Source: Halopiger aswanensis
GTDB taxonomy: Archaea; Halobacteriota; Halobacteria; Halobacteriales; Natrialbaceae
Length of the DNA: 64,000 nt
Direction of reading: 5' to 3'
Assembly: GCF_003610195.1 (NCBI RefSeq)
Contig: NZ_RAPO01000002.1
Coordinates: 930,001 to 994,000 of the forward strand
Below the pieces are notes generated by a model, which was not told the origin of the DNA, did not search any database, and was given only the letters and a program-made list of their open reading frames with translations. The number at the start of each line of letters is the position of its first letter. The first letter of the stretch is position 1. The position numbers and the translations under genes were made by a program. Below are positions 1 through 64,000 of the stretch, piece after piece.

Positions 1-152
1 GAGTCGTCTTCGGCGGCGTCCTTGCAGGCCGTCGAACAGAAGTGGCCGTCACCGTCGTCGGCGCGTTTCGCCTCGCCGGGAATCGGATAGTGGCAGTGGT
101 CACAGCGGAACGGAACGGCCTCGCGCTGGTCGGTCCGGATCTGTTCGGTCAT
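1..152 (-). CDS. Zinc-finger (TRASH-like) protein, 5' part only
   Basis: The minus strand opens with ATG at 152 and runs off the left edge, giving about 50 residues. The visible part begins MTEQIRTDQREAVPF and holds two cysteine pairs, CDHC and CSTAC, about 28 residues apart with a His just before the second pair (HFCSTAC). That spacing resembles small treble-clef/TRASH metal-binding modules, found in haloarchaea as short stand-alone proteins or at the N-terminus of metal-handling proteins. It is divergent from the epimerase at 274. Because the 3' part is missing I cannot say whether it is a tiny zinc-finger protein or the start of something longer. The metal-binding call rests only on the cysteine pattern. 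Confidence 0.6.
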   Translation of the reverse strand, partial: MTEQIRTDQREAVPFRCDHCHYPIPGEAKRADDGDGHFCSTACKDAAEDD

Positions 153-273
153 GCCGTGACGGCCACCGAGAAACGAGAAAAAACCACCCCCTGATTGCCG
201 GACGGGACGGCCGTCGACCCGGCACCGTCGCCGTCATCGTCACCGTTTTCTCCCGAAGCGACGACGACCGGAC

Positions 274-1263
274 ATGGACAGCGCACTCGTCATCGGCGGC
301 ACGCGCTTTATCGGCCGCCACCTCGTCGAAGAGTTGCTCGAACACGAGTACGACGTGACGATCTTCAACCGCGGCAACCACGAGAACCCCTTCGCCGACG
401 ACGACCGCGTCGACCGCATCGAAGGCGACCGAACGAACGAGTCCGCGCTCGAGGCCGCCGCGATGACGGTCGATCTCGACGCCGTCTTCGACTGCGTCGC
501 CTACCAGCCCCGCGACGTCCGCGCGGCGACCACGATCTTCGACGACTGCGAGGCCTACGTCTACATCTCGAGCGGGGCGGCCTACGGCCGCGAGGACATC
601 CCGAAGCGGGAGGACGAAACGCCGCTCGAGCCCTGTACGGCCGACCAGGCGACCGACGACTCCCAAGAGACCTACGGAAACCGGAAGGCAGAGGGCGACC
701 GCGCGGTCTTCGCGGCCGCCGAGGAGGGCGTCAACGCGATGGCCGTCCGCCCGCCGATCGTCTACGGCCCGCACGACTACACCGAGCGGCTGGACTTCTG
801 GATCGACCGCGTGAACACCTACGACCGCGTTATCGTCCCCGGCGACGGGACGAACATCTGGCACCGCGTCTACGTCGAGGACGTCGCTAACGCGTTGCGG
901 ATCGTCGCCGAACGCGGCGAACCCGGCGAGGCCTACAACGTCGGCGACCGCCGCATCGTCACGCTCGAGGAGATGGTGGACCAGATCGCCGATTGCTTGG
1001 ATACGTCCGTCGACGTCGTCCACGCCGGTCCGCGAGAACTCGAGGCCGCCGACCTCTCGCTCGACGACTACGTCCTCTACCGCGACTACCCCCACGTCCT
1101 CTCGACGGCCAAAGTCGCCGACCTTGGCTGGGACTCGACCCCGCTCGAGGAGGCGATGCAGCGGTCCGTCGACGATCATCTCGAGAGCGATCGCGACGGG
1201 AGCGAACACGGTCCGGATCGAGACGCCGAAGAGCGAGTGTTAGGAATTCTGGACACGCTGTAA
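274..1263 (+). CDS. NAD-dependent epimerase/dehydratase family protein
   Basis: A 329-residue protein of the extended SDR type. The N-terminal Rossmann motif is GGTRFIG (residues 8-14), slightly off the usual GxxGxxG. The active-site-like Tyr-x3-Lys appears as YGNRK around residue 136, with an upstream SSGAAYG segment typical of UDP-sugar epimerases and isoflavone-reductase-like proteins. The middle holds the conserved RPPIVYGPHDY element, and WHRVYVEDVANA then marks the sugar-nucleotide-type C-terminal domain. The substrate is unknown. Next to sugar-catabolic genes it could reduce or epimerise a sugar or lactone, but that is inference. The start was chosen because it lies directly before the MDSALVIGGTRFIG nucleotide-binding strand. 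A 400-nt spacer separates it from the lactonase downstream. Confidence 0.85.
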   Translation: MDSALVIGGTRFIGRHLVEELLEHEYDVTIFNRGNHENPFADDDRVDRIEGDRTNESALEAAAMTVDLDAVFDCVAYQPRDVRAATTIFDDCEAYVYISSGAAYGREDIPKREDETPLEPCTADQATDDSQETYGNRKAEGDRAVFAAAEEGVNAMAVRPPIVYGPHDYTERLDFWIDRVNTYDRVIVPGDGTNIWHRVYVEDVANALRIVAERGEPGEAYNVGDRRIVTLEEMVDQIADCLDTSVDVVHAGPRELEAADLSLDDYVLYRDYPHVLSTAKVADLGWDSTPLEEAMQRSVDDHLESDRDGSEHGPDRDAEERVLGILDTL

Positions 1264-1663
1264 CGATCTGGTTCGACCGTATTGTCTCGCTTAGACGAAT
1301 TATTACGAAGTCGAGTAAACTAACAAAGTAGCGGATTTCGTATGTTTGGGATAGATAACATTCGGGTCGGTTTCAATAATGGAGATATCGGCGATACCCC
1401 GACCATAGCGCGATAATACGGCCGAAAAGATCGGTGTCTGTCGATGAGGTAGATATGGTATGCTCTCGTCGGAAATAATCCAGAAAACGCCTGAAAGACG
1501 CAATTCCAACCATTTCGTCGATCAGAGCAGACAGAGGCAGAATGCAATCATCATTCGTTACGTATGGTATAAGACATAGCTGTCGGACAGATATGTTCGT
1601 TTGCGAGCGATCAAACGCCCCGCAAAGCTAGATTCAAGTAGAAACGTCCGAAACACCGAGAGC
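1264..1663. other. 400-nt AT-richer spacer with promoter-like elements
   Basis: No convincing gene. Its base composition is clearly AT-richer than the genes. Near its right end a TATA-like GTATAAGA (1567-1574) is followed by the perfect 11-bp palindrome CTGTCGGACAG (1580-1590) and, about 27 nt after the TATA, by an in-frame TTG at 1601. Transcription of the lactonase therefore may begin near 1600. That would give either a 21-residue N-terminal extension from TTG or a 60-nt leader before ATG 1664. The palindrome is a possible operator. Confidence 0.45.
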
Positions 1664-2536
1664 ATGACACGATACGAACGCGTCGCGGACACGACGGCCC
1701 ACACCGGCGAAGGGCCGCTGTGGCACCCCGAGGAGGAACTGCTCTACTGGGTCGATATCCCGGCCGGGAAACTCTATCAGTACGATCCCGAAACCGACGA
1801 GTACGAACTGGCCTACGAAACCGGCGGGGAACCACTCGGCGGCTACACGATCGAAGCGGACGGCACGCTTCTGCTGTTCACCCACGGCACCGTGAGTCGC
1901 TGGGAACCCGGCACCGACGAGGCGGAGGCGGTCGCCGAAATCGAGGACGCCGAGACGCGGTTCAACGACGTCATCGCCGACCCCGAGGGCCGCGTCTTCT
2001 GCGGCACGATGCCCGGCGACGACGAACTCGGCGACCTCTACCGCCTCGAGACCGACGGGACGGTGACCCGCGTCGTCGAGAACGTCGACATTCCCAACGG
2101 AATGGGCTTTACCGAGGACCTCGAGACGTTCTACTTCACCGAATCGGAGGAACGCGTGATCTACGCGTACGAGTACGACCGCGAGACGGGCGCGATTTCG
2201 AACCGGCGGCCGTTCGTCGAAGTGCCGAGCGACGACGGCGTACCGGACGGCATGACGGTCGACGACGAGGGCTACGTCTGGTCCGCCCGCTGGAACGGCG
2301 GTCGCGTCGTTCGCTACGATTCTGGGGGTGAACCGGTCGGCGAAATCGAACTCCCCGCGCGGAAGGTTTCCTCCGTCACCTTCGGCGGCCCCGACTACGA
2401 GGACCTCTATCTGACGACTGCACTCGCGGGCGGCGACCGAGCAGCCGAGGGCGACGGTGCAGGCGCGCTCTTCCGCGTCCCTGACGTCGGCCCCGGCGGC
2501 GTACCGGAGTTCCGCTCGCGGATCGGCCTCGAGTGA
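1664..2536 (+). CDS. SMP-30/gluconolactonase family protein, probable pentonolactonase
   Basis: 290 residues of the SMP-30/gluconolactonase/LRE beta-propeller family. Landmarks are EGPLWHPEEELLYWVDIPAG near the N-terminus (the metal-binding Glu of EGPxW), the central FNDVIADPEGRVFCGTM (the Asn-Asp pair with the substrate-site Asn), VDIPNGMGF, and DGVPDGMTVDDEGYVWSARW with the catalytic or metal Asp of PDGM. These match sugar lactonases that hydrolyse aldonolactones using a divalent metal. With xylose dehydrogenase, xylonate dehydratase and later Weimberg enzymes in the same window, it most likely opens xylono- or arabinonolactone. Substrate assignment is contextual. ATG 1664 gives the usual family N-terminus; an in-frame TTG at 1601 would add 21 unconserved residues. 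Confidence 0.85.
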   Translation: MTRYERVADTTAHTGEGPLWHPEEELLYWVDIPAGKLYQYDPETDEYELAYETGGEPLGGYTIEADGTLLLFTHGTVSRWEPGTDEAEAVAEIEDAETRFNDVIADPEGRVFCGTMPGDDELGDLYRLETDGTVTRVVENVDIPNGMGFTEDLETFYFTESEERVIYAYEYDRETGAISNRRPFVEVPSDDGVPDGMTVDDEGYVWSARWNGGRVVRYDSGGEPVGEIELPARKVSSVTFGGPDYEDLYLTTALAGGDRAAEGDGAGALFRVPDVGPGGVPEFRSRIGLE

Positions 2537-2649
2537 TCCGTCTCGGGTCCGGACCGGCGATTCGCGGCTCTCGGCTCTTGGCTCTCGTTTCTCGAGGCCG
2601 TTTATAGCGGTTCAAACCAGATACGCAGTTCAAAAACAGGGCTCGGGAG

Positions 2650-3672
2650 TCAATCCCGGAGCACGATGTCGACCATCACGGCGCCGATGATCACTGCGCC
2701 GGTCAGCGTCTCCTGGATGTCGACGGACATGTTATTCAGCACCAGCAGAACGGGGATGACGGCGATCACGAGCGAGCCGAGGAACATCCCGGAGATGCTC
2801 CCCTCGCCGCCGAACAGGTTCGTCCCGCCGATGACGACTGCGGCGATGATCAGCAGTTCGAAGCCCCGACCCGCGGAGCCGAACATCGAGCCGTAGTAGG
2901 AGATCGCCACGACGCCGGCGAAGGCGGCGACGAGCCCGGTGATGACGAAGTTCGCGATCTTGATGCGGTCGGTGTCGATACCGCTCCGGTCGGCGGCGGA
3001 CTGGTCGTCGCCGGTCGCGTAGACGTGGTGTCCGAAGCGAGTCTTCTGGAGGACGAGCCCGAACGCGATCAGCAGTCCGAACATCCAGAACACCATGTAG
3101 GTGATCTCGACACCGGCAACCGAGATCGAGCCGCCGAACAGCTCGAGCAGGGCCAGATCGTCCGGGGTCTGCTGCGAGCCGCCGGAGGTGAGCATGTAGG
3201 CGACGCCCCTGAGCATGCTCATCATCCCGATCGTCGTGATAAGCGACGGGATGCCGACCTTGGTCACGACGACGCCGTTGGCCAGCCCGACGGCCGCGCC
3301 GATGACGAGGACGGCCACCAGCGCCGCCGGCACCGTCAGTCGGTAGTCGGTGAGCAACATCGCGAACGTGAGTCCGGCGACGCCGTACATCGAGCCGACC
3401 GAGAGGTCGAACTCGCCGCCGATCATCAGGTAGGTCATCCCGATACCGATGATCACGTACGGCGCGGCCTGGCGCAGCAACCGCGAGACGATGTTGCTGA
3501 GGCTGTCCCACGAGAAGAACAGGTCCGGTCGGGTCGCGCCGATGAGGCCGAACAGGAGGAGGAACCCGACCAGGACGCCGATCTGTCGCCGCTGCAGGAG
3601 CCGGCGGAGCCGCGAGTCGGTCTCGCGGCTGACGGCGTCCCCGTCCGTGGCCGGTGGCGTCGCGCCGCTCAT
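2650..3672 (-). CDS. CUT2-type (ribose-family) sugar ABC transporter permease
   Basis: 340-residue inner-membrane permease of the RbsC/BPD_transp_2 type, with about eight to ten hydrophobic segments. After a short polar cytoplasmic N-terminus (RLRRLLQRRQIG) it contains the family motif FDLSVGSMYGVAGL and later AVVIGGTNLFGGEGSISGMFLGSLVIAVI, the coupling-loop region typical of CUT2 permeases. Its ATG overlaps the stop of the ATPase gene by 4 nt (ATGA), so translation is probably coupled. It is the last gene of a leftward operon of binding protein, ATPase and permease. The system probably imports a monosaccharide such as xylose or another pentose; this is inferred from the neighbouring lactonase and IclR regulator and cannot be read from the permease itself. 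Confidence 0.93.
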   Translation of the reverse strand: MSGATPPATDGDAVSRETDSRLRRLLQRRQIGVLVGFLLLFGLIGATRPDLFFSWDSLSNIVSRLLRQAAPYVIIGIGMTYLMIGGEFDLSVGSMYGVAGLTFAMLLTDYRLTVPAALVAVLVIGAAVGLANGVVVTKVGIPSLITTIGMMSMLRGVAYMLTSGGSQQTPDDLALLELFGGSISVAGVEITYMVFWMFGLLIAFGLVLQKTRFGHHVYATGDDQSAADRSGIDTDRIKIANFVITGLVAAFAGVVAISYYGSMFGSAGRGFELLIIAAVVIGGTNLFGGEGSISGMFLGSLVIAVIPVLLVLNNMSVDIQETLTGAVIIGAVMVDIVLRD

Positions 3673-4493
3673 GCTGCAGCCCCCTCCTCGTCGGCGGAGT
3701 CGTCGACGGACGTGAGTTCGAACTCGTCGATCTCGTCCTCGTCCTCCGCGCCCATCATCAGCGCGATGATCTCGTCGCGGGTCGCCGAGTCGGTGTCGCG
3801 GACGCCCATCAGTCGGCCCTGCGCGAGGACCGAGACCCGGTCGGCGAGCGTCAAGACCTGCCGGATGTTGTGGCTGATGAGGATGATCGACAGCCCCTCG
3901 TTCCGCAGGTCGTCGATCACGCGCAGAACGTTTCGCGCTCCTTCGATCGAGAGTGCGCTGGTCGGTTCGTCGAGGATGAGGATGTCCGGATCGGACTGCA
4001 ACGCGCGGGCGACCGCGACCGCCTGCTGCTGCCCGCCCGAGAGATCGCTCACCCTCGCGTCGGGATCGACCGGGATCTGCACGCGGTCGAGACTCTCTCG
4101 AGCGCGGTCGCGCATCGCCTGTTTGTCGACGACCCCGAGGAGGCGGCCGAGGAGGTCCGATCGAACCGGTTCCTGCCCGAGGAACACGTTCGCCGCGACC
4201 GTCTGCTGTTCGGCCAGCGCCAGGTCCTGATAGACCGTCTCGATGCCCATCTCGCGGGCGTCGCTGTAATCCTCGAATTCGATCGGCTCGCCGTCGATGC
4301 GGATCTCGCCGCTGGTCGGTTCGTGGACGCCACAGAGCATCTTGATGAACGTCGACTTCCCGGCGCCGTTGTCGCCGACCAGCGCCATGATCTCGCCCTC
4401 GCGCAGCGAGAAGTCGACGCCCTCGACCGCAACGACGTTCCCGAAGTGTTTCGTGAGTTCGACCGTCTGAAGTATCGAATCGGTGTCCGACAT
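3669..4493 (-). CDS. CUT2-type sugar ABC transporter ATP-binding protein
   Basis: 274-residue ABC ATPase. Walker A is GDNGAGKST (near residue 42), the Q-loop region reads VYQDLALAEQQTV, the signature is LSGGQQQAVAVARAL, Walker B is DILILDEPTSALS and the switch is ISHNIRQVL. GDNGAGKST and PTSAL(S) are typical of the RbsA/XylG branch. Unlike RbsA, which fuses two ATPase domains, this is a single domain, as in FrcA-type systems, so it would work as a homodimer. It has an acidic C-terminal tail (DEDEIDEFELTSVDDSADEE), normal for haloarchaea. It sits between its binding protein, 33 nt upstream, and the permease it overlaps. Confidence 0.93.
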   Translation of the reverse strand: MSDTDSILQTVELTKHFGNVVAVEGVDFSLREGEIMALVGDNGAGKSTFIKMLCGVHEPTSGEIRIDGEPIEFEDYSDAREMGIETVYQDLALAEQQTVAANVFLGQEPVRSDLLGRLLGVVDKQAMRDRARESLDRVQIPVDPDARVSDLSGGQQQAVAVARALQSDPDILILDEPTSALSIEGARNVLRVIDDLRNEGLSIILISHNIRQVLTLADRVSVLAQGRLMGVRDTDSATRDEIIALMMGAEDEDEIDEFELTSVDDSADEEGAAA

Positions 4494-4526
4494 AGGTGGT
4501 AGAGACTGGTGTGGTGAATGCGCCGC

Positions 4527-5696
4527 TTACACGCCGTGGTAGTCCAGCAGTTCGCCCCAGTTGCGCCGTTCGAGCGCGAAGTCGATCGTCTCCTGATCGA
4601 CGATCTCCGCACCGGTCATGATCTCCTTGGGCGGCATGCCGCGCTCGAGGTAGGCGAAGGCCTGGTGAACGGGGAGGTACCCCTGGCTGTAGGGGTCCTG
4701 GCCGGTCGTGTAGTTCATCACGCCCTGCTGGATGTAGTCGAGCGTGTTCTGGTCTAGGTCGAAGCCGCCGATGACCATGTCCTCGGCCATGCCTTCTTCC
4801 TCGGCCGCCTGCCCGATGAACCACGAGTAGGCGTCGCTGCCGGCCATCCCGTCCAACTCGGGATTCGCCGCGAGGTGATTCGCGATGCGGGAGACGCCCT
4901 CGTTGGAGTCGTCGGTGTAGTTGACCCGATCGGTGATCTCGATGTCCGAATTCTGCCGGATGGCGTCCTCCGCACCGCTCGCACGGGCGGCCTGACCGCT
5001 GTGGGCGGGGTCGGCCAGGCCGATCGTCACCTTGCTCGCGTCGTCCGGCAGCTTGTCGAGCAGGGCCATTCCGTTGGCGTAGCCCGACGAATACTGGTCC
5101 TGGCCGACGAACGGGAGGGCCTGTCCGAACTCCTCGCGCATGTGCTGGCGGCCTTCCTCGCGGAGGCTGTTGGTGTTAAACGTCAGGACCGCGATGTCGT
5201 TGTCCAGCGCGTCCTGAATGACGCTGTTGTACGCCTCCGTGTCGCTTACGGTCGTCACGATGGCGTCGGGCTCGGACGCCACGACGTTCTCGAGGATGTT
5301 GACCTGCTCCTCGACGCTGAAACCGCCGGACGGCCCCGTAAAGGTCGCGTTCCAGCCGAGCTGGCTGGCGGCGTCGTGCAGGCCGCCGATCGCAGGGTCC
5401 CAGAACGAGATCGCCGCGTTGTGACACACCATCGTAATGTCCCGCTCGGGGGGATCGCGGGAGAAGTCCAGCTCCGTCGGCGGTGGCGTCAGATCGACGC
5501 GCTGGTACGAAGGCGCGGTGCCGTCGGAGTCGGAACCGGAGTCACCGCCGTTGCCGCTGTCCTCGTCACCCTCGTTCCGTTGCAGGCAACCGGCTAACCC
5601 GCCGACCGCCGCGATTGCACCGAGCTGTTGCATCACCCGCCGACGCGAGATGCCGCTCCCGACTCTCACGCTAATGCGATCGTCATTGTCTGCCAT
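4527..5696 (-). CDS. CUT2-type sugar-binding lipoprotein (periplasmic binding protein type 1)
   Basis: 389 residues. The N-terminus has a twin-arginine motif (SRRRVMQQLG), a hydrophobic stretch and the lipobox LAGC, followed by a Ser/Gly/Asp/Glu linker, the standard haloarchaeal Tat-exported lipoprotein layout. The mature domain is RbsB-like: ITMVCHNAAISFWDPAIGGLHDAASQLGWN, then NILENVVASEPDAIVTTVSDTEAYNSVIQDALDNDIAVLTFNTN, then FVGQDQYSSGYANGMALL, which are the typical hinge and sugar-pocket segments. It heads the leftward transporter operon. A TATA box lies 25-32 nt upstream of the ATG, implying a leaderless transcript. The IclR gene lies immediately upstream in the same direction and may control it. 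Confidence 0.92.
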   Translation of the reverse strand: MADNDDRISVRVGSGISRRRVMQQLGAIAAVGGLAGCLQRNEGDEDSGNGGDSGSDSDGTAPSYQRVDLTPPPTELDFSRDPPERDITMVCHNAAISFWDPAIGGLHDAASQLGWNATFTGPSGGFSVEEQVNILENVVASEPDAIVTTVSDTEAYNSVIQDALDNDIAVLTFNTNSLREEGRQHMREEFGQALPFVGQDQYSSGYANGMALLDKLPDDASKVTIGLADPAHSGQAARASGAEDAIRQNSDIEITDRVNYTDDSNEGVSRIANHLAANPELDGMAGSDAYSWFIGQAAEEEGMAEDMVIGGFDLDQNTLDYIQQGVMNYTTGQDPYSQGYLPVHQAFAYLERGMPPKEIMTGAEIVDQETIDFALERRNWGELLDYHGV

Positions 5697-5720
5697 ACAG
5701 TCAGAACCCTGTACTCTACT

Positions 5721-5728
5721 ATTATAAT
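5721..5728 (-). promoter_or_regulatory. TATA box of the CUT2 sugar transporter operon
   Basis: ATTATAAT, centred about 28 nt upstream of the ATG at 5696 on the minus strand. The spacing fits a leaderless haloarchaeal transcript starting at or next to the start codon. The surrounding 40 nt are AT-rich against a GC-rich background. Confidence 0.6.
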
Positions 5729-5921
5729 GATTTTCCTATTCGCAAAAAGGACGCGGGACTTCACTCGGTGGTTGTCGGCTATTACTACTGCTCCGTCCGC
5801 CAGAACTGTCTCGGCAGGCTGACGTTGCCGATGTCGTCAGCAAAATCCGCAACTGCGGTCGTCGATACGATCCATTCAAAACGTCGAATAGAAACTCGGC
5901 GCCAGAACCCGGCAGGAGCCG

Positions 5922-6683
5922 TTAGGAGTAGTTGTGCTCGAGTTCGATCACGTTCGCCGTCCCCAGCACCGCCTCCGGCAGGTCCTGGTAGAACCGCTCG
6001 TCGCCGACGCGATGGACGGGACAGGAGACGCTCACGGCGGCGATACTCCGATCCTTATCGTCGGTGATCGGCGCCGCGATGCAGCGCAGGCCGTTGAGCC
6101 GTTCCTCCCTGTCGACGGCGTAGCGCTGGTCGCGCACCCCCTCGAGTTCCTCGTAGAACGTCTCGCGGTCGGTGATCGTGTGTTCGGTGACCTTCGGCAG
6201 CCCGTTCGCGTCGAGGATCTCGTCGACCTCCTCCTGCGGTCGGAACGCGAGGATCGCCTTGCCGAGCCCGGTACAGTGCAGCGGGACGCGCTTGCCCTCG
6301 TGGGTGTCGAGTTCGACCGCGTTCTCCCCTTTCGCCTGATAGAGGTAGATCCCCATACCGTTTTTCTCGACGAGGAGGTTCACGAGTTCGCCCGTCTGGT
6401 CGGCTAGCTTGTCGACTTCCTTTTGGGCGGTATCGTAGATCGGCGTGCGGTTGCGCGCGTACGCACCGAGGCCGAGAAAGGACAGGCCGATGTGGTACTC
6501 GTCGCCGTCCTTGTCGACGTACTCGCGGTTTGCAAGCGTCGTCAGGTGGTTGTGCACCGCGCTCTTGCCGATATCGACCCGTTCGGCGATCTCAGAGATC
6601 CCTGCACCGTCGAGTTCCTGAATGATCTCGAGGATCTCGAAGGTCCTGTCGACGGTTCGAACGGGGTGTTTCGGTTCGGGCAT
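5922..6683 (-). CDS. IclR-family transcriptional regulator (XacR-like candidate)
   Basis: 253 residues. The N-terminal winged helix (TVDRTFEILEIIQELDGAGISEIAERVDIGKSAVHNHLTTL, residues 8-50) is the canonical IclR HTH. The C-terminal effector domain carries LVNLLVEKNGMGIYLYQAKGENAV, PLHCTGLGKAILAF and the closing SCPVHRV region. In Haloferax the xylose/arabinose regulon is controlled by an IclR-type protein, XacR. This gene lies between the CUT2 transporter and a XacE homologue, so the same role is plausible but not proven. MPEPKHP at 6683 was chosen because a TATA-like element sits about 27 nt upstream. An extension to 6779 is possible but adds unconserved sequence running through that element. 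Confidence 0.88.
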   Translation of the reverse strand: MPEPKHPVRTVDRTFEILEIIQELDGAGISEIAERVDIGKSAVHNHLTTLANREYVDKDGDEYHIGLSFLGLGAYARNRTPIYDTAQKEVDKLADQTGELVNLLVEKNGMGIYLYQAKGENAVELDTHEGKRVPLHCTGLGKAILAFRPQEEVDEILDANGLPKVTEHTITDRETFYEELEGVRDQRYAVDREERLNGLRCIAAPITDDKDRSIAAVSVSCPVHRVGDERFYQDLPEAVLGTANVIELEHNYS

Positions 6684-6705
6684 ACACTCATGATTGATTT
6701 CGACA

Positions 6706-6713
6706 TACATATA
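6706..6713 (-). promoter_or_regulatory. TATA-like element of the IclR gene
   Basis: An AT-rich TATATGTA-type element on the minus strand, 23-30 nt upstream of ATG 6683. It supports the shorter protein start and a leaderless transcript. Confidence 0.45.
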
Positions 6714-6914
6714 GATTGTTCTGCGTAGCGAAAACGCGTTTCTCATAACTCGCACAGTTCGATCCGTCGCGGAACACACTGAAGCGTTAGTGAACGGAAC
6801 GACAGCGGAGAAGGCATCGTCGTTCGAAGGCGGCTGTCAACACCTGTGTTTTGGCGCTAGGGATGCCGCGAACGCTACGAACGACGGGGAACGGCACTCG
6901 CGTCCGAACTGCAC

Positions 6915-7787
6915 TTAGACTTCGACGACGGTGTTCGAGAGCGTCCCGATGTCGTCGACGCCGATTTCGATCAGGTCGCCCTCGCGGAGCGTGAAATCGT
7001 CGTCGGGAACCAGGGAGGTCCCGGTCAGCAGTACCGAGACCTCGGGGACGGCGTTGTGGCTGGTATAGCAATCGACGAGTTCCTCGACCGAGCGGACCAT
7101 CTTCCCCGTGTTCGTCGAATCGTCGTAGAGCACCTCACCGTCTCGGCTGATCGTCATCCACATCTCGAGATCGTGAGGATCCTCGAGCGAGGCGGCCGAG
7201 CGAACGCAGGGACCGAGCGAACAGCAGCGGTCGTAGACCTTCGCCTGCGGGAGATAGAGCGGATTTTGACCTTCGATCGAGCGGCTGCTCATGTCGTTAC
7301 CGATCGTGTAGCCGACGATCTCCCCGTCCGACAGCACGACGCCCAGCTCCGGCTCCGGGACGTCCCACTCCGAATCCGCGCGGATGCCGACCTGCTCGTC
7401 CGGGCCGACCGTTCGGCTCGGCGTCGCCTTGAAAAAGACCTCCGGACGCTCGCTGTCGTAGACGTCGATGTACATGTCCGCCATCGAACTCTCCTCCTTC
7501 CGCGCCTCCTCGCTGATGCGGTAGGTGACACCGGCGGCCCATACTTCGCCCGACGAGACCGGCGCTGCCACCGCGTCGTCCGAAAGCGCATCCGACGACA
7601 GGACTGGTGCGTCCTCGAGCAGCCGTTCGGCGATGGTATCGAGAGAATCGCCGGTGATCGTCGCGGCGGTAAGCAGATCCTCGAACGTCCGTAACTGTGG
7701 CTTCGCGTCCGTCAGGTCGTACAGGGTATCCCCCGTTTTCGCTGCGAGACGAGGTGTGCCCTCCTCCCGGAGCTGATAGTAACGCAT
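6915..7787 (-). CDS. xacE: Fumarylacetoacetate hydrolase-family protein, 2-keto-3-deoxypentonate dehydratase (copy 1)
   Basis: 290 residues, with the FAH fold in the C-terminal two thirds. VWAAGVTYRISEEARKEE, FFKATPSRTVGP, the metal-ligand segment EWDVPEPELGVVLSDGEIVGYTIGNDMSSRSIEGQNPLYLPQAKVYDRCCSLGPCV, and GTSLVPDDDFTLREGDLIEIGVDDIGTLSNTVVEV are all hallmark blocks. The Glu-Glu-Asp metal site (EPELG, GNDMSSR) is intact. In the haloarchaeal Weimberg pathway this family dehydrates 2-keto-3-deoxyxylonate or -arabinonate to 2-oxoglutarate semialdehyde (XacE), which fits the XacF homologue at 10.1 kb. A near-identical paralogue is at 44936-45823. A purine-rich GGAGAG just upstream of the ATG suggests this mRNA may have a leader. 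Confidence 0.9.
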   Translation of the reverse strand: MRYYQLREEGTPRLAAKTGDTLYDLTDAKPQLRTFEDLLTAATITGDSLDTIAERLLEDAPVLSSDALSDDAVAAPVSSGEVWAAGVTYRISEEARKEESSMADMYIDVYDSERPEVFFKATPSRTVGPDEQVGIRADSEWDVPEPELGVVLSDGEIVGYTIGNDMSSRSIEGQNPLYLPQAKVYDRCCSLGPCVRSAASLEDPHDLEMWMTISRDGEVLYDDSTNTGKMVRSVEELVDCYTSHNAVPEVSVLLTGTSLVPDDDFTLREGDLIEIGVDDIGTLSNTVVEV

Positions 7788-7926
7788 GTGCTGCTCTCCT
7801 TTTTTAGTCCGACCACCTTAGTTTTAGCTGCCGGGACCGGGACGTCCTCACGCAGCGAGCGCCGGCCGGAACGATTCACCCGCTGAAACTGTACTAACGG
7901 AACCGTGTCACACGCCGGTGCCGAGA

Positions 7927-9852
7927 TCAGACCCGTTCGAGCCCGTTCTCCAGCAGGTAGTGTGTGAGACGGTTCGAGGTCAGCCAGTCGTCGCTCTCGA
8001 GGTCGAAGTTCCAGTCCTCGGTGTTGACCCAGTAGTGGCCGCCGCCCCAGGGGAAACAGACGGCGGCCGGCAGCAGCTGGTTATGGACCCAGGCGAGGTT
8101 CGTCGCGTGAGAGACGAGTTCCTCCTCGGAGTCGGCCGTCGACATCGCTTCGAGTTCCGCTGGAATGTTGAACGTGACCGTATCTCCGTCCGGGTTGCCG
8201 ACTTCGGGCACCTCAACGTCTTCCTCGACGATTCCGGTCCGCTCAGTAAAGAGTCCCAGATTCGTATCATTGAATATCCCGTCGAAGTCGGAGTAGGGAT
8301 GGTAATTGCGGGCTTGTCCGTAGTTCAGGTGGACCGTTAGGTCGAAGTCGAGGTCGGCCCGCGTGGTCGCCTGCCAGGTCGGCATCTCCTCGACGTAGTG
8401 GTCCACGTCGATCCCGAACTCCTGCAGGTTGTTCGAAATCACCTCCGAGTGGGACTCGAACCAATTGCCCACGGAGAAGTTGAGCGTCCAGGTGTCACCC
8501 TCCGGGGTCTGCCACGTCCCGTTGGAACGTTCGAAGCCCACGCTCTCGAGCAGTTCCGCGGCCCTGTCGGTGTCTTGGGGCGCGTAGTTCGGCATCGCAT
8601 CGAGGGCGTCGGCGTCGACGTAGTCCTCGACGTACAGCGAGTCGATTCCCGCGGAGTATTCGTCGTACTCCGTCCCGTCCGTGGCGGTGCTTTCGGTGAG
8701 GTACGGAACGTCGACGGCGTAGGTGATGGCCTTGCGCACTTCGGGGTGGTCGCGGATGTACTCGTCGTTGTTTCCGAAGATGATCGCGAACGACTGCCCG
8801 TCGTACGGTAGCGGTCCCGTTCCGTATTTATCGGGAACGTCCCGAATCTCCGGGGTATCGTCTCCCCAGTCGACCTCGCCGGACTGGATCCCCTCTTCGT
8901 CCACGTACATGCCGGTCCGCTGGAAGAATTCCCAGTCCTGTGCGATCGGATGCTCGGGGTTCGGGACCTGATCGGCGAACTGTTCGTTTGCCTCGACGAA
9001 GACCCAGGGGCCCGAGTACATGACCTCGTCCCAACTCACTTCGTAGTTGATGAGACTCTCTTGGACGCGCTGGGTCTCGTCTTCAGTCGTCGCCTCTTCG
9101 AAGTCCTCGACGAAGTGACCGTACTGGGCCTCGGACACCGTCAGATTCGTCTCGGCCCATTCTGTCATCCACAGCTCTTCTTCCATGTCGCTGTACTCCT
9201 CTCGGGGTTCGATGACGAGCGTGTAATCGTCCTCGGCGTAGATCCCTTCCTCGATGTCGACGAAGTCCTGCATCCCGAGCCCCATGTATCCGTCCAGCTT
9301 GTACGCGGTGACGAAGTCGTGAGCGGTGATGTCTTCACCCGTCGACCAGGCGTACTCCTCTGAGAGCGAGACTTCGGTTCGAAGGGTGTCGTCGTCGATC
9401 GACCAGTCGTCGGCGATTCGTGGCAGGTACTCGCTGCGTTCGGTGTGGTATATCGTCAGATACTCGAACCCGAACTCCTGTCCCAGGTCCCCAGGGTTCC
9501 ACCGCGGATGGTACGGATTAAAGATATAGTCGTCGTCGACCGGATTGAGTTCCGGCGACGGGTACACGACCTCGAACTCCTCCTCGTAGTTCTCGTTGTA
9601 ATCGACGTCCTCGAGGACCGGGTCCAGGTCGGTTTCGTCGAGGAGATCCTCGTCCTCGTTGTCGTTCATACAGCCGGCCAGGGCAGCCACTCCAGCAGCC
9701 CCTGAAGCGGCCAACATTTGCCGGCGCGAGACGTACCGCTGGTACTTGTTGGCTTTCGAAAGTTGGCTCCGCGGCGGATTCCGCTGGCGATCGTCGGAGT
9801 CCGTTAGCTGTCGCTGCGACGAGCGTCGCTCACTCCTGTCACTTGTTGACAT
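7927..9852 (-). CDS. Family 5 (Opp/Dpp-type) extracellular solute-binding lipoprotein, copy 1
   Basis: 641 residues, the usual size for SBP_bac_5 proteins. A long polar N-terminus precedes a Tat motif (SRRQMLAASG) and lipobox LAGC. The mature part has the family pattern: FNPYHPRWNPGDLGQEFGFEYLTIYHTERSEYLPRIADDWSIDDDTLRTEVSLSEEYAWSTGEDITAHDF, then HPEVRKAITYAVDVPYLTES and the late MPTWQATTRADLDFDLTVHLNYG. Archaeal members of this family bind oligosaccharides as often as peptides. The xylan-degrading neighbourhood points to xylo- or aldouronic oligosaccharides, an inference. No permease or ATPase is adjacent. The only Opp-type membrane and ATPase genes in the window are at 24.9 and 38.9-41.2 kb. 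A paralogue lies at 42667-44496. Confidence 0.9.
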   Translation of the reverse strand: MSTSDRSERRSSQRQLTDSDDRQRNPPRSQLSKANKYQRYVSRRQMLAASGAAGVAALAGCMNDNEDEDLLDETDLDPVLEDVDYNENYEEEFEVVYPSPELNPVDDDYIFNPYHPRWNPGDLGQEFGFEYLTIYHTERSEYLPRIADDWSIDDDTLRTEVSLSEEYAWSTGEDITAHDFVTAYKLDGYMGLGMQDFVDIEEGIYAEDDYTLVIEPREEYSDMEEELWMTEWAETNLTVSEAQYGHFVEDFEEATTEDETQRVQESLINYEVSWDEVMYSGPWVFVEANEQFADQVPNPEHPIAQDWEFFQRTGMYVDEEGIQSGEVDWGDDTPEIRDVPDKYGTGPLPYDGQSFAIIFGNNDEYIRDHPEVRKAITYAVDVPYLTESTATDGTEYDEYSAGIDSLYVEDYVDADALDAMPNYAPQDTDRAAELLESVGFERSNGTWQTPEGDTWTLNFSVGNWFESHSEVISNNLQEFGIDVDHYVEEMPTWQATTRADLDFDLTVHLNYGQARNYHPYSDFDGIFNDTNLGLFTERTGIVEEDVEVPEVGNPDGDTVTFNIPAELEAMSTADSEEELVSHATNLAWVHNQLLPAAVCFPWGGGHYWVNTEDWNFDLESDDWLTSNRLTHYLLENGLERV

Positions 9853-9875
9853 CTGTGTACCAATGCCTTATCGTC

Positions 9876-9885
9876 AATTATAAAA
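9876..9885 (-). promoter_or_regulatory. TATA box of binding protein copy 1
   Basis: On the minus strand TTTTATAATT sits 24-33 nt upstream of ATG 9852, the expected place for a leaderless mRNA. It confirms the long N-terminus of the binding protein as the likely start. Confidence 0.6.
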
Positions 9886-10103
9886 CATTCGGATTTTGCT
9901 ATGTCCGCTCCATCGGAACCGAACAATTTCGGTCGGGGACTCCCATCCCGATCTGGCGCACGCCGTCAGGAGATCGAGGATAATAGTCGCGCTTCCCGAG
10001 CGGTGTATCGTCGGAAATCGAGACGAGAAACGAGCGGATCCGCCGAGAGCCTCGAGCCGAAGATCCGTCAATGTCGGCCGGGACAGTCGCCGAATCATAA
10101 GAA

Positions 10104-10112
10104 CCGTATACC
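10104..10112 (+). promoter_or_regulatory. TATA-like element of aldehyde dehydrogenase copy 1
   Basis: CCGTATACC lies 21-29 nt upstream of ATG 10133. The surrounding AAGAACCGTATA is repeated with one change (AAGAATCGTATA) at the same distance from the start of the second copy at 45999. The promoter core therefore appears to have been duplicated with the gene and kept. Confidence 0.55.
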
Positions 10113-10132
10113 GTCCCCACCGTAGTCGAGTC

Positions 10133-11581
10133 ATGGCCGAGCGGTACCACAATTACGTCGACGGGCAGTGGACGGAGTCGGAAACCGGCGAGACGTTCGA
10201 GACTACGAATCCCGCGGCCCCGACAGAGGTCGTCGCCGAGTACGAGCAATCGAGCGCTGCGGACGCCGACGCGGCCGTCGAAGCGGCCGCCGCCGCACAG
10301 GAAGCGTGGGCGAATACGCCTGCACCCGAGCGCGGCGCGATCCTGCGCGAGACGGCGTCGATCCTCGAGAACCGCAAAGCGGAGCTAACGGAGCTACTCA
10401 CGCGCGAGGAGGGCAAGGCCCACGCCGAAGCCAGCGGGGAAGTTCAGCGCGCGGTCGATATTTTCTACTACTACGCCGAGAAAGCCCGTGATCTCGGCGG
10501 AACGGTAAAGAGCGCCAGTGGCCCGCACACCAACCTCTACACGGTCAGCGAACCGGTCGGCGTCGCCGGGCTCATCACTCCCTGGAACTACCCGATCGCC
10601 ATCCCGGCTTGGAAGATCGCACCTGCGCTCGCGACGGGCAACACCGTCGTGCTCAAACCCGCAGAGGTCGCCCCGGCCGTCGCGCTGGAGCTTTTCAAAG
10701 CCCTCGACGAGGCCGGCATCCCCGACGGCGTCGCGAACGTCGTCACCGGCTTTGGCGCCACCACCGGGGACGCCGTCGTCACCCACGACGAGGTCGACGC
10801 CGTCTCCTTCACCGGCTCCGGCCAAGTCGGCCAACTGGTCTACGAGAAGGCGACCGAGGACGGCAAGCGCGTCCAGACGGAACTCGGTGGCAAGAACCCG
10901 ACCGTCGTCACCGACAGCGCTGACGTCGACGAAGCCGCCGAAATCGTCGCCAACGGCGCGTTCGGGACGACCGGCCAATCGTGTACCGCTTGCTCGCGGG
11001 CGGTCGTTCACACGGACGTCTACGACGAGTTCGTCGACGCCGTCGTCGAGCAGGCCAAATCCATCGAGATCGGCCCCGGCGACGAGTACGATATGGGCCC
11101 GCAGGTGAGCGAAAGCGAACTCGAGGGAACGCTCGACTACATCGAGATCGCCGAGAACGAAGGCGCTATCCTCGCGACGGGCGGCGGCCAGCCCGAGGGC
11201 GACCGCTTCGGCGACGGCTACTTCGTCGAGCCGACGGTCTTCACCGACGTCGAGACCGACTTCCGCATCGCCCAGGAGGAGGTCTTCGGTCCCGTCCTCG
11301 CGGTACTCGAGGTCGAGGACTTCGACGACGCGCTTGCGGTCGCCAACGACGTTCAGTACGGCCTCTCGGCCAGTATCGTCACCGACGATCACACCGAGGC
11401 CGAACGCTTCGTCCGCGACGTCGAAGCCGGCGTCGCAAAAGTCAACGAGAAGACCACCGGCCTCGAACTCCACGTCCCCTTCGGCGGCGTCAAGAACTCC
11501 TCGAGCGAGACCTGGCGCGAACAAGGTGACGCAGGGATCGACTTCTACACCATCGAAAAGACCGTCTACGACGGCTTCTGA
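10133..11581 (+). CDS. xacF: 2-oxoglutarate semialdehyde dehydrogenase, aldehyde dehydrogenase family (copy 1)
   Basis: 482 residues, full length for the NAD(P)-dependent ALDH superfamily. Motifs are TPWNYPIAIPAWKIAPALATGNTVVLKPAE (coenzyme binding), FTGSGQVGQ (Rossmann turn), ELGGKNPTVV (general-base Glu), GQSCTACSR (catalytic Cys) and EEVFGPVLAV. It matches the XacF type that oxidises 2-oxoglutarate semialdehyde to 2-oxoglutarate, the last step of oxidative pentose breakdown. ATG 10133 was chosen because copy 2 begins at the corresponding codon and a TATA-like element is correctly spaced. Upstream in-frame codons would only add unconserved sequence. It diverges from the binding-protein gene at 9852. 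Confidence 0.92.
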   Translation: MAERYHNYVDGQWTESETGETFETTNPAAPTEVVAEYEQSSAADADAAVEAAAAAQEAWANTPAPERGAILRETASILENRKAELTELLTREEGKAHAEASGEVQRAVDIFYYYAEKARDLGGTVKSASGPHTNLYTVSEPVGVAGLITPWNYPIAIPAWKIAPALATGNTVVLKPAEVAPAVALELFKALDEAGIPDGVANVVTGFGATTGDAVVTHDEVDAVSFTGSGQVGQLVYEKATEDGKRVQTELGGKNPTVVTDSADVDEAAEIVANGAFGTTGQSCTACSRAVVHTDVYDEFVDAVVEQAKSIEIGPGDEYDMGPQVSESELEGTLDYIEIAENEGAILATGGGQPEGDRFGDGYFVEPTVFTDVETDFRIAQEEVFGPVLAVLEVEDFDDALAVANDVQYGLSASIVTDDHTEAERFVRDVEAGVAKVNEKTTGLELHVPFGGVKNSSSETWREQGDAGIDFYTIEKTVYDGF

Positions 11582-12284
11582 TGCCCGATACTCACACAGA
11601 ACTCGATTTTCTAGTAGAGAAACCGGGTCCGGCGATTCGAGTTTCAGTTACGGAAAGCCGGAGACGAAAAAGAACAGTGAGCGAATTGGACCGTTTGTTC
11701 GGCGATGGTTGACTATAGCACGAACGTCACTTCAGGATACAGAAGCCGATGTATTCATAGTAAATACCGTTTTGATATACATACTCACGAGTTCGGTTTC
11801 AACCACCGACACTGGTACCGTTCGTCGGCCGCAGTACCGATAGGAAGACGCCAGTACACGGGGTTTTCCGCGTAATATGATATTACAGCCATACGGCTGT
11901 AATCCACCGGCGCCGGTACTCAGCAGCTGCCAGAGCAGCAGTCGGTACTGCCGGCCAGTGCGCTGGTTTCTAGCGCTCTCCGGCCGGTAGCTGGCGGTTT
12001 CAGATCGGAACGACGAGCGAGTAGCCGACTGACGACAACCCTATTCGGCACTAGGTTATCGTTACCACACGCCGTTCTATCATTGATAATAATGTTTTTA
12101 GAAACAGAATTGTCAACCAGTATCGGACAACCCAGTACACGGTGGTTTCGTCGACACTGGCACGTCTCTGGCCGAGTACGGACCAATCACAAATACTAAT
12201 TTCTATCAGTAACCGAACTCTTTCAACCGAGACGGATGCTCGAGATGACCGACGGTCGGCGACTCGATAGCGTCCGCCGAGTGG
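11582..12284. other. 703-nt gene-free convergent spacer
   Basis: Lies between the ends of two convergent genes. It is AT-richer than coding DNA and holds no frame I can support; the longest minus-strand frame ends STDCCSGSC and has no haloarchaeal composition. Contents are a 17-mer GAAAAAGAACAGTGAGC (11666-11682) repeated at 49637-49653, and one 22-bp palindrome of the ATTACA-N10-TGTAAT family (11882-11903). The combination also occurs in the 49-kb spacer, so this may be a shared relic or regulatory element rather than random spacer. Confidence 0.5.
11882..11903. repeat. 22-bp palindrome, ATTACA-N10-TGTAAT family, copy A
   Basis: Nine-base arms ATTACAGCC and GGCTGTAAT separated by ATAC make this the most perfect of four copies (others at 27411, 49340, 49395). 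All are exactly 22 bp with a central RTAC. The flank TAATCCAC is shared with the copy at 49340. The form suggests a dimeric winged-helix operator or a mobile-element end; which of these is unknown. Confidence 0.7.
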
Positions 12285-13373
12285 TCACACGGAAACGGAT
12301 TCGACGGTGTCCGTCAGCAGTTCCTGAACGGCGACGGGATCACCGGTCTCGCTGCTTCGGATCGCCGCCTCGACGAGCGCCATCGACTGGAGGTTGTCCT
12401 GCACGTTCGTCGCCATCGGCTCGCCGCCGTCGAGCCAGTCGACGAACTGCTCGACGAGCCACGTGTTCGCCCATTTTTCGCCCTCGAGCAGCGGTATCCG
12501 TTCGGCGTCGTCCGCGTCCACGCCCGCGGCGAGCTGCGGTTCGGCGTCCGGATCGTAGGGGTAGCGCTCGAGCTGCCGGCCGTCGAGCTCGAGCGTCGCG
12601 TCGCGACACTCGGCGCGGACGTACTCGTTGCCCCAGCCGTTGAGGGCGGCGGCGTTGGTCTTCGCCCCCTCGTAGACGGCGCGAGTGCCGTCCTCGAAGG
12701 TCAGGTTGATCAGCGCCTGCGCGTCGCCGGCGTACTCGCCCCACTCCGGCAGCCACGTCTGGGCGTACAGCGTCTCGCAGCGGGCGTCGGCCAGATCCGC
12801 GAGGATATCGAGATGGTGAACGCCGCCCTCGATCAGCAGCGGATCCTCGATGTCGTGGCGAAACGCGCCCCAACTGCCGTACGAGCGGCAGTTACACGTA
12901 AAGCGCAGCATCAAGTAGTCGAGCGGGCCGTACTCGCCCGAGCGCAGTTCCCGCCGGAGCGTCGTTTTGTCCCGGTCGAACCGGTGACTCATCGTGACGC
13001 CCATCTTCCTGTCGGCGCGGTCGACCTTCTCCGCGATGCGGACCGCCGCCTCCAGCGTGTCGGCGATCGGCTTCTCCGAGAGGACGTGGAGGTCGTGGGC
13101 TAGCGCCTCGTCGACGATGGCCTCGTGATACTGCGGCGGGACGACGATCGTACAGCAGTCGGCGTCGTGCTCGGCAAACGCCGTCGCTGCGTCGGCGTAA
13201 CACTGCTCGTCGCTCAGTCCGAGGCCCGTCTTCGCGTTCTCGAGGGCCGCTTCGTCCGTGTCGACCGCGGCCACGACGTTGAGTAGCCCGTCCTCGACGT
13301 TCGGCGGGAGATACTGTTTGCACCATCGCTCGCCCTGCCCGCCGGTCCCGACCTGGATTACGTCGTACGTCAT
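12285..13373 (-). CDS. Gfo/Idh/MocA-family oxidoreductase
   Basis: 362 residues. The N-terminal NAD(P)-binding domain starts VIQVGTGGQGERW, and the family motif EKP is in HVLSEKPIADTLEAA (near residue 97). The C-terminal domain has MSHRFDRDK, the substrate-site block EGGVHHLDILADL (the His-x3-Asp pair of the family) and a beta-sheet tail. Such enzymes oxidise or reduce sugars, inositols or glycosides at a carbinol carbon. The next gene, in the same direction 125 nt upstream, is a TIM-barrel sugar isomerase. This pairing is common in inositol catabolism and in 3-keto-glycoside processing. The exact substrate cannot be read from sequence. It is distinct from the XacA-type member at 41434. Confidence 0.85.
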   Translation of the reverse strand: MTYDVIQVGTGGQGERWCKQYLPPNVEDGLLNVVAAVDTDEAALENAKTGLGLSDEQCYADAATAFAEHDADCCTIVVPPQYHEAIVDEALAHDLHVLSEKPIADTLEAAVRIAEKVDRADRKMGVTMSHRFDRDKTTLRRELRSGEYGPLDYLMLRFTCNCRSYGSWGAFRHDIEDPLLIEGGVHHLDILADLADARCETLYAQTWLPEWGEYAGDAQALINLTFEDGTRAVYEGAKTNAAALNGWGNEYVRAECRDATLELDGRQLERYPYDPDAEPQLAAGVDADDAERIPLLEGEKWANTWLVEQFVDWLDGGEPMATNVQDNLQSMALVEAAIRSSETGDPVAVQELLTDTVESVSV

Positions 13374-13498
13374 TCGGTATCGCTCGCCGATATGTCGGGC
13401 GGACGGATATAGTTCGGGTTCGTGTCGGTCTCGCGGCCGGATCTCTCCGTTCCCGGGTCGGATCGACGAGTGCGTCCGCCGGTGATGGCGGCGCGTCG

Positions 13499-14467
13499 TT
13501 ACTCAGCCCAGTAGGCTTCGCCCGGCGTCGTCTCGAAGACCGCTCGAGAGAGGACGTCGACGGCCTTCTCTAAGCCTTCGCGGCCGCTGGTCAGCGAGTC
13601 CTCGTGTTCGATCGAGAGCGCGCCGTCGTAGTCGACCATCCGGAGCGTCGAGACGACGTCCTTCCAGTGGGATTCGTCGTGGCCGTAGCCGATCGAGCGG
13701 AACAGCCACGAGCGATCGGGCTCGTCGGTGTACGGCGTCGTATCGAGGACGCCCTTTTCGCGGGCGTTGGCGTCGTAGACCTTCGTGTCCTTCGCGTGGA
13801 AGTGGTGGATAGCGTCTTCCTCGCCGAGCAGGCGGATCGCCTCGGTGACGTCGATCCCCTGCCAGTAGAGGTGCGAGGGATCGAAGTTCGCGCCGACGCG
13901 CTCGCCGGTCTCCTCGCGGAGCTTCAGCATGCCCTGCGGTTCGTAGACGAGCATGTTCGGGTGCATCTCGATCCCGATATCGACGTCGTGCTCGTCGGCG
14001 AGATCGTTGATCTCGCTCCAGTAGTCGATCGCGACCTCCCACTGGTACTCGAGCGCCTCGAGGTGCTCGCTCGGCCAGGGCGCCGTAATCCAGTTGGGCG
14101 TCTCGTCGTTCGGACTGCCGCCGGGCAGGCCCGAGAAGCAGGTGATCGCGTCGACGCCGAGCTGGCTGGCCAGCTTAATCGCGTCGCGCAGTTGCTGGTC
14201 GTCTTCCTCGGCGCGCTCGTCGTCCGGGTGCAGCGGGTTGTTGTGCGTCGCGAGCGCGCTGATCTCCATGTCGTATTTCTCGACCGCCTCGAGCACCTCG
14301 GCCTGCGCGTCCTCGTCGTCTAAGTGCGTGTCCGTGCTGAGATGACCGTCACCGGTGAAGCCGCCACATCCCAGTTCGACGGTCTGGACGCCGATTCCGG
14401 CGAGGTACTCGAGCGCCTCATCGAGGGGCTGATCATCGAGCGGGGCCGTGAGTACGCCGACTTTCAT
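13499..14467 (-). CDS. Sugar phosphate isomerase/epimerase-family TIM-barrel protein
   Basis: 322 residues of the xylose-isomerase-like TIM barrel (AP_endonuc_2) superfamily. The metal-site elements are visible: GIEMHPNMLVY (metal Glu), GANFDPSHLYWQGID (Asp and His), HHFHAKDTK (His, Lys) and ALSIEHEDS (C-terminal Glu). Proteins of this kind isomerise or epimerise keto-sugars or act as lyases, and they are frequently coupled with Gfo/Idh oxidoreductases like the one immediately downstream (12285). ATG 14467 (MKVGVLTA) places the first barrel strand at the N-terminus. A TATA-like CGATATATAC is about 40 nt upstream. Function within the xylan island is not assigned. Confidence 0.82.
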   Translation of the reverse strand: MKVGVLTAPLDDQPLDEALEYLAGIGVQTVELGCGGFTGDGHLSTDTHLDDEDAQAEVLEAVEKYDMEISALATHNNPLHPDDERAEEDDQQLRDAIKLASQLGVDAITCFSGLPGGSPNDETPNWITAPWPSEHLEALEYQWEVAIDYWSEINDLADEHDVDIGIEMHPNMLVYEPQGMLKLREETGERVGANFDPSHLYWQGIDVTEAIRLLGEEDAIHHFHAKDTKVYDANAREKGVLDTTPYTDEPDRSWLFRSIGYGHDESHWKDVVSTLRMVDYDGALSIEHEDSLTSGREGLEKAVDVLSRAVFETTPGEAYWAE

Positions 14468-14598
14468 ATCCGTTTCAACCGTGTGTCGGCCTGTCACATA
14501 AGTGTATATATCGGAGCGAACTCCGGCCGGCGAATCGAGGCCGCTCCCTGGGTGTGAACCCGGTTCGGAATCGAGTCACACGCGAACACCTCCCAAAG

Positions 14599-14608
14599 AA
14601 TATTAACA
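14599..14608 (+). promoter_or_regulatory. TATA-like element of the MalK-type ATPase gene
   Basis: GAATATTAAC is centred about 27 nt upstream of ATG 14631, consistent with a leaderless transcript. The 163-nt gap also serves the leftward TIM-barrel gene. Confidence 0.5.
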
Positions 14609-14630
14609 ATCGCTTTCGTAGGGAATACTC

Positions 14631-15839
14631 ATGAGTTCGATCGAGTTCGAGGACGTTACCAAGGTGTACGACGGCGATATCCTCGCCGTCGAAGCGTTCA
14701 ACCTGACGATCGAAAGCGGCGAATTCCTCACGCTCGTCGGGCCCAGCGGCTCCGGGAAGTCGACGCTGCTCCGAATGGTCGCCGGCCTCGAGGATATCAC
14801 CGACGGGACGATCTCGATCGGCGGCGAGCGGGTCAACCTGTTGCCCCCGCGCCACCGCGACATCGCGATGGTCTTCCAGAGCTACGCGCTGTATCCCCAC
14901 CTGAGCGTCCGCGAGAACATGGCGTTCGGCCTCAAACGCTCGACCAGCCTCCCCGAGGAGGAGATCTACGAGCGCGTCGAGGACGCGGCCGAACTGATGG
15001 GCATTCCGGAACTGCTCGACGACCGGCCCAAACAGCTCTCGGGCGGCCAGCAACAGCGCGTCGCGACCGGCCGCGCCATCGTTCGCGAGCCCGCCGTCTT
15101 CCTCTTCGACGAGCCCCTCTCGAACTTAGACGCGAAGCTGCGCAAGCACATGCGTACCGAACTCCAGCGAATCCAGCAGGAACTCGAGACGACGACGATC
15201 TACGTCACCCACGACCAGGAGGAGGCGATGACGATGTCCGACCGGATCGCCATCCTCAACCACGGCGAACTCCAGCAGGTCGGCACGCCCCGCGAGGTGT
15301 ACAACGACCCGCGGAACCTGTTCGTCGCGCAGTTCATCGGCAGCCCGTCGATGAACATCTTCAACGTCCGGTACGAACCCGCCGAGAACGGCGGCCGGCT
15401 CACCGGCGACGTCGACATCCCGCTCGAGCCCGAGTACGCTGAGCAGGTCGAGACCGCCGGGAGCACGGACCTGAAGCTCGGCGTCCGGCCCGAACACATC
15501 ACCGTGAGCCGGACGAGCGACGCGGGCGACATCGCCGCATCCGTCGACATTATCGAACCGCTCGGGGCTCGCGACCTGCTGTACTTCGAACTCGAGGACG
15601 AGGGTGACGAGACGCTCGTCTCGAGCGACGCTGCAGCGCTCGAGGACGACGAGGAGACGGCACCCGAGGAGGAAGTCGAGGAGCGCAAGGCGTTCATCGA
15701 CCCCGAGTCGATCCCGCAGGACGCCGACGAGGTGTTCCTGAATCTGGATCTCGACCAGGCGCACCTGTTCGACACGGAGACGGGGCTCAACATCGCACAT
15801 CTCCTCGAGCGAGAGCAGGAAGCGGCGCCGACGCCGTGA
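14631..15839 (+). CDS. CUT1-type sugar ABC transporter ATP-binding protein (MalK/UgpC/XacJ-K-like)
   Basis: 402 residues. Walker A is GPSGSGKST (near residue 39), Q-loop MVFQSYALYPH, signature LSGGQQQRV, Walker B VFLFDEPLSNLDAKLR and switch THDQEEAMTM, followed by the MalK-type regulatory OB/TOBE domain from about residue 240. That domain contains GVRPEHI and a haloarchaeal acidic insertion (ALEDDEETAPEEEVEE). It should energise a CUT1 permease. The only CUT1 permeases in the window are at 20417-22259, downstream on the same strand but separated by a Yip1-like gene, an opposite-strand chaperonin and a small membrane gene. Pairing with them is likely but inferred. Such ATPases can also serve several transporters. 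Confidence 0.92.
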   Translation: MSSIEFEDVTKVYDGDILAVEAFNLTIESGEFLTLVGPSGSGKSTLLRMVAGLEDITDGTISIGGERVNLLPPRHRDIAMVFQSYALYPHLSVRENMAFGLKRSTSLPEEEIYERVEDAAELMGIPELLDDRPKQLSGGQQQRVATGRAIVREPAVFLFDEPLSNLDAKLRKHMRTELQRIQQELETTTIYVTHDQEEAMTMSDRIAILNHGELQQVGTPREVYNDPRNLFVAQFIGSPSMNIFNVRYEPAENGGRLTGDVDIPLEPEYAEQVETAGSTDLKLGVRPEHITVSRTSDAGDIAASVDIIEPLGARDLLYFELEDEGDETLVSSDAAALEDDEETAPEEEVEERKAFIDPESIPQDADEVFLNLDLDQAHLFDTETGLNIAHLLEREQEAAPTP

Positions 15840-15909
15840 ATCCGACCGAGTCCGCGGTCGCGGCCCCGCCGAGCGCCATCTTTTTTACCGCCCGAAAAGA
15901 GGTGAGCGT

Positions 15910-16599
15910 ATGAGCCGTCGCGCGAACGCACCCGCTCGCGGGAACAGGTGGACGGCAGTCCGGCCGTGGCGAAAGCTCGTCCGAGCGAACGACATCGGGG
16001 AGATGGTCGACGTGGTCGGCCGGTACGGCTGGCTGCCGGCGCTGGTCGGGCTCGCGCTCCACGCGCTCGCCCGCGGCGCGTTCGAGTACCTGAGCGAGCC
16101 GTACATCGTCGTCGAGGGCTACGTCTTCCCAGGCTGGCCGATAGCGCTCGCCGTCAACCTCGTGTTCGGGGCGGCCGTCGTCGCGTTCTCGTGGTTCCTC
16201 TACTTCGGTCTGGTCGGCGCTATCGCCGGCTACTTCTCCGAGAAACACGATCTGGCGATAGAGACGTTCAAGTTCGGTGGCTACCTGAGCGTCCTGTTCG
16301 CGCCGGTCTTCATCCTCGGCGCCGCGTTGATCGCGACGATCACCGTTCCCGAGGGTGCGACTGCAGCGGCTGCCGGGAGCGGCGAGGAGGCCGTCGAGTT
16401 CGCCCTCTCGGCCCACTCGTTCGTCTACGACACGCCGCAGATGCACGCCGTCCGCGTCCTCAAGGCGGTCACCTGGATCGTCACCGGCTTCCTGCTGCTG
16501 CCGGTCGTCCAACAACTCTACGAGATCGACGAGAAGCAGAGCGTCCTGAGCGTGCTGCCGGTGACGCTGCTCGGCGTCGGGACCGCGTTTCTCTTCTAA
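15910..16599 (+). CDS. Yip1-like multi-pass membrane protein
   Basis: 229 residues with about five hydrophobic segments (for example IALAVNLVFGAAVVAFSWFLYFGLVGAIAGYF and the C-terminal SVLPVTLLGVGTAFLF). The arrangement resembles haloarchaeal YIP1-domain membrane proteins, but I see no diagnostic motif, so function is unknown. Its stop codon overlaps the stop of the opposite-strand chaperonin by a few bases (16596-16599), a very tight convergent junction. It separates the MalK-type ATPase from the rest of the CUT1 transporter. Confidence 0.7.
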   Translation: MSRRANAPARGNRWTAVRPWRKLVRANDIGEMVDVVGRYGWLPALVGLALHALARGAFEYLSEPYIVVEGYVFPGWPIALAVNLVFGAAVVAFSWFLYFGLVGAIAGYFSEKHDLAIETFKFGGYLSVLFAPVFILGAALIATITVPEGATAAAAGSGEEAVEFALSAHSFVYDTPQMHAVRVLKAVTWIVTGFLLLPVVQQLYEIDEKQSVLSVLPVTLLGVGTAFLF

Positions 16600-18269
16600 C
16601 TGGGGGTCCCGGAGGAACCGGCGGCACCAGGCAACTCCTCCGGATCGAACGGCGGCGCGGTGTTTCGCACGACGCTGTCGATCCTGAGCAGCGAGTTCGC
16701 GAACTCGACGCTGCGGGCGAGGCTGCTCGTCCGAACCAGTTGCGCGTCGAGCGCGCCGCCGGCCGCGACGACGTCGTCGACGAGGTCGCCGTTCGCATCG
16801 ATGCCCGCCCGCGTATGCCCTGCGTCGTGGCGCGCGCGCAGTTCGGTGACGGCGTCGATCGGATCCCGACCCGCGTTCCGGGCGAGCGTCCGCGGGATCG
16901 ACTCGAGCACGTCGGCGAACGCGTCGACTGCAAGCTGTTCGCGGCCGTCGAACTTCGGCGCCAGCTCGCGGACGGCGCGGGCCGCCTCGAGTTCGGCCGC
17001 ACCGCCGCCGGGGAGGGCAAATGGCCGTTTGACCGCGGCGCGAACCGCGTTGAGACCGACCTTGATCCGCCGCCGCGCCTCGTCGGCGGCGCTCTCGGTC
17101 CCGCCCCGGACGACGAGCCCGACGCTGCGCGGATCGACGTGGGCGGGCGCCGTGACCTCGAGCCACGTCGTGTCGTCCTGGGCCTCGCGGAGTCGGACGG
17201 CGCCGCGACCGCACTCCTCGACGGACGCGGGTGCGGTCGGCGTGACGGGACCGCGGATCGTCGCGCCCGTGACCCGCGAGAGGACCTCGGCGTCCGAGTC
17301 CTTGACGTTCCGAAAGCAGGCGATTCCGCGGTGGGCCAGTTCGGTGCCGATATCGTGAGTGACGTCGCCGGTGACGAACACCGCCGCGGCGTTCGCCCGG
17401 GCGATCGCGTCGGCGACAGCCGCGGCTTCGCGCTCGAGATTCGCGACGTTGCCCGCGTAGTCGCCGTCGATCGTAACCGAGGACGAGCGGATCTCCCGGG
17501 GCTCGAGCGAGCCGTCGACGACGAGGACGCCCCCGTCGACCGGCAATGTGTCCTCGATCATCGGCTCGGAGGGGAGGAGGCTGCCGGGGATCAGCTTCGA
17601 ATCCGCGGCGTCGCCGCCCGGGATGGCCTCGATCGACACGTAGCCCAGATGGACGGTCCCTCGCTGGGGTTCCCACGCGCGGAGAACGGCGTCCACGACG
17701 TCGTCGCCGAGCCGCTCGAGCGGCCACGAGCCCGCGCGGCCGTTCGTCATGCCGCAGGTCGCGATCCGCTCGAGTCGCGATTCGTCGAACGCCGCGCGGG
17801 TAGTTGGGTGGCCGTTAGTGGCGACTGGAATCCCGAGGTCGTCCCAAACCTCGAGCGTTCGCTGGGCGCCGATCGAGAACCCCTCGACGACGGCGACCGG
17901 GGGGACGCCGTCCTCGATCAGGTCGATCCCGGTCGCGAGCAGGTCGCTGGCCAGCAGGGTCGTCGTAGTCGTGCCGTCGCCGATCTCGTCCTCGTGGGTC
18001 TCCGCGAGCCCGATGAACTGGTTCGCGATCGGGTGGTCGGTCTCGCCCTCGAACTCCTCTAAGATCGCCACGCCGTCGTTGGTGACGAACCCGCGTAGCC
18101 GGTCGTCCTGCATGCGCCGGACGATCATCTTGTCGACGCCCAACGGCCCGAGCGTACTCCGGACCAGCTCGCCCATCTCGAGGGCGGCGCGGCGAATCCC
18201 CAGTCTCGTTTCCTCGGGCGATAGCCGTTCCCAGCTGCCGATCGTCGCGTTAGACTCCGCCATATCCAT
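16596..18269 (-). CDS. Divergent group II chaperonin (thermosome/Cpn60-TCP1 family) paralogue
   Basis: 557 residues, thermosome length. Equatorial motifs are recognisable: TLGPLGVDKMIV, TNDGVAIL (Asp 65 kept), GDGTTTT (Asp 98 kept) and, after the apical domain, LPGGGAAELEAARAV. The segment that in GroEL and thermosomes reads E-D-A-L carries the hydrolytic Asp; here it reads KVGLNAVRAAV, with Val 404 (codon 17058-17060) at the Asp position. ATP binding may therefore be kept while hydrolysis is impaired. The closing tail is short and lacks a Gly-Met run. A TATA-like TTTATG lies 28 nt upstream of ATG 18269, so the gene looks expressed. It is not the housekeeping thermosome; a regulatory or specialised role is inference. 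Confidence 0.85.
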   Translation of the reverse strand: MDMAESNATIGSWERLSPEETRLGIRRAALEMGELVRSTLGPLGVDKMIVRRMQDDRLRGFVTNDGVAILEEFEGETDHPIANQFIGLAETHEDEIGDGTTTTTLLASDLLATGIDLIEDGVPPVAVVEGFSIGAQRTLEVWDDLGIPVATNGHPTTRAAFDESRLERIATCGMTNGRAGSWPLERLGDDVVDAVLRAWEPQRGTVHLGYVSIEAIPGGDAADSKLIPGSLLPSEPMIEDTLPVDGGVLVVDGSLEPREIRSSSVTIDGDYAGNVANLEREAAAVADAIARANAAAVFVTGDVTHDIGTELAHRGIACFRNVKDSDAEVLSRVTGATIRGPVTPTAPASVEECGRGAVRLREAQDDTTWLEVTAPAHVDPRSVGLVVRGGTESAADEARRRIKVGLNAVRAAVKRPFALPGGGAAELEAARAVRELAPKFDGREQLAVDAFADVLESIPRTLARNAGRDPIDAVTELRARHDAGHTRAGIDANGDLVDDVVAAGGALDAQLVRTSSLARSVEFANSLLRIDSVVRNTAPPFDPEELPGAAGSSGTPS

Positions 18270-18356
18270 CGGCCTGTGTATCGTTCTCGTATTGCATAAA
18301 TTCTTTCGTAGTGGGTCTCGTCGTCGGTCTCGCCCTCCGCTGCCACCGTCCGCCGG

Positions 18357-18548
18357 CTACTGGACGAACAGCCGGTCCGCGACGATCGCGAAGCCGATGA
18401 GCAGGGCCAACAGGTACGCGACTTCGAAGACGAGTCCCCACCCTTGCTCGAGGATGTACTGGATGCCGGCGTACGCGAGGATCAAAAACGCGAGCGAGAG
18501 TGCTCCGGCTATCCCGACGGTTCGCGACGAGAGACGCTGTACTGCCAT
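18357..18548 (-). CDS. Small two-helix membrane protein
   Basis: 63 residues beginning MAVQRLSSRTVG, with two hydrophobic segments (AGALSLAFLILAYAGIQYIL and LVFEVAYLLALLIGFAIVADRLF). It ends TAG at 18357 and lies in the same direction as, and upstream of, the chaperonin gene (87-nt gap). No family recognised. It looks real because of its regular codon use and clean transmembrane pattern. Confidence 0.6.
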   Translation of the reverse strand: MAVQRLSSRTVGIAGALSLAFLILAYAGIQYILEQGWGLVFEVAYLLALLIGFAIVADRLFVQ

Positions 18549-18774
18549 CGTGGTTCGACAGGTCCCCGTGGATCGTAATAAAATATGGTGATCGATCACG
18601 ACATGTTGGGCGGGTAATGGGTGGAGAAAGCGCGTCCGCGTTCGGAGCCGGTGGGCGTTGAATAGCAAATCAGTCGTTCCGGCGTCCGATAGCGGCGTCT
18701 CGAGGTTTGCTCCCGACAGCAACCCAATGATAGATCAGGAAGTAGTTTAATTCTGGATACCACTTTGAAAAGAT

Positions 18775-18782
18775 ACTTATAC
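18775..18782 (+). promoter_or_regulatory. TATA box of the CUT1 transporter operon
   Basis: ACTTATAC sits 28-35 nt upstream of ATG 18810 in an AT-rich stretch. It favours MSQRDMSGG (18810) as the translation start over the in-frame ATG at 18765, which lies upstream of the box. Confidence 0.55.
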
Positions 18783-18809
18783 GATACCATGTACCATCTC
18801 AGTACACCT

Positions 18810-20372
18810 ATGTCACAGAGGGACATGTCTGGTGGGAACACCCATGACACAGCGGAGCCATCGGCATCGACCGACGAGCCGGACGCCGAGGAGTACTCGC
18901 GGCGCGGCTTCATGGAGACCGCGGGTGCGATGGGTGCCGCCGGTGCGACCGCCGGCCTGGCCGGCTGTGTCGGCGGGGACGACACCGAAGGGACCGGCGA
19001 AGGCGACTTCCTCTGGTGGACGATGCGTGGCTACATTCAGGAGGAGGAGCAGGCGCTTCGGGACACCGCTGCGGAGTTCGAGAACTGGTCGGACGAGGAG
19101 GTCAACCTGACAACCGAGGTCATCACGTGGGATCAGGTGTTCGAATCCTGGGCGTCGGCGATTCAGGGCCAGAACACGCCGAACGTCAGCGAGATGGCCA
19201 ACGAACACGCCGTCGACTACGGCTCGCGCGGCGTCGTGCGGCCGAACACGGAACTGTTCAACGAGTACGACGACTGGTACGACACGCCGTCGTACTGGGG
19301 TAACTACGACGGTGAGGTCTGGGGCTTCCCGTGGTTCGTCGAGGTCCGGAACTTCTACGCGAACACGGACATCCTCGAGGACGCCGGCCACGATAGCGTC
19401 CCCGAGACGTGGGAAGAGATGGTCGATACGGCCACGGACGTCGAGAGCGAGACCGATAAGACCGGGTTCGTCTCCGCCGGATCGCAGTCCACGGGGACGG
19501 GGCAGGTTCTCTACGGCGCGGCCGTCCAGGCTGGCGGCGAGTTCTACAACTACGAGGACGACCAGTGGACCGTCGAACTGGACTCCCCGACGTCGCTGTT
19601 TGCCCACCTCTGGATGGCCAGCATGCAGGAGGAGTGGGAGATCGGTCCCGGCGGCTGGGCCGGGATGGACGGCACCGACGCCGAACAACTCTACCGCGAG
19701 GGCGAGGCCGCTTTCATGATCAACTCGGGCGACGCGGCCAACAGCATGATCGACGAGGGCGACGCCGTCGCGGACTCGACCAGTCTCGAACTGATTCCGG
19801 AGGGCCCGATGGGTACCAACACCGCCTTCATGGGCGGAAGTTGCCTCTCCGCGTTCGAATCGGACTTCACCCAGCACAACGTCGAGGACGGCCTCTCGAT
19901 GTCGTTCATCGAGTACATGACCAACCCCGACACCATGGAGGGGTACTACCCGGACGCGACGCCGAACTTCCTGCCCGTTCGGGAAGCCCAGGAGGAACTC
20001 CCGCCGTTCACCGAGAACCCGACGGACATCCCCGACGAGTGGATCCAGAACCGGCTGGACCAGGCCTCGGACAGCGCCCGCTACGGGATTACCGGCCCCC
20101 AGCGGAACGCGCCGTTCCTGGGCGACCTCGAGGGTACGACCGACGCGTACTCGGTCGCCATCTCCGGGATCCTCGGCGCGAATCACGATCCGAAGGAGGC
20201 GCTCGTCGACCTCGCGAACGACGTCCGCTCGACGATCAGCGACTCCGACGCCGTGGACTACGAACTCGAGCAGAGCGACGAGCAACCCTCGCTCGACGAC
20301 CCACCGGACGAACTGCAGGACTGGATCGACGGCAGCAACGGCACGCCCCAGATCTGGAACCCCTACGAGTAA
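18810..20372 (+). CDS. CUT1-type sugar-binding lipoprotein (XacG-like)
   Basis: 520 residues, extracellular solute-binding protein family 1. N-terminus: Tat motif SRRGFMETAG, hydrophobic core and lipobox LAGC, then a short Gly/Asp/Thr linker. The mature part shows the MalE/UgpB pattern: WTMRGYIQEEEQALRDTAAEFEN, ITWDQVFESWASAIQGQNTPNVSEM, the YDGEVWGFPWFVEVRNFYANTDIL strand, and EGEAAFMINSGDAANSMID with GTNTAFMGGSCLSAF. It is the first gene of an operon with two permeases. In Haloferax the XacGHIJK system of this class imports xylose and arabinose, so a pentose or small-oligosaccharide role is likely here by context. Confidence 0.9.
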   Translation: MSQRDMSGGNTHDTAEPSASTDEPDAEEYSRRGFMETAGAMGAAGATAGLAGCVGGDDTEGTGEGDFLWWTMRGYIQEEEQALRDTAAEFENWSDEEVNLTTEVITWDQVFESWASAIQGQNTPNVSEMANEHAVDYGSRGVVRPNTELFNEYDDWYDTPSYWGNYDGEVWGFPWFVEVRNFYANTDILEDAGHDSVPETWEEMVDTATDVESETDKTGFVSAGSQSTGTGQVLYGAAVQAGGEFYNYEDDQWTVELDSPTSLFAHLWMASMQEEWEIGPGGWAGMDGTDAEQLYREGEAAFMINSGDAANSMIDEGDAVADSTSLELIPEGPMGTNTAFMGGSCLSAFESDFTQHNVEDGLSMSFIEYMTNPDTMEGYYPDATPNFLPVREAQEELPPFTENPTDIPDEWIQNRLDQASDSARYGITGPQRNAPFLGDLEGTTDAYSVAISGILGANHDPKEALVDLANDVRSTISDSDAVDYELEQSDEQPSLDDPPDELQDWIDGSNGTPQIWNPYE

Positions 20373-20416
20373 CGGAATCACCTAGCTTTATAGACCACCT
20401 TGATGGGAACTAACAC

Positions 20417-21346
20417 ATGGCAACGCGATTAGGCACGCTCCGCGAGTTCGAACTCCCGCGGGAGTACTACCACTGGCTCTCGAAGGAGAGCGTCTGGGGC
20501 TGGCTGTTCCTCCTGCCGTCGCTGCTCGCGCTCGGGCTGGTGAGCGTCTATCCCCTCTTCCGGGGGATCTACCTCAGCTTCTTCGAGTACGACGGCATCG
20601 GCGACCCCGAGTGGGTCGGCCTCGAGCACTACGCCCAGATCGTCGGCTGGACGGAGTTCTGGGTCGTGATGCGAAATACGCTGGTGTGGGCGTTCGCGGC
20701 GGTCGTGATCATGGCGCTGATCGGGCTCGGGTTCGCAACCCTTCTCAACCGGGAGTTTTACGGCCGCTCGGTCGCGACGACGCTGCTCCTGCTCCCGTGG
20801 GCGATCCCGTTCATCTCGATCGCCTTCAACTGGCGGCTGATGTACGACTACGAACTCGGCGCGATCAACGGGCTCTTCCGCACGCTCGGGCTCACCGACG
20901 GCATTCAGTGGCTCGCGAGCTCGCGCTACGCGCTGTTCTCGATCATGCTCGCCTGGGTCTGGCGGAACTTCCCCTTCTTCATGCTGACCTTCCTGGCCGG
21001 CATGAAGGGCATTCCGGGCGACCTGTACGAGGCGGCTCGCGTCGACGGCTCGACGCGGCTGGACACGTTCCGGCACATTACGCTGCCGTTCCTGCAGCCG
21101 GTTGCAGTCGTGATGACGCTGCTGATGAGCCTCTGGACGCTGAACCACTTCACGCTGATCTACGTGATGACCGGCGGCGGCCCGGGCAACTCCTCGATGG
21201 TGTTGCCGGTGTACATCTACCGGCAGGCGTTCCACCTCCAGAACATGGGGCTGGCGAGCGCCATCGCGGTCGTCATGCTGCTGGTCATGCTGACCTACGG
21301 GCTCATCTACCTGCGACTGTACCGCGAAGACATCGGAGGGAAATAA
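20417..21346 (+). CDS. CUT1-type sugar ABC permease, MalF/UgpA-like
   Basis: 309 residues with six predicted helices and the ABC-permease coupling motif DLYEAARVDGSTRLDTFRHITLPFL near residue 200. The N-terminal cytoplasmic part (FELPREYYHWLSKESVWGW) precedes the first helix LFLLPSLLALGLVSVYPLFRGIYLSF, which is typical of the first permease in sugar systems. It lies 44 nt after the binding-protein gene and is followed after one base by the second permease. Confidence 0.93.
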   Translation: MATRLGTLREFELPREYYHWLSKESVWGWLFLLPSLLALGLVSVYPLFRGIYLSFFEYDGIGDPEWVGLEHYAQIVGWTEFWVVMRNTLVWAFAAVVIMALIGLGFATLLNREFYGRSVATTLLLLPWAIPFISIAFNWRLMYDYELGAINGLFRTLGLTDGIQWLASSRYALFSIMLAWVWRNFPFFMLTFLAGMKGIPGDLYEAARVDGSTRLDTFRHITLPFLQPVAVVMTLLMSLWTLNHFTLIYVMTGGGPGNSSMVLPVYIYRQAFHLQNMGLASAIAVVMLLVMLTYGLIYLRLYREDIGGK

Positions 21347-21347
21347 C

Positions 21348-22259
21348 ATGGCAACGGACACGCAACCCGACCCCGCTTCGGTTCCGGAGGGCGAATCGAA
21401 CGCCGGCTTCCTGTGGCTGGGTCCCGAACGCACCGCGCAGGCGAAACGGGTTGGCTTCCACGCGCTGCTGTGGTCGCTGATCGCGCTCGTCCTGTTCCCG
21501 GTGTTCTGGATGTTCGTCGTGTCGGTCAACCAAACCTCCTTCGAGGCGTTCATCGGCGATCCCGTCGGCTGGGCGGCGAACGCGAACCTCGAGGGCTACC
21601 GCGACGTCTGGTTCGGCTCGGACTTCCGCTACTGGTTCCGCAACAGCCTGCTGGTCAGCATCGGCGCGACGATCTTGAGCATCGCGGTCTGTACGCTCGG
21701 CGCGTACAGTATCGGCCGCCTGCGCTACCGCGGCCGGAAGGCGGTGGCGACGTTCCTGCTGATCACGCAGATGTTCCCGGCGATCCTGATCGCGATCCCG
21801 CTGTTCCTAGTCTTCCGGGACATCGGGCTGTTCAACACGCTCACCGGGCTCGTCATCGCGTACGTCGCGTTCACGCTCCCCTTTGCGATCTGGATGCTGC
21901 GCGGGTTCTACGAGAACCTCCCTGAGTCGCTCGAGGAGGCGGCGATGATCGACGGGAGCACGCGGTTCGGCGCCGTCGTACGAGTGATCCTCCCGCTGTC
22001 GGCGCCGGCGATCGCGACGACGGCGATCTTCACGTGGGTCCAGGCGTGGAACGAGTTCGTCTTCGCGCTAATCTTGATCAACGACTCCCAGACCCAGACG
22101 TTGCCGCCGGGGATGTCCCAGTGGGTCGGCCAGTACGCGCTCCAGTGGGACATGCTGATGGCCGGCGCGCTCGGCGCGACGCTGCCGATGCTGATCGTCT
22201 TCTTCCTGCTCCAGAGCTACATCGTCAAGGGGCTGGCGGAAGGCGCCGTCAAGTCGTGA
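21348..22259 (+). CDS. CUT1-type sugar ABC permease, MalG/UgpE-like
   Basis: 303 residues, second CUT1 permease. The coupling motif is NLPESLEEAAMIDGSTRFGAVVRVILPLSAP, followed by IATTAIFTWVQAWNEFVFALIL, both standard for MalG-type subunits. It starts one base after the stop of the first permease (20417-21346), so it is translated from the same mRNA. No ATPase follows; the nearest fitting one is 14631-15839. Confidence 0.93.
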   Translation: MATDTQPDPASVPEGESNAGFLWLGPERTAQAKRVGFHALLWSLIALVLFPVFWMFVVSVNQTSFEAFIGDPVGWAANANLEGYRDVWFGSDFRYWFRNSLLVSIGATILSIAVCTLGAYSIGRLRYRGRKAVATFLLITQMFPAILIAIPLFLVFRDIGLFNTLTGLVIAYVAFTLPFAIWMLRGFYENLPESLEEAAMIDGSTRFGAVVRVILPLSAPAIATTAIFTWVQAWNEFVFALILINDSQTQTLPPGMSQWVGQYALQWDMLMAGALGATLPMLIVFFLLQSYIVKGLAEGAVKS

Positions 22260-22733
22260 TCTGTTGGTCGAACGTCGATCCCGATCGCGACGGTTTGTTT
22301 TCCGTTCTCGAGTCGTTCGGCTACGACTGCCCGTCTCTCGAGGAGCGACTCGAGCCGCAATCGTCGCTCCTCGTCTCGTCCTCGAGAACAGCGTCGATTC
22401 TCATAGTCGAAACATCGTTCGATAATCGATAACGCGTTCTAGATAAACTGCTGTCAGGAGACGAAAATTGATCCACGCGGAGACGCCGGATAGAGCCTTG
22501 CTACCAGCCCTCGATCCGATCTTCCGGTATGAACGGAGAATCAATGCTATTTCGCGTGTGTCTATGGCCGCTGGTTCAGATAGAACGCTGTTCTCTGATA
22601 TGATACACTACTGAATCATACTCTCGAGGTCACTCACCTACTGCGCAATGGTGAGCACGTCGCTACGTATAGGGCGTAGCAGCGTTCCGGTCCGGGCGGT
22701 ACGTTTATTTGATCGTGAACGAATGCGGGAGAC
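22260..22733. other. 474-nt spacer with hairpins, no gene seen
   Basis: Two structures stand out. The first is a perfect 10-bp stem (GAGGAGCGAC/GTCGCTCCTC, 22340-22372, 13-nt loop) about 80 nt after the permease stop; it could aid termination or mRNA end stability. The second is an inverted repeat GCTACG/CGTAGC (22662-22680, 7-nt spacer) just upstream of the TATA box of the stress-protein gene, a possible operator. The middle is AT-rich with no plausible frame. Confidence 0.5.
22702..22710 (+). promoter_or_regulatory. TATA box of the universal stress protein gene
   Basis: CGTTTATTT, centred 28 nt upstream of ATG 22734. The inverted repeat GCTACG/CGTAGC ends 21 nt before it. Confidence 0.5.
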
Positions 22734-23192
22734 ATGGATCGCGCACTCGTCGTCGTCGAATCGTCGGAGTTCGCCAAACGCCTCATTCGGGAAGCCGGCG
22801 AGTTAGCCGCCGGCGTCGACGCCGAACTCAAACTCCTCGCGACGATGGACAAGGACGAATACGAACAGGACATCGAAACCATGTCGACGATCGCGAACGT
22901 CGAGGGAACGTCGTACTCGCCCGACGACGTCAAAGAGAGCGGGCGCCAGTTCGCCGCCGACCTCGCGAAGTCGCAACTCGAGGATCTCGACGTCGACTAC
23001 GAACCGCTCTGTATCGTCATCGACGACGGGCCGGAAGCCCAGGAGATCGTCGCGACGGCCGAGAGGCACGACTGCGATCACATCTTCATCGCCGGCCGCA
23101 AGCGGTCGCCGACCGGAAAGGCGCTGTTCGGCGATCGAACGCAGGGCGTCATTCTCAACTTCGACGGGATCGTCTCCGTCGCAACGAACTGA
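22734..23192 (+). CDS. Universal stress protein (UspA) family protein
   Basis: 152 residues with the UspA flavodoxin-like fold: DRALVVVESSEFAKRLIREAGELA at the N-terminus, a variable middle, then IVATAERHDCDHIFIAGRKRSPTGKALFGDRTQGVILNFDGIVSVAT. The ATP-binding pattern G-x2-G-x(9)-G-S/T is only partly matched, because GRKRSPTGKALFGDRTQ replaces the Gly-Ser ending, so nucleotide binding is uncertain. It is a single gene between the CUT1 operon and the GH4 gene and has its own promoter. Its role in the sugar island is unknown. Confidence 0.85.
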   Translation: MDRALVVVESSEFAKRLIREAGELAAGVDAELKLLATMDKDEYEQDIETMSTIANVEGTSYSPDDVKESGRQFAADLAKSQLEDLDVDYEPLCIVIDDGPEAQEIVATAERHDCDHIFIAGRKRSPTGKALFGDRTQGVILNFDGIVSVATN

Positions 23193-23252
23193 CCGGCTGA
23201 ACACACTTCGCCGGTCGGGAACGAATACGGATTGATCTTACTCGTACCCCGG

Positions 23253-23260
23253 GTTTTATG
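23253..23260 (+). promoter_or_regulatory. TATA box of the GH4 gene
   Basis: GTTTTATG, about 30 nt upstream of ATG 23287. The gene is thus probably transcribed separately from the upstream stress-protein gene. Confidence 0.5.
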
Positions 23261-23286
23261 CCAGTGGATAACACTCACTCCGTACG

Positions 23287-24759
23287 ATGTCACAGCAAGT
23301 ACACTCTGCAGTCCGCTCCGAATCAGCGATCGACCCCGACGATATCACGATCGCGTACATCGGCGGCGGCAGTCGACAGTGGGCACCGAACCTGATCCGC
23401 GACCTCGCGCAGTCGGACTTACACGGACAGGTCCGGCTCTACGACGAGTACTACGAGAGCGCCCAGTTGAACGCCGAGTTCGGCAACTGGGTCCACGACG
23501 AGGCCGACGTCGAACCCTCGGCAGACTGGTCCTACGAGGCCGTCGAAGACCTCGAGGCGGCGCTGTCCGGCGCCGACGTCGTTATCCTCTCGACCCAGTA
23601 CGATCCGGCGGAGACGTTCGTTCACGACCTCGACATTCCGAAGGAGTACGGCATCTACGGGGCCGTGGCGGCGACGATCGGCCCGGGCGGCATCTTCCGG
23701 GCGATGCGGACCGTCCCGCAGTACCGAAAGTTCGCCGCCGCAATTCGCGAGCACTGCCCCGACGCGTGGGTATTCAACTACACGAACCCGGTCCATTTCG
23801 TGACGCGGGCGCTCTACGACGAGTACCCCGACATCAACGCGCTCGGGCTCTGTCACGAAGTGCTGGGCACCCGCCACCGCCTCGCGCACTACGCTCGCGA
23901 GGAACTCGACATGGACGCCGAGCGGGACGACATCTCGGTCAACGTCAAGGGGATCAACCACTTCACCTGGGTCGACGAGGCCCGCTGCAAGGGTGTCGAC
24001 CTCTGGCCCGTTCTCGAGGAGCTGGTCGAGAGCGACCACGCCCGTCAGGAATTTTCCTGGGACGACCTCGCCGAGGAGAGCGTCTTCGTCGACAACTGGC
24101 AGGTGACCTGGGAACTGTTCCGGCGGTTCGACGTCCTCCCGGCGGCGGGCGATCGCCACCTCGTCGAGTACGCGACGTGGTTCATCCAGGACGGCCAGGA
24201 GGGGCTCAACCGCTGGGGCGTCAAGCGCACCGGCAGCGACTACCGCTCGAAACACTGGACGCCCGCCGAGTCCGACCAGACGACCGACGTCGAAGCCTGG
24301 CTCGAGGGCGAGAAGGAGTTCGAGCTAACCGAATCCAACGAGGTCTTCGTCGATATCCTCCGCGCGCTGGTCGGGCGAGACACCTACGTCACGAACGTCA
24401 ACCTCCCCAACGTCGGCCAGGTCTCGGACCTACAGGACGGCGCCGTCGTCGAAACGAACGCCGTCGTCCGTAACAACGAGGTCAAGCCGACGGCCGCCGG
24501 CGGCTTCCCGCGGCCGGTCCGCAGCCTTATTCGCGGCCACGTCGACACTATCGAAACCGTCATCGAAGCCTCTCGCGACGGCGACGTCGACGCCGCCTTC
24601 CAGGGCTTCCTCATCGACCAGCAGACTCGGACCCTCCAGACCGAGGAGGCCCGCGAACTGTTCGCCGAACTCGTCGCCGCCGAAGAGTCCTACCTGCAGG
24701 ACTGGGCGCTCGAGGACTCGTCGGTTCTCGCGGAAGCGGACGCGTACCCGGCGAACTAA
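23287..24759 (+). CDS. Glycoside hydrolase family 4 enzyme (alpha-glucosidase/alpha-galacturonidase/alpha-glucuronidase type)
   Basis: 490 residues. GH4 enzymes use NAD+ and a divalent metal and act by oxidation-elimination. The Rossmann start is IAYIGGGSRQWAPNLIRDL, then VRLYDEYYESAQL (NAD-binding acid), VFNYTNPVHFVTRAL (family N-x-T-N-P), GLCHEVLG (metal Cys) and NVKGINHFTWV (metal His), so cofactor and metal ligands are present. GH4 covers several alpha-glycosidases including alpha-galacturonidases and alpha-glucuronidases. With GH67 and uronate isomerase nearby, a uronide substrate is attractive but unproven. No signal peptide, so it acts on imported oligosaccharides. Confidence 0.88.
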   Translation: MSQQVHSAVRSESAIDPDDITIAYIGGGSRQWAPNLIRDLAQSDLHGQVRLYDEYYESAQLNAEFGNWVHDEADVEPSADWSYEAVEDLEAALSGADVVILSTQYDPAETFVHDLDIPKEYGIYGAVAATIGPGGIFRAMRTVPQYRKFAAAIREHCPDAWVFNYTNPVHFVTRALYDEYPDINALGLCHEVLGTRHRLAHYAREELDMDAERDDISVNVKGINHFTWVDEARCKGVDLWPVLEELVESDHARQEFSWDDLAEESVFVDNWQVTWELFRRFDVLPAAGDRHLVEYATWFIQDGQEGLNRWGVKRTGSDYRSKHWTPAESDQTTDVEAWLEGEKEFELTESNEVFVDILRALVGRDTYVTNVNLPNVGQVSDLQDGAVVETNAVVRNNEVKPTAAGGFPRPVRSLIRGHVDTIETVIEASRDGDVDAAFQGFLIDQQTRTLQTEEARELFAELVAAEESYLQDWALEDSSVLAEADAYPAN

Positions 24760-24911
24760 TCCAGCGCTGATTTTCGGCGTCTCGAGAGTCGAGGGCGGTG
24801 CTCGTTCGCTGCAACCCAACTGCTCGCTCGAGGCGACCGATAGTGACGAAAAGCGTCGAAATCGAAGGGGAAACGAAAACCCGAATCGAACGGAAAACGC
24901 GTTTCGGCGGC

Positions 24912-26969
24912 TCAGACCGGCTCTTCTTCATCGACCGACTTCGCGTGGCGGGCGCGGATCCGCGGGTTGCTGATCCGGTCGAGCGACTGCGAGACGAGGA
25001 TCAGACCCATCGACAGGACGATGATGAACACCGCCGGGACGGCGATGTAGTGAACCTGTCCGAGAGAGTACAGCGCGTTGTTTCGCTGTGCTGCGTCGAG
25101 GACGACCCCCCAGTTACGGGTGCTGCGCGGCAGGAAGCCGAGGAAGTACAGCCCCACCGAGGAGAAGATGATGTTGCGGGCGTTGTTGGCGAGGTTGATG
25201 AGGATGTACGGCCAGATGTTCGGCAGAATGTCCTTCAGGATGATCGAGAACGTATTGACGCCCATCGCGCGAGACGCCTCGACGTACTCCTGACTTCTGA
25301 CCTTGAGCACTTCGGAGCGGATCGAGCGCCCGAGACCACCCCACGCTGCGACGGAGAGGACGAGCCCGACCATCGCCGGGTGGCGCGGTTCGACGATTGC
25401 GGCGATCACGATGATCAGCGGGAGGCCGGGAACGGAAACGATGATGTCACACAGCGTCATCAGCAGACGATCGGTGTTGCCGCCGCGGAACCCGGCGGCT
25501 GCGCCGATACTGACGCCGAGCGTGACCGTCGCGAACGCACCGACCGTAATCATGATCAACACCGGCGAGGTTCCGTGGACCATCAGCGAGAGCAGGTCCT
25601 GGCCGCCGTTGGTCGTTCCGAGCGGGTGTGCGAGGTTCCCGTCGAGGGGCGACACCCACCGCTCGAACGTCGCCGTCGGACTCGGAACGAATCGCGGGCC
25701 GAAGACGGCAAGCAGTACGAACCCGCTCAGGATCGAGGTCCCGAGAAAGCCCCGCCAGTCGCTCAGCACGATCTTCGCGGGCGCGTAAAGGGACCGATCG
25801 AACTTCCGGTAGAGGACGTCCTTTCGGTCGACATCGATAATGTCCTCCTCGCCGAAGAAGCCGTGGGTCGTCGTGCCACCGTCGGCACGCTTTTCGCTGC
25901 TGTTCGTCAGGCGCTTGATGTAGCGCTTGATCTGGGTTCGGATCGGAACGCCCGCTGCGCTCCCGTAGACCTCCATGTCGTCGCCGCCCGTCTTCGCGCG
26001 CGGGTCGAGGCGGCTGTACGTGAGGTCCGCGATGAACATCATGATGACGACGGTGATACAGATCACCATGAACCCGCCGACCATCAGCGGGTAGTCACGG
26101 TTCTGGACGCCCTCGTACATGTACCACCCCATCCCCCGGTACTGGAAGATGTCCTCGAGAATGATCGAGCCGCCGATCATGAACCCGAGGAGCAGGAGGA
26201 GGCCCGTGTACAGCGGCAAGATCGCGTTTCGCATGACGTAGCGTAGGGCGATCCGAGTCGGCGGGAGCCCGCGGAGGCGAGCGACCCGTATGTGGTCTGA
26301 GCCGAGGACGCTGATCGAGTTCCCGCGCATACTGAGCGACGCCGCCGCCCCCGTCACGATCATCGAAAGGATCGGCAAGGCGGCGTGGTGTAACGCGCCG
26401 AAAATGAACTCGCCGTTCAGACCGATATCGGCGCCGCCGGGATACCGCGAGCCGGTCGGGAACCAGCCGAGCTGGTACGCGAAGACGAACGACATCAGGA
26501 GCGCAACCACGTAGTAGGGCGTCGAACTCTCGACGACCGCGACGACCGTCATCGCCGTGTCGAACTTCGATCCCTCGTAGTAGGCCATGATCGCGCCTAG
26601 ACAGATGCTCGTCGTGAACGTGACGACCATCGCGATGGACATGTAGAAGATGGTCCACGGTACTGCCTCGGCGAGGATCTGATTGACGGATTCCTGCTGT
26701 GACATCGAGTACCCCAGATTACCTTGCAGCATCGACGACATGTAACTGAGGTACTGCTCGTACATCGGCGCGTCGGGATTGATGTTGATGTAAATCTCGA
26801 CGAGCCGCCGCGCCGCGTCCGGGTTGTTCGGATTCTCGGACAACATCTGAGCAACCATGGCCTCGAACGGGTTGCCCGGCATCAACCGCACCAACGCGAA
26901 CGTCAGGTGGAACACGACCACGACGGTCAGCACGCTCTGTCCCACTCGCTTAATAAGCCAATTAGTCAT
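24912..26969 (-). CDS. Fused Opp/Dpp-type ABC permease (DppB and DppC domains in one chain)
   Basis: 685 residues. Residues 1 to about 325 are a complete DppB: MTNWLIKRVGQSVLTVVVVFHLTF, the SIPLG-like region, then ALRYVMRNAILPLYTGLLLLLGFMIGGSIILEDIFQYRGMGWYMYEGVQNRDYPLMVGG, ending LTYSRLDPR. Instead of stopping there it continues through a polar linker (about 330-390, including an internal Met at codon 25974-25976) into a complete DppC from about 395: PLGTTNGGQDLLSLMVHGTSPVL, the coupling loop YVEASRAMGVNTFSIILKDILPNIWPYILINLANNARNII, and a final helix. Neither half lacks helices, so this is a fusion and not a broken gene. It probably carries oligosaccharides with the dispersed Opp ATPases and binding proteins. 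Confidence 0.9.
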   Translation of the reverse strand: MTNWLIKRVGQSVLTVVVVFHLTFALVRLMPGNPFEAMVAQMLSENPNNPDAARRLVEIYININPDAPMYEQYLSYMSSMLQGNLGYSMSQQESVNQILAEAVPWTIFYMSIAMVVTFTTSICLGAIMAYYEGSKFDTAMTVVAVVESSTPYYVVALLMSFVFAYQLGWFPTGSRYPGGADIGLNGEFIFGALHHAALPILSMIVTGAAASLSMRGNSISVLGSDHIRVARLRGLPPTRIALRYVMRNAILPLYTGLLLLLGFMIGGSIILEDIFQYRGMGWYMYEGVQNRDYPLMVGGFMVICITVVIMMFIADLTYSRLDPRAKTGGDDMEVYGSAAGVPIRTQIKRYIKRLTNSSEKRADGGTTTHGFFGEEDIIDVDRKDVLYRKFDRSLYAPAKIVLSDWRGFLGTSILSGFVLLAVFGPRFVPSPTATFERWVSPLDGNLAHPLGTTNGGQDLLSLMVHGTSPVLIMITVGAFATVTLGVSIGAAAGFRGGNTDRLLMTLCDIIVSVPGLPLIIVIAAIVEPRHPAMVGLVLSVAAWGGLGRSIRSEVLKVRSQEYVEASRAMGVNTFSIILKDILPNIWPYILINLANNARNIIFSSVGLYFLGFLPRSTRNWGVVLDAAQRNNALYSLGQVHYIAVPAVFIIVLSMGLILVSQSLDRISNPRIRARHAKSVDEEEPV

Positions 26970-27689
26970 CGTTTATTGATACTGATGTACTGCTTCCCAA
27001 CCCTAATAAAATTACTGTTTCAATAAGAACGGACTGCCGCGAAAAGGGGCGTATCCCTCGAGATTGTTCGGCGATTATCCAACAATCGGCTACCTTTTCA
27101 GTGAAATAGGCGGTATCATTTCGGAGTTGACGGCGGAATCCCGTAGAACGATAGTTACGTTTCGGACGTCGATTCCGGCAGGTCGGTAGCGACAACTCGG
27201 TCGGACGGGTGGGCGAGCGACGATCCCCTTCGCCATATCGTTCGTCCGCTGATTGAGGATACAGGGGTGAGCAACCGAACTAATGACCAGACTTAGTTCT
27301 GTATAAGAGAATTCTATTCTTCATTACATCGGATAGCTGGAGCCATTTCACACGATATGCGAAGCAGTAGCATCGGGATCGAGAGGGAATCGCTCGATGT
27401 CCGGGAGAAGATTACACGCGTACCAGTGTAATACTTCGGGCGGCGGTGTGATGTCGAGTGGCGTGATCGTTCGTTTACCGAGTTTAGTGTTAGACAGAAC
27501 ATAGTTCTCTATGGAAGAATCGGATCCAATATAATCGAATAGAGGCGAAGCTACGGGACGAGCCGTTGCACGAGCGGCGAACGATGACCTGCCGCCACCT
27601 CGTTGACCGCTTGCCGATCGCTCGCCGCTATTGCCGCCGCGAAACCACTGTCAGAAATACTAAGACGATCGCTCACAACGGGTCAGGAT
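26970..27689. other. 720-nt divergent spacer between fused permease and GH3 genes
   Basis: AT-rich with no convincing frame. It carries both promoters. A TTTTATTAG TATA-like element (27004-27012, minus sense) lies about 40 nt upstream of the permease ATG, and AAATACTAAG (27655-27664) is 26-35 nt before the GH3 GTG. At 27411-27432 is one 22-bp ATTACA-N10-TGTAAT palindrome, 258 nt from the GH3 start. A GAAC-ATA-GTTC inverted repeat lies near 27500. Spacers this long between divergent catabolic genes usually hold operators. Confidence 0.5.
27411..27432. repeat. 22-bp palindrome, ATTACA-N10-TGTAAT family, copy B
   Basis: Arms ATTACAC and GTGTAAT with central GTAC exactly at the dyad. It is the only one of the four copies located between divergent promoters (fused permease and GH3), where a regulator could act on both genes. 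Confidence 0.7.
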
Positions 27690-30011
27690 GTGACACCAGA
27701 GCCTACCGCTGCGTATCAGGACGAATCGGAATCCGTCGAAAACCGAGTCGAAGACCTCGTAGAGCGGATGACCGTGGAGGAAAAGGCCGCCCAACTGGGC
27801 TCGGTCAACGCCGATCGACTCCTCGACGAGGACGCCGAGATCGACTGGGACGCCGTCGACGAGTGGCTCGCACACGGGATCGGCCACTTCACGCGACTCG
27901 GTGGAGAAGGAAGTCTCTCGCCCAGCGAGGCCGCACGCGTGACGAACGAACTCCAGACCTACCTGCGAGAGGAGACGCGGCTGGGGATCCCCGCGATTCC
28001 GCACGAGGAGTGTCTCAGCGGCTACATGGGACCGGAGGCGACGACCTTCCCGCAGATGCTCGGGATGGCCAGCAGCTGGAATCCCGACCTCCTGCAGACG
28101 GTTACCGAGACGATCCGCGGCGAACTCGAGGGGATCGGCACGGTTCACGCCCTCTCGCCGGTGCTCGACGTGGCGCGTGATCTCCGCTGGGGGCGCGTCG
28201 AGGAGACCTTCGGCGAGGACCCGTACATGGTCGCCGAGATGGCGCGGGCGTACGTGTCGGGACTCCAGGGCGAGGGGCGCGCGGACGGTATCTCGGCGAC
28301 GCTGAAGCACTTCGTCGGCCACGGCGCGACCGACGGCGGAAAGAACCGCTCCTCGCTCAACGTCGGGCCGCGGGAACTCCGCGAGACCCACCTGTTCCCC
28401 TATGAGGCCGTCATCAGCGAGGCCAACGCCGAGTCGGTGATGAACGCCTACCACGACATCGACGGCGTCCCCTGCGCCAGCTCCGAGTGGCTCCTGACCG
28501 ACGTCCTGCGCGGCGAGTTCGGCTTCGACGGCACCGTCGTCTCGGACTACTACAGCGTTCGGCACCTCGTGACCGAACACGAGACCGCGAACACGAAACC
28601 CGAGGCCGCCGTCCAGGCCCTCGAGGCCGGTATCGACGTCGAACTCCCCTACACGGAGTATTACGGAGAGCATCTTGTCGAGGCCGTCGAGAAAGGCGAC
28701 CTCGCCGAAGAGACGCTGAACGAATCGGTGCGTCGCGTCCTCCGTGAGAAGTTCCGGAAGGGCGTCTTCGACGACCCCGCGGTCGACGCGGACGCGGCCG
28801 CGGACGCCTTCCACAACGAGGAGGCCCGCGAGGTCACCCGCGAAGCCGCCCGCCAGTCGATGACCCTGCTCAAGAACGACGACGAGTTGCTCCCGCTCGA
28901 CGTCGACGACGTGGCCGTCGTCGGTCCGAAGGCCGACAATCCGAAGGAGCTGATGGGCGACTACGCCTACGCGGCACACTACCCCGAAGAGGAGTACGAG
29001 GCCGACGCCGTCACCCCGCTCGAGGCGCTCGAGGCCCGCGACGACGTCGACGTCACCTACGAGCAGGGCTGTACGATCTCCGGCCCCTCGACGGACGGCT
29101 TCGACGCGGCGACCGACGCCGCCGCGGGCGCGGACGTCGCACTCGCGTTCGTCGGCGCACGCTCGGCGGTCGACTTCTCCGACGTCGAGGCCGAGAAGGA
29201 GGAGAAGCCCAGCGTCCCGACCAGCGGCGAGGGCTGCGACGTGACCCACCTCGGCCTGCCCGGCGTGCAGGAGGAACTCGTCACGGAACTGCTCGAGACG
29301 GATACGCCGGTCGTGGTCGTCCTCGTCAGCGGCAAACCCCACGCCATCGAGGACATCGCCGAAGAGGCCCCCGCGATCCTCTACGCGTGGCTCCCCGGCG
29401 ACGAGGGCGGCCCGGCGATCGCCGAGACGCTGTTCGGCGAGAACAACCCCGCCGGAAAGCTCCCCGTCTCCTTGCCCAAGTCGGTCGGTCAGCTGCCGGT
29501 CTACTACAACCGGAAAGAAAACACCGCGAACAAGGACTACGTCTACACCGACAGCGACCCGGTTTACCCGTTCGGCCACGGCGAGAGCTACACCGAGTTC
29601 GAGTACGGCGACGTCTCGCTGTCGACCGACAGCGTCACGCCGCTCGGATCGGTCACCGCGAGCGTGATGGTCACGAACGTCGGCGACCGCACCGGCGACG
29701 AGATCGTCCAGTGTTACACCCGGGCGACGAACGCGAGTCAGGCTCGTCCCGTTCAGGAACTGCTGGGCTTCGAGCGCGTCTCGCTCGAGCCGGGCGAATC
29801 GAAACGCGTCAGCTTCGACCTGTCGGCCACGCAGTTGGCCTTCCACGACCTCAGTATGAACCTCGCCGTCGAGGAAGGGCCCTACGAGATCCGCATCGGC
29901 CGCTCGGCCGGCGACATCGTCGCGACCGCTGCCCTCGAGGTAACGGACACGAAGCAGGTCCCGAAGACCGCGCGGACGTACTTCACGGAGACGTCGGTCG
30001 ACGCGGAGTAA
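27690..30011 (+). CDS. Glycoside hydrolase family 3, probable beta-xylosidase/beta-glucosidase
   Basis: 773 residues. Domain 1 is the (beta/alpha)8 barrel: VEDLVERMTVEEKAAQLGS, HALSPVLDVARDLRWGRVEETFGEDPYMV, ATLKHFVGHG and NRSSLNVGPRELRE. The catalytic nucleophile Asp is in GFDGTVVSDYYSV (near residue 286). Domain 2 follows from about 390 (SMTLLKNDDELLPLD) and a C-terminal fibronectin-III-like domain (GDEIVQCYTRATNASQARPVQELLGFERVSLEPGESKRVSF). There is no signal peptide, so it releases xylose or glucose from imported oligosaccharides. The likely start is GTG 27690, correctly spaced from a TATA-like element; an ATG at 27603 would lie upstream of that element. It is followed by uronate isomerase on the opposite strand. 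Confidence 0.9.
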   Translation: MTPEPTAAYQDESESVENRVEDLVERMTVEEKAAQLGSVNADRLLDEDAEIDWDAVDEWLAHGIGHFTRLGGEGSLSPSEAARVTNELQTYLREETRLGIPAIPHEECLSGYMGPEATTFPQMLGMASSWNPDLLQTVTETIRGELEGIGTVHALSPVLDVARDLRWGRVEETFGEDPYMVAEMARAYVSGLQGEGRADGISATLKHFVGHGATDGGKNRSSLNVGPRELRETHLFPYEAVISEANAESVMNAYHDIDGVPCASSEWLLTDVLRGEFGFDGTVVSDYYSVRHLVTEHETANTKPEAAVQALEAGIDVELPYTEYYGEHLVEAVEKGDLAEETLNESVRRVLREKFRKGVFDDPAVDADAAADAFHNEEAREVTREAARQSMTLLKNDDELLPLDVDDVAVVGPKADNPKELMGDYAYAAHYPEEEYEADAVTPLEALEARDDVDVTYEQGCTISGPSTDGFDAATDAAAGADVALAFVGARSAVDFSDVEAEKEEKPSVPTSGEGCDVTHLGLPGVQEELVTELLETDTPVVVVLVSGKPHAIEDIAEEAPAILYAWLPGDEGGPAIAETLFGENNPAGKLPVSLPKSVGQLPVYYNRKENTANKDYVYTDSDPVYPFGHGESYTEFEYGDVSLSTDSVTPLGSVTASVMVTNVGDRTGDEIVQCYTRATNASQARPVQELLGFERVSLEPGESKRVSFDLSATQLAFHDLSMNLAVEEGPYEIRIGRSAGDIVATAALEVTDTKQVPKTARTYFTETSVDAE

Positions 30012-30068
30012 ACGCTCGTCGACTCGTCGTTTCGGTTCGGGTGCGAACGCGAACCGACGGGACGCCGA

Positions 30069-31433
30069 TCAGAACCCGTACAGTTCTTTCGGCCGGTCGT
30101 ACGCAAGCCGTTCGACGAGGTCCCGCGCAACGTCCATCGGCACCTGCCCGCGGTCGACCTGTTTTCCGACGACGTTCGCCAGCGAACGGCGGAACATCTC
30201 GAAGCGCGAGCCGTACGACAGCAGCTTTCGCGAGTCGCTGACCATGCCCGCGTGCTGGGAGAGCAGTTCGACGGTACCGACGTACTCGAGTTGCCCCTCG
30301 ATGCCGAACGGGCTGTCGTTGAACCACCAGGCCGGGCCGATCGTGACGTTCGGGAAGACCCGCGCGATCGTCGCGATCGTCGGGTAGTGGGTCGGGTCGA
30401 TCGTGTAGAGCACGACGTCCATCTCGTCGTCGAACCGGTTGAGGAAGTGCTCGAGGGGCTTCGCGAGGTCGACGTCCCGGGTCGAGATGTCGCCGCCGGC
30501 GGCGGGGCCGAGCCGCTCGAACAGCGAGTCGCGGTAGTTGCGGACGGGCCCGATGTGTAGCTGCGTGACCCACCCTTTCGCGGCGTTCAACTCGCCGATG
30601 TACTCGGTGAGGTACGCCTGGAAGTCCTCGACCTCGCGCTCCGAGAGCGAGCCGCCCGCGAGTCCCCGCCGGTAGATCTCGCGTGCGCGTTCGTCGCTAA
30701 CCGGCCGCGAGACGGGCTGTTCGATCCCGAGGTCGCAGGCCCGACAGCCCCGCCCGGCGAAGTAGTCGTGTGAGGCCTCGAGCGCCGCGAGGAAGCCGTC
30801 GAAGTCGTCCGTGCTAACGTCGGTCGCGGCCTCGAGTTCGGCGACGAAGTCGGTCCACTCGGGGCGCTCGATTTTGACGGCCCGATCCGCGCGCCACGTC
30901 GGGACGATGTCGACGCCTTCGACCTCGTCAGCGGCGCGCTCGTGGTATGCGAGGTCGTCCGTCGGATCGTCCGTGCTGCCGACGACCTCGACGTTCATCT
31001 CGGCGAGCAGTTCCTGCGGGCGCATGTCGTCGGCGGCGAGTTGGGCCTTCGTTTCCGCCCAGATCTCGTCGGCCGTCTCGGCGGAGATCGGCTTCTCGAT
31101 ACCGAAGCGCCGTTTGAGGTCGAGGTGGACCCACTCGTAGGTCGGGTTGCCGGCGAACTGCGGGAACACCTCGGCGAGGGCGGTCCACTTCTCTCGGTTG
31201 TCGGCGTCGCCGGTGATCAGTTCCTCGTCGACGCTGCAGTTGCGCATCAGTGCCCAGACGTAGTGGTCCGTCGCGGCCTCGACCTCCCAGATGTCGTTCC
31301 AGCCGTCGTTTGCGACGATTTCGGCGACGTCGGCGTGGGTGTGGGGATCGACGATCGGCAGGTCGGCGATGGCGTCGTACAGCTCTCGGGCGGCGTCGGT
31401 CTCGAGGAGATAGTCCTCGTCGAGGAAGCTCAT
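30069..31433 (-). CDS. uxaC: Uronate isomerase (glucuronate isomerase)
   Basis: 454 residues of the UxaC amidohydrolase-fold family. Family landmarks are LPIVDPHTHADVAEI (metal-binding HTH near residue 35), NREKWTALAEVFPQFAGNPTYEWVHLDLKRRFGI, VVGSTDDPTDDLAYH, LHIGPVRNY, and the C-terminal VSDSRKLLSYGSRFEMFRRSLANVVG. It converts D-glucuronate to D-fructuronate or D-galacturonate to D-tagaturonate. This fits glucuronate released by the GH67 enzyme at 35949. No fructuronate reductase or mannonate dehydratase of the classical route is seen in this window. ATG 31433 was chosen; an in-frame GTG at 31442 would add three residues. A TATA box is centred near 31462. Confidence 0.92.
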   Translation of the reverse strand: MSFLDEDYLLETDAARELYDAIADLPIVDPHTHADVAEIVANDGWNDIWEVEAATDHYVWALMRNCSVDEELITGDADNREKWTALAEVFPQFAGNPTYEWVHLDLKRRFGIEKPISAETADEIWAETKAQLAADDMRPQELLAEMNVEVVGSTDDPTDDLAYHERAADEVEGVDIVPTWRADRAVKIERPEWTDFVAELEAATDVSTDDFDGFLAALEASHDYFAGRGCRACDLGIEQPVSRPVSDERAREIYRRGLAGGSLSEREVEDFQAYLTEYIGELNAAKGWVTQLHIGPVRNYRDSLFERLGPAAGGDISTRDVDLAKPLEHFLNRFDDEMDVVLYTIDPTHYPTIATIARVFPNVTIGPAWWFNDSPFGIEGQLEYVGTVELLSQHAGMVSDSRKLLSYGSRFEMFRRSLANVVGKQVDRGQVPMDVARDLVERLAYDRPKELYGF

Positions 31434-31457
31434 ACGCGTCACGTCCCGGCGAATCGA

Positions 31458-31466
31458 CTATAAAAC
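31458..31466 (-). promoter_or_regulatory. TATA box of uronate isomerase gene
   Basis: GTTTTATAG on the minus strand, 25-33 nt upstream of ATG 31433. The 134-nt gap to the next gene also holds CCTATTTACC (about 31536-31545), correctly placed for the rightward LLM-family gene at 31568. Confidence 0.55.
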
Positions 31467-31567
31467 TACGGATGCACCGCGCGGCAGCGCCGCCGGCGGG
31501 ACGCCGACCCCTGGCTGGGTCGCGAAACCGCCCACCTATTTACCGCGAGTCGACGAATCACCCGTCC

Positions 31568-32650
31568 ATGAACGGCACCGATCCGAGCGACCTGCACTTT
31601 GGCTGCCAGGTCGTCACCTACGGCGACGTCTCCGGTACCGTCGAGCAAGCGAAACGCGCCGAGGCGGCCGGCTTCGACGTGCTGACGCTGCCCGACCACC
31701 TGTTCCACCCGACCGGATCCGACGAGTTCCTCGTCGATCCGCCCTGGGAGGCTTTCACCGTGCTCGGCGCGATCGCCCAGCACACCGACAGCGCGACGAT
31801 CATGCCCGGCGTCACCGATTCGGTGCGCCGTCACCCGACGGAACTGGCCCACAGCACCGCCACGCTCGATCGGATGACCGACGGGCGCGCAGGGCTGGGG
31901 ATCGGCGCCGGCGAGGCGTTCAACTTCACGCCGATGACCGACATCGAGTGGGACGACCCGTTCTCGCAGTTCGTCGAGGCGGTCAAAGTCATCGACGGCC
32001 TCTGGAACTCCCGGGCCGACGACCCCTTCAACTTCGACGGCGACTTCTACGGCCTCGAGGACGCCCACATGGGCCTCGATCCGGTCCAGGAGCCCCGCCC
32101 GCCGATCTGGGTCGGCGGCTACGGCCCCAGCATGCGCGGCTTCGCCGGCGCGGTCGCCGACGGCTGGTTCCCGTGGATTCACTCGCCCGAGCAGTACGCT
32201 GCGGATCTCGAGCGCGTGCTCTCGGCCGCTGAGGACAGGGGCCGCGACCCCGAGTCGATCGACCGTGCGGTGATGGTGCCGACGACCGTCACCGACGACG
32301 CCGACGAGGCTCGAGAGATCGCGGTCGAGCGAAACCGGACGACGCTCGCGCTCCGGCCGCCGCTGCTGGCCGAGATGGGGTACGAGGAGATCGCCGATGA
32401 GACGCCGATCATGCGGGAGATGGCCTTCACGGACGAGCAGGAGGAGCAGTTGCTCGCAGCCGCCGAACGGATTCCGGCGGAAGCGGTCGACGACGTCACG
32501 ATCTCGGGCGACCCCGAGCGGGCGATCGAGCGGATCGAGGCCTTCGCCGACGCGGGTGTGGACAATCTGGTGCTCATCCCGGTCGGCGACTTCGACGAGA
32601 CGCTGCGCCACTACGAGGACGAGATTATTCCGTACTTCTGTGAGCGCTGA
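31568..32650 (+). CDS. LLM-class (luciferase-like) F420- or flavin-dependent oxidoreductase
   Basis: 360 residues of the bacterial luciferase-like monooxygenase fold: LHFGCQVVTYGDVSGTVEQAKRAEAAGFDVLTLPDHLF at the N-terminus, TATIMPGVTDSVRRHPTELAHSTATLDRMTDGRAGLGIGAGE in the middle, and PRPPIWVGGYGPSMRGFAGAVADGWFPW, then the C-terminal helix GVDNLVLIPVGDFDETLRHYEDEIIPYF. Archaeal members mostly use coenzyme F420 to oxidise alcohols or glucose-6-phosphate or to reduce unsaturated bonds. The cofactor is inferred from the family. Position next to uronate isomerase suggests a sugar or uronate redox step, but no substrate can be assigned. Confidence 0.85.
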   Translation: MNGTDPSDLHFGCQVVTYGDVSGTVEQAKRAEAAGFDVLTLPDHLFHPTGSDEFLVDPPWEAFTVLGAIAQHTDSATIMPGVTDSVRRHPTELAHSTATLDRMTDGRAGLGIGAGEAFNFTPMTDIEWDDPFSQFVEAVKVIDGLWNSRADDPFNFDGDFYGLEDAHMGLDPVQEPRPPIWVGGYGPSMRGFAGAVADGWFPWIHSPEQYAADLERVLSAAEDRGRDPESIDRAVMVPTTVTDDADEAREIAVERNRTTLALRPPLLAEMGYEEIADETPIMREMAFTDEQEEQLLAAAERIPAEAVDDVTISGDPERAIERIEAFADAGVDNLVLIPVGDFDETLRHYEDEIIPYFCER

Positions 32651-32686
32651 CCTGAACTGAACGACGGTGACGCGCCAGCGAACACC

Positions 32687-32929
32687 TCACCGACGACGCT
32701 CCCGCTCTTCGAACGGATCCCGCGTCTGCTCGGCCGCGTCCACGCGATCGAGATCGCGCATCCGGCGTTTGTACTCCCAGTAGCTGCCGACGCCGAACAG
32801 GCCGGCCACGACGATGCCCGTCACGACCTCTCCGCGCGTCGTGAAGTACAGAAGGCCGAGCGCGCCGACCAGGACGGAGAGGCGCATCCCCCACTTGGCG
32901 ACCGCGCGCTGCGTCTCAGTCGTTCCCAT
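32687..32929 (-). CDS. Small membrane protein
   Basis: 80 residues. A short polar start (MGTTETQRAVAKWGMR) is followed by two hydrophobic helices (LSVLVGALGLLYFTTRG and VVTGIVVAGLFGVGSYWEY) and a highly charged C-terminus. The pattern is common in haloarchaeal small membrane proteins without known function. It is convergent with the LLM oxidoreductase and divergent from the GH10 gene. Confidence 0.65.
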   Translation of the reverse strand: MGTTETQRAVAKWGMRLSVLVGALGLLYFTTRGEVVTGIVVAGLFGVGSYWEYKRRMRDLDRVDAAEQTRDPFEERERRR

Positions 32930-33046
32930 GGGACAGGATTCGAAAACCAGCCATACAATCCTTACGCCTGTGGCGCCGCCCGACGCGCTCGAGCGGCGCA
33001 GCGCGGTGTTCGCCTCGCCCGCCGTGCCATCCTGCCGCGTTCACAC

Positions 33047-33054
33047 GTTTTATG
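33047..33054 (+). promoter_or_regulatory. TATA box of the intracellular GH10 gene
   Basis: GTTTTATG, 26-33 nt upstream of ATG 33080, so a leaderless transcript is likely. Confidence 0.55.
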
Positions 33055-33079
33055 TGACTCGTTACCGCTGTTCGAGACG

Positions 33080-34054
33080 ATGTCTGACGAGCCAACGCTG
33101 CGTACAGTCGCCGATAGCAACGAGTTCAGGATCGGCGCCGCGCTCGATCCCGACGCGCTGCGCGTCGACCCGAGTTACTGGAAGACCGCCAAAAACGAGT
33201 TTAACGCGATCACGCCCGAGAACGCCCTGAAGATGGGGCCGCTCCGCCCGTCGCGTCACACCTACGACTTCGAAGACGCGGACGCGATCGTCAACTTCGG
33301 CGTCGAGCACGACATGTACGTGCGCGGGCACACGCTCGTGTGGCACAACCAGAAGCCCGGTTGGTTCCAAGCCTGGGACTACACGCCGGACCAGTTGCGA
33401 ACCTTCCTGCGAGACCACATTCACACCGTCGCCGGGCGCTACCGGGCGAAAATCGACGCCTGGGACGTCGTCAACGAGGCCGTCGACGACGACGGCTCGA
33501 TGCGCGAAACCGTCTGGTCCGACGCGCTCGGCGAGGACTACCTCGCGGACGCCTTCCGGTGGGCCGCCGAGGTCACCGACGCCGACCTCTACTACAACGA
33601 CTACGGCGCCGACGCGGTAAACGAGAAGTCAGACGCCATCTACGACCTCCTCGAGGAGTTGCTGGCCGACGGCGTCCCGATCGACGGCGTCGGCCTCCAG
33701 CTACACGCGCTGGGCGACCACCCCGATCCGGACTCGATCGCCGAAAATATCGAACGGTTCCAAGACCTCGGTCTCGACGTCCAGATCACCGAGATGGACG
33801 TGGCGTTCCACGCCGGCGAGGCGCCCGAAAACGCCGACGAGGTTCAGGCCGACTACTACCGCGAGGTCGTCGACGCCTGCCGCGACGCGGGCTGTGACAC
33901 GATCGTCACGTGGGGCGTCCACGACGGCAGTTCCTGGCTCCGGAGTTTCAAGGACTTCGGCGAGCGCTACACCGGCGATCCGCTGCTGTTCGACGATCGG
34001 TACGACGAAAAGCCGGCCTACGACGCGGTGAAAGCGGCGCTCGCGGACCGGTAG
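33080..34054 (+). CDS. GH10 endo-1,4-beta-xylanase, intracellular
   Basis: 324 residues, the bare catalytic domain. GH10 signatures are FNAITPENALKMGPLRPSRHTYDFEDAD, VRGHTLVWHNQKPGWF, the acid/base Glu in DAWDVVNEAV (near residue 133) and the nucleophile Glu in VQITEMDV (near residue 238), followed by WGVHDGSSWL. No Tat or Sec signal and no binding module, so it is cytoplasmic and probably trims imported xylo- or aldouronic oligosaccharides. Intracellular GH10 plus GH67 is a known pairing in bacterial glucuronoxylan loci. It converges with the secreted GH10 gene across a 19-nt gap. Confidence 0.94.
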   Translation: MSDEPTLRTVADSNEFRIGAALDPDALRVDPSYWKTAKNEFNAITPENALKMGPLRPSRHTYDFEDADAIVNFGVEHDMYVRGHTLVWHNQKPGWFQAWDYTPDQLRTFLRDHIHTVAGRYRAKIDAWDVVNEAVDDDGSMRETVWSDALGEDYLADAFRWAAEVTDADLYYNDYGADAVNEKSDAIYDLLEELLADGVPIDGVGLQLHALGDHPDPDSIAENIERFQDLGLDVQITEMDVAFHAGEAPENADEVQADYYREVVDACRDAGCDTIVTWGVHDGSSWLRSFKDFGERYTGDPLLFDDRYDEKPAYDAVKAALADR

Positions 34055-34073
34055 CGCTCGAGCCGACGACTCC

Positions 34074-35756
34074 TTACGACTCCTCCTCGTCGCCCCGCAT
34101 CACGGCGTAGCCGGCGAGTCCCGAGAGGCCGGCAAGCCCCGTAGCGACGCCGAGGCCCGGAACGCTGTCGTCGGTGTCCCCGATCCCGTCGGCGCCGCCC
34201 TCATCGTCACCGCTCCCGTCGGCATCGCCGCCGTCGCTCGAGTCGCCGTCGCTCGAGTCGCCGTCTGAACTGCCACCCGAGTCGCCCTCGAGCGTCAGTT
34301 CGACGGTCTCGCCGCCGTCCGAAACCGTCGCCGCGGTCGTCGTCTCCGCGCCGTCGTACCGGGCGGTGATCTCGTACTCGCCCTTGAACGCCCGCGTTTC
34401 GTAGACGCCGCCGTCGGTCTCGCCCGTTTCGTCGGTCCACCACTCGTCGAAGACCAGGTCCGTGTAGTGGTCGTGGGCCGGCTTTGTGTTCCAGTCCAGA
34501 TCGAAGAGGACGCCGTCGGGTTCGGAGCCGTCGAAGTCCGGGGCCCAGTGGACGCCGTCCCAGTGGCCCCACACGAGGAACGAGTCGGTGTCGGGGTGGC
34601 TGAACCACGTCTTCAGGAAGGTTCGGAGGAACTCGCCCTGTTCCTCGGGGCTCTCCCAGTCGCCCTGGAAGGTGTCGAACTCGGTCGCCCGGAAACCCGC
34701 GCCGTAGCCCTCGTAGCGCTCGAGGTCGGCGAGGAGTTCGTCGGGTTCCAGCGTCTCGTCGGCGGCGAAGTGACACTGGAAGCCGATTCCGTCGAGGTCG
34801 ATCCCGCGCTCGTTGACCAGGTAGTCGATCTGGCGCTCGTACTCGGCCTGGGTGTCGTCGTAGCCGCCCTCGAGCGCGTTGTAGTCGTTGACGGCGATCT
34901 CGACGCCGTACTCGTCGGCGACTTCCTCGGCGTGCTCGTACCAGTCGCCGAGGATCTCCGCGGTGGTCGGGTCGACGTCTTCGCCCTCGACGGCCTCGAT
35001 CATGGCCGTCTCGTGGAGGACCTCGTTTTTGACCTCCCACTCTTTGATGTCCTCGCCGTAGTGGGAGATGATCTCCTCGATGTGCTCGTTCGCGCGCTCG
35101 ACGACGTACTCCGGGTCGTGGTCGGGGTCGGTCGCGCCGCCGGCCTCCCACTCGATCCCCATCGCCTCGACGACGTCGGCCGGGATCGCCCAGGCGCCGA
35201 CGTTGCCCCACAGGCAGACGTGGCCGCGAACGTCCATATCGCGCTCGACTGCCCAGTCGACCGCGTTGTCCGCGATTTCCTGGTTGTCCTCCCACTGGTT
35301 CCACTTGTGGAGGTTCTCGAGAACGACCGTGTTGAACAGGTCCGCGACGGTCTCGCGGTACTGCTGTCGGTCCTCCTCGTCGAATTCCGTGCCGTCGGGC
35401 GCCTCGAGCGGACTTCCCCACTCGGTCCCCTCGGTGAGGAACTCCGCGTGGATCATCGTCCCGAAGTCGTACTCGTGGGCCTGCATTTCGACGTCGACCT
35501 CGGCACCGTCGAGTTCGGTCCCCTCGCCGTCGGTGACCCGCACCTCGAGGTCGGCAGTTCGGTGCTCCCGAATCCGCTCTTCGGCCGCAGTCTCCCAGTC
35601 GGTATCCTGGGCTGTCCCAGCGGCCGCTCTCGCAGTACCGGCACCGGTCCCGACGGCGCCGGCGACGCCGAGCGCCCCCAGCGACGCCAGAACCGGCCGG
35701 CGCCTGATCGTCTTCCGATCGCAGTATCGGCTGCTCTCCATGCTATCGTCTCGCAT
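34074..35756 (-). CDS. Secreted, C-terminally anchored GH10-type xylanase
   Basis: 560 residues. N-terminus: twin-arginine region (RKTIRRRPVLASLGALG) and a hydrophobic stretch ending ARAAAG. After a beta-rich module (LEVRVTDGEGTELDGAEVDVEMQ) comes a divergent GH10 barrel with RGHVCLWGN, the acid/base Glu in WEVKNEV (near 245), the nucleophile Glu in RATEFDT (near 359) and LVWGHWDGVHWAP. A second beta module precedes a Ser/Asp/Gly-rich repetitive linker (SSDGDSSDGDSSDGG) and a PGF-CTERM-like tail, VPGLGVATGLAGLSGLAGYAVM plus acidic end, suggesting archaeosortase-type processing and cell-surface attachment. The tail has Leu where the classic motif has Phe. It is probably the enzyme that first attacks xylan outside the cell. 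Confidence 0.88.
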   Translation of the reverse strand: MRDDSMESSRYCDRKTIRRRPVLASLGALGVAGAVGTGAGTARAAAGTAQDTDWETAAEERIREHRTADLEVRVTDGEGTELDGAEVDVEMQAHEYDFGTMIHAEFLTEGTEWGSPLEAPDGTEFDEEDRQQYRETVADLFNTVVLENLHKWNQWEDNQEIADNAVDWAVERDMDVRGHVCLWGNVGAWAIPADVVEAMGIEWEAGGATDPDHDPEYVVERANEHIEEIISHYGEDIKEWEVKNEVLHETAMIEAVEGEDVDPTTAEILGDWYEHAEEVADEYGVEIAVNDYNALEGGYDDTQAEYERQIDYLVNERGIDLDGIGFQCHFAADETLEPDELLADLERYEGYGAGFRATEFDTFQGDWESPEEQGEFLRTFLKTWFSHPDTDSFLVWGHWDGVHWAPDFDGSEPDGVLFDLDWNTKPAHDHYTDLVFDEWWTDETGETDGGVYETRAFKGEYEITARYDGAETTTAATVSDGGETVELTLEGDSGGSSDGDSSDGDSSDGGDADGSGDDEGGADGIGDTDDSVPGLGVATGLAGLSGLAGYAVMRGDEEES

Positions 35757-35781
35757 CGTATCTCCCCAGTCAAGACAGGCA

Positions 35782-35790
35782 ACTATAACG
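35782..35790 (-). promoter_or_regulatory. TATA box of the secreted GH10 gene
   Basis: CGTTATAGT on the minus strand, 26-34 nt upstream of ATG 35756. It supports MRDDSMESS as the start. Confidence 0.5.
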
Positions 35791-35948
35791 TTTTTTGTTC
35801 TAAGAAATGCCGCCTGTTTCGAGGGGAAGTTTCGAGGGGAAGAAATCTACGTAGTTGCACGTCGCCGACCCGACTCCGCACCGTTCGCGCGGTCCTCGAG
35901 TGCCGGCGCGGTCGCCTAACCGGGAACGTTTTTAGGGTGGTGTCACTC

Positions 35949-38036
35949 ATGGCCACACGAATGTTCGATACGACCTACGACGACTGCTGGCTCCGGTACG
36001 AGCGCGTCGACGACTCGAAGCGCGCGTCGTACCGCCGGCGACTCTCCCACGCGTACGTCTCCGAAGGTGCGCCGGAACTGGGCGCCGTTCGCGCCGAACT
36101 CCGAACGGGCCTCGAGGGCATGCTCGGCCGGGAACCGCACTGCTGGCAGCACCCGCCCCGATCGGTCGATAGCTTCCTCGTGATCGGCCACCCCGAGGAG
36201 ATGCGGCCGATTCACCAGGCGATCGAGCCGGACGAGGTCTGGGCCCTCCACGAGGACGGCTACGTCATCCGCACGGTCGAGTGGGAGGGCCACGAGTGTA
36301 CCGTCGTGACGGCCCCGAGCGACCGCGGGCTGGTGTACGGCACCTTCCACCTCCTGCGGCGCGTGGCGCTGGGGAAACCGATCGACGACCTCGACATCGT
36401 CGAGGAGCCCGCAAACAACTCCCGAATCATCAATCACTGGGACAACCCGTTCCGCCGCTCGGTCGAACGCGGCTACGCCGGCCAGTCGATCTTCGACTGG
36501 GAGCGCCTGCCCGACGTCCGCGAGCGGTACTACGACTACGCGCGCCTGCTCGCGTCGGTCGGTATCAACGGCGTCGTGCCGAACAACGTCAACACGGGCA
36601 TTCCCTCGCGGCCGACCGCCAATGACGCCGTCGCCGAGCGGGCCGGCTGGCAACTGCTCGAGTCCGAGAACTTAGAGAAACTCGAGGCGCTGGCCTCGGT
36701 CTTCCGCCGCTACGGCATTCAGATCTACCTCTCGATCAACTACGCCGCGCCGATCCGGCTGGGCGACCTCGAGACGGCCGACCCGCACGATCCGGAGGTC
36801 CGCCAGTGGTGGCAGGACAAGGTCGACGAGATTTACGAGATCGTTCCGGACTTCGGCGGCTTCCTCGTCAAGGCCGACTCCGAGGGCCAGCCCGGCCCCT
36901 ACGACTACAACCGGTCACATGCAGAGGGGGCGAACGTCCTCGGCGAAGCCTTCGAGGACCGCGACGGCCGCGTCTGGTGGCGCGCGTTCGTCTACTCCGA
37001 GCACGACGACCGCGCCGTCCAGGCCTACGAGGCCTTCGAACACATCGACGGCGAGTTCCACGACAAGGTCACCGTCCAGATCAAGAACGGCCCGATCGAC
37101 TTCCAGCAGCGCGAACCCGTCTCGACGCTGTTCGGCGCGATGCCCGAGACGAACCTCGGCTGCGAACTCCAGCTCACCGGCGAATACACCGGCCAGGGCG
37201 TCCACGCTACGTCCCACGTTCCGATGTGGAAGGAGGTCCTCGAGTTCGACACCTACGCCGACGGCGAGGGCACGCCGGTCAAGGACGTGCTCGCCGAGCG
37301 CGACGGGCAGGGCATCGCCGGGGTCGGCATCGTCGGCGAAGACCCCAGTTGGACCGGGAACCTCCTCCTCCAGTCGAACCTCTACGGCTTCGGCCGCCTG
37401 TGCTGGGATCCCGATCTCGAGTCGGGGGCGATCATCGAGGAGTGGGCGCGCCAGACGTTCGGCCACGACGAGGCGGTCGTCGAAACCGTCACGGAGATTC
37501 TGCTCGACTCCTGGCAGGCCTGTATCGACTACCACACCGGCGGTCTCGGACTGATGCACATGATGTACAACGGCGAGGATGCCCTCGAGAACCACTACGA
37601 TCCGGGCCCCGAGGAGTGGCCCGAGTACGTCGGCGCGACCGAGGACGGCATCGGCGTCGACCGCACCTCCGAGGGTAGCGGCTACGCCGCCCAGTACCGC
37701 GATCCGATCACCGAGCGGTACGACGATCCGGAGACCTGCCCGCGGGAACTCCTGCTGTTCTTCCACCACCTCCCCTGGGAGTACGAACTCGAGGACGGCC
37801 GAACCGTGATCCAGACGCTGTACGACAACTGCTACGCGGGCGTCGAGGAGGTCCGGGAACTGCGGGCGAAGTGGGAGTCGCTCGAAGGCGTCGTCGACGA
37901 GCAGCGGTATCGACACGTCACCGAGCGATTCGACGAACACGTCGTGCAGGCCCAGCGGTGGCGCGACCGGCTCTGTGAGTACTTCTACGAGCACTCAGGG
38001 GTTCCGGACGAGAAGGGGCGCGTTCCGCGGGAGTAA
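35949..38036 (+). CDS. aguA: GH67 alpha-glucuronidase
   Basis: 695 residues, the usual GH67 length. The N-terminal alpha/beta domain (to about residue 150) ends at VEEPANNSRIINHWDN. The barrel carries the conserved DFGGFLVKADSEGQPGPYDYNRSHAEGANVL (general-acid Glu in SEGQPGP), VQIKNGPIDFQQREPVSTLFG (catalytic Asp) and CELQLTGEYTGQG (catalytic Glu). All three catalytic acids of the family are therefore present. It removes (4-O-methyl)glucuronic acid from the non-reducing end of aldouronic oligosaccharides. No signal peptide, so intracellular. ATG 35949 gives a family-length protein with a TATA-like GTTTTTAGG about 20 nt upstream; the frame is open far upstream, but that part is antisense to the secreted xylanase gene. 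Confidence 0.94.
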   Translation: MATRMFDTTYDDCWLRYERVDDSKRASYRRRLSHAYVSEGAPELGAVRAELRTGLEGMLGREPHCWQHPPRSVDSFLVIGHPEEMRPIHQAIEPDEVWALHEDGYVIRTVEWEGHECTVVTAPSDRGLVYGTFHLLRRVALGKPIDDLDIVEEPANNSRIINHWDNPFRRSVERGYAGQSIFDWERLPDVRERYYDYARLLASVGINGVVPNNVNTGIPSRPTANDAVAERAGWQLLESENLEKLEALASVFRRYGIQIYLSINYAAPIRLGDLETADPHDPEVRQWWQDKVDEIYEIVPDFGGFLVKADSEGQPGPYDYNRSHAEGANVLGEAFEDRDGRVWWRAFVYSEHDDRAVQAYEAFEHIDGEFHDKVTVQIKNGPIDFQQREPVSTLFGAMPETNLGCELQLTGEYTGQGVHATSHVPMWKEVLEFDTYADGEGTPVKDVLAERDGQGIAGVGIVGEDPSWTGNLLLQSNLYGFGRLCWDPDLESGAIIEEWARQTFGHDEAVVETVTEILLDSWQACIDYHTGGLGLMHMMYNGEDALENHYDPGPEEWPEYVGATEDGIGVDRTSEGSGYAAQYRDPITERYDDPETCPRELLLFFHHLPWEYELEDGRTVIQTLYDNCYAGVEEVRELRAKWESLEGVVDEQRYRHVTERFDEHVVQAQRWRDRLCEYFYEHSGVPDEKGRVPRE

Positions 38037-38153
38037 CGACGGCGTCGCACGGTTTTCGCCTCGAGCCTCTCAAGAGACTCGAGGAACACGAGTCGAATTG
38101 GTGACGAGTGCGTGGGAAACCGGTGAAAAAGCCCCGCAGACGGTTCGACGACG

Positions 38154-38402
38154 TTACTCGAGCTTCGAGCGGCGAATGCGCCACTGGCGCAGCACTTCGG
38201 TGCTGTACGCGATGGTGTAGACGGCGATGTGACCGATCACGCAGATGATCAGCACGGCCATCGTGTACAGGGCCAGGAATCCGGCCCACGTGTTGGCGCC
38301 GAGGACGCTCGCGATAACTGCGAACGTAAACAGGACGCAGGCGATCGGCACGAGCGCCAGCAGGTACGGGTGCTCGAACTTCTCCATGTAAACGTCGATC
38401 AT
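38154..38402 (-). CDS. Small two-helix membrane protein
   Basis: 82 residues from ATG 38402 (MIDVYMEKFEHPYLL), with helices LALVPIACVLFTFAVIASVL and FLALYTMAVLIICVIGHIAVYTIAY and a basic C-terminus. A TGATATGG element about 27 nt upstream supports this start over the longer one at 38423. No family recognised. It sits between GH67 and the Opp ATPases. Confidence 0.6.
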   Translation of the reverse strand: MIDVYMEKFEHPYLLALVPIACVLFTFAVIASVLGANTWAGFLALYTMAVLIICVIGHIAVYTIAYSTEVLRQWRIRRSKLE

Positions 38403-38560
38403 GATAGAATGGGTCGGTGCCACACCATATCAATCATGCGGTCTGCCATCACGGCCGACCGGTTCGCCCCCGCGACTTGTTTCCTCGAACGGTGGCTACA
38501 CCGGCGCGAAGAGCGGCTCCCGTACGTTTATCTACGTAGACGCGCTAGTCGTTCGCATCG

Positions 38561-38788
38561 ATGTCACGCTCGAGCACTCACTCGCGCCAACCATCCAGTT
38601 ACAGCCAGCAGCTCTGGATGTGGATGTTTACCCTGTCAGTCGCGTTCCTGCTGTTGCTCGGCTGGTCGTTTCTCTACCTCGAGCCGGGAACGCCGTCGTA
38701 CGTCATCGGCCAGGTGAGTGCGGCGGCCCTTTCGGTGACGGCCGTCGGGACGGGACTCGCACTCTACTCCGACTGGGAACCGTTCTAG
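38561..38788 (+). CDS. Small two-helix membrane protein
   Basis: 75 residues: Ser-rich polar start, then WMWMFTLSVAFLLLLGWSFLYL and VIGQVSAAALSVTAVGTGLALY, ending DWEPF. GTTTATCTAC at 38526-38535 is a correctly spaced TATA-like box. Unknown function. It is divergent from the small membrane gene at 38154-38402. Confidence 0.6.
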   Translation: MSRSSTHSRQPSSYSQQLWMWMFTLSVAFLLLLGWSFLYLEPGTPSYVIGQVSAAALSVTAVGTGLALYSDWEPF

Positions 38789-38937
38789 CGGTCGGCGACG
38801 ATGCAGGATCGACGGTAACGGAACGGGAACTCGAGCGCAGAACCTCCATCGAGAGTCACAATCACAGGACGGTTGCAGATCGCAGGTAGTTCGCGAATGT
38901 CGATTCGATCTCGTCGGAAACTGCTACTAAAACGAGT

Positions 38938-40095
38938 TCAGTCGGCCGCCGAGGAATCGTCGATCGTCGACGACTCCTCGAAGGCATCTTCGTCGACGAG
39001 GTCCTCGCTCTCCCAGTACTCGTGGTCCTCGACCTCGCGGAAACACTTCGTCTTGTGGGGCTCGTCGCTGTCGCTCTCGTAGAACTCGGGTGACTGCTCG
39101 CGGCAGGCCTCCCGGGCCTTCGGACAGCGGGTGTGGAACCGACAGCCCGACGGCGGGTTCGTCGCGTCCGGGATGTCGATCTTCCGGACCGGCGGCGACT
39201 CGCGCATCGCCTGTTCGGCCTGTTCGGGGTCGAGTTCCGGCGTCGCCCACTGGAGCACCTTGGTGTAGGGGTGTTTGGGGTTCTGGATGATCTCCTCGGC
39301 CGTCCCCAGTTCGACCAGTTCGCCGAGGTACATCACGCCGATCTTGCCGCCGGACTTGCCGGCGAGGTAGCGGGCGTTCGCTAAGTCGTGGCTGATGAAC
39401 ACGAACGAGGTGTCGAAGATCTCCTGCAGTTCGAGGAAGAGATCCATCACGCCGATGCGAAGGGAGACGTCGAGCGCCGAGACGGCTTCGTCGGCGAGGA
39501 TGACCTCGGGCTCGACCAACAGCGCGCGGATCAGGGCGACGCGCTGCTGTTCGCCGCCCGACAGCTGGTGGACGTACCGCTCGGCGTAGTCCTCCGGCGG
39601 GCTGATCCCGGTCCGCTCGAGCAGTTTGAGGATCCGCCCGCGACGCTCGGCGTAGTTGAGTTCGGGGTGCCAGCGCTTCAGCGGGACCTCGAGGTTCTCG
39701 AGGACTGACCGGTAGGGGTTCAGCGCGGAGCCGGGGTCCTGGTGGATGATCTGCAGCGAGCGGCGGATCTCCTCGAAGGTGATGTCGTCGTCCTTCCCCT
39801 CGCGGACGTCCCAGATGTCGTGACCGCGGTACTCGACGGAGCCGTTCGTGGGCCGAGTCAGGCCGACCATCGTCTTGCCGAGGGTGGTCTTGCCGCTGCC
39901 GCTCTCGCCGACCAGCGCGAGGACGTCGTTCTCGCCGAGGTCCAGGCTGATGTCGTCGACGGCGTGGACGGTCGGGTCCTCCTCGAGGCCGAGCCGGTCG
40001 CTGAGCCACGACGGCGTCACGGAGTTCAGCATCGAGGAGTCCTCGAAGTGCACGTCGAGGTTCTGCACCGAGATCACGGGGTCGTCGTCGCTCAT
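38938..40095 (-). CDS. Opp/Dpp-type ABC transporter ATP-binding protein (OppF/DppF-like)
   Basis: 385 residues. Walker A GESGSGKTTLGKTM, Q-loop IIHQDPGSALNP, signature LSGGEQQRVALIRAL, Walker B VILADEAVSALD and switch ISHDLANARY. The C-terminal oligopeptide-family extension carries CRFHTRCPKAREAC, the cysteine-rich segment that in Opp/Dpp ATPases may bind an iron-sulfur cluster. It overlaps the upstream OppD-type gene by 4 nt, so the two subunits are coupled and should form a heterodimer. No permease is adjacent; the likely partner is the fused permease at 24912-26969. Substrate is probably a xylan oligosaccharide by context. Confidence 0.92.
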   Translation of the reverse strand: MSDDDPVISVQNLDVHFEDSSMLNSVTPSWLSDRLGLEEDPTVHAVDDISLDLGENDVLALVGESGSGKTTLGKTMVGLTRPTNGSVEYRGHDIWDVREGKDDDITFEEIRRSLQIIHQDPGSALNPYRSVLENLEVPLKRWHPELNYAERRGRILKLLERTGISPPEDYAERYVHQLSGGEQQRVALIRALLVEPEVILADEAVSALDVSLRIGVMDLFLELQEIFDTSFVFISHDLANARYLAGKSGGKIGVMYLGELVELGTAEEIIQNPKHPYTKVLQWATPELDPEQAEQAMRESPPVRKIDIPDATNPPSGCRFHTRCPKAREACREQSPEFYESDSDEPHKTKCFREVEDHEYWESEDLVDEDAFEESSTIDDSSAAD

Positions 40096-41153
40096 TCGTC
40101 GTCACCTCCGAAGGAGAGGGGGACCGCTTCGTCGGCCTGCTCCCAGTAGTGACAGCGGACCTCGTGGTCGTCGTTGACGGTGATAAACTCCGGATCGTCG
40201 ACCTCGCAGCGCTCGTCGCTGAGCGGACACCGCGGATGGTACGAACACCCCTGCGGGTGGCTCACCGGGTCCGGGCTCTCGCCCTCGATCGGCCGCATTT
40301 CGTCGAGCGAAATCTCGAGGTTCGGCGTCGACTTGAGCAGCGCCCGCGTGTAGGGGTGGACCGAGTTGCCGAGGATCTCGTTGGCCTCGCCGACCTCGAC
40401 GAACTCGAAGGCGTACAGCACCGCCAGCCGGTCGGCGAACCCGGAGACGATCGGCAGGTCGTGGCTGATAAAGACGAGCGTGACGTTGTACTTGTCCTTG
40501 ATGTCGTACAGCAGGTTCAAAATGGAGCGCTGCATCAACAGATCGAGCGCGGCGGTCGGCTCGTCCATGACGAGCACTTCCGGTTCGAGAATCAGGCTCA
40601 ACGCGATCAGCGCGCGCTGTTTCTGGCCCCCGCTGAGCTCGTGGGGGAACGAGGACATCATCCGGTCGGGCTCGAGGTGGAGATCCGAGAACAGTTCCCG
40701 CGCTCGCTCGAGACCCTCCGCCTTGTCCCAGTTGTGGGCGTCGAGGGTCTCCTCGAAGTGTTCGCCGATGCTCATCGTCGGGTTGAACGCGCTCATCGCG
40801 CCCTGGAAGACCATCGAGATCTTCTCCCAGCGCAGTTCGCGCAGTTCCCACGGCTCGAGGTTGAGCACGTCGACCGGTTCGCCGTCCTCCGGATAGAAGG
40901 TGATCTCGCCGGTCAAGATCCCCGGATCGACGACGGCGTCGAGCAAGGCGTCGGCGAACATCGACTTCCCGCTGCCGGACTCGCCGACGACGCCGAGGGT
41001 TTCCCCGCGGTGGATGTCCATACTGACGTCGTTGAGCACGTTCGACGTTCCCTTGTCCATCTCGAACCGAACGTTTGCGTTTCGAACCGTGATGACGGGA
41101 TCCGCCGCGGTTCGATCGTTCATCTCCGCCGTATCGAGCGTATTACTTGACAT
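40092..41153 (-). CDS. Opp/Dpp-type ABC transporter ATP-binding protein (OppD/DppD-like)
   Basis: 353 residues. Walker A GESGSGKSMFADAL, Q-loop MVFQGAMSAFNPTMSI, signature LSGGQKQRALIALSL, Walker B VLVMDEPTAALD, switch ISHDLPIVSGF, and the oligopeptide-transporter tail with CSYHPRCPLSDERCEV. First gene of the leftward ATPase pair. ATG 41153 was chosen; an in-frame GTG at 41159 adds two residues. A TATA-like ATATATAT at 41259-41266 would leave a leader of roughly 80 nt, unusual among the mostly leaderless genes here, so either regulation or a nearer unnoticed promoter is possible. Confidence 0.92.
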   Translation of the reverse strand: MSSNTLDTAEMNDRTAADPVITVRNANVRFEMDKGTSNVLNDVSMDIHRGETLGVVGESGSGKSMFADALLDAVVDPGILTGEITFYPEDGEPVDVLNLEPWELRELRWEKISMVFQGAMSAFNPTMSIGEHFEETLDAHNWDKAEGLERARELFSDLHLEPDRMMSSFPHELSGGQKQRALIALSLILEPEVLVMDEPTAALDLLMQRSILNLLYDIKDKYNVTLVFISHDLPIVSGFADRLAVLYAFEFVEVGEANEILGNSVHPYTRALLKSTPNLEISLDEMRPIEGESPDPVSHPQGCSYHPRCPLSDERCEVDDPEFITVNDDHEVRCHYWEQADEAVPLSFGGDDE

Positions 41154-41258
41154 GTTCACTCACCCTGTCGGACGATGTGTGCAACCGATTGGCACACAGT
41201 GTTGAGAGACCACAGACCGATGGCACGTGACATTCGATATCACGTTTGGGCTTTCGTC

Positions 41259-41266
41259 ATATATAT
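41259..41266 (-). promoter_or_regulatory. Candidate TATA box of the Opp ATPase pair
   Basis: ATATATAT, over 100 nt upstream of the first ATPase ATG, in a 280-nt divergent spacer with the xylose dehydrogenase gene. Assigned to the leftward genes because the rightward gene has its own element at 41402. Confidence 0.4.
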
Positions 41267-41401
41267 CATTCCATCATGTGAGACCCGGCGTTTTGGGGGC
41301 TAGCCGGAGACGAGCCGATCGTTCCACGGACCTCGGAGGCGACGGCCCGTGACGAATTGCCATCGGCCACCGGTCAGCACAGTGCGCACGTAACCGTAGC
41401 G

Positions 41402-41409
41402 ATTTATTA
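41402..41409 (+). promoter_or_regulatory. TATA box of the xylose dehydrogenase gene
   Basis: ATTTATTA, 25-32 nt before ATG 41434, the standard leaderless arrangement. Confidence 0.55.
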
Positions 41410-41433
41410 CGGGGTATCCGCAACCAACTGTAC

Positions 41434-42507
41434 ATGGGGTTAGACGACGTACGCGACTACCTAGAGTCGTTCACACATCGGGATTGGCAAGCGTCGGCGG
41501 ACGACGACGGCGTCGTCCGGTTCGCGCTGGTCGGCCTCGGATGGTGGACCAGAGAACGGGCGATGCCAGCGATCGAGAACTCGACGTTCTGCGAGACGAC
41601 CGTCGTCGTCAGCAGATCGGCGGCAAAGGCGGAACGGGTCGCCGCCGAGCACGACACCGTGGAGGCGGGACTGTCGGCCGAGGCGTTCCACGACGGCGCC
41701 GCTGTCGACGCCTACGACGCCGTCTACGTCTGCACGCCGAACGCTCGCCACCTCGAGTTCGTCGAGAGCGCGGCCGCCCACGACAAGGCGGTCCTCTGCG
41801 AGAAACCGATGGAGGCAACCCTCGAGCGCGCGGAGCGACTCGCGGACGCGGCAGCGGACGTGCCCGCGATGATCGCCTACCGGATGCACACGGAGCCGGC
41901 CGTCAGGCGAGCTCGCGAACTCGTTCGCGCGGGCTCGATCGGCGACCCCGTCCACGTGCACGGAAACATGTCCCAGTCGATCACCGGCTGGGGGCCCGAT
42001 CAGTGGCGGCTGGATCCCGACCTGGCCGGCCCCGGCACGAGCGTGACCGACCTCGGCATCTATCCGCTGAACACGACGCGGTTCGTCCTCGAGAGCGATC
42101 CGGTCGCCGTCCAGTCGATGATGGACTCGAGCCACGAGTACTTCGAGGACGTGCCCGACGAAGTCGCGAGCTTCAACGTGACCTTCGAGGACGGGACGCT
42201 CGCGAGTTGCACGGCCAGCCAGCACGCACACCTCGACAGTTTCCTGCGGATCGTCGGCAGCGACGGGCGCCTGTGCATCGAGCCCGCGTTCCACTCGGAG
42301 AGCAGCCTTCGAGCGACGGTCGGTGAGACGACGATCGACATCGAGACGCCGCAGGTCGACCAGATGGAAGAAGAGTTCGACTACTTCGCCGACTGCCTGC
42401 TCGACGATCGATCGGCGTACGCGACGCCCGAACACGGCCTCGTCGATATGCAGGCCATCGAAGCGATCTACGACGCCGCCGAGCGGAACGAGACGCGCAC
42501 GCTCTGA
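41434..42507 (+). CDS. xacA: D-xylose 1-dehydrogenase, Gfo6/XacA type
   Basis: 357 residues of the Gfo/Idh/MocA family. It has the characteristic haloarchaeal XDH N-terminus before the Rossmann fold: DYLESFTHRDWQ, then VRFALVGLGWWTRERAMPAIENSTFCETTVVVSR. The GLGWWT turn and the acidic/polar end of strand two fit the Haloarcula/Haloferax NADP-dependent xylose (arabinose) dehydrogenases. EKPMEATLERAERLAD holds the catalytic Lys; YRMHTEPAVRRARELV and GTSVTDLGIYPLNTTRF form the substrate domain. It oxidises D-xylose to xylonolactone, the entry step of the oxidative pathway. Divergent from the Opp ATPases and followed 159 nt later by the second Opp-type binding protein. Confidence 0.92.
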   Translation: MGLDDVRDYLESFTHRDWQASADDDGVVRFALVGLGWWTRERAMPAIENSTFCETTVVVSRSAAKAERVAAEHDTVEAGLSAEAFHDGAAVDAYDAVYVCTPNARHLEFVESAAAHDKAVLCEKPMEATLERAERLADAAADVPAMIAYRMHTEPAVRRARELVRAGSIGDPVHVHGNMSQSITGWGPDQWRLDPDLAGPGTSVTDLGIYPLNTTRFVLESDPVAVQSMMDSSHEYFEDVPDEVASFNVTFEDGTLASCTASQHAHLDSFLRIVGSDGRLCIEPAFHSESSLRATVGETTIDIETPQVDQMEEEFDYFADCLLDDRSAYATPEHGLVDMQAIEAIYDAAERNETRTL

Positions 42508-42634
42508 CGGAAAACAGATATAATGGTAAATCCGAATACTGGTGTGGCGCCGCGCCGGACTGGTTGAACCGATACTGGATGGTCTCGAACGATGTGGTAG
42601 CGTGCCCCCATTGTGTGTGAGACACCCCCGAAAC

Positions 42635-42645
42635 GTTTATAATGG
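42635..42645 (+). promoter_or_regulatory. TATA box of binding protein copy 2
   Basis: GTTTATAATGG, 22-32 nt upstream of ATG 42667, so this gene has its own promoter and is not simply co-transcribed with xacA. Confidence 0.55.
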
Positions 42646-42666
42646 ATAATATTACATATTAGGCCG

Positions 42667-44496
42667 ATGCCAGCAGACAATCAGAGCAAGGAGTATCTAT
42701 CGCGACGGAAGATGTTGGCCCTGACCGGTGCAGCGGGCGCAGCAACGATCGCAGGCTGTTCCGGGGGGAACGGAAACGGCGACGATCCCGACGACGTCCT
42801 CGGTAGTAATACGGAAGAAATCGAAGCCGAGATCCCCGAGAACTACGAGGAGGAGATGCACGAGGCGAACCCGGGGAGTTCAGCGAATCCGTACAACGGA
42901 GAGTATATCTTCAACGAGTACCACCAACTCTGGAACGGCGGCGACATGCAGGAGACCTGCTTCGAGTACCTCGCCGTCTACAACACGGAACGCGGGGAGT
43001 ACATCCCCCGCGTCGCCGAGGACTGGACCGTCGACGAGAATAACAACGTCGAGGTGCAACTCAGCGAAGACTACGGCTGGCACGACGGCTCCGACATCAC
43101 GGCCGAGGACTTCGCAGCCAGAATCCGGATGGACGGCTACATGCAGATGGGGATCGAGCAGTACATCGATCCCGACGAGGGCGTCCGCGCCGTCGACGAC
43201 TACACGCTGGAGATCGAACCCCGCGACGAGTACACCGACCTCGAGCAGGGCCTGTGGGAGGCCCAGTGGGCCGAGACGCTGCTGACGGTCTCCGCGGAGC
43301 AGTACGGCGACTTCCTCGAGCAGTTCGAAGAAGCGAGCTCCGAGGAGGAACAGCAGTCGGTTCAAGAAGACGTGATCGGCTTCGAGCCCCAGTGGAACGA
43401 AGTCAAGTACTCGGGGCCGTTCTTCTACGCGGAAGCGAACGAACAGTACGCGGACCGGCTGCCGAATCCGAACCACCCGATCGCGCAGGATTGGGAGTTC
43501 TTCCTCCGCGTCGGCATCTACGAGGAAGAGGAGGGACTGCGGTCGGGCGACGTCGACTGGCTCCACAACGACCCGACCCTCGAGGACCTGCCGGAGAAGT
43601 ACGACGAACCGCCGGTGTCCTACTCGGGCCAGACGCTCGCGATCATCTTCGGCGGCGAGGACGAGTACATTCGGGACTACCCCGAAGTTCGCCAAGCGAT
43701 CGCGTACGCGGTCGACATGCCGAACGTCACCGAAGTGACCTCGCCCGGAACGCCGGTCGACGAGTACTCCGGCGGCATCGACTCCGGCTACATCGAGAAC
43801 TTCGTCTCGGAGGACGTGCTCGACGCGATGCCCAACTACGCACCCCAGGACACCGACCGTGCGGCCGAACTGCTCGAGGAGGTCGGCTTCTCCCGCAACG
43901 GTGACGACATGTGGGAGACGCCCGACGGCGACCTGTGGACGCTGAACTTCCCGGTCGGGGACTGGTTCGAGACCCACTCGGAGATGGTGTACAATAACCT
44001 CGCCGAGTTCGGGATCGACGTCGACTGGTACGTCCAGGAGATGCCGACCTGGCAGGCCGAAACCCAGAACGACCTCGCCTACGACCTGACCATCCACCTC
44101 AACTACGGGATGGCCCGCGAGTACCACGCGCACTCGGACCTGTACGAGGAGATGTACAGCACCACCCGCGGGATCTTCACGACCGACCGCGACCTCTTCG
44201 CCGAAGAGGTCGAGGTGCCGGAGGTCGGCAACCCCGACGGCGACACGGTCACGATCAACATCCCCGAGGAACTCGAGGCGCTCTCGACGGCCGACACCGA
44301 CGAAGCGGTCCAAGAGCACGCGAGCAATCTCGCCTGGGTGCACAACCAGCTCCTCCCCGCCGCGATGGTCTTCCCGTGGAGCGAACACTACTGGGTTAAC
44401 GCCGGCGAGTGGGACTTCGACCTCGAGACCGACGACTGGCTGACCTCGAACCGCATCACGCACTACCTGCTCCAGAACGACCTCGCACCGGAATAA
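42667..44496 (+). CDS. Family 5 (Opp/Dpp-type) extracellular solute-binding lipoprotein, copy 2
   Basis: 609 residues. Tat motif SRRKMLALTG, lipobox IAGC and an Asn/Gly/Asp linker. Mature part collinear with copy 1: FNEYHQLWNGGDMQETCFEYLAVYNTERGEYIPRVAEDWTVDENNNVEVQLSEDYGWHDGSDITAEDF, HPIAQDWEFFLRVGIYEEEEGLRSGDVDW, YPEVRQAIAYAVDMPNVTEV, MPTWQAETQNDLAYDLTIHLNYG. By eye it is clearly paralogous to 7927-9852 along its full length, but more diverged than the xacE and xacF pairs. It lies near the Opp ATPases and probably delivers xylan-derived oligosaccharides to the fused permease; ligand identity is inference. Confidence 0.9.
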   Translation: MPADNQSKEYLSRRKMLALTGAAGAATIAGCSGGNGNGDDPDDVLGSNTEEIEAEIPENYEEEMHEANPGSSANPYNGEYIFNEYHQLWNGGDMQETCFEYLAVYNTERGEYIPRVAEDWTVDENNNVEVQLSEDYGWHDGSDITAEDFAARIRMDGYMQMGIEQYIDPDEGVRAVDDYTLEIEPRDEYTDLEQGLWEAQWAETLLTVSAEQYGDFLEQFEEASSEEEQQSVQEDVIGFEPQWNEVKYSGPFFYAEANEQYADRLPNPNHPIAQDWEFFLRVGIYEEEEGLRSGDVDWLHNDPTLEDLPEKYDEPPVSYSGQTLAIIFGGEDEYIRDYPEVRQAIAYAVDMPNVTEVTSPGTPVDEYSGGIDSGYIENFVSEDVLDAMPNYAPQDTDRAAELLEEVGFSRNGDDMWETPDGDLWTLNFPVGDWFETHSEMVYNNLAEFGIDVDWYVQEMPTWQAETQNDLAYDLTIHLNYGMAREYHAHSDLYEEMYSTTRGIFTTDRDLFAEEVEVPEVGNPDGDTVTINIPEELEALSTADTDEAVQEHASNLAWVHNQLLPAAMVFPWSEHYWVNAGEWDFDLETDDWLTSNRITHYLLQNDLAPE

Positions 44497-44935
44497 GACG
44501 GCGACAGACGCGAACGTAGCGAGTCGAATAGAGCCGCGACCGCGATCACTAAATCCATGTTTCATTTTTCGGGTCCCGCGTATCGTCGAGCCGTTGCTGC
44601 GTCCCCACACGCACCCCCCACGAGCGGGCAGCCAGCGTCGGCACCGATTCACTGTCCGGCGCAATATCTTCTGGTACCACTCCGTTGATTACGATTCGAC
44701 ACCTCGACTCGAGCGGGTCGTCTCGGTCGTCAACCACGAGAGTCTTGCCCCTAGCCAGACCACGTCGCCGGTGTCGTTCTGGGTAGACTATCCCGACGAC
44801 CCGTTTCCGATCGGTGCCTCGAGTCCGCAGAGAAGCGTCTAAAATGCCTGTTCCGACGAGACGTGGGATCGGTGACGGCGCACGATTACGCCCAGCAATC
44901 AGAAATGAGGGCTACCGATACCGAATCGCAGTGAG
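44497..44935. other. 439-nt convergent spacer without a supported gene
   Basis: Between the ends of the binding protein and xacE copy 2. A 62-codon minus-strand frame (44549-44737) has some coding-like composition but no recognisable family and could be a decayed gene remnant. Nothing else visible. Confidence 0.4.
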
Positions 44936-45823
44936 TTATACTTCGACGACGGTGTTCGAGAGCGTCCCGATGTCCTCGACGCCGATTTCGATCAGATCGC
45001 CTTCCCGAAGCGTGAAGTCGTCGTCCGGAACGAGCGAGGTCCCCGTCAGTAGCACCGAGACATCGGGAACGGCGTTGTGGCTGGTGTAGCAGTTGACGAG
45101 TTCCTCGACCGAGCGCACCATCTTCCCCGTATTCGTCGAGTCGTCGTAGAGCACCTCACCGTCTCGGCTGATCGTCATCCACATCTCCAGATCGTGGGGG
45201 TCGTCGACCGAATCGGCCGAACGAACGCAGGGACCGATCGCACAGCAGCGGTCGTAGACCTTCGCCTGCGGGAGGTAGAGCGGGTTGCGGCCCTCGATCG
45301 AGCGGCTGCTCATGTCGTTACCGATCGTGTAGCCGACGATCTCCCCGTCCGACAGCACGACGCCCAGCTCCGGCTCGGGCACGTCCCACTCCGAATCCGC
45401 GCGGATGCCGACCCGCTCTGCCGGGCCCACCGTTCGGCTCGGCGTCGCCTTAAAGAAGACCTCCGGGCGCTCGCTGTCGTAGACGTCGATGTACATGTCC
45501 GCCATCGAGCTCTCGGCCTTGCGCGCCTCCTCGCTAATGCGGTAGGTGACACCGGCTGCCCACACCTCACCGGTCGAGATCGGTGCCGACACGGCGCCGT
45601 CGCCGTCGCGCTCCGTATCCAGCACGTCGGGCGAGAGCACGTCCGCGCCGTCGAGTAGTCGCTCCGCGACGCGGTCGAGCGAACTATCGGCGATCGTCGC
45701 AGCAGTAAAGAGATCCTCGAGCGTTCGGAGTTGCGGTTTCGCCGCAGTCAGATCGTACAGTCCATCCGTAGTCTTCACTGCAAGGCGAGGAGTCCCCTCC
45801 TCGCGAAGCTGGTAATAACGCAT
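44936..45823 (-). CDS. xacE: Fumarylacetoacetate hydrolase-family protein, 2-keto-3-deoxypentonate dehydratase (copy 2)
   Basis: 295 residues, paralogue of 6915-7787. From VWAAGVTYRISEEARKAESSMADMYIDVYDSERPEVFFKATPSRTVGP through EWDVPEPELGVVLSDGEIVGYTIGNDMSSRSIEGRNPLYLPQAKVYDRCC to the C-terminal TLSNTVVEV the two are almost identical; differences cluster near residues 50-75, where copy 2 has a small insertion (DVLDTERDGDG). The metal ligands of the FAH fold are conserved. It diverges from xacF copy 2, so this copy pair is a compact dehydratase/dehydrogenase unit. ATG 45823 matches the start of copy 1; an ATG at 45868 would add an unconserved 15 residues. Confidence 0.9.
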   Translation of the reverse strand: MRYYQLREEGTPRLAVKTTDGLYDLTAAKPQLRTLEDLFTAATIADSSLDRVAERLLDGADVLSPDVLDTERDGDGAVSAPISTGEVWAAGVTYRISEEARKAESSMADMYIDVYDSERPEVFFKATPSRTVGPAERVGIRADSEWDVPEPELGVVLSDGEIVGYTIGNDMSSRSIEGRNPLYLPQAKVYDRCCAIGPCVRSADSVDDPHDLEMWMTISRDGEVLYDDSTNTGKMVRSVEELVNCYTSHNAVPDVSVLLTGTSLVPDDDFTLREGDLIEIGVEDIGTLSNTVVEV

Positions 45824-45969
45824 GTCGGTACTACCATTTCGCTCGTCCGTCTTAGCTCTGGTGTTCATTTCGAGTTACGACTACCGCTCACGAACTCGAG
45901 TCGGAGCGGAACGGTCTGATAGTCCGTGCCAATACATGCCATACGAAAATCCCGCAGGGATCACAAGAA

Positions 45970-45978
45970 TCGTATAGG
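45970..45978 (+). promoter_or_regulatory. TATA-like element of aldehyde dehydrogenase copy 2
   Basis: TCGTATAGG, 21-29 nt before GTG 45999, within AAGAATCGTATA, which differs by one base from the promoter core of copy 1. It supports the GTG start and shows retention of the promoter after duplication. Confidence 0.55.
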
Positions 45979-45998
45979 ATGACCGTGAAAGAACACGT

Positions 45999-47447
45999 GT
46001 GACCGAACGCTACCAAAACTACGTCGGCGGAAGTTGGACGGACTCCGAGACAGGCGAAACGTTCGAAACGGAAGACCCGGCCGCTCCCGCGGAAGTGGTC
46101 GCCGAGTACCAGCAGTCCAGCGCCGAGGACGCCAACGCGGCCGTAGAGGCTGCCGCGGCCGCCGAAGAGGAGTGGGCCACCACGCCCGCTCCCGAGCGCG
46201 GTGCGATCCTGCGCGAGGCCGGCTCGATTCTGGCCGACCGCAAGGAGGAACTGACGGAACTGCTCACGCGCGAAGAGGGTAAGACCCACGCCGAAGCCGG
46301 CGGCGAGGTCCAGCGCGCGATCGACATTTTCTACTACTACGCCGAGAAGACCCGCGACCTCGGCGGTAACGTCAAAAGCGCCAGCGGCCCGCGCACGAAC
46401 CTCTACACGGTCGATGAGCCCGTCGGCGTCGCTGCGCTCATCACCCCGTGGAACTACCCCATCGCCATCCCGGCCTGGAAGATCGCCCCCGCGCTCGCGA
46501 CCGGGAACACGATCGTCCTCAACCCGGCGTCGGTCGCCCCCGGCGTCGCGCTCGAGATCTTCAAGGCGCTCGACGAAGCCGGCATCCCGGACGGCGCCGC
46601 CAACGTCGTCACCGGGCCCGGCAGCACGGTCGGCGACGCGATCATGACCCACGACGAGGTCGACGCCGTCTCCTTCACCGGCTCGAGCGAAGTCGGCGAG
46701 ATGGTTTACGACAAGGCGACCGACGACGGCAAGCGCGTCCAGACGGAACTCGGCGGCAAGAACCCGACCGTCGTCACCGACAGCGCCGACGTCGACGAAG
46801 CCGCGGAAATCGTCGCCAACGGCGCCTTCGGCGTCACCGGCCAGGCCTGTACCGCCTGTTCCCGTGCCATCGTCCACACGGACGTCTACGACGAGTTCGT
46901 CGACGCCGTCGTCGAGCAGGCCGAATCCATCGAGATCGGCCCCGGCGACGAGTACGACATGGGTCCGCAGGTCACCGAGAGCGAACTCGAGGGGACGCTC
47001 GACTACATCGAGATCGCCGAGAACGAAGGCGCCACCCTCGCGACGGGCGGCGGCCAGCCCGAGGGCGACCGCTTCGGTGACGGCTACTACGTCGAGCCGA
47101 CGGTCTTCACCGACGTCGAGAACGACTACCGCATCGCCCAGGAGGAAGTCTTCGGGCCGGTCCTCGCAGTGATCGAAGTCGAGGACTTCGAGGACGGCCT
47201 CGAGACGGCCAACGACGTCCAGTACGGCCTTTCGGCCAGTATCGTCACCGACGATCACACCGAAGCCGAGCGCTTCGTCCGCGAGGTCGAAGCCGGCGTC
47301 GCGAAGGTCAACGACAAGACCACCGGGCTCGAACTCCACGTCCCCTTCGGCGGGTTCAAGCGCTCCTCGAGCGAGACCTGGCGGGAGCAGGGCGACGCGG
47401 GTATCGACTTCTACACCATCGAAAAGACCGTCTACGACGGCTTCTAA
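45999..47447 (+). CDS. xacF: 2-oxoglutarate semialdehyde dehydrogenase, aldehyde dehydrogenase family (copy 2)
   Basis: 482 residues, same length as copy 1 (10133-11581) and collinear without gaps. Motifs: TPWNYPIAIPAWKIAPALATGNTIVLNPAS, FTGSSEVGE, ELGGKNPTVV (general base), GQACTACSR (catalytic Cys). Notable substitutions against copy 1 are KPAE to NPAS in the coenzyme-binding loop and Ser to Ala before the catalytic Cys. The Lys of KPAE normally contacts the adenosine ribose or phosphate, so cofactor preference may differ between copies. The start is GTG, supported by alignment to copy 1 and by TATA spacing. It probably makes 2-oxoglutarate in pentose breakdown. Confidence 0.92.
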   Translation: MTERYQNYVGGSWTDSETGETFETEDPAAPAEVVAEYQQSSAEDANAAVEAAAAAEEEWATTPAPERGAILREAGSILADRKEELTELLTREEGKTHAEAGGEVQRAIDIFYYYAEKTRDLGGNVKSASGPRTNLYTVDEPVGVAALITPWNYPIAIPAWKIAPALATGNTIVLNPASVAPGVALEIFKALDEAGIPDGAANVVTGPGSTVGDAIMTHDEVDAVSFTGSSEVGEMVYDKATDDGKRVQTELGGKNPTVVTDSADVDEAAEIVANGAFGVTGQACTACSRAIVHTDVYDEFVDAVVEQAESIEIGPGDEYDMGPQVTESELEGTLDYIEIAENEGATLATGGGQPEGDRFGDGYYVEPTVFTDVENDYRIAQEEVFGPVLAVIEVEDFEDGLETANDVQYGLSASIVTDDHTEAERFVREVEAGVAKVNDKTTGLELHVPFGGFKRSSSETWREQGDAGIDFYTIEKTVYDGF

Positions 47448-47483
47448 GGCCGGAGACGAGTAGTCGGTTTCACGTCGTCGCTC

Positions 47484-47493
47484 ATTTCTTTTT
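47484..47493 (+). terminator. T-rich candidate terminator after xacF copy 2
   Basis: A TTTCTTTTT run about 37 nt after the stop of xacF copy 2. Archaeal termination commonly uses such T-tracts in the non-template strand. No hairpin precedes it. Confidence 0.35.
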
Positions 47494-47592
47494 GGTACAG
47501 ATCCGTTCTGTAAGAGTGAACGTTGGATATCTCTCGAGCGCCGAGTAAAACTGTCGGGTCGTAGTCACGTGCGACGGCGCAACATGCCAAAC

Positions 47593-47601
47593 GTGATATA
47601 C
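47593..47601 (+). promoter_or_regulatory. TATA box of the xylonate dehydratase gene
   Basis: GTGATATAC, 24-32 nt before ATG 47625; leaderless arrangement. Confidence 0.5.
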
Positions 47602-47624
47602 CCCGACGCGTATGCATTGATCGT

Positions 47625-48860
47625 ATGCCGAACTATCGGACATTGCGAGATCCGAACGCAGAGTACACGATGCGGGACCTGTCCTCGGAGACGATGGGTC
47701 TCGAGGCCGACCGCGGACCGCGCGACGTCGAGATCACGGACGTCCAGACGACGATGGTCGACGGGAACTACCCGTGGATCCTCGTGCGCGTCTACACGGA
47801 CGCCGGCATCGTCGGCAACGGCGAGTGTTACTGGGGCGGCGGCGACGACGCGATCATGCAGCGGATGGCGCCCTTTATTATCGGCGAGAACCCGCTGGAC
47901 ATCGATCGCCTCTACGAGCACATGATCCAGAAGATGTCCGGCGAGGGCTCGATCTCGGGCAAAACGATCTCCGCCATCTCGGGCATCGAGATCGCCCTCC
48001 ACGACATCGCCGGGAAGATCCTCGACGTGCCGGCCTACCAGCTCGTCGGCGGTAAGTACCGCGACGACGTTCGCATCTACTGCGACCTCCACACCGAAGA
48101 CGAAGCCAACCCGACCGCCTGCGCCGACGAGGGCGAGCGCGTCGTCGAGGAACTCGGCTACGACGCCATCAAGTTCGACCTCGACGTTCCCTCGGGCCAC
48201 GAAGTCGACCGCGCGAACCGCCACCTGCGCAACCCCGAAATCGACCACAAGGTCCAAATCGTCAAGGAAGTCACCGAGCGCGTCGGCGACCGCGCGGACG
48301 TCGCCTTCGACTGCCACTGGGCCTTCAGTTCCGGCAGCGCCCACCGCCTCGCCGAGGCTCTCGAGGAGTACGACGTCTGGTGGCTCGAGGACCCCGTCCC
48401 GCCGGAGAACCACGACGTCCAGCGGGAGGTCACCCAGCACACGACGACGCCGATCGCCACCGGCGAGAACGTCTACCGAACCCACGGCCAGCGCCGCCTG
48501 CTCGAGGAGCAGGCCGTCGACATCATCGCGCCGGACCTGCCCCGCGTGGGCGGTATCCGCGAGACGGTGAAGATCGCGAACCTCGCGGATCTCTACTACA
48601 TCCCGGTCGCGATGCACAACGTCTCGTCGCCGATCGGCACCATGGCCTCCGCGCAGGCCGCCTGTGCCATCCCGAACTCGCTGGCCGTCGAGTACCACAG
48701 CTACCAGCTGGGCTGGTGGGAGGACCTCGTCGAGGAGGACAACCTTATCGAGAACGGGCGCATGGAAGTGCCCGAAAAGCCCGGGCTCGGCCTGACGCTC
48801 GACTTCGACGCCGTCGAGGAACACATGGTCGAGGGCGAAACGCTGTTCGACGAGGCGTAA
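47625..48860 (+). CDS. xacD: D-xylonate dehydratase, enolase superfamily (mandelate racemase/muconate-lactonising type)
   Basis: 411 residues. The N-terminus MPNYRTLRDPNAEYTMRDLSSETMG followed by RDVEITDVQTTMVDGNYPWILVRVYTDAG is the haloarchaeal XacD pattern. Enolase-superfamily features: capping domain to about residue 150, YDAIKFDLD with the general-base region, metal ligands in VAFDCHW (Asp), WLEDPVPPEN (Glu) and TGENVY (Glu), then the His/Asp region AMHNVSSPIGTMASAQAAC. It removes water from xylonate or arabinonate to give 2-keto-3-deoxypentonate. Pairs functionally with xacA, xacE and xacF in the same window. Its own promoter lies upstream, and a series of hairpins follows its stop codon. 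Confidence 0.92.
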   Translation: MPNYRTLRDPNAEYTMRDLSSETMGLEADRGPRDVEITDVQTTMVDGNYPWILVRVYTDAGIVGNGECYWGGGDDAIMQRMAPFIIGENPLDIDRLYEHMIQKMSGEGSISGKTISAISGIEIALHDIAGKILDVPAYQLVGGKYRDDVRIYCDLHTEDEANPTACADEGERVVEELGYDAIKFDLDVPSGHEVDRANRHLRNPEIDHKVQIVKEVTERVGDRADVAFDCHWAFSSGSAHRLAEALEEYDVWWLEDPVPPENHDVQREVTQHTTTPIATGENVYRTHGQRRLLEEQAVDIIAPDLPRVGGIRETVKIANLADLYYIPVAMHNVSSPIGTMASAQAACAIPNSLAVEYHSYQLGWWEDLVEEDNLIENGRMEVPEKPGLGLTLDFDAVEEHMVEGETLFDEA

Positions 48861-48873
48861 CGGCATCGAGTTC

Positions 48874-49013
48874 GCGAATCGCTGATTCGCGGTATTCGAC
48901 GCGGAAGCCGACGTCGACTCCACGGAGCACCGCTCCGTTCGGCTCAGCGTCTCGAATTACACCATAGTCGTCGCTCATTTCAGTTTTCGGCCGGTGGAAC
49001 GCGGTTTCCACCG
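48874..49013. repeat. Array of three perfect hairpins downstream of xacD
   Basis: GCGAATC-gct-GATTCGC (48874-48890), ACGGAGC-acc-GCTCCGT (48922-48938) and CGGTGGAA-cgcggt-TTCCACCG (48992-49013). Stems are 7, 7 and 8 bp without mismatch and different in sequence, and the first two start 48 nt apart. A T-rich tail follows the third, so part could act as terminator or 3'-end stabiliser. The stem and loop sizes resemble the in-frame palindromic units of the formate dehydrogenase genes (8-bp stem, 3-nt loop). Confidence 0.6.
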
Positions 49014-49339
49014 TCGTTTTCCGAGTCGATCGATTCCGAAGACCAGCGACCGCACCGAACGGTCAGTTCTGCTCTCAGCGTTCTGGATCGATAGGGTACT
49101 CTGGATCGATACACAATAGCAACTACTCCTCGAGAATTACTTTCATTCATACAGAACATCCCGTCAGTCAATTACAGTAGTGAAAGGCAGCATCGAAGGA
49201 AACGGGAAACTGAAGAAACAGCCGGTATTCGTCGGTTCCAAACCGTTGGCTCGCTCGCAGGTGGGGCAGTAACGAAACGGGAGGACGACGAATCACAGCC
49301 GATACTCTCGATCGAATAACTGTGGAGAGGGCATATAAT

Positions 49340-49361
49340 ATTACACGAGTACGCTCGTAAT
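49340..49361. repeat. 22-bp palindrome, ATTACA-N10-TGTAAT family, copy C1
   Basis: Left arm ATTACA, right arm CGTAAT, centre GTAC, with an inner CGAG/CTCG pairing. One mismatch in the right arm. The flank TAATCCAC equals that of the copy at 11882. Confidence 0.6.
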
Positions 49362-49394
49362 CCACTACCAGATATCGGCCAAATACAGAGATAT

Positions 49395-49416
49395 ATTACA
49401 CTCGTACTACTGTAAT
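49395..49416. repeat. 22-bp palindrome, ATTACA-N10-TGTAAT family, copy C2
   Basis: Arms ATTACA and TGTAAT with central GTAC, 55 bp after copy C1 (about five helical turns), so the two could be bound on the same DNA face. Confidence 0.7.
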
Positions 49417-49760
49417 TGCAGTCGGTGACGGGAGCTGCTATAGAATCAAAGATCGCAGAACTAGCGACTGTTTCTATATCACAGAATCCTGTTTAGGAAT
49501 AGGACCGAGCACGGGTACTACGCAACACAGTGTGGATTGATTGCGAGACAGTCGGGAAAGCACTACGTAAGCGATCAGGAGAACGGACTTCCGTCACGGA
49601 AACGACGGGTAGCCGTCGAATCGAGCAGAAGAAGAAGAAAAAGAACAGTGAGCAGACCATCGTCTCTGTAGACGCTGCCCTCGAGGAATCTCACGTCAGG
49701 ACGAAGCGGGCCGTGCTCGCGGGGTTCGAACGAAAAGCCGTCAGCGCCGCTCCCGCAGCG

Positions 49761-50126
49761 TTACGCTTCCATGTGTCCCTTCGAATCCCAGATCGAAGTC
49801 ACCATATCGGCGAAGACCTCGGTTCGAACCGGGTAGCCGCTGTCGCCCGTCTGCTCGAGCGGGCTGTTGCCGACGTTCGTGGTGAAATCCTCGGTGTAGG
49901 CCCAGTCGAGCAGCGAGTCGCGGACGTCGATCGTGATCGTGTTGTCGTCGTCGGTCGGCAACCAGGCGGCCGCGCTCTGTCGATCGTCGTACTCGAGGGT
50001 GTACGTCTCGCCGCCGATCAGTTCGACGACCGCGTCCATCGGGCCGATCTCGATCCGCGCGTCGTCGTCCTCGAGGTAGAGGGTGCCGTTCTCGACTGCC
50101 GCCTCGTATCGCGTTCGGTCCGTCAT
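49761..50126 (-). CDS. Conserved-looking small acidic protein of unknown function
   Basis: 121 residues from ATG 50126 (MTDRTRYEAAVENGTLYLEDDDARIEIGPMDAVVELIGGETYTLEYDD), ending SIWDSKGHMEA. It is acidic and soluble, mostly beta-strand in the first half, with no cysteines and no known motif. GGATATATCACC (about 50145-50156) reads as a TATA element on the minus strand, correctly spaced, so the gene appears expressed. Divergent from the MATE transporter gene. Function not recognised. Confidence 0.7.
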   Translation of the reverse strand: MTDRTRYEAAVENGTLYLEDDDARIEIGPMDAVVELIGGETYTLEYDDRQSAAAWLPTDDDNTITIDVRDSLLDWAYTEDFTTNVGNSPLEQTGDSGYPVRTEVFADMVTSIWDSKGHMEA

Positions 50127-50270
50127 TGTGTGCCCGTATGGCACGGGGACGGATATATCACCACGGTTTCCCTCGAGTCGTTCCGGTCGCCGGGCCGCGG
50201 ACGAAACGGAAGTCCTTGCCGGCTCACGATCACCTATGACCGACCGATCGAAACGGGGTGCGTGACTGTC

Positions 50271-51716
50271 GTGCTTCGGGACTCGAATCCGGTGCGGTTG
50301 ACGATACTCGCGATCGGGCTCGCGCTCGCGCGGATCGGCGTGATCGACCGCGAGCGCGCCGTCGAAACGACGGATCTCGCGTGGCCGCGCGTCGTCACGG
50401 GACTCGCGCGGATGTCGAAAGGCGCCGTCGACGTGGCGATGGTCGGCGTCGCCGTCGGCACCGCCGCGGTCGCCGGCGTCGGCGTCGCGGGTCCCTACTG
50501 GGGGCTCGCCTTCGCACTGGGCGGCGGCGTCGCCGGTGGCACGATCGCGCTCGTCTCCCAGCGGTTCGGCGCCGAAGCACACGACGAACTGGCGCTTGCC
50601 GTTCGGTCGAGCACGCTGCTGGTCGTCGCGATCAGCGTCCCGGTGACGGTCGTCTTCTGGCTGTTTCCCCAGCAGCTCGTGGCGCCGATCGCGAGCACCG
50701 ACCGGGCGCTCGAGTACGGCGCGACGTACCTGCAGATCGTCGGCCTCGGCATTCCGTTCGCGGGGCTGAACCTCGTCGGCAGCCGGACGCTCGTCGGCGC
50801 CGACGACGCCTACACGGCGATGCAGGTCCGCGCCGGCGGCGCGGTCGCGAACATCGCGTTGAACGCCGTCTTCATCTTCGGCCTCGAGTGGGAGGTCGCC
50901 GGCGCCGCGCTGGGGACGGTCCTCTCGAACGTCGCCGTCACCGCGGTGTTCGCGGTCGGGATCGCTCGCGGTCGAGCACCCGGCATCGGCGAGTTTCCGG
51001 TCCAGATCGATCCGTTCGGCCGGTACTACGACGTCGGGACGCTGACCGACCTCGTGAACATCGGCACGCCCATCGGCGCGCGGAATCTCGTCTGGACCGT
51101 CGCGGAGTTCCCGATGCTCACCGTCCTCGCCATCTTCGGCGAGCCGACCCTCGCGGCGTTCGTCATCGCTCGCCGGATCTGGGGCATCATGAACACGCCC
51201 GGCTGGGGGTTCGGCCTCGCCGCCTCGAGTCTGGTCGGCCAGTCGCTGGGCAAGAACGACGAGCGAGTCGCCGAGGCGTACGGCCGGGACATCGTCCGGT
51301 TTTCCCTCGCGACGTACGTCCTCTTCGCGGTCCTGATCGCGCTGTTCGCGGACCGCATCGTCGTCTTGTTCGCCGAGGATCCGACGAGCCCGGAGATTCC
51401 GATCGCCATCAACCTCGTCTACGCAGCCTGTATCGCGGTGCTCTTCCAGGGCGTCGGCGGCGCCGCCGCGGGACCGCTCGACGCCAGCGGCGATACGCGG
51501 ATTCCCTTCCTTAGCCAGGCGCTGGGCGTCTTCTGCGGCGCGATTCCGCTGGCGTACCTGGGTGCGACGACGAGTCTTGGATACTGGGGCCTCTACCTTG
51601 CCTTCCTCGCGGAGGCGTCGATCCCCGCCGCGATCAACTACTGGCGGTTCCGCACCAACAAGTGGAAGGCCATCAGCGAGGGGTACCGTCCCGATTCGGC
51701 GTCCCCCTCCGACTGA
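50271..51716 (+). CDS. MATE-family multidrug/organic cation efflux transporter
   Basis: 481 residues with about twelve hydrophobic helices in two related halves. The segment ERAVETTDLAWPRVVTGLARMSKGAVDVAMVGVAVGTAAVAGVGVAGPYWGLAFALGGGVAGGTIALVSQRFGA is the conserved first half of haloarchaeal MATE proteins, and NIGTPIGARNLVWTVAEFPMLTVLAIFGEPTLAAFVIARRIWGIMNTPGWGFGLAASSLVGQSLG is the corresponding second half. It is a probable Na+- or H+-coupled exporter. The start is uncertain: GTG 50271 places a short LRDSNPVRL before helix 1, while GTG 50262 is nearly as good. The open frame reaches far upstream, but that stretch has no conserved content. Confidence 0.88.
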   Translation: MLRDSNPVRLTILAIGLALARIGVIDRERAVETTDLAWPRVVTGLARMSKGAVDVAMVGVAVGTAAVAGVGVAGPYWGLAFALGGGVAGGTIALVSQRFGAEAHDELALAVRSSTLLVVAISVPVTVVFWLFPQQLVAPIASTDRALEYGATYLQIVGLGIPFAGLNLVGSRTLVGADDAYTAMQVRAGGAVANIALNAVFIFGLEWEVAGAALGTVLSNVAVTAVFAVGIARGRAPGIGEFPVQIDPFGRYYDVGTLTDLVNIGTPIGARNLVWTVAEFPMLTVLAIFGEPTLAAFVIARRIWGIMNTPGWGFGLAASSLVGQSLGKNDERVAEAYGRDIVRFSLATYVLFAVLIALFADRIVVLFAEDPTSPEIPIAINLVYAACIAVLFQGVGGAAAGPLDASGDTRIPFLSQALGVFCGAIPLAYLGATTSLGYWGLYLAFLAEASIPAAINYWRFRTNKWKAISEGYRPDSASPSD

Positions 51717-51828
51717 CGGTCTGGCGTCGTCGCTGTACTCGCGCACACAGACACAACCACGGCGAGGTCCGCTCCGGACAGCGAAATCGAAACCGTGACC
51801 ACGACCGCCCCTCGAGTACCGGTCGCAT

Positions 51829-52596
51829 ATGACAGACAACTCTGGCGCGATCAGCGTCGACGACAAGAACGTCGTAATTATCGGCGGGACCAGCGGCATC
51901 GGCCTCGAGATCGGCCGCGCGTTCGCGCGCAACGGCGCGGACGTCGTCGCATCCAGCCGCTCCGAAGACAGCGTCGCGGACGCGGCGGCCGAACTGCGCG
52001 ACCTCGGCGCCGAGACGGCCGAAGTGACGTGCAACGTGCGCGACCTCGAGTCGATCGAGAATCTCAAGGACGAGGCCGAGGCGGCCCTCGGGGAGATCGA
52101 CGTCCTCGTCAACTCGGCGGGCTCGGTCGCAGCCGCACCAGTCACGGAGATGACTGAAGACGAGTGGTTTCAGGATATCGATGTGTGTCTCTCCGGCGTC
52201 TTCCGGGCGACCAAGGTGTTCGGCGCCGCCATGGACGAGGGCAGCATCATCAACATCTCCTCGATGTCGGCCGAACAGTCCCGCGAGGAGCGTGCGGGAT
52301 ACGTGTCGGCGAAAGCGGGGCTCAACGGGCTGACGCGCGCGACCGCGGCCGATCTCGCGCCCGACATCCGCGTCAACGCCATCGCTCCCGGCTTCGTCAA
52401 AACGGAACTCGCCGGCCCGAAACTCGAGGACGGCTCCGAATTCCGGGAGGGCGTCGACGAGCGGACGTCGATGGAGCGAGTCGCGACGCCCGACGAGATC
52501 AGCGGCGCGGCGCTGTACCTCGCTAGCGACGCGGCGTCGTTCACGACCGGCGAGATCATCACGATCGACGGCGGCTACGATCGCAGTTCGGTTTGA
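51829..52596 (+). CDS. SDR-family oxidoreductase
   Basis: 255 residues, classical short-chain dehydrogenase. NAD(P) motif VIIGGTSGIGLEIG (GxxxGIG), ASSRSE after strand two (favouring NADP), VNSAGSV (NAG equivalent), catalytic Ser in INISSMSAE and the Tyr-Lys pair in YVSAKAGLNG, ending with AIAPGFVKTEL and TGEIITIDGGYDRSSV. Substrate unknown. It lies 112 nt after the MATE gene on the same strand; sugar alcohol or 3-oxoacyl reduction are both typical of the family. Confidence 0.9.
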   Translation: MTDNSGAISVDDKNVVIIGGTSGIGLEIGRAFARNGADVVASSRSEDSVADAAAELRDLGAETAEVTCNVRDLESIENLKDEAEAALGEIDVLVNSAGSVAAAPVTEMTEDEWFQDIDVCLSGVFRATKVFGAAMDEGSIINISSMSAEQSREERAGYVSAKAGLNGLTRATAADLAPDIRVNAIAPGFVKTELAGPKLEDGSEFREGVDERTSMERVATPDEISGAALYLASDAASFTTGEIITIDGGYDRSSV

Positions 52597-52849
52597 GGAT
52601 TCGAACGAGACGCTCGAGAAGCGGCTACCGGAGTGCAGATATATCCGTGTTCCTAGTATCATTCGAGTTTGGTAGATAGGGCATGTGAAGTGAAACGCGG
52701 AGCAGCGGATCGGCGGAATCCACTTGATCGGCGCCGGGCGGCGTGAATCCGTCGGACCGCGCGGTCGGCGATCGGTCGTGGTCTCGGCAGTCGGTTCCGA
52801 TCGGCCGAGAGGAAAAACACGTATGACCCGCGGGTGAGACAGGGTAGGT

Positions 52850-53911
52850 ATGTTCGAGAAGTCGACGTGGATTCGCCTGCCGCGAAACGTCGTCGTCGGT
52901 CACGGCGTCCGCTCGTCGGTCGTCGAGGTCGTCGACGACCTCCACCTGCAGGGACGGCCGCTGCTGGTCACGAGTCCGACGCCGCGAAAGGTCGCCGCGG
53001 ATCCGGTCGCCGCGGACTTCGAGGCCGCCGGCATCGATCCCGCGATCGTCACGATCGAGACCGCGACCTTCGACTCGGTCGAGCGGGTGATCGAGACCGC
53101 GGAAGCCGAGGAAGCATCGTACCTCGTCGGCGTCGGCGGCGGGAAAGCCATCGACATCGCGAAGATGGCCAGCGACCACCTCGAGATGGGTTTTCTCTCG
53201 GTGCCGACGGCGGCCAGCCACGACGGGATCGTCAGTAATCGCGGCTCCGTCCCGGAGGGCGACACCCGCCACAGCGTCGCGGCCGAGCCGCCGCTGGCGG
53301 TCGTCGCCGACACCGAGATCCTCGCGGAGGCCCCCTGGGAACTCACGACTGCGGGCTGTGCCGACATCATCTCCAACTACACCGCGGTGATGGACTGGCG
53401 GCTGGCCACGCGGCTCAAGGACGTCGAGTACTCCGAGTACGCCGCCGCGCTCTCGGAGATGACCGCCGAGATTCTGGTGGACAACGCCGACCTCATCCGG
53501 CCCGGCCTCGAGGAGTCGGCCTGGGTCGTCACCAAGGCGCTGATGTCCTCGGGCGTCGCGATGAGCATCGCCGACTCCTCGCGGCCGGCCAGCGGCGCCG
53601 AGCACCTCTTTTCGCACCAGCTCGACCGGTTGGAACCCAACGGGGCCTTACACGGCCACCAGGTCGGCGTCGGCTCGATCATGACGGCGTACCTGCACGG
53701 CGGCGAGGACGGCGTCTGGCAGGACATCCGGGCCGCGCTCGCGAGCATCGACGCGCCGACGACGGCCGCGGAGTTGGGCATCGACGACGAAACCGTGATC
53801 GAGGCGCTGACGACCTGTCACGAAATCCGCGACCGGTACACGATTCTGGGCGACGGGATGAACGAGCGAGCGGCCCACGAAGTCGCGCGGAAAACGGGCG
53901 TTATCGACTGA
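52850..53911 (+). CDS. egsA: sn-glycerol-1-phosphate dehydrogenase
   Basis: 353 residues. It reduces dihydroxyacetone phosphate to sn-glycerol-1-phosphate, the backbone of archaeal membrane lipids. Family features: RNVVVGHGV at the N-terminus, GVGGGKAIDIAKMAS (nucleotide-binding Gly-rich turn), VPTAASHDGIVSNRGSV, SSRPASGAEHLFSHQLD (metal-binding His) and HGHQVGVGS (second metal His). Asp in AGCADIISNYTA completes the Zn site. The gene identifies the host as archaeal. AAAAACACGTATGACC upstream provides a weak, correctly placed TATA-like element. Confidence 0.95.
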   Translation: MFEKSTWIRLPRNVVVGHGVRSSVVEVVDDLHLQGRPLLVTSPTPRKVAADPVAADFEAAGIDPAIVTIETATFDSVERVIETAEAEEASYLVGVGGGKAIDIAKMASDHLEMGFLSVPTAASHDGIVSNRGSVPEGDTRHSVAAEPPLAVVADTEILAEAPWELTTAGCADIISNYTAVMDWRLATRLKDVEYSEYAAALSEMTAEILVDNADLIRPGLEESAWVVTKALMSSGVAMSIADSSRPASGAEHLFSHQLDRLEPNGALHGHQVGVGSIMTAYLHGGEDGVWQDIRAALASIDAPTTAAELGIDDETVIEALTTCHEIRDRYTILGDGMNERAAHEVARKTGVID

Positions 53912-54013
53912 CGGGCGAAGATCGTTCTCACTGGCGCCGGTCGGCGGCGGCGATTCATCGAAAGGGCTCGAGCAGCACGCTATCGGCGGCGCGCTCGAGC
54001 CGCGTATAGGCCG

Positions 54014-54199
54014 CTACAGCAGGAACTCGGCGATCAGCGCGGCGATAAAGAGCGCGGCGACGATCACGAGCACGTCGTAGCGGTAGTTTCGACCCGCGGT
54101 CCCGCCGCCGCTTGGTGTCCCGAAGGCGACCCCGACGAGCCCGCCGACAGCGACGACGAGGACGGCGATGGCGTAGATCGAGTACAGCAGGTCTGCCAT
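54014..54199 (-). CDS. Small two-helix membrane protein
   Basis: 61 residues: YSIYAIAVLVVAVGGLVGVAFG, a Gly/Thr loop with GTAGRNYRYD, then VLVIVAALFIAALIAEFLL. No recognised family; convergent with egsA. ATG 54199 was chosen over 54211 because the helix starts immediately after it. Confidence 0.6.
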   Translation of the reverse strand: MADLLYSIYAIAVLVVAVGGLVGVAFGTPSGGGTAGRNYRYDVLVIVAALFIAALIAEFLL

Positions 54200-54360
54200 A
54201 CTATCGCACACGACGTAACGGCACGTAAATCCCGGTGCGAGTCGTCGGATTTCCGACGGACTCGAGGCGCGTAATGAGCGCTTACACAGGCCACCAACGG
54301 CAAGACGATAGCTGGATACTCAACTACCCTACAATTCTCGAGCGAAGAAAACTGCGGAAT

Positions 54361-55506
54361 TTAGTCGTCGTTGGGATCGGTGGACCCGTGATCTGCTGCG
54401 GATCGGTTCGTTTCACTCACCTCACCGCCATCAGATCTTGGATCTGATGTGGATCGGTTCGCTCCGCTCACCTCACCGCCGTCGGAACGCGGTTCCGACG
54501 AGGATCGCTTCGTTTCACTCGGCTCACCGCCGTCCGTCGCCGCCCCCGTCGCCCGCTGATCGCGACGACTCACGTATCGCGCCCGCAGGACGTTGCCGTA
54601 CATCGAGAGCACTAACCCGAGCAGCAACACGAAGATGCCGGCGTTGATGCCGATCGTCCGGAGCACGCTGCCCTCGCCGAACGCCAGCGTATCCGGCACG
54701 GGGTAGCCGCCGTACTCGAGGCTGGCCATCATCACGCTGACGACGCCGACGACGACGAGCACGGCGACGACGTTGGTCGCCCACCGCCACGAGGGTTTGC
54801 GCCGGAGGCGCTCGATGCCGGTCGTCTCGTACTCGTCGGGGTCGCCGTGGAAGTTCGGCGTCATATCCTTCGGCAGGAACGCCTTCATTTCGACGGGGTA
54901 GAACGCGGGGTGGAACCCGTGCTCGAAGGTGTGGAACATCACGCCCATCAGCATAATGATCCCGAGGAGGCCGTGGAAGGCGACGAAGGCCATGGCGACC
55001 GACTGGGAGTTGTAGAAGTCGATCAGCCACGTCTTCCGCCAGATGAGCAGCCCCGAGATCATCAGCAAGATCAGTTCGACGGTGAAGATCCAGATGACGC
55101 CCTTCCCGACGTACGATAGCAGCGGCACCTCGTCGGCCTTGAACCCCGCGAACTGGCGCGCCGACGGATGGCGCTCGTCGGCCCAGCCGAGCGCGAACTT
55201 GACGTCCTGCAGGAACGCGCGTGCATCGTCCGGGCTCGGCAACACGGAGCGGAAGTTCGAGCGACTCGAGGAGCGAAGCAGCATGTACGGTACCCAGAAC
55301 CCGGTCAGCGCGATCAGCGAGAAGCCGGCGGCGCGGTGGATCGAGAGCACGCCCTCGTTGCCGCCCATGAGCTCGACGAGCCACCACAGCTCCGTGTTGA
55401 AGGCGATGGCGTAGCCGGTAAAGAACAGGACGAACACGGTCAGCGCCAGCAGCGAGTGGAACATCGTGGTGGCCCGCGAGAACTTCCCGTGGTCGAGGTT
55501 TGTCAC
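54361..55506 (-). CDS. Formate dehydrogenase cytochrome b subunit (FdnI/FdoI-like)
   Basis: 381 residues. The first about 290 form a four- to five-helix cytochrome b with heme-ligand candidates in FSRATTMFHSLLALTVF, LSIHRAAGFSLIAL and AFHGLLGIIMLMGVMFHTFEHGFHPAFYP. That architecture passes electrons from the iron-sulfur subunit to (mena)quinone. The final 90 residues are polar and include a 17-residue repeat, DGGE(P/V)S-x2-(K/N)RS-x2-(E/D)PRS, present about three times and encoded by 51-bp palindromic units. The tail is unlikely to be needed for heme binding. It is the last gene of the leftward operon and overlaps the preceding gene by 4 nt. Confidence 0.9.
   Translation of the reverse strand: MTNLDHGKFSRATTMFHSLLALTVFVLFFTGYAIAFNTELWWLVELMGGNEGVLSIHRAAGFSLIALTGFWVPYMLLRSSSRSNFRSVLPSPDDARAFLQDVKFALGWADERHPSARQFAGFKADEVPLLSYVGKGVIWIFTVELILLMISGLLIWRKTWLIDFYNSQSVAMAFVAFHGLLGIIMLMGVMFHTFEHGFHPAFYPVEMKAFLPKDMTPNFHGDPDEYETTGIERLRRKPSWRWATNVVAVLVVVGVVSVMMASLEYGGYPVPDTLAFGEGSVLRTIGINAGIFVLLLGLVLSMYGNVLRARYVSRRDQRATGAATDGGEPSETKRSSSEPRSDGGEVSGANRSTSDPRSDGGEVSETNRSAADHGSTDPNDD
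54370..54531. repeat. Three tandem 51-bp in-frame palindromic repeat units
   Basis: Units start at 54370, 54421 and 54472 (plus-strand view), with a partial constant block at 54523. Each has a constant part (CTCACCGCC and GGATCGCTTCGTTTCACTC-like) plus a 19-nt hairpin. In two units the hairpins have 8-bp perfect stems and 3-nt loops, GTCGGAAC/GTTCCGAC and ATCAGATC/GATCTGAT: different sequence, same structure. The third hairpin is decayed. Unit length is a multiple of 3, so the protein frame is kept. Confidence 0.75.
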
Positions 55507-56315
55507 GGGCGATCACCTCCGGTTTGGTCCGTATTTCCAGCACCAGCACCGTCGCCGTCGGCATCGGCATCGCCATCGCCACCGCTCCCGCTGACGCCAC
55601 CGTCGGTCGCCGCGGCGGTCTCCCGCCGCTGCGTCCCGCTGGGCGGGCGCATCCGCGCGCCCAGCCGTCGGAACGCCGCCCAGTGGATGAACACCATCAC
55701 GAGGATGAAGATTCCCATAACGACGTCCGCGAAGTGGACGACGGTGATCATCGCCTCGAGGACGGGTTCGGTGTTGCCGACGACCCAGTCGGCGCCGACG
55801 CCGCCGCCTTCGACGGACGGGCGGACCCGCAGCACGTCCTCGAAGAACGGCGCGCGGCCGGAGACGAGCGCGATAGAGCCGACGGCGAGGGCCAGCCCGA
55901 ACAGAGCGCTGAGCCAGAACGCGACTCGGTCGCCGCGGCCGCCGGCCGACGGCTGGCCGGCGGGTTCGCCCGGTTCCTCCGGCTCGGGTTCCGTCCCGGA
56001 TTCGGGTGCTGACTCGCGGTCGCGATCGCGTTGCTCCGGCGGCCTGCGTTCCTCGCTGTACCCGCCGTCGGCCTGCTCCTGGTTTTGCTCACGGCGGTCG
56101 GTCGGTTCGTCGCCATCAGATTCCAGATCTGATGAGGATCGCCTCGTTTCACTCGGCTCACCGCCGGCCGTCGCGTTCGGCGGATCCGCGGTCGATTCGT
56201 CTACCCGCCCGTCGTCGGTCGGGGCATCCGAACTCGAGGCCGAATCCGGCGGCCTCGGTGACCCGGAAGCGTGGTCGTCTCGATCGTGGTCGTCCGGTGG
56301 TCGTTCGTCGCTCAT
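55503..56315 (-). CDS. Formate dehydrogenase operon membrane protein
   Basis: 270 residues. A long hydrophilic, acidic, low-complexity N-terminus (to about residue 125) includes one palindromic repeat unit (GGEPSETRRSSSDLES). Two helices follow, VAFWLSALFGLALAVGSIALVSG and ADVVMGIFILVMVFIHWAAF, then a Gly/Asp-rich tail. It overlaps both neighbours by 4 nt, so it is translated with the complex. It carries no cofactor motif beyond a couple of His residues near the second helix (VVHFADVV, FIHW). A structural subunit or membrane anchor is the best guess. Confidence 0.75.
   Translation of the reverse strand: MSDERPPDDHDRDDHASGSPRPPDSASSSDAPTDDGRVDESTADPPNATAGGEPSETRRSSSDLESDGDEPTDRREQNQEQADGGYSEERRPPEQRDRDRESAPESGTEPEPEEPGEPAGQPSAGGRGDRVAFWLSALFGLALAVGSIALVSGRAPFFEDVLRVRPSVEGGGVGADWVVGNTEPVLEAMITVVHFADVVMGIFILVMVFIHWAAFRRLGARMRPPSGTQRRETAAATDGGVSGSGGDGDADADGDGAGAGNTDQTGGDRP
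56115..56165. repeat. Single copy of the in-frame palindromic repeat
   Basis: ATCAGATTCCAGATCTGAT (7-bp stem with imperfect centre) followed by the same GAGGATCGCCTCGTTTCACTCGG-type and CTCACCGCC constant blocks as at 54370-54531. Lies within the hydrophilic N-terminus of the membrane-protein gene. Confidence 0.7.
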
Positions 56316-57007
56316 TGCTCTTGCTGATCGGTTTGGAACAGTTGGGCGTCCTCAGCGCCGAAGATGACCTCCATGGCCTCGTCGTTGAAGAACGGCTGGC
56401 TGCCCCGCTGCTCGAGTTCGTCGGCGATCTCGCCGGCGCCCCCGACGAGGATGGCGTCGGTGGCACACTCCTCGGCGCAGGCCGGCCCCTTCTGGACCTC
56501 CTGGCGCTCGCGGCAGCCGGTACACTTGTCCATGATGCCGCCGGTGCCGAATATTTGGGCGGAGCCGTCGTCGCTGTCGGGGAACTGCGGCGCACCGAAC
56601 GGACAGCCCGACAGGCAGTACTGACAGCCGACACAGAGGTCCTCGTGGACCGCGACGAAGCCGTCGTCCTCCTTCTGCAGGGCGTTGGTCGGACAGACCG
56701 ACACGCAGGGGGCGTTCTCGCAGTGGTAACACTGCATCGGCAGGCTCGTCTCGCCGGGGTTCTCGCCGGCCTCGAGGCGGCCGGTCTTGTCGGCGTTTTC
56801 GCCCTGCGGGCCGGCGACGCCTTCGGCCATGGTCGTGATGTCGATGCGCTGGTTCTGGATCTCCCGATCCCAGGTGCGTTTGCAGGCGACGACGCAGCCG
56901 CCGCAGTCGATGCAAGCCTCGACGTCGGGGAAGATCCGCATCCCCTCGCCGGTGCTCATTACGCCCTGACTCATCACCTGGCCGGGCGGGTCGTTCTGTT
57001 GGGTCAC
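56312..57007 (-). CDS. Formate dehydrogenase iron-sulfur (4x[4Fe-4S]) subunit
   Basis: 231 residues of the FdnH/HybA/DmsB ferredoxin type. Cysteine groups: CIDCGGCVVACK, CYHCENAPCVSVCPTNA, CVGCQYCLSGCPFG and CTGCRERQEVQKGPACAEECATDA, enough for four [4Fe-4S] clusters. It relays electrons from the molybdopterin subunit to the cytochrome b. No Tat signal of its own, so it probably crosses the membrane with the Tat-tagged catalytic subunit. It overlaps FdhA and the next gene by 4 nt each. Confidence 0.94.
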   Translation of the reverse strand: MTQQNDPPGQVMSQGVMSTGEGMRIFPDVEACIDCGGCVVACKRTWDREIQNQRIDITTMAEGVAGPQGENADKTGRLEAGENPGETSLPMQCYHCENAPCVSVCPTNALQKEDDGFVAVHEDLCVGCQYCLSGCPFGAPQFPDSDDGSAQIFGTGGIMDKCTGCRERQEVQKGPACAEECATDAILVGGAGEIADELEQRGSQPFFNDEAMEVIFGAEDAQLFQTDQQEQ

Positions 57008-60000
57008 AGTTGCTCACCTCCGTCGTACATGTCCCACTCGCGGACGTCGTACTGCTTCTGCGTGCCGAGCCCGTGCTCGTCCTGCGGATAGTCGATGAAC
57101 TCCATGTCGTAGTCGTTGACCACCGACTGGGTGGCCTTCTGGACGTGGACGACGCCGGATTTGGTCTCCTGCATCTGGGTCTCGGCGTCGAACCCGCTCG
57201 GCGTGATGATGTTCGCGCTCTCGCCGATCGCGAGCGGTTCGGTGCCCTCGGGCCAGTTCGGCGTCCGGTCCTCGCCGTGGAAGACGCCGCCCCAGTGGTA
57301 GGGCAGGAAGATCTCCTCGTCGTTGACGCGGTTGGTCACCTTCGCCTTCACGAGGATCGCGCCCTTGTCGGCCGATTCCACGATGACGTGATCGTCGCCG
57401 CCGACGACGTCGAGCTCCTCGGCGAGCGCGGGGCTGATCTCCGCGTACATGTGGGGCTGGCGATCGGCGGTGTACTCGTTGTTCCGGGTCTCCGCGCCGC
57501 CGCCCTGGTGCTCGACCTGGCGACCCGAAGTGAGAATTACGGTCCGGCCGCTCTCGGCGTCGCTGCCCAGCTCCGTGTGGACGGCTTCGGTCGCTTGCTG
57601 CTGGACGCTGGCGTTGTTCTGATCGAGCCGCCAGAAGTTCTGCTGTTCGCCGTTGGCCGGCCACTCCTCGACGAGGTCCGGTCGCGGACTCTCGACCGGT
57701 TCGCGGTGGACCGGCACCGGATCGAGGAAGTTCCAGACGACCGCCCGGGCCTTCCCGCGGCCGGTCGGCGGATCGGGCTGGGCGTTGTCGTACTCCTCGT
57801 ACTCCGCCGGATCGACGTCGACCTCGTCGCCGTACTCGTCGGCGATCTCCTGAGCCGCGTCGTAGACCGACTCGTCCTCGTCTAAGGCCATCTCGACCGG
57901 CGTGGTCTGGCTCGAGGGGTTCGTCGGATCGTCGGGCAGGATCGTCGCGTAGCCGGGATAGGAGGGAACGCCCTGTACCTCCTGGTCGTCCCACCACGGC
58001 GCCTCGAAGGAGTCGGCGATCAGATCGAGGCCGTCCTCGCCGTGCTCGTCGTAGGTTTCCTGGAGCGGGTAGTCGTTGTCGACGTTCATCTCCTCCCACT
58101 CCTCGGGCGTCGGCGCCTGCGTCCCCCAGTTCTCGCGGAAGTCGTGCCCGCCCTCGCGGGGGTCGGCCTCCTTCGTCCAGATGATCGGCGAGCCGGGGTG
58201 GTCGTCGCCCCAGTAGGGCCAGGGCAGCGACCAGTAGTCGCCGTCGACGGGCGTACCGGTGTTCTGCGCGCGCAGATCGTCGGCGTTGAACGCCCAGTCG
58301 TACTCCTGGTGCTGCTGGAGCTTCTCGGGCGACTGCTGGTAGCCGATCGAGCGCACGCCGAGGTTGATCTCCCGGAGCGCGTCCTCGTAGGAACTGCGCC
58401 CGTTGTGGACCTCCGGCCCGTTCCCCCAGTCGAAGTGCTCGCCGAAGCCCATGTACTGGGCCAGTTCCTGCATGATCTGGAGGTCCGGCTTGGAGTTGTG
58501 GGCCGGCGTCGCGACGGCTTCGCTCCACTGGACCGATCGGTGCGAATTGGTGACCGATCGGACGTGCTCGTACTGGCTCGAGGCCGGCAGCAGGAGGACG
58601 TCCGCGTCGTCCGGCAGCGTCCCGGCGACGGCGGGGAAGACGTCGACGACGACAAGCAGGTCGAGGTTCTCCATGGCCTGCTTCATCCGGTCCATCTCGC
58701 TGATGGAGTTGGCCGAGTGGCCCCAGAAGAAGGCCATGTTCAACGGCTCCGGCTGGTAGAGGCTCGACTCGAGCAGCCGCTCCTCTTGGGGGAGGGCGGC
58801 CTCGTACCAGCGGGCGACGGTCAGCCCCCGCTGGAACATCATCGACTGGGGATCCGCGTCCTCGATCGGGGCGTCTTCCTGGAGCCCCTGTTCTTCGCCG
58901 TCCTCGTCGCCGCCGTCCTCGCCGTCGCCACCGCCGTCTTCCTCGTCGCTTCCCTCTTCGCCCTCGTCTTCCGACTCGGCTTCGCCCTCCTCGACTGCGG
59001 TCGGCACCTCGAGGCCCGACCACATCTCGTCGGGCATCCGCTCGAACCTGTCGTACAGGTCCTCGAAGGACGTGCTCCCGCTGGTCCAGGGGCTCGTATC
59101 CCAAACGTCCGCCCAGTGCTCCCACGAGCCCGGCGCGTCGACGCCGTAGTAGCCCGGCAGGATGCTCGCGTCGACGCCGAGGTCGGTCGCACCCTGGACG
59201 TTCGCGTGCCCGCGCATGACCTGGAGGCCGCCGCCCGAACGGGCGGCGCTCCCGGTCGCGAGGCTGAACAGGGCGTAGGAACGGATGTTCTGGGTCCCGT
59301 TGTTGTGCTGGGTCCCGCCCATCGCCCACTCGACCTGAATCTGGGGCTTGTTCTCGATGATCAGGTCGCCGATCTCCTCGAGATCGCCCTGATCGATCCA
59401 GGTGATGTCCGACACCGTCTCGAGGTCGTACTCGTCGAGTTCGGCTTCGGCGTCGGGCCAGCCCATCACGCGGCCCTCGAGGAACTCGTCGTCGAGTTCG
59501 CCCTGCTCGTTGACGTAGTTGAGCAGGCCGAACACCAGCGCGACGTCCGTCCCCGGGCGCAGCCGGTAGAAGTAGTCGGCGTGGGCCGACGTCTTCGTGT
59601 AACGCGGGTCGATCGAGACGATCGTCCCGCCCCGGGCCTGGCCCTCGAGGATGTGTTGCATCGCGATCGGGTGGGACTCGGCGGGGTTCTGCCCCAAAAT
59701 GATGAGCAGGTCGAAGTTGCGGTAGTCGTTGATCGTGTTGGTCATCGCGCCGAAGCCCCACGTGTTCGCGAGGCCGGTGACCGTCGGGGAGTGGCAGATC
59801 CGCGCCTGATGGTCGATGTTGTTCGTCCCCATGAACGCCGCGAACTTGCGGCTGGCGTAGGCCGCCTCGTTGGAGTGGTGGGCGCTGCCCAGGAACATGA
59901 CGCTCTCCCGGCTGTACTCCTCGATCGTCTGCTCCCACGTGTCGGCGATCTCCTGGTAGGCTTCGTCCCAGGTGACGCGGCGCCACTCGCCGTCTTCCTT

Positions 60001-60351
60001 GCGCATGGGATGTTTCAGGCGCTTGGGCGAGTGTTCCGTCTCGAGGATGCCCGCGCCCTTCGAACAGAGCGAGCCGTTGTTGATCGGGTTCTCGAACCAC
60101 GGCTCCTGGGCGACGAAGGAGTTGCCGTCCTTGACCGCCTTGAAGCCGCAGCCGACGGCGCAGTAGTTACAGATCACCTTCGACGTCTCCTGGCCCTCGG
60201 GGACGCCGTCGTCGCCCTGCTCCTCCTGCGTGCCGCCGAGCGCGTGGCCGGCGGCCCCGCCGCCGAGGAAGACCCCGCCCGCGAGCGCGCTGGCTTTCAC
60301 GAACGAGCGCCGGTCGAGGTCGATCGTGACCGGGTCTTCCCCGGCGCTCAT
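57004..60351 (-). CDS. Formate dehydrogenase catalytic (molybdopterin) subunit, Tat-exported
   Basis: 1115 residues, FdnG-like. Tat signal [15 protein letters not shown] (residues 12-26). The [4Fe-4S] ligands are Cys 61, 64, 68 and 96, with Lys 98 after the last. The metal ligand is Cys 186 followed by His 187 in [28 protein letters not shown], where bacterial FDH-N has selenocysteine-His; so this is the Cys form. Then [22 protein letters not shown] and the C-terminal pterin domain ([33 protein letters not shown]). An acidic low-complexity insertion (about residues 453-490, Glu/Asp/Gly only) interrupts the protein. It oxidises formate on the outer face and feeds quinone through the next genes. 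First gene of the operon. Confidence 0.94.
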   Translation of the reverse strand: [1115 protein letters not shown]

Positions 60352-60615
60352 TGCGATACCCCTGTCGTGACGATCGCGTATCGCACCGCCCGATGCGACA
60401 CCATGCTATAGACACCCATACCTAGACCGGATCGTTCCCGGTCAACGGTTATGAATATTTGCTCGAGTACGCTGCGATGAACGTACAATTCCCCTATGTT
60501 ATTCCCGAATTGAGTCGAACATTCTCACGATGATACTCGTTTATATGAAAATACTCGTGAAACACAATCGTTCATTACATAACGCTATTACCGTGCCACC
60601 TGATAGCACAACGGG
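60352..60615. promoter_or_regulatory. Divergent promoter region of the formate dehydrogenase locus
   Basis: 264 nt. Leftward: TCTATAGC (60405-60412, minus sense), implying a leader of about 25-30 nt for the catalytic subunit. Rightward: TTTATATG (60540-60547) flanked by two copies of ATACTCGT (60533-60540 and 60551-60558, 18 bp apart). A second option for the rightward gene is GCTATTACC about 27 nt before its ATG. The direct repeat overlapping the TATA box looks like a regulator site. Confidence 0.5.
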
Positions 60616-62817
60616 ATGAACGTCGGAAGCTTCGTCTGTTCGTGCGCAGACACTTGCGATATCGACCTCGAGGGTGCTCGGGACGGGATCGAGGGCGTCG
60701 ACGTCGCGGCGAGTTCGCGCCTGCTGTGCGAGGACGGCCTCCCCGCGATGGAGCGGGTGATCGAGGAGTACGACCTCGACGAGGTGATCGTCACCTGCCC
60801 GGAGAAGCGCGTCCAGCGAAAGCTCCGGCGCGTCGCCGAGCAGCAGGGCGTCCACCCCGACGCCGTCTCGTTCGTCGACCAGCGCGAGAGCGCGGGCTGG
60901 GTCCACGACGAGGCCGGCGCGACGGCCAAGACCGCTCGCACGATCAACGCCCGCACGGCGGGTCTCGAGGCCGAGTCGATTCCCCGCTCGATCTCGCGGG
61001 AGGCCGGCGACAGCGTCGCGGTCGTCGGCGACCCCGAGACCGCCGCCGCGCTGGCCGAAGACGCCGACGTAACCCTGATCGCCGACGGGCGAGAGTACGT
61101 GGACAGCGCCGCCGATCTCGAGGACGTCACGATCGAGCGCGGTCGCGTCGTCGACGTCGACGGCCGATACGGCGAGTTCACGGTTCGGCTCGAGGCCTGC
61201 GTTACCGAGGACTGCATCTCCTGTATGAAGTGCGTCCACGAGGGTCCCGACGGCGCCGTGACGCGCTACCCGGTCGACGTCGATCCCGACGCGCCCGACG
61301 GCGCGTGGACCGAGGTCTGTCCGACCGACGCCATCGACCTCGAGGGCGTCGAGCGCACGCTCGAGGTCGATCAAATCGTCTATCCCGCCGCGAGCCGGCG
61401 GACGCGGGGTGGCCGGATCGGCTTCTACACCGCGCCGATCGACGCGGCCACGATCGCAGCCGTGAAACGCCACGTCGGCGGCCTCGAGAAGCCCGACCAC
61501 CTCGACCTCGAGATGGACGTCTGTGCAGCCGGCGACTCGAGCCAGCCGGGCTGTAACGAGTGCGTCGAGGCGTGTCCGCACGACGCCGTCGAGCGGACGA
61601 AGATCGACGAGGTCGAGTTCCACAAGGACGCCTGCCAGAACTGCGGGGCCTGCACCAGCGCCTGTCCGACCGGCGCGACGCAACTGCGCGAGCCCTCGAA
61701 CGAGCGCATCGCCCGCGAAATCGAGGCGCTCCTCCGGCGGACCGACGACGAGGGCGGCTGGCTGCTGAACCGGTCGGGCTCGGACCTCGAGACGCCGATC
61801 GTCGCCTTCGTCTGCTCCGAAGAGGCCGACGACGCGCTGCGGGAGTACGGCCGGCTGGCCGCCGCGGGAAAAGTCGACGTCGAGTACCCACCGATCCTCC
61901 CCGTGCGCGTGAACTGCACCGATACCGTCGGGGAAGCCCACGCGATGCACGCGCTGGCCTGCGGCGCCGACGGCGTGGCGATCGTCGGCTGCGGCGGCGA
62001 CTGTCTCCACTCGGGGCCGGACCCGAAGGCCGACCTCGTCCGCCGGCTGAATCGGGCGAGCCGCGACCTCGAGTTGGGCGAGCGATTCGAATTCTTCGCG
62101 CCCGCCCCCGACGAACCGGGCGCGTTCGTCGAAGCGATCTCGACGTTCGCAGTCGAACTCGAGGAGTCGCCGATTCCCGAGGGCGAGCACGAAGCGACGG
62201 GGACAATCGACGACTCCGGCCGCGAGAACCCCGCCTTCGACAGTCACGGCTGGACGCTCGAGAGCGTCCGCGCGATCCTCGAACACGTCGACCCCGAGCG
62301 CGAGGTGATCCGCGGGTTGAAGGACTTCGGTCGGCTGGCCGTCGACGATAGCTGTACGTTCACGCCGACCTGTTCGACCATCTGTCCGACCGATGCGATC
62401 CGGCGGGACGAGGAGGGGGCCGTCCTCGAGTTCAACCACGAGCGCTGCGTGAACTGCGGGACCTGCGAGGAGGGCTGCGTCGAGGACGCCATCACGATGC
62501 ACGACGGCCTCCACCTGTCGTTGCTGCCCGAGCGCCGCGACGACGAGTCGGAACCGGCCTGGGTCACGGTCCACGACGGCGAGATGCGCGAGTGTCGCAA
62601 CTGCGGCGAGCCGTTCGCCAGCGAGGGCACCGCGCGGAAAATCGAGGGCGAAGTCGGCGAGGTCGTCGCCGGCGTCGCGTCGAACGCAGCGGGCAGCGTC
62701 TTCGACTACTGCGACAACTGTCGTGCGCAACTGCTGTACGACCGCGGGGGCGGATCCAACAGACCGAGCGGTCCCGACACCGCCGGCCGCACCGACACCG
62801 GAGGTGAACGCGAATGA
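60616..62817 (+). CDS. HdrA/MvhD-like multidomain iron-sulfur protein with degenerate FAD domain
   Basis: 733 residues. Residues 1-115 match the HdrA N-terminal domain (GSFVCSCADTCDIDLEG, ASSRLLCEDGLPAMERVIEEYDLDEVIVTCPEKRVQRKLRRVAEQQG, QRESAGWVHD). The thioredoxin-reductase-like FAD domain that should follow is reduced to AVVGDPETAAALAEDADVTLIA, lacking GxGxxG. Ferredoxin-like clusters lie at about 194-240 and 306-357. From about 395 comes an MvhD/FrhD-like [2Fe-2S] domain (VAFVCSEEADD, VRVNCTDTVGEAHAMHALACGADGVAIVGCGGDC). A further ferredoxin region follows at about 579-628, then a CxxC...CxxC zinc-ribbon-like end. Cytoplasmic. It overlaps the TorD-type gene by 4 nt and diverges from the FDH operon, so it probably supports formate dehydrogenase by electron transfer or maturation. 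Confidence 0.85.
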   Translation: MNVGSFVCSCADTCDIDLEGARDGIEGVDVAASSRLLCEDGLPAMERVIEEYDLDEVIVTCPEKRVQRKLRRVAEQQGVHPDAVSFVDQRESAGWVHDEAGATAKTARTINARTAGLEAESIPRSISREAGDSVAVVGDPETAAALAEDADVTLIADGREYVDSAADLEDVTIERGRVVDVDGRYGEFTVRLEACVTEDCISCMKCVHEGPDGAVTRYPVDVDPDAPDGAWTEVCPTDAIDLEGVERTLEVDQIVYPAASRRTRGGRIGFYTAPIDAATIAAVKRHVGGLEKPDHLDLEMDVCAAGDSSQPGCNECVEACPHDAVERTKIDEVEFHKDACQNCGACTSACPTGATQLREPSNERIAREIEALLRRTDDEGGWLLNRSGSDLETPIVAFVCSEEADDALREYGRLAAAGKVDVEYPPILPVRVNCTDTVGEAHAMHALACGADGVAIVGCGGDCLHSGPDPKADLVRRLNRASRDLELGERFEFFAPAPDEPGAFVEAISTFAVELEESPIPEGEHEATGTIDDSGRENPAFDSHGWTLESVRAILEHVDPEREVIRGLKDFGRLAVDDSCTFTPTCSTICPTDAIRRDEEGAVLEFNHERCVNCGTCEEGCVEDAITMHDGLHLSLLPERRDDESEPAWVTVHDGEMRECRNCGEPFASEGTARKIEGEVGEVVAGVASNAAGSVFDYCDNCRAQLLYDRGGGSNRPSGPDTAGRTDTGGERE

Positions 62818-63446
62818 GCGTCGACCAGCGCGCGCTCTACGAGGCCCGCCTCGAGCTCGTGAACTTCCTGATCGACGCGTTTGCGGACGTGCCGACGACG
62901 GAGTTCGTCGCGACGCTGCTGAACGACGAGGTCACCTTCCCGGAGGGCAGCGTCAACGACCGACTCGATCGGGGCTTCGAGCGGCTGGATTCGTTCATCG
63001 CCGAGAACGAGCACCGCGATCCCGACGCCGTCCAGGAGGCCCTCGAGCGCGAGTTCACGCGGCTGTTCGTCGGGCCGCGACCGCCGATCCTTCCCCACGA
63101 GACCTACTTCCGCGAAGATACGGATTTCCGCGGTGCGGGCCTCGCGAAGGTCGAGGCCAGCTACGGCGCGGCCGGCTGGTCGCCGCCGGAGGACTACCCC
63201 GAGGAGAACGACTACGTCGCCGTCGAACTGGCGTTCCTCCGGAACCTGATCCGACGACAGCGCGAGGGCTACGAGGAGACGTTCGGCTACCAGCGGGTCT
63301 TCCACGAGGAACACCTCTCGGAGTGGATTCCGGCATTCGCCGAGGACGTCCGCGAGCAGACCGGGGAGCCGTTCTACGCGGCCGTCGCGGACGTCCTCGA
63401 GGGCTACGTCGCGTTCGAGGAGGAGATCGCGGTGCAGATGGCCTGA
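62814..63446 (+). CDS. TorD/DmsD-family molybdoenzyme assembly chaperone
   Basis: 210 residues, all-helical, of the TorD family: LYEARLELVNFLIDAFADVPTTEFVATLL, EREFTRLFVGPRPPILPHETYFRE (the family F-x-R-L-F...P-P-H-E-S/T-x-Y element) and DYVAVELAFLRNLIRRQREGYE, then VFHEEHLSEWIPAFAEDV. Such chaperones bind Tat signals of molybdopterin enzymes and hold them for cofactor insertion. The client is probably the Tat-tagged catalytic subunit at 57004-60351. Translation is coupled to the HdrA-like gene by a 4-nt overlap. Confidence 0.9.
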   Translation: MSVDQRALYEARLELVNFLIDAFADVPTTEFVATLLNDEVTFPEGSVNDRLDRGFERLDSFIAENEHRDPDAVQEALEREFTRLFVGPRPPILPHETYFREDTDFRGAGLAKVEASYGAAGWSPPEDYPEENDYVAVELAFLRNLIRRQREGYEETFGYQRVFHEEHLSEWIPAFAEDVREQTGEPFYAAVADVLEGYVAFEEEIAVQMA

Positions 63447-63641
63447 CTACCCGTCGGTCGCGTCGTCGACCTCCGGCTCGTCCTCTACGTCGTCGACGAA
63501 ACCCTCGAGCACTTCGTCGGAGAACGAGACGTCGCCGTCGCACTCGGCGTCGTTGACGTAGTGGGGCGCCGTGTGCGTCCATACCTTCTTCCCACGTTTC
63601 CCGTCGGGACCCGCGTTCGTCTCCCAGTTGGTGTGGGTCAT
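63447..63641 (-). CDS. Small acidic protein of unknown function
   Basis: 64 residues, MTHTNWETNAGPDGKRGKKVWTHTAPHY then an acidic second half, VSFSDEVLEGFVDDVEDEPEVDDATDG. The stop abuts the TorD stop with no gap (convergent). No transmembrane segment and a single Cys. Composition is coding-like for a haloarchaeon, but no family recognised. Confidence 0.6.
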   Translation of the reverse strand: MTHTNWETNAGPDGKRGKKVWTHTAPHYVNDAECDGDVSFSDEVLEGFVDDVEDEPEVDDATDG

Positions 63642-63756
63642 ACGTCTACGTGTGATTCAGTGGCACGGATATAGCTTTGTGGCGATTTCGCTGTCAGTCA
63701 TGGTACTTTAGGCGTCGGTCGAACAGCAAAGGCGCCGACTCGAGCGAGCCGCGGCG

Positions 63757-64000
63757 CTACCGGCCGGGCCGCGGATCGTCCGACGACTGTGCGCCTTCGC
63801 CCGAGCGGTCGTCCAGAAAGGCTCGAGCGAACAGGTTGACGTGCATCTCGAGCACGTCCTCGGGGTCGACGCCGTGGCGCTCGGCCTGACGCTCGAGGAA
63901 CGTTTCGAGCTCCGGACTCGGCTCGTGGTGGATCGTCTCGCCCTCGACGGTGAACTCGACGTCGGTCGCGTCGGCGACGAGGTGTTCGATCTCGAGCAAG
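63757..64000 (-). CDS. Partial gene, unknown helical protein
   Basis: The minus-strand frame is open from the right edge to a stop at 63757, about 80 residues. Visible: LLEIEHLVADATDVEFTVEGETIHHEPSPELETFLERQAERHGVDPEDVLEMHVNLFARAFLDD, then a polar end. The first visible codon in frame could be TTG, but the gene more likely continues beyond the window. The strand followed by two helices (PELETFLERQAERHGVDPEDVLEMHVNLFAR) has a loose ribbon-helix-helix look, which is only a suggestion. Confidence 0.6.
   Translation of the reverse strand, partial: LLEIEHLVADATDVEFTVEGETIHHEPSPELETFLERQAERHGVDPEDVLEMHVNLFARAFLDDRSGEGAQSSDDPRPGR

Follow-up and report, generated by a model that had tools for sequence, protein, structure and literature searches.

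A single-chain DppB-DppC fusion in Halopiger aswanensis was confirmed by sequence comparison to be real and not a sequencing error. The gene was studied within a window, by which is meant the whole 64,000-nucleotide stretch of DNA that was analyzed. We consider it very probable that the product forms the core of an Opp/PepT-type ABC importer with B and C in one polypeptide, having the assembly, partners, substrate and origin proposed below. The fusion departs only modestly from a well-known type of transporter and is conserved in related haloarchaea. Coordinates are collected in the table.

Features of the fused permease and its surrounding locus (window positions)
Feature	Position	Strand	Basis
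Fused OppB-OppC permease, 685 aa	24912..26969	minus	ORF; two BPD_transp_1 + PF19300
B half (DppB/OppB-like), residues 1-326, about six hydrophobic segments	25992..26969	minus	8z1v alignment; NCBIfam; hydropathy
C half (DppC/OppC-like), residues 386-685	24915..25814	minus	413-664 aligns with DppC/OppC chains; NCBIfam
B-half coupling loop, residues 225-252, DHIRVARLRGLPPTRIALRYVMRNAILP	26214..26297	minus	many invariant columns, 24 fused proteins
C-half EAA coupling loop, residues 561-584, EYVEASRAMGVNTFSIILKDILPN	25218..25289	minus	many invariant columns, 24 fused proteins
Gly336 codon (GGG), column of TGA stop in split B genes	25962..25964	minus	junction codons, 50 loci
Basic amphipathic linker stretch, residues 342-356, PIRTQIKRYIKRLTN	25902..25946	minus	clade-conserved; not in split relatives
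C-terminal linker part, residues 361-385, RADGGT...	25815..25889	minus	like split-C N-terminal tail, judged by eye
OppD-type ATPase, likely partner	40092..41159	minus	ABC_tran + oligo_HPY
OppF-type ATPase, likely partner	38938..40095	minus	ABC_tran + oligo_HPY
Lipoprotein family-5 substrate-binding protein, likely partner	42667..44496	plus	SBP_bac_5; lipobox AGC
GH10 xylanase without signal peptide, probably cytoplasmic	33080..34054	plus	PF00331; N-terminus
Secreted GH10 xylanase, twin-Arg-like signal, C-terminal anchor	34074..35756	minus	
GH3 glycosidase	27603..30011	plus	
GH4 glycosidase	23287..24759	plus	orthologue adjoins fused permease in L020-L022, Halosolutus
Glucuronate isomerase UxaC	30069..31442	minus	NCBIfam PRK02925 523.5 vs cut-off 387
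D-xylose 1-dehydrogenase Gfo6	41434..42507	plus	NCBIfam NF041392 548.6 vs cut-off 350
2,5-dioxovalerate dehydrogenase, oxidative pentose pathway end	45999..47447	plus	NCBIfam NF052305 885.9 vs cut-off 750

The reading frame ran on the minus strand from an ATG at 26969 to a TGA at 24912-24914 (685 codons), and its start was unambiguous because an in-frame TAA lay two codons 5' of the ATG. A Pfam search of the 685-residue product returned two BPD_transp_1 domains and the DppB-type N-terminal domain PF19300. When aligned to solved structures, residues 2-326 matched DppB/OppB chains over nearly their full length (DppB 2-336 of 8z1v), and residues 413-664 aligned with solved DppC/OppC chains; residues 1-326 were therefore assigned as a whole B subunit and residues ~386-685 as a whole C subunit, with a span of about 60 residues between them. 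The original prediction had described two complete permease halves with their own coupling loops in one frame, joined through a polar cytoplasmic linker of about 60 residues; ORF, Pfam and structure alignments agreed on the halves, and the linker was upheld. Among NCBIfam models, Opp2B was matched by the B half at 213 bits and Opp4C by the C half at 158 bits, both under the model cut-offs. As the scores were below all equivalog cut-offs among the matches listed, no named subfamily was assigned. The best 25 of 26 NCBIfam matches were all to Opp/Dpp/Nik/Sap/Yej/Gsi/Cnt-type models, with no thiamine/ferric permease (ThiP/FbpB-type) among them. A CUT1-type identity was also ruled out; CUT1-type permeases were present as separate genes at 20417-22259.

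Hydropathy gave roughly six segments in each half, and the even number in B places its C-terminus on the same side as its N-terminus. In Opp permeases the N-terminus of B is cytoplasmic, and the C subunit begins on the cytoplasmic side. An AlphaFold2 model of the window protein, built with seven orthologues (a shallow alignment), had a mean pLDDT of 38.8 and a pTM of 0.28 and so gave the linker no structural support.

No displaced stop had been seen at the junction in the original prediction, and this held: the coding frame was open there and the orthologues were stop-free. Of the other two same-strand frames at the junction, one had stops and the other was open by chance. The frames on their own thus left the error question undecided; orthologues and substitution patterns settled it. 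Among the 391 Halobacteria genomes of the sample, 12, with the window counted, carried a full-length, stop-free orthologue (73-100% identity). Full-length orthologues at 72-82% identity were found in seven named genomes, which overlap partly in species with the sampled set (Natronorubrum texcoconense, Natrialba swarupiae, Natronobiforma cellulositropha, strain YIM A00010, Saliphagus infecundisoli, Haladaptatus halobius and Halocatena pleomorpha). The search of haloarchaeal genomes proposed with the original prediction thus recovered the fused architecture, and every orthologue found was fused, where that prediction had allowed that all might prove to be two genes. Matches to the B half at ≥79% identity were all fused and the next best, at 58%, was split; no split orthologue was found in this search. 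NCBI annotation likewise gave a single gene in Halosolutus, Halocatena and Haladaptatus (WP_247004275.1, WP_247994848.1 and WP_227378710.1, respectively). Across close orthologue pairs, linker dN/dS was 0.14, 0.34 and 0.19 in three parts, vs. 0.06-0.08 in the permease halves of the same pairs, and linker dS (0.44-0.48) was equal to that of the core. Core-like dS with low dN/dS indicated that the linker is translated and under purifying selection. Frameshift error was ruled out by the fused orthologues.

Many split B genes of the family end in D-P-R-A, a few residues and E-[S/A]-Y-stop, with the codons TAC-TGA. Junction codons were compared over 50 loci, and L083 was examined separately. In all 15 fused orthologues the stop column read Y-G (TAC-GGN); in other fused proteins it read Y-G (L037, L063, L064, L067), Y-A (L062) or Y-S (L069, L083), and in L068, L070 and L071 the Tyr before it was lost. 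TGA to GGA is a one-base change. Recoding of the TGA in split pairs was ruled out, as starts are annotated for the C genes themselves and no recoding is needed. Past the stop column, every fused protein compared carried a basic, mostly amphipathic stretch, whereas split C genes had acidic N-terminal tails; net charges were +1 to +6 for the fused stretches vs. -14 to -1 for the split-C tails (L042 was omitted, its C start being unreadable). Because the sequences are related and different segments were compared, the p-value of this contrast is indicative only. On visual comparison, the last linker part, RADGGT, was similar to the tail that split C genes carry, R-[AS]-D-G-G-[TN]. The linker can be read as a B tail, the former stop, a new helix and a C tail. 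Since the junction falls at the B stop column of split relatives, the simplest origin would be loss of the B stop codon between neighboring B and C genes. A profile of the clade linker scored clearly above shuffles for only 2 of the ten other fused linkers, with two more marginal, and so does not demonstrate common linker descent. In four split pairs (L076, L077, L078, L080) the annotated C start lay 14 nt inside the end of B, in another frame, an overlap that would block fusion through simple stop loss.

At least 10 other fused Opp permeases were found in haloarchaea; given these and the NCBI single-gene annotations, the window fusion is not unique. A phylum-wide search, with two candidates scored per genome, gave matches below 1e-110 in Halobacteria only. 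In a tree of 50 B+C pairs, the 15 orthologues formed one clade (support 100/100), and nine other fused proteins were scattered among split pairs, with five state changes (the tenth, L083, was found later and is absent from this tree). Separate B and C trees again placed the fused orthologues in one clade. The sequences appear compatible both with repeated fusion and with an ancestral fusion followed by fissions, and with one or several origins.

The fused form might be ancestral in the haloarchaeal family, the split pairs having arisen by repeated fission, each time through gain of a TGA at the same codon, a history that we regard as possible but on the unlikely side. The fused clade branches first when the tree is rooted on two distant split pairs, Gly occupies the stop column in separate lineages, and the AU test left a single fused group standing (p = 0.069, above rejection). 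However, the unconstrained tree, with its five changes, was 47 log units above the tree with one fused group, distant outgroups and the solved bacterial systems are split, and no remnant of the amphipathic linker was visible in split pairs. Repeated joining of B and C via loss of the same TGA, with a basic amphipathic helix arising each time, is likewise put forward only tentatively. If it is true, the helix would be a required element, for example a membrane-surface strap for a single-chain obligate heterodimer, and the haloarchaeal group would be a natural experiment in subunit fusion.

Partner proteins were assigned by comparison with related loci. OppD of the window was 74-82% identical to orthologues beside fused permeases in L022, L023, L025 and L026, vs. 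at most 64% to paralogues of its own genome, and OppF was 72-78% identical to orthologues beside fused permeases. In L023, L025 and L026 the fused permease had a homologue of the binding protein (50-58%) directly upstream, and in these three loci and in annotated Halocatena salina the binding protein, OppD and OppF adjoin the fused permease. In the window, the ATPases and binding protein are 12-18 kb from the permease and not contiguous with it, so the proposed partnership rests on these relatives. The closest PDB relative of the 42667-44496 protein was 2o7i, which we take to be a Thermotoga cellobiose-binding protein. Another family-5 binding protein of the window (7927-9852, minus strand, 641 aa) had 74% identity to one of the two that lie near the Saliphagus fused permease (L024); it could also serve the fused permease, and one permease may thus serve two binding proteins. 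In the same genome, paralogous Opp systems showed the reverse of the window arrangement, with OppD and OppF in one frame (734-769 aa; G000:C4 399790-401874 and 471946-474009) and the permeases split. In Halomontanus rarus (L067) and Halocatena marina (L071), a fused permease lay near a ~736-aa ATPase gene, and there both the permease pair and the ATPase pair are apparently fused.

The genes around the permease included those of xylan and glucuronate breakdown, and a like set was present in Halosolutus, Haladaptatus and Halocatena. From this gene context, xylo-oligosaccharides are the likeliest substrate, and the Dpp (dipeptide) label of the original prediction is misleading. Archaeal ABC sugar importers of Sulfolobus and Pyrococcus include Opp-type systems. 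Sulfolobus takes up sugars through ABC transporters of two families, and Pyrococcus takes up cellobiose through an ABC transporter (Elferink 2001 and Koning 2001, as cited in PMC10267330). All subunits belong to the Opp/Dpp family, as they would if the system were a genuine peptide importer, true to its Dpp name and in a xylan locus by chance; this was judged distinctly unlikely, given that in several genera the fused permease is again found near genes for xylan and glucuronate use, that 2o7i is the closest solved relative of the binding protein, and that archaeal ABC sugar uptake is on record. The sugar locus also held, at 16596-18269 (minus strand), a 557-aa thermosome-like protein scoring well under the NCBIfam thermosome cut-offs. 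Elsewhere in the window, a divergent 1115-aa molybdoenzyme resembling formate dehydrogenase alpha (57004-60351, minus strand) was adjoined by a 231-aa protein with an iron-sulfur-like Cys motif.

For xylan-fragment import by the fused chain, the following operation is proposed. The B half would end in the cytoplasm, and the C half would start from the cytoplasm as in split permeases; between them, the ~60-residue linker, which carries the basic amphipathic helix, would span the cytoplasmic face. The two halves would pair within one molecule as the usual B/C heterodimer, and their coupling loops would engage the OppD and OppF ATPases of 38938-41159. Fragments would be released by the secreted GH10 and handed over by the lipoprotein, most likely as xylo-oligosaccharides or (methyl)glucuronoxylan fragments; GH10, GH3 and GH4, with the xylose and glucuronate pathways, would finish the breakdown inside.

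The original prediction had pointed to a Met in the linker where a separate DppC would start. This Met is present (residue 332, codon 25974-25976), but it is missing in L023, L024, L025, L034, L035 and L036, and it is neither the DppC start nor a remnant of it: B genes of split relatives run on to the column of residue 336, four residues past Met332. Two working products could be made from the one frame by internal initiation near the linker or proteolysis within it, and a GAGG stretch in the E-V codons just past Met332 would fit such initiation, as would the Met itself. We nevertheless give this little credence, because in-frame start codons in the linker are at non-conserved sites, L025 has none ahead of the C-half membrane segment, and the single ones of L024 and L036 are at differing sites. 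A separately initiated C subunit in the fused clade is thus unlikely on these sequences; the chain might still be cleaved after translation. A 1:1 B:C stoichiometry fixed by the fusion is a reasonable inference. An artificial join of two separate genes by sequencing or assembly error was given practically no weight: split B/C pairs are the rule among paralogues of this genome, but the same fusion recurs in the 12 sampled genomes and seven named records, linker indels all keep the frame, and the linker is under purifying selection.

Opp/Dpp importers are usually described with two membrane subunits; here they form a single chain, from which extant split relatives differ at the stop codon. Fused and split relatives together offer a clean system for asking what fusion buys and what linker it needs. 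A possible gain is fixed pairing, with protection against cross-pairing with the close split permeases of the same genome, in which at least six Opp systems with separate B and C genes were found (38-57% identity). The peptide-transport name is corrected, the locus being probably a halophilic-archaeal importer of xylan oligosaccharides. For annotation, B-C fusions of the Opp family should not be handled as frameshift errors.

The features of the PepT / Opp-Dpp family (TC 3.A.1.5) were present: two BPD_transp_1 domains, PF19300, homology of both halves, a coupling (EAA-type) loop per half, and, linked by synteny in relatives, an oligo_HPY ATPase pair and a family-5 binding protein. In a TCDB-based survey of uptake porters, the family has two membrane proteins of 5-8 segments each (PMC3654945). 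The usual two permease polypeptides, a trait outside the sequence definition, are replaced here by one conserved ORF. As judged from its genes, the system keeps all tested Opp/Dpp sequence features and departs in subunit organization only. No published description of a fused OppB-OppC permease was found in the open-access literature. Most of each half could be aligned to the solved DppBC (8z1v, 8wd9) and OppBC (8z21). Also shared with the solved PepT systems are the coupling loops, the family-5 binding protein and the pair of oligo_HPY ATPases; the differences are one polypeptide instead of two and the extra basic amphipathic linker. Two-domain fused importer permeases are known in ThiP of E. 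coli (PMC555942) and the FutB-type ferric permeases (PMC3654945), which likewise have two homologous ~6-segment domains per chain, but these belong to other ABC importer families and the linker is longer in the window permease. The Sulfolobus and Pyrococcus sugar importers and a split Halopiger xanaduensis paralogue share the Opp-type permease, family-5 binding protein and nearby glycoside hydrolases, whereas the permease halves of the H. xanaduensis paralogue, beside a GH115 gene, are separate genes. Other fused haloarchaeal Opp permeases (Halomontanus rarus WP_317175708; Haloarcula marina WP_254280609 and WP_254280800; Halocatena marina WP_264556562 and WP_264556289) are also single-gene B-C fusions with the junction near the same place, but are 43-47% identical, on separate tree branches, and for most of them the linker similarity was insignificant.
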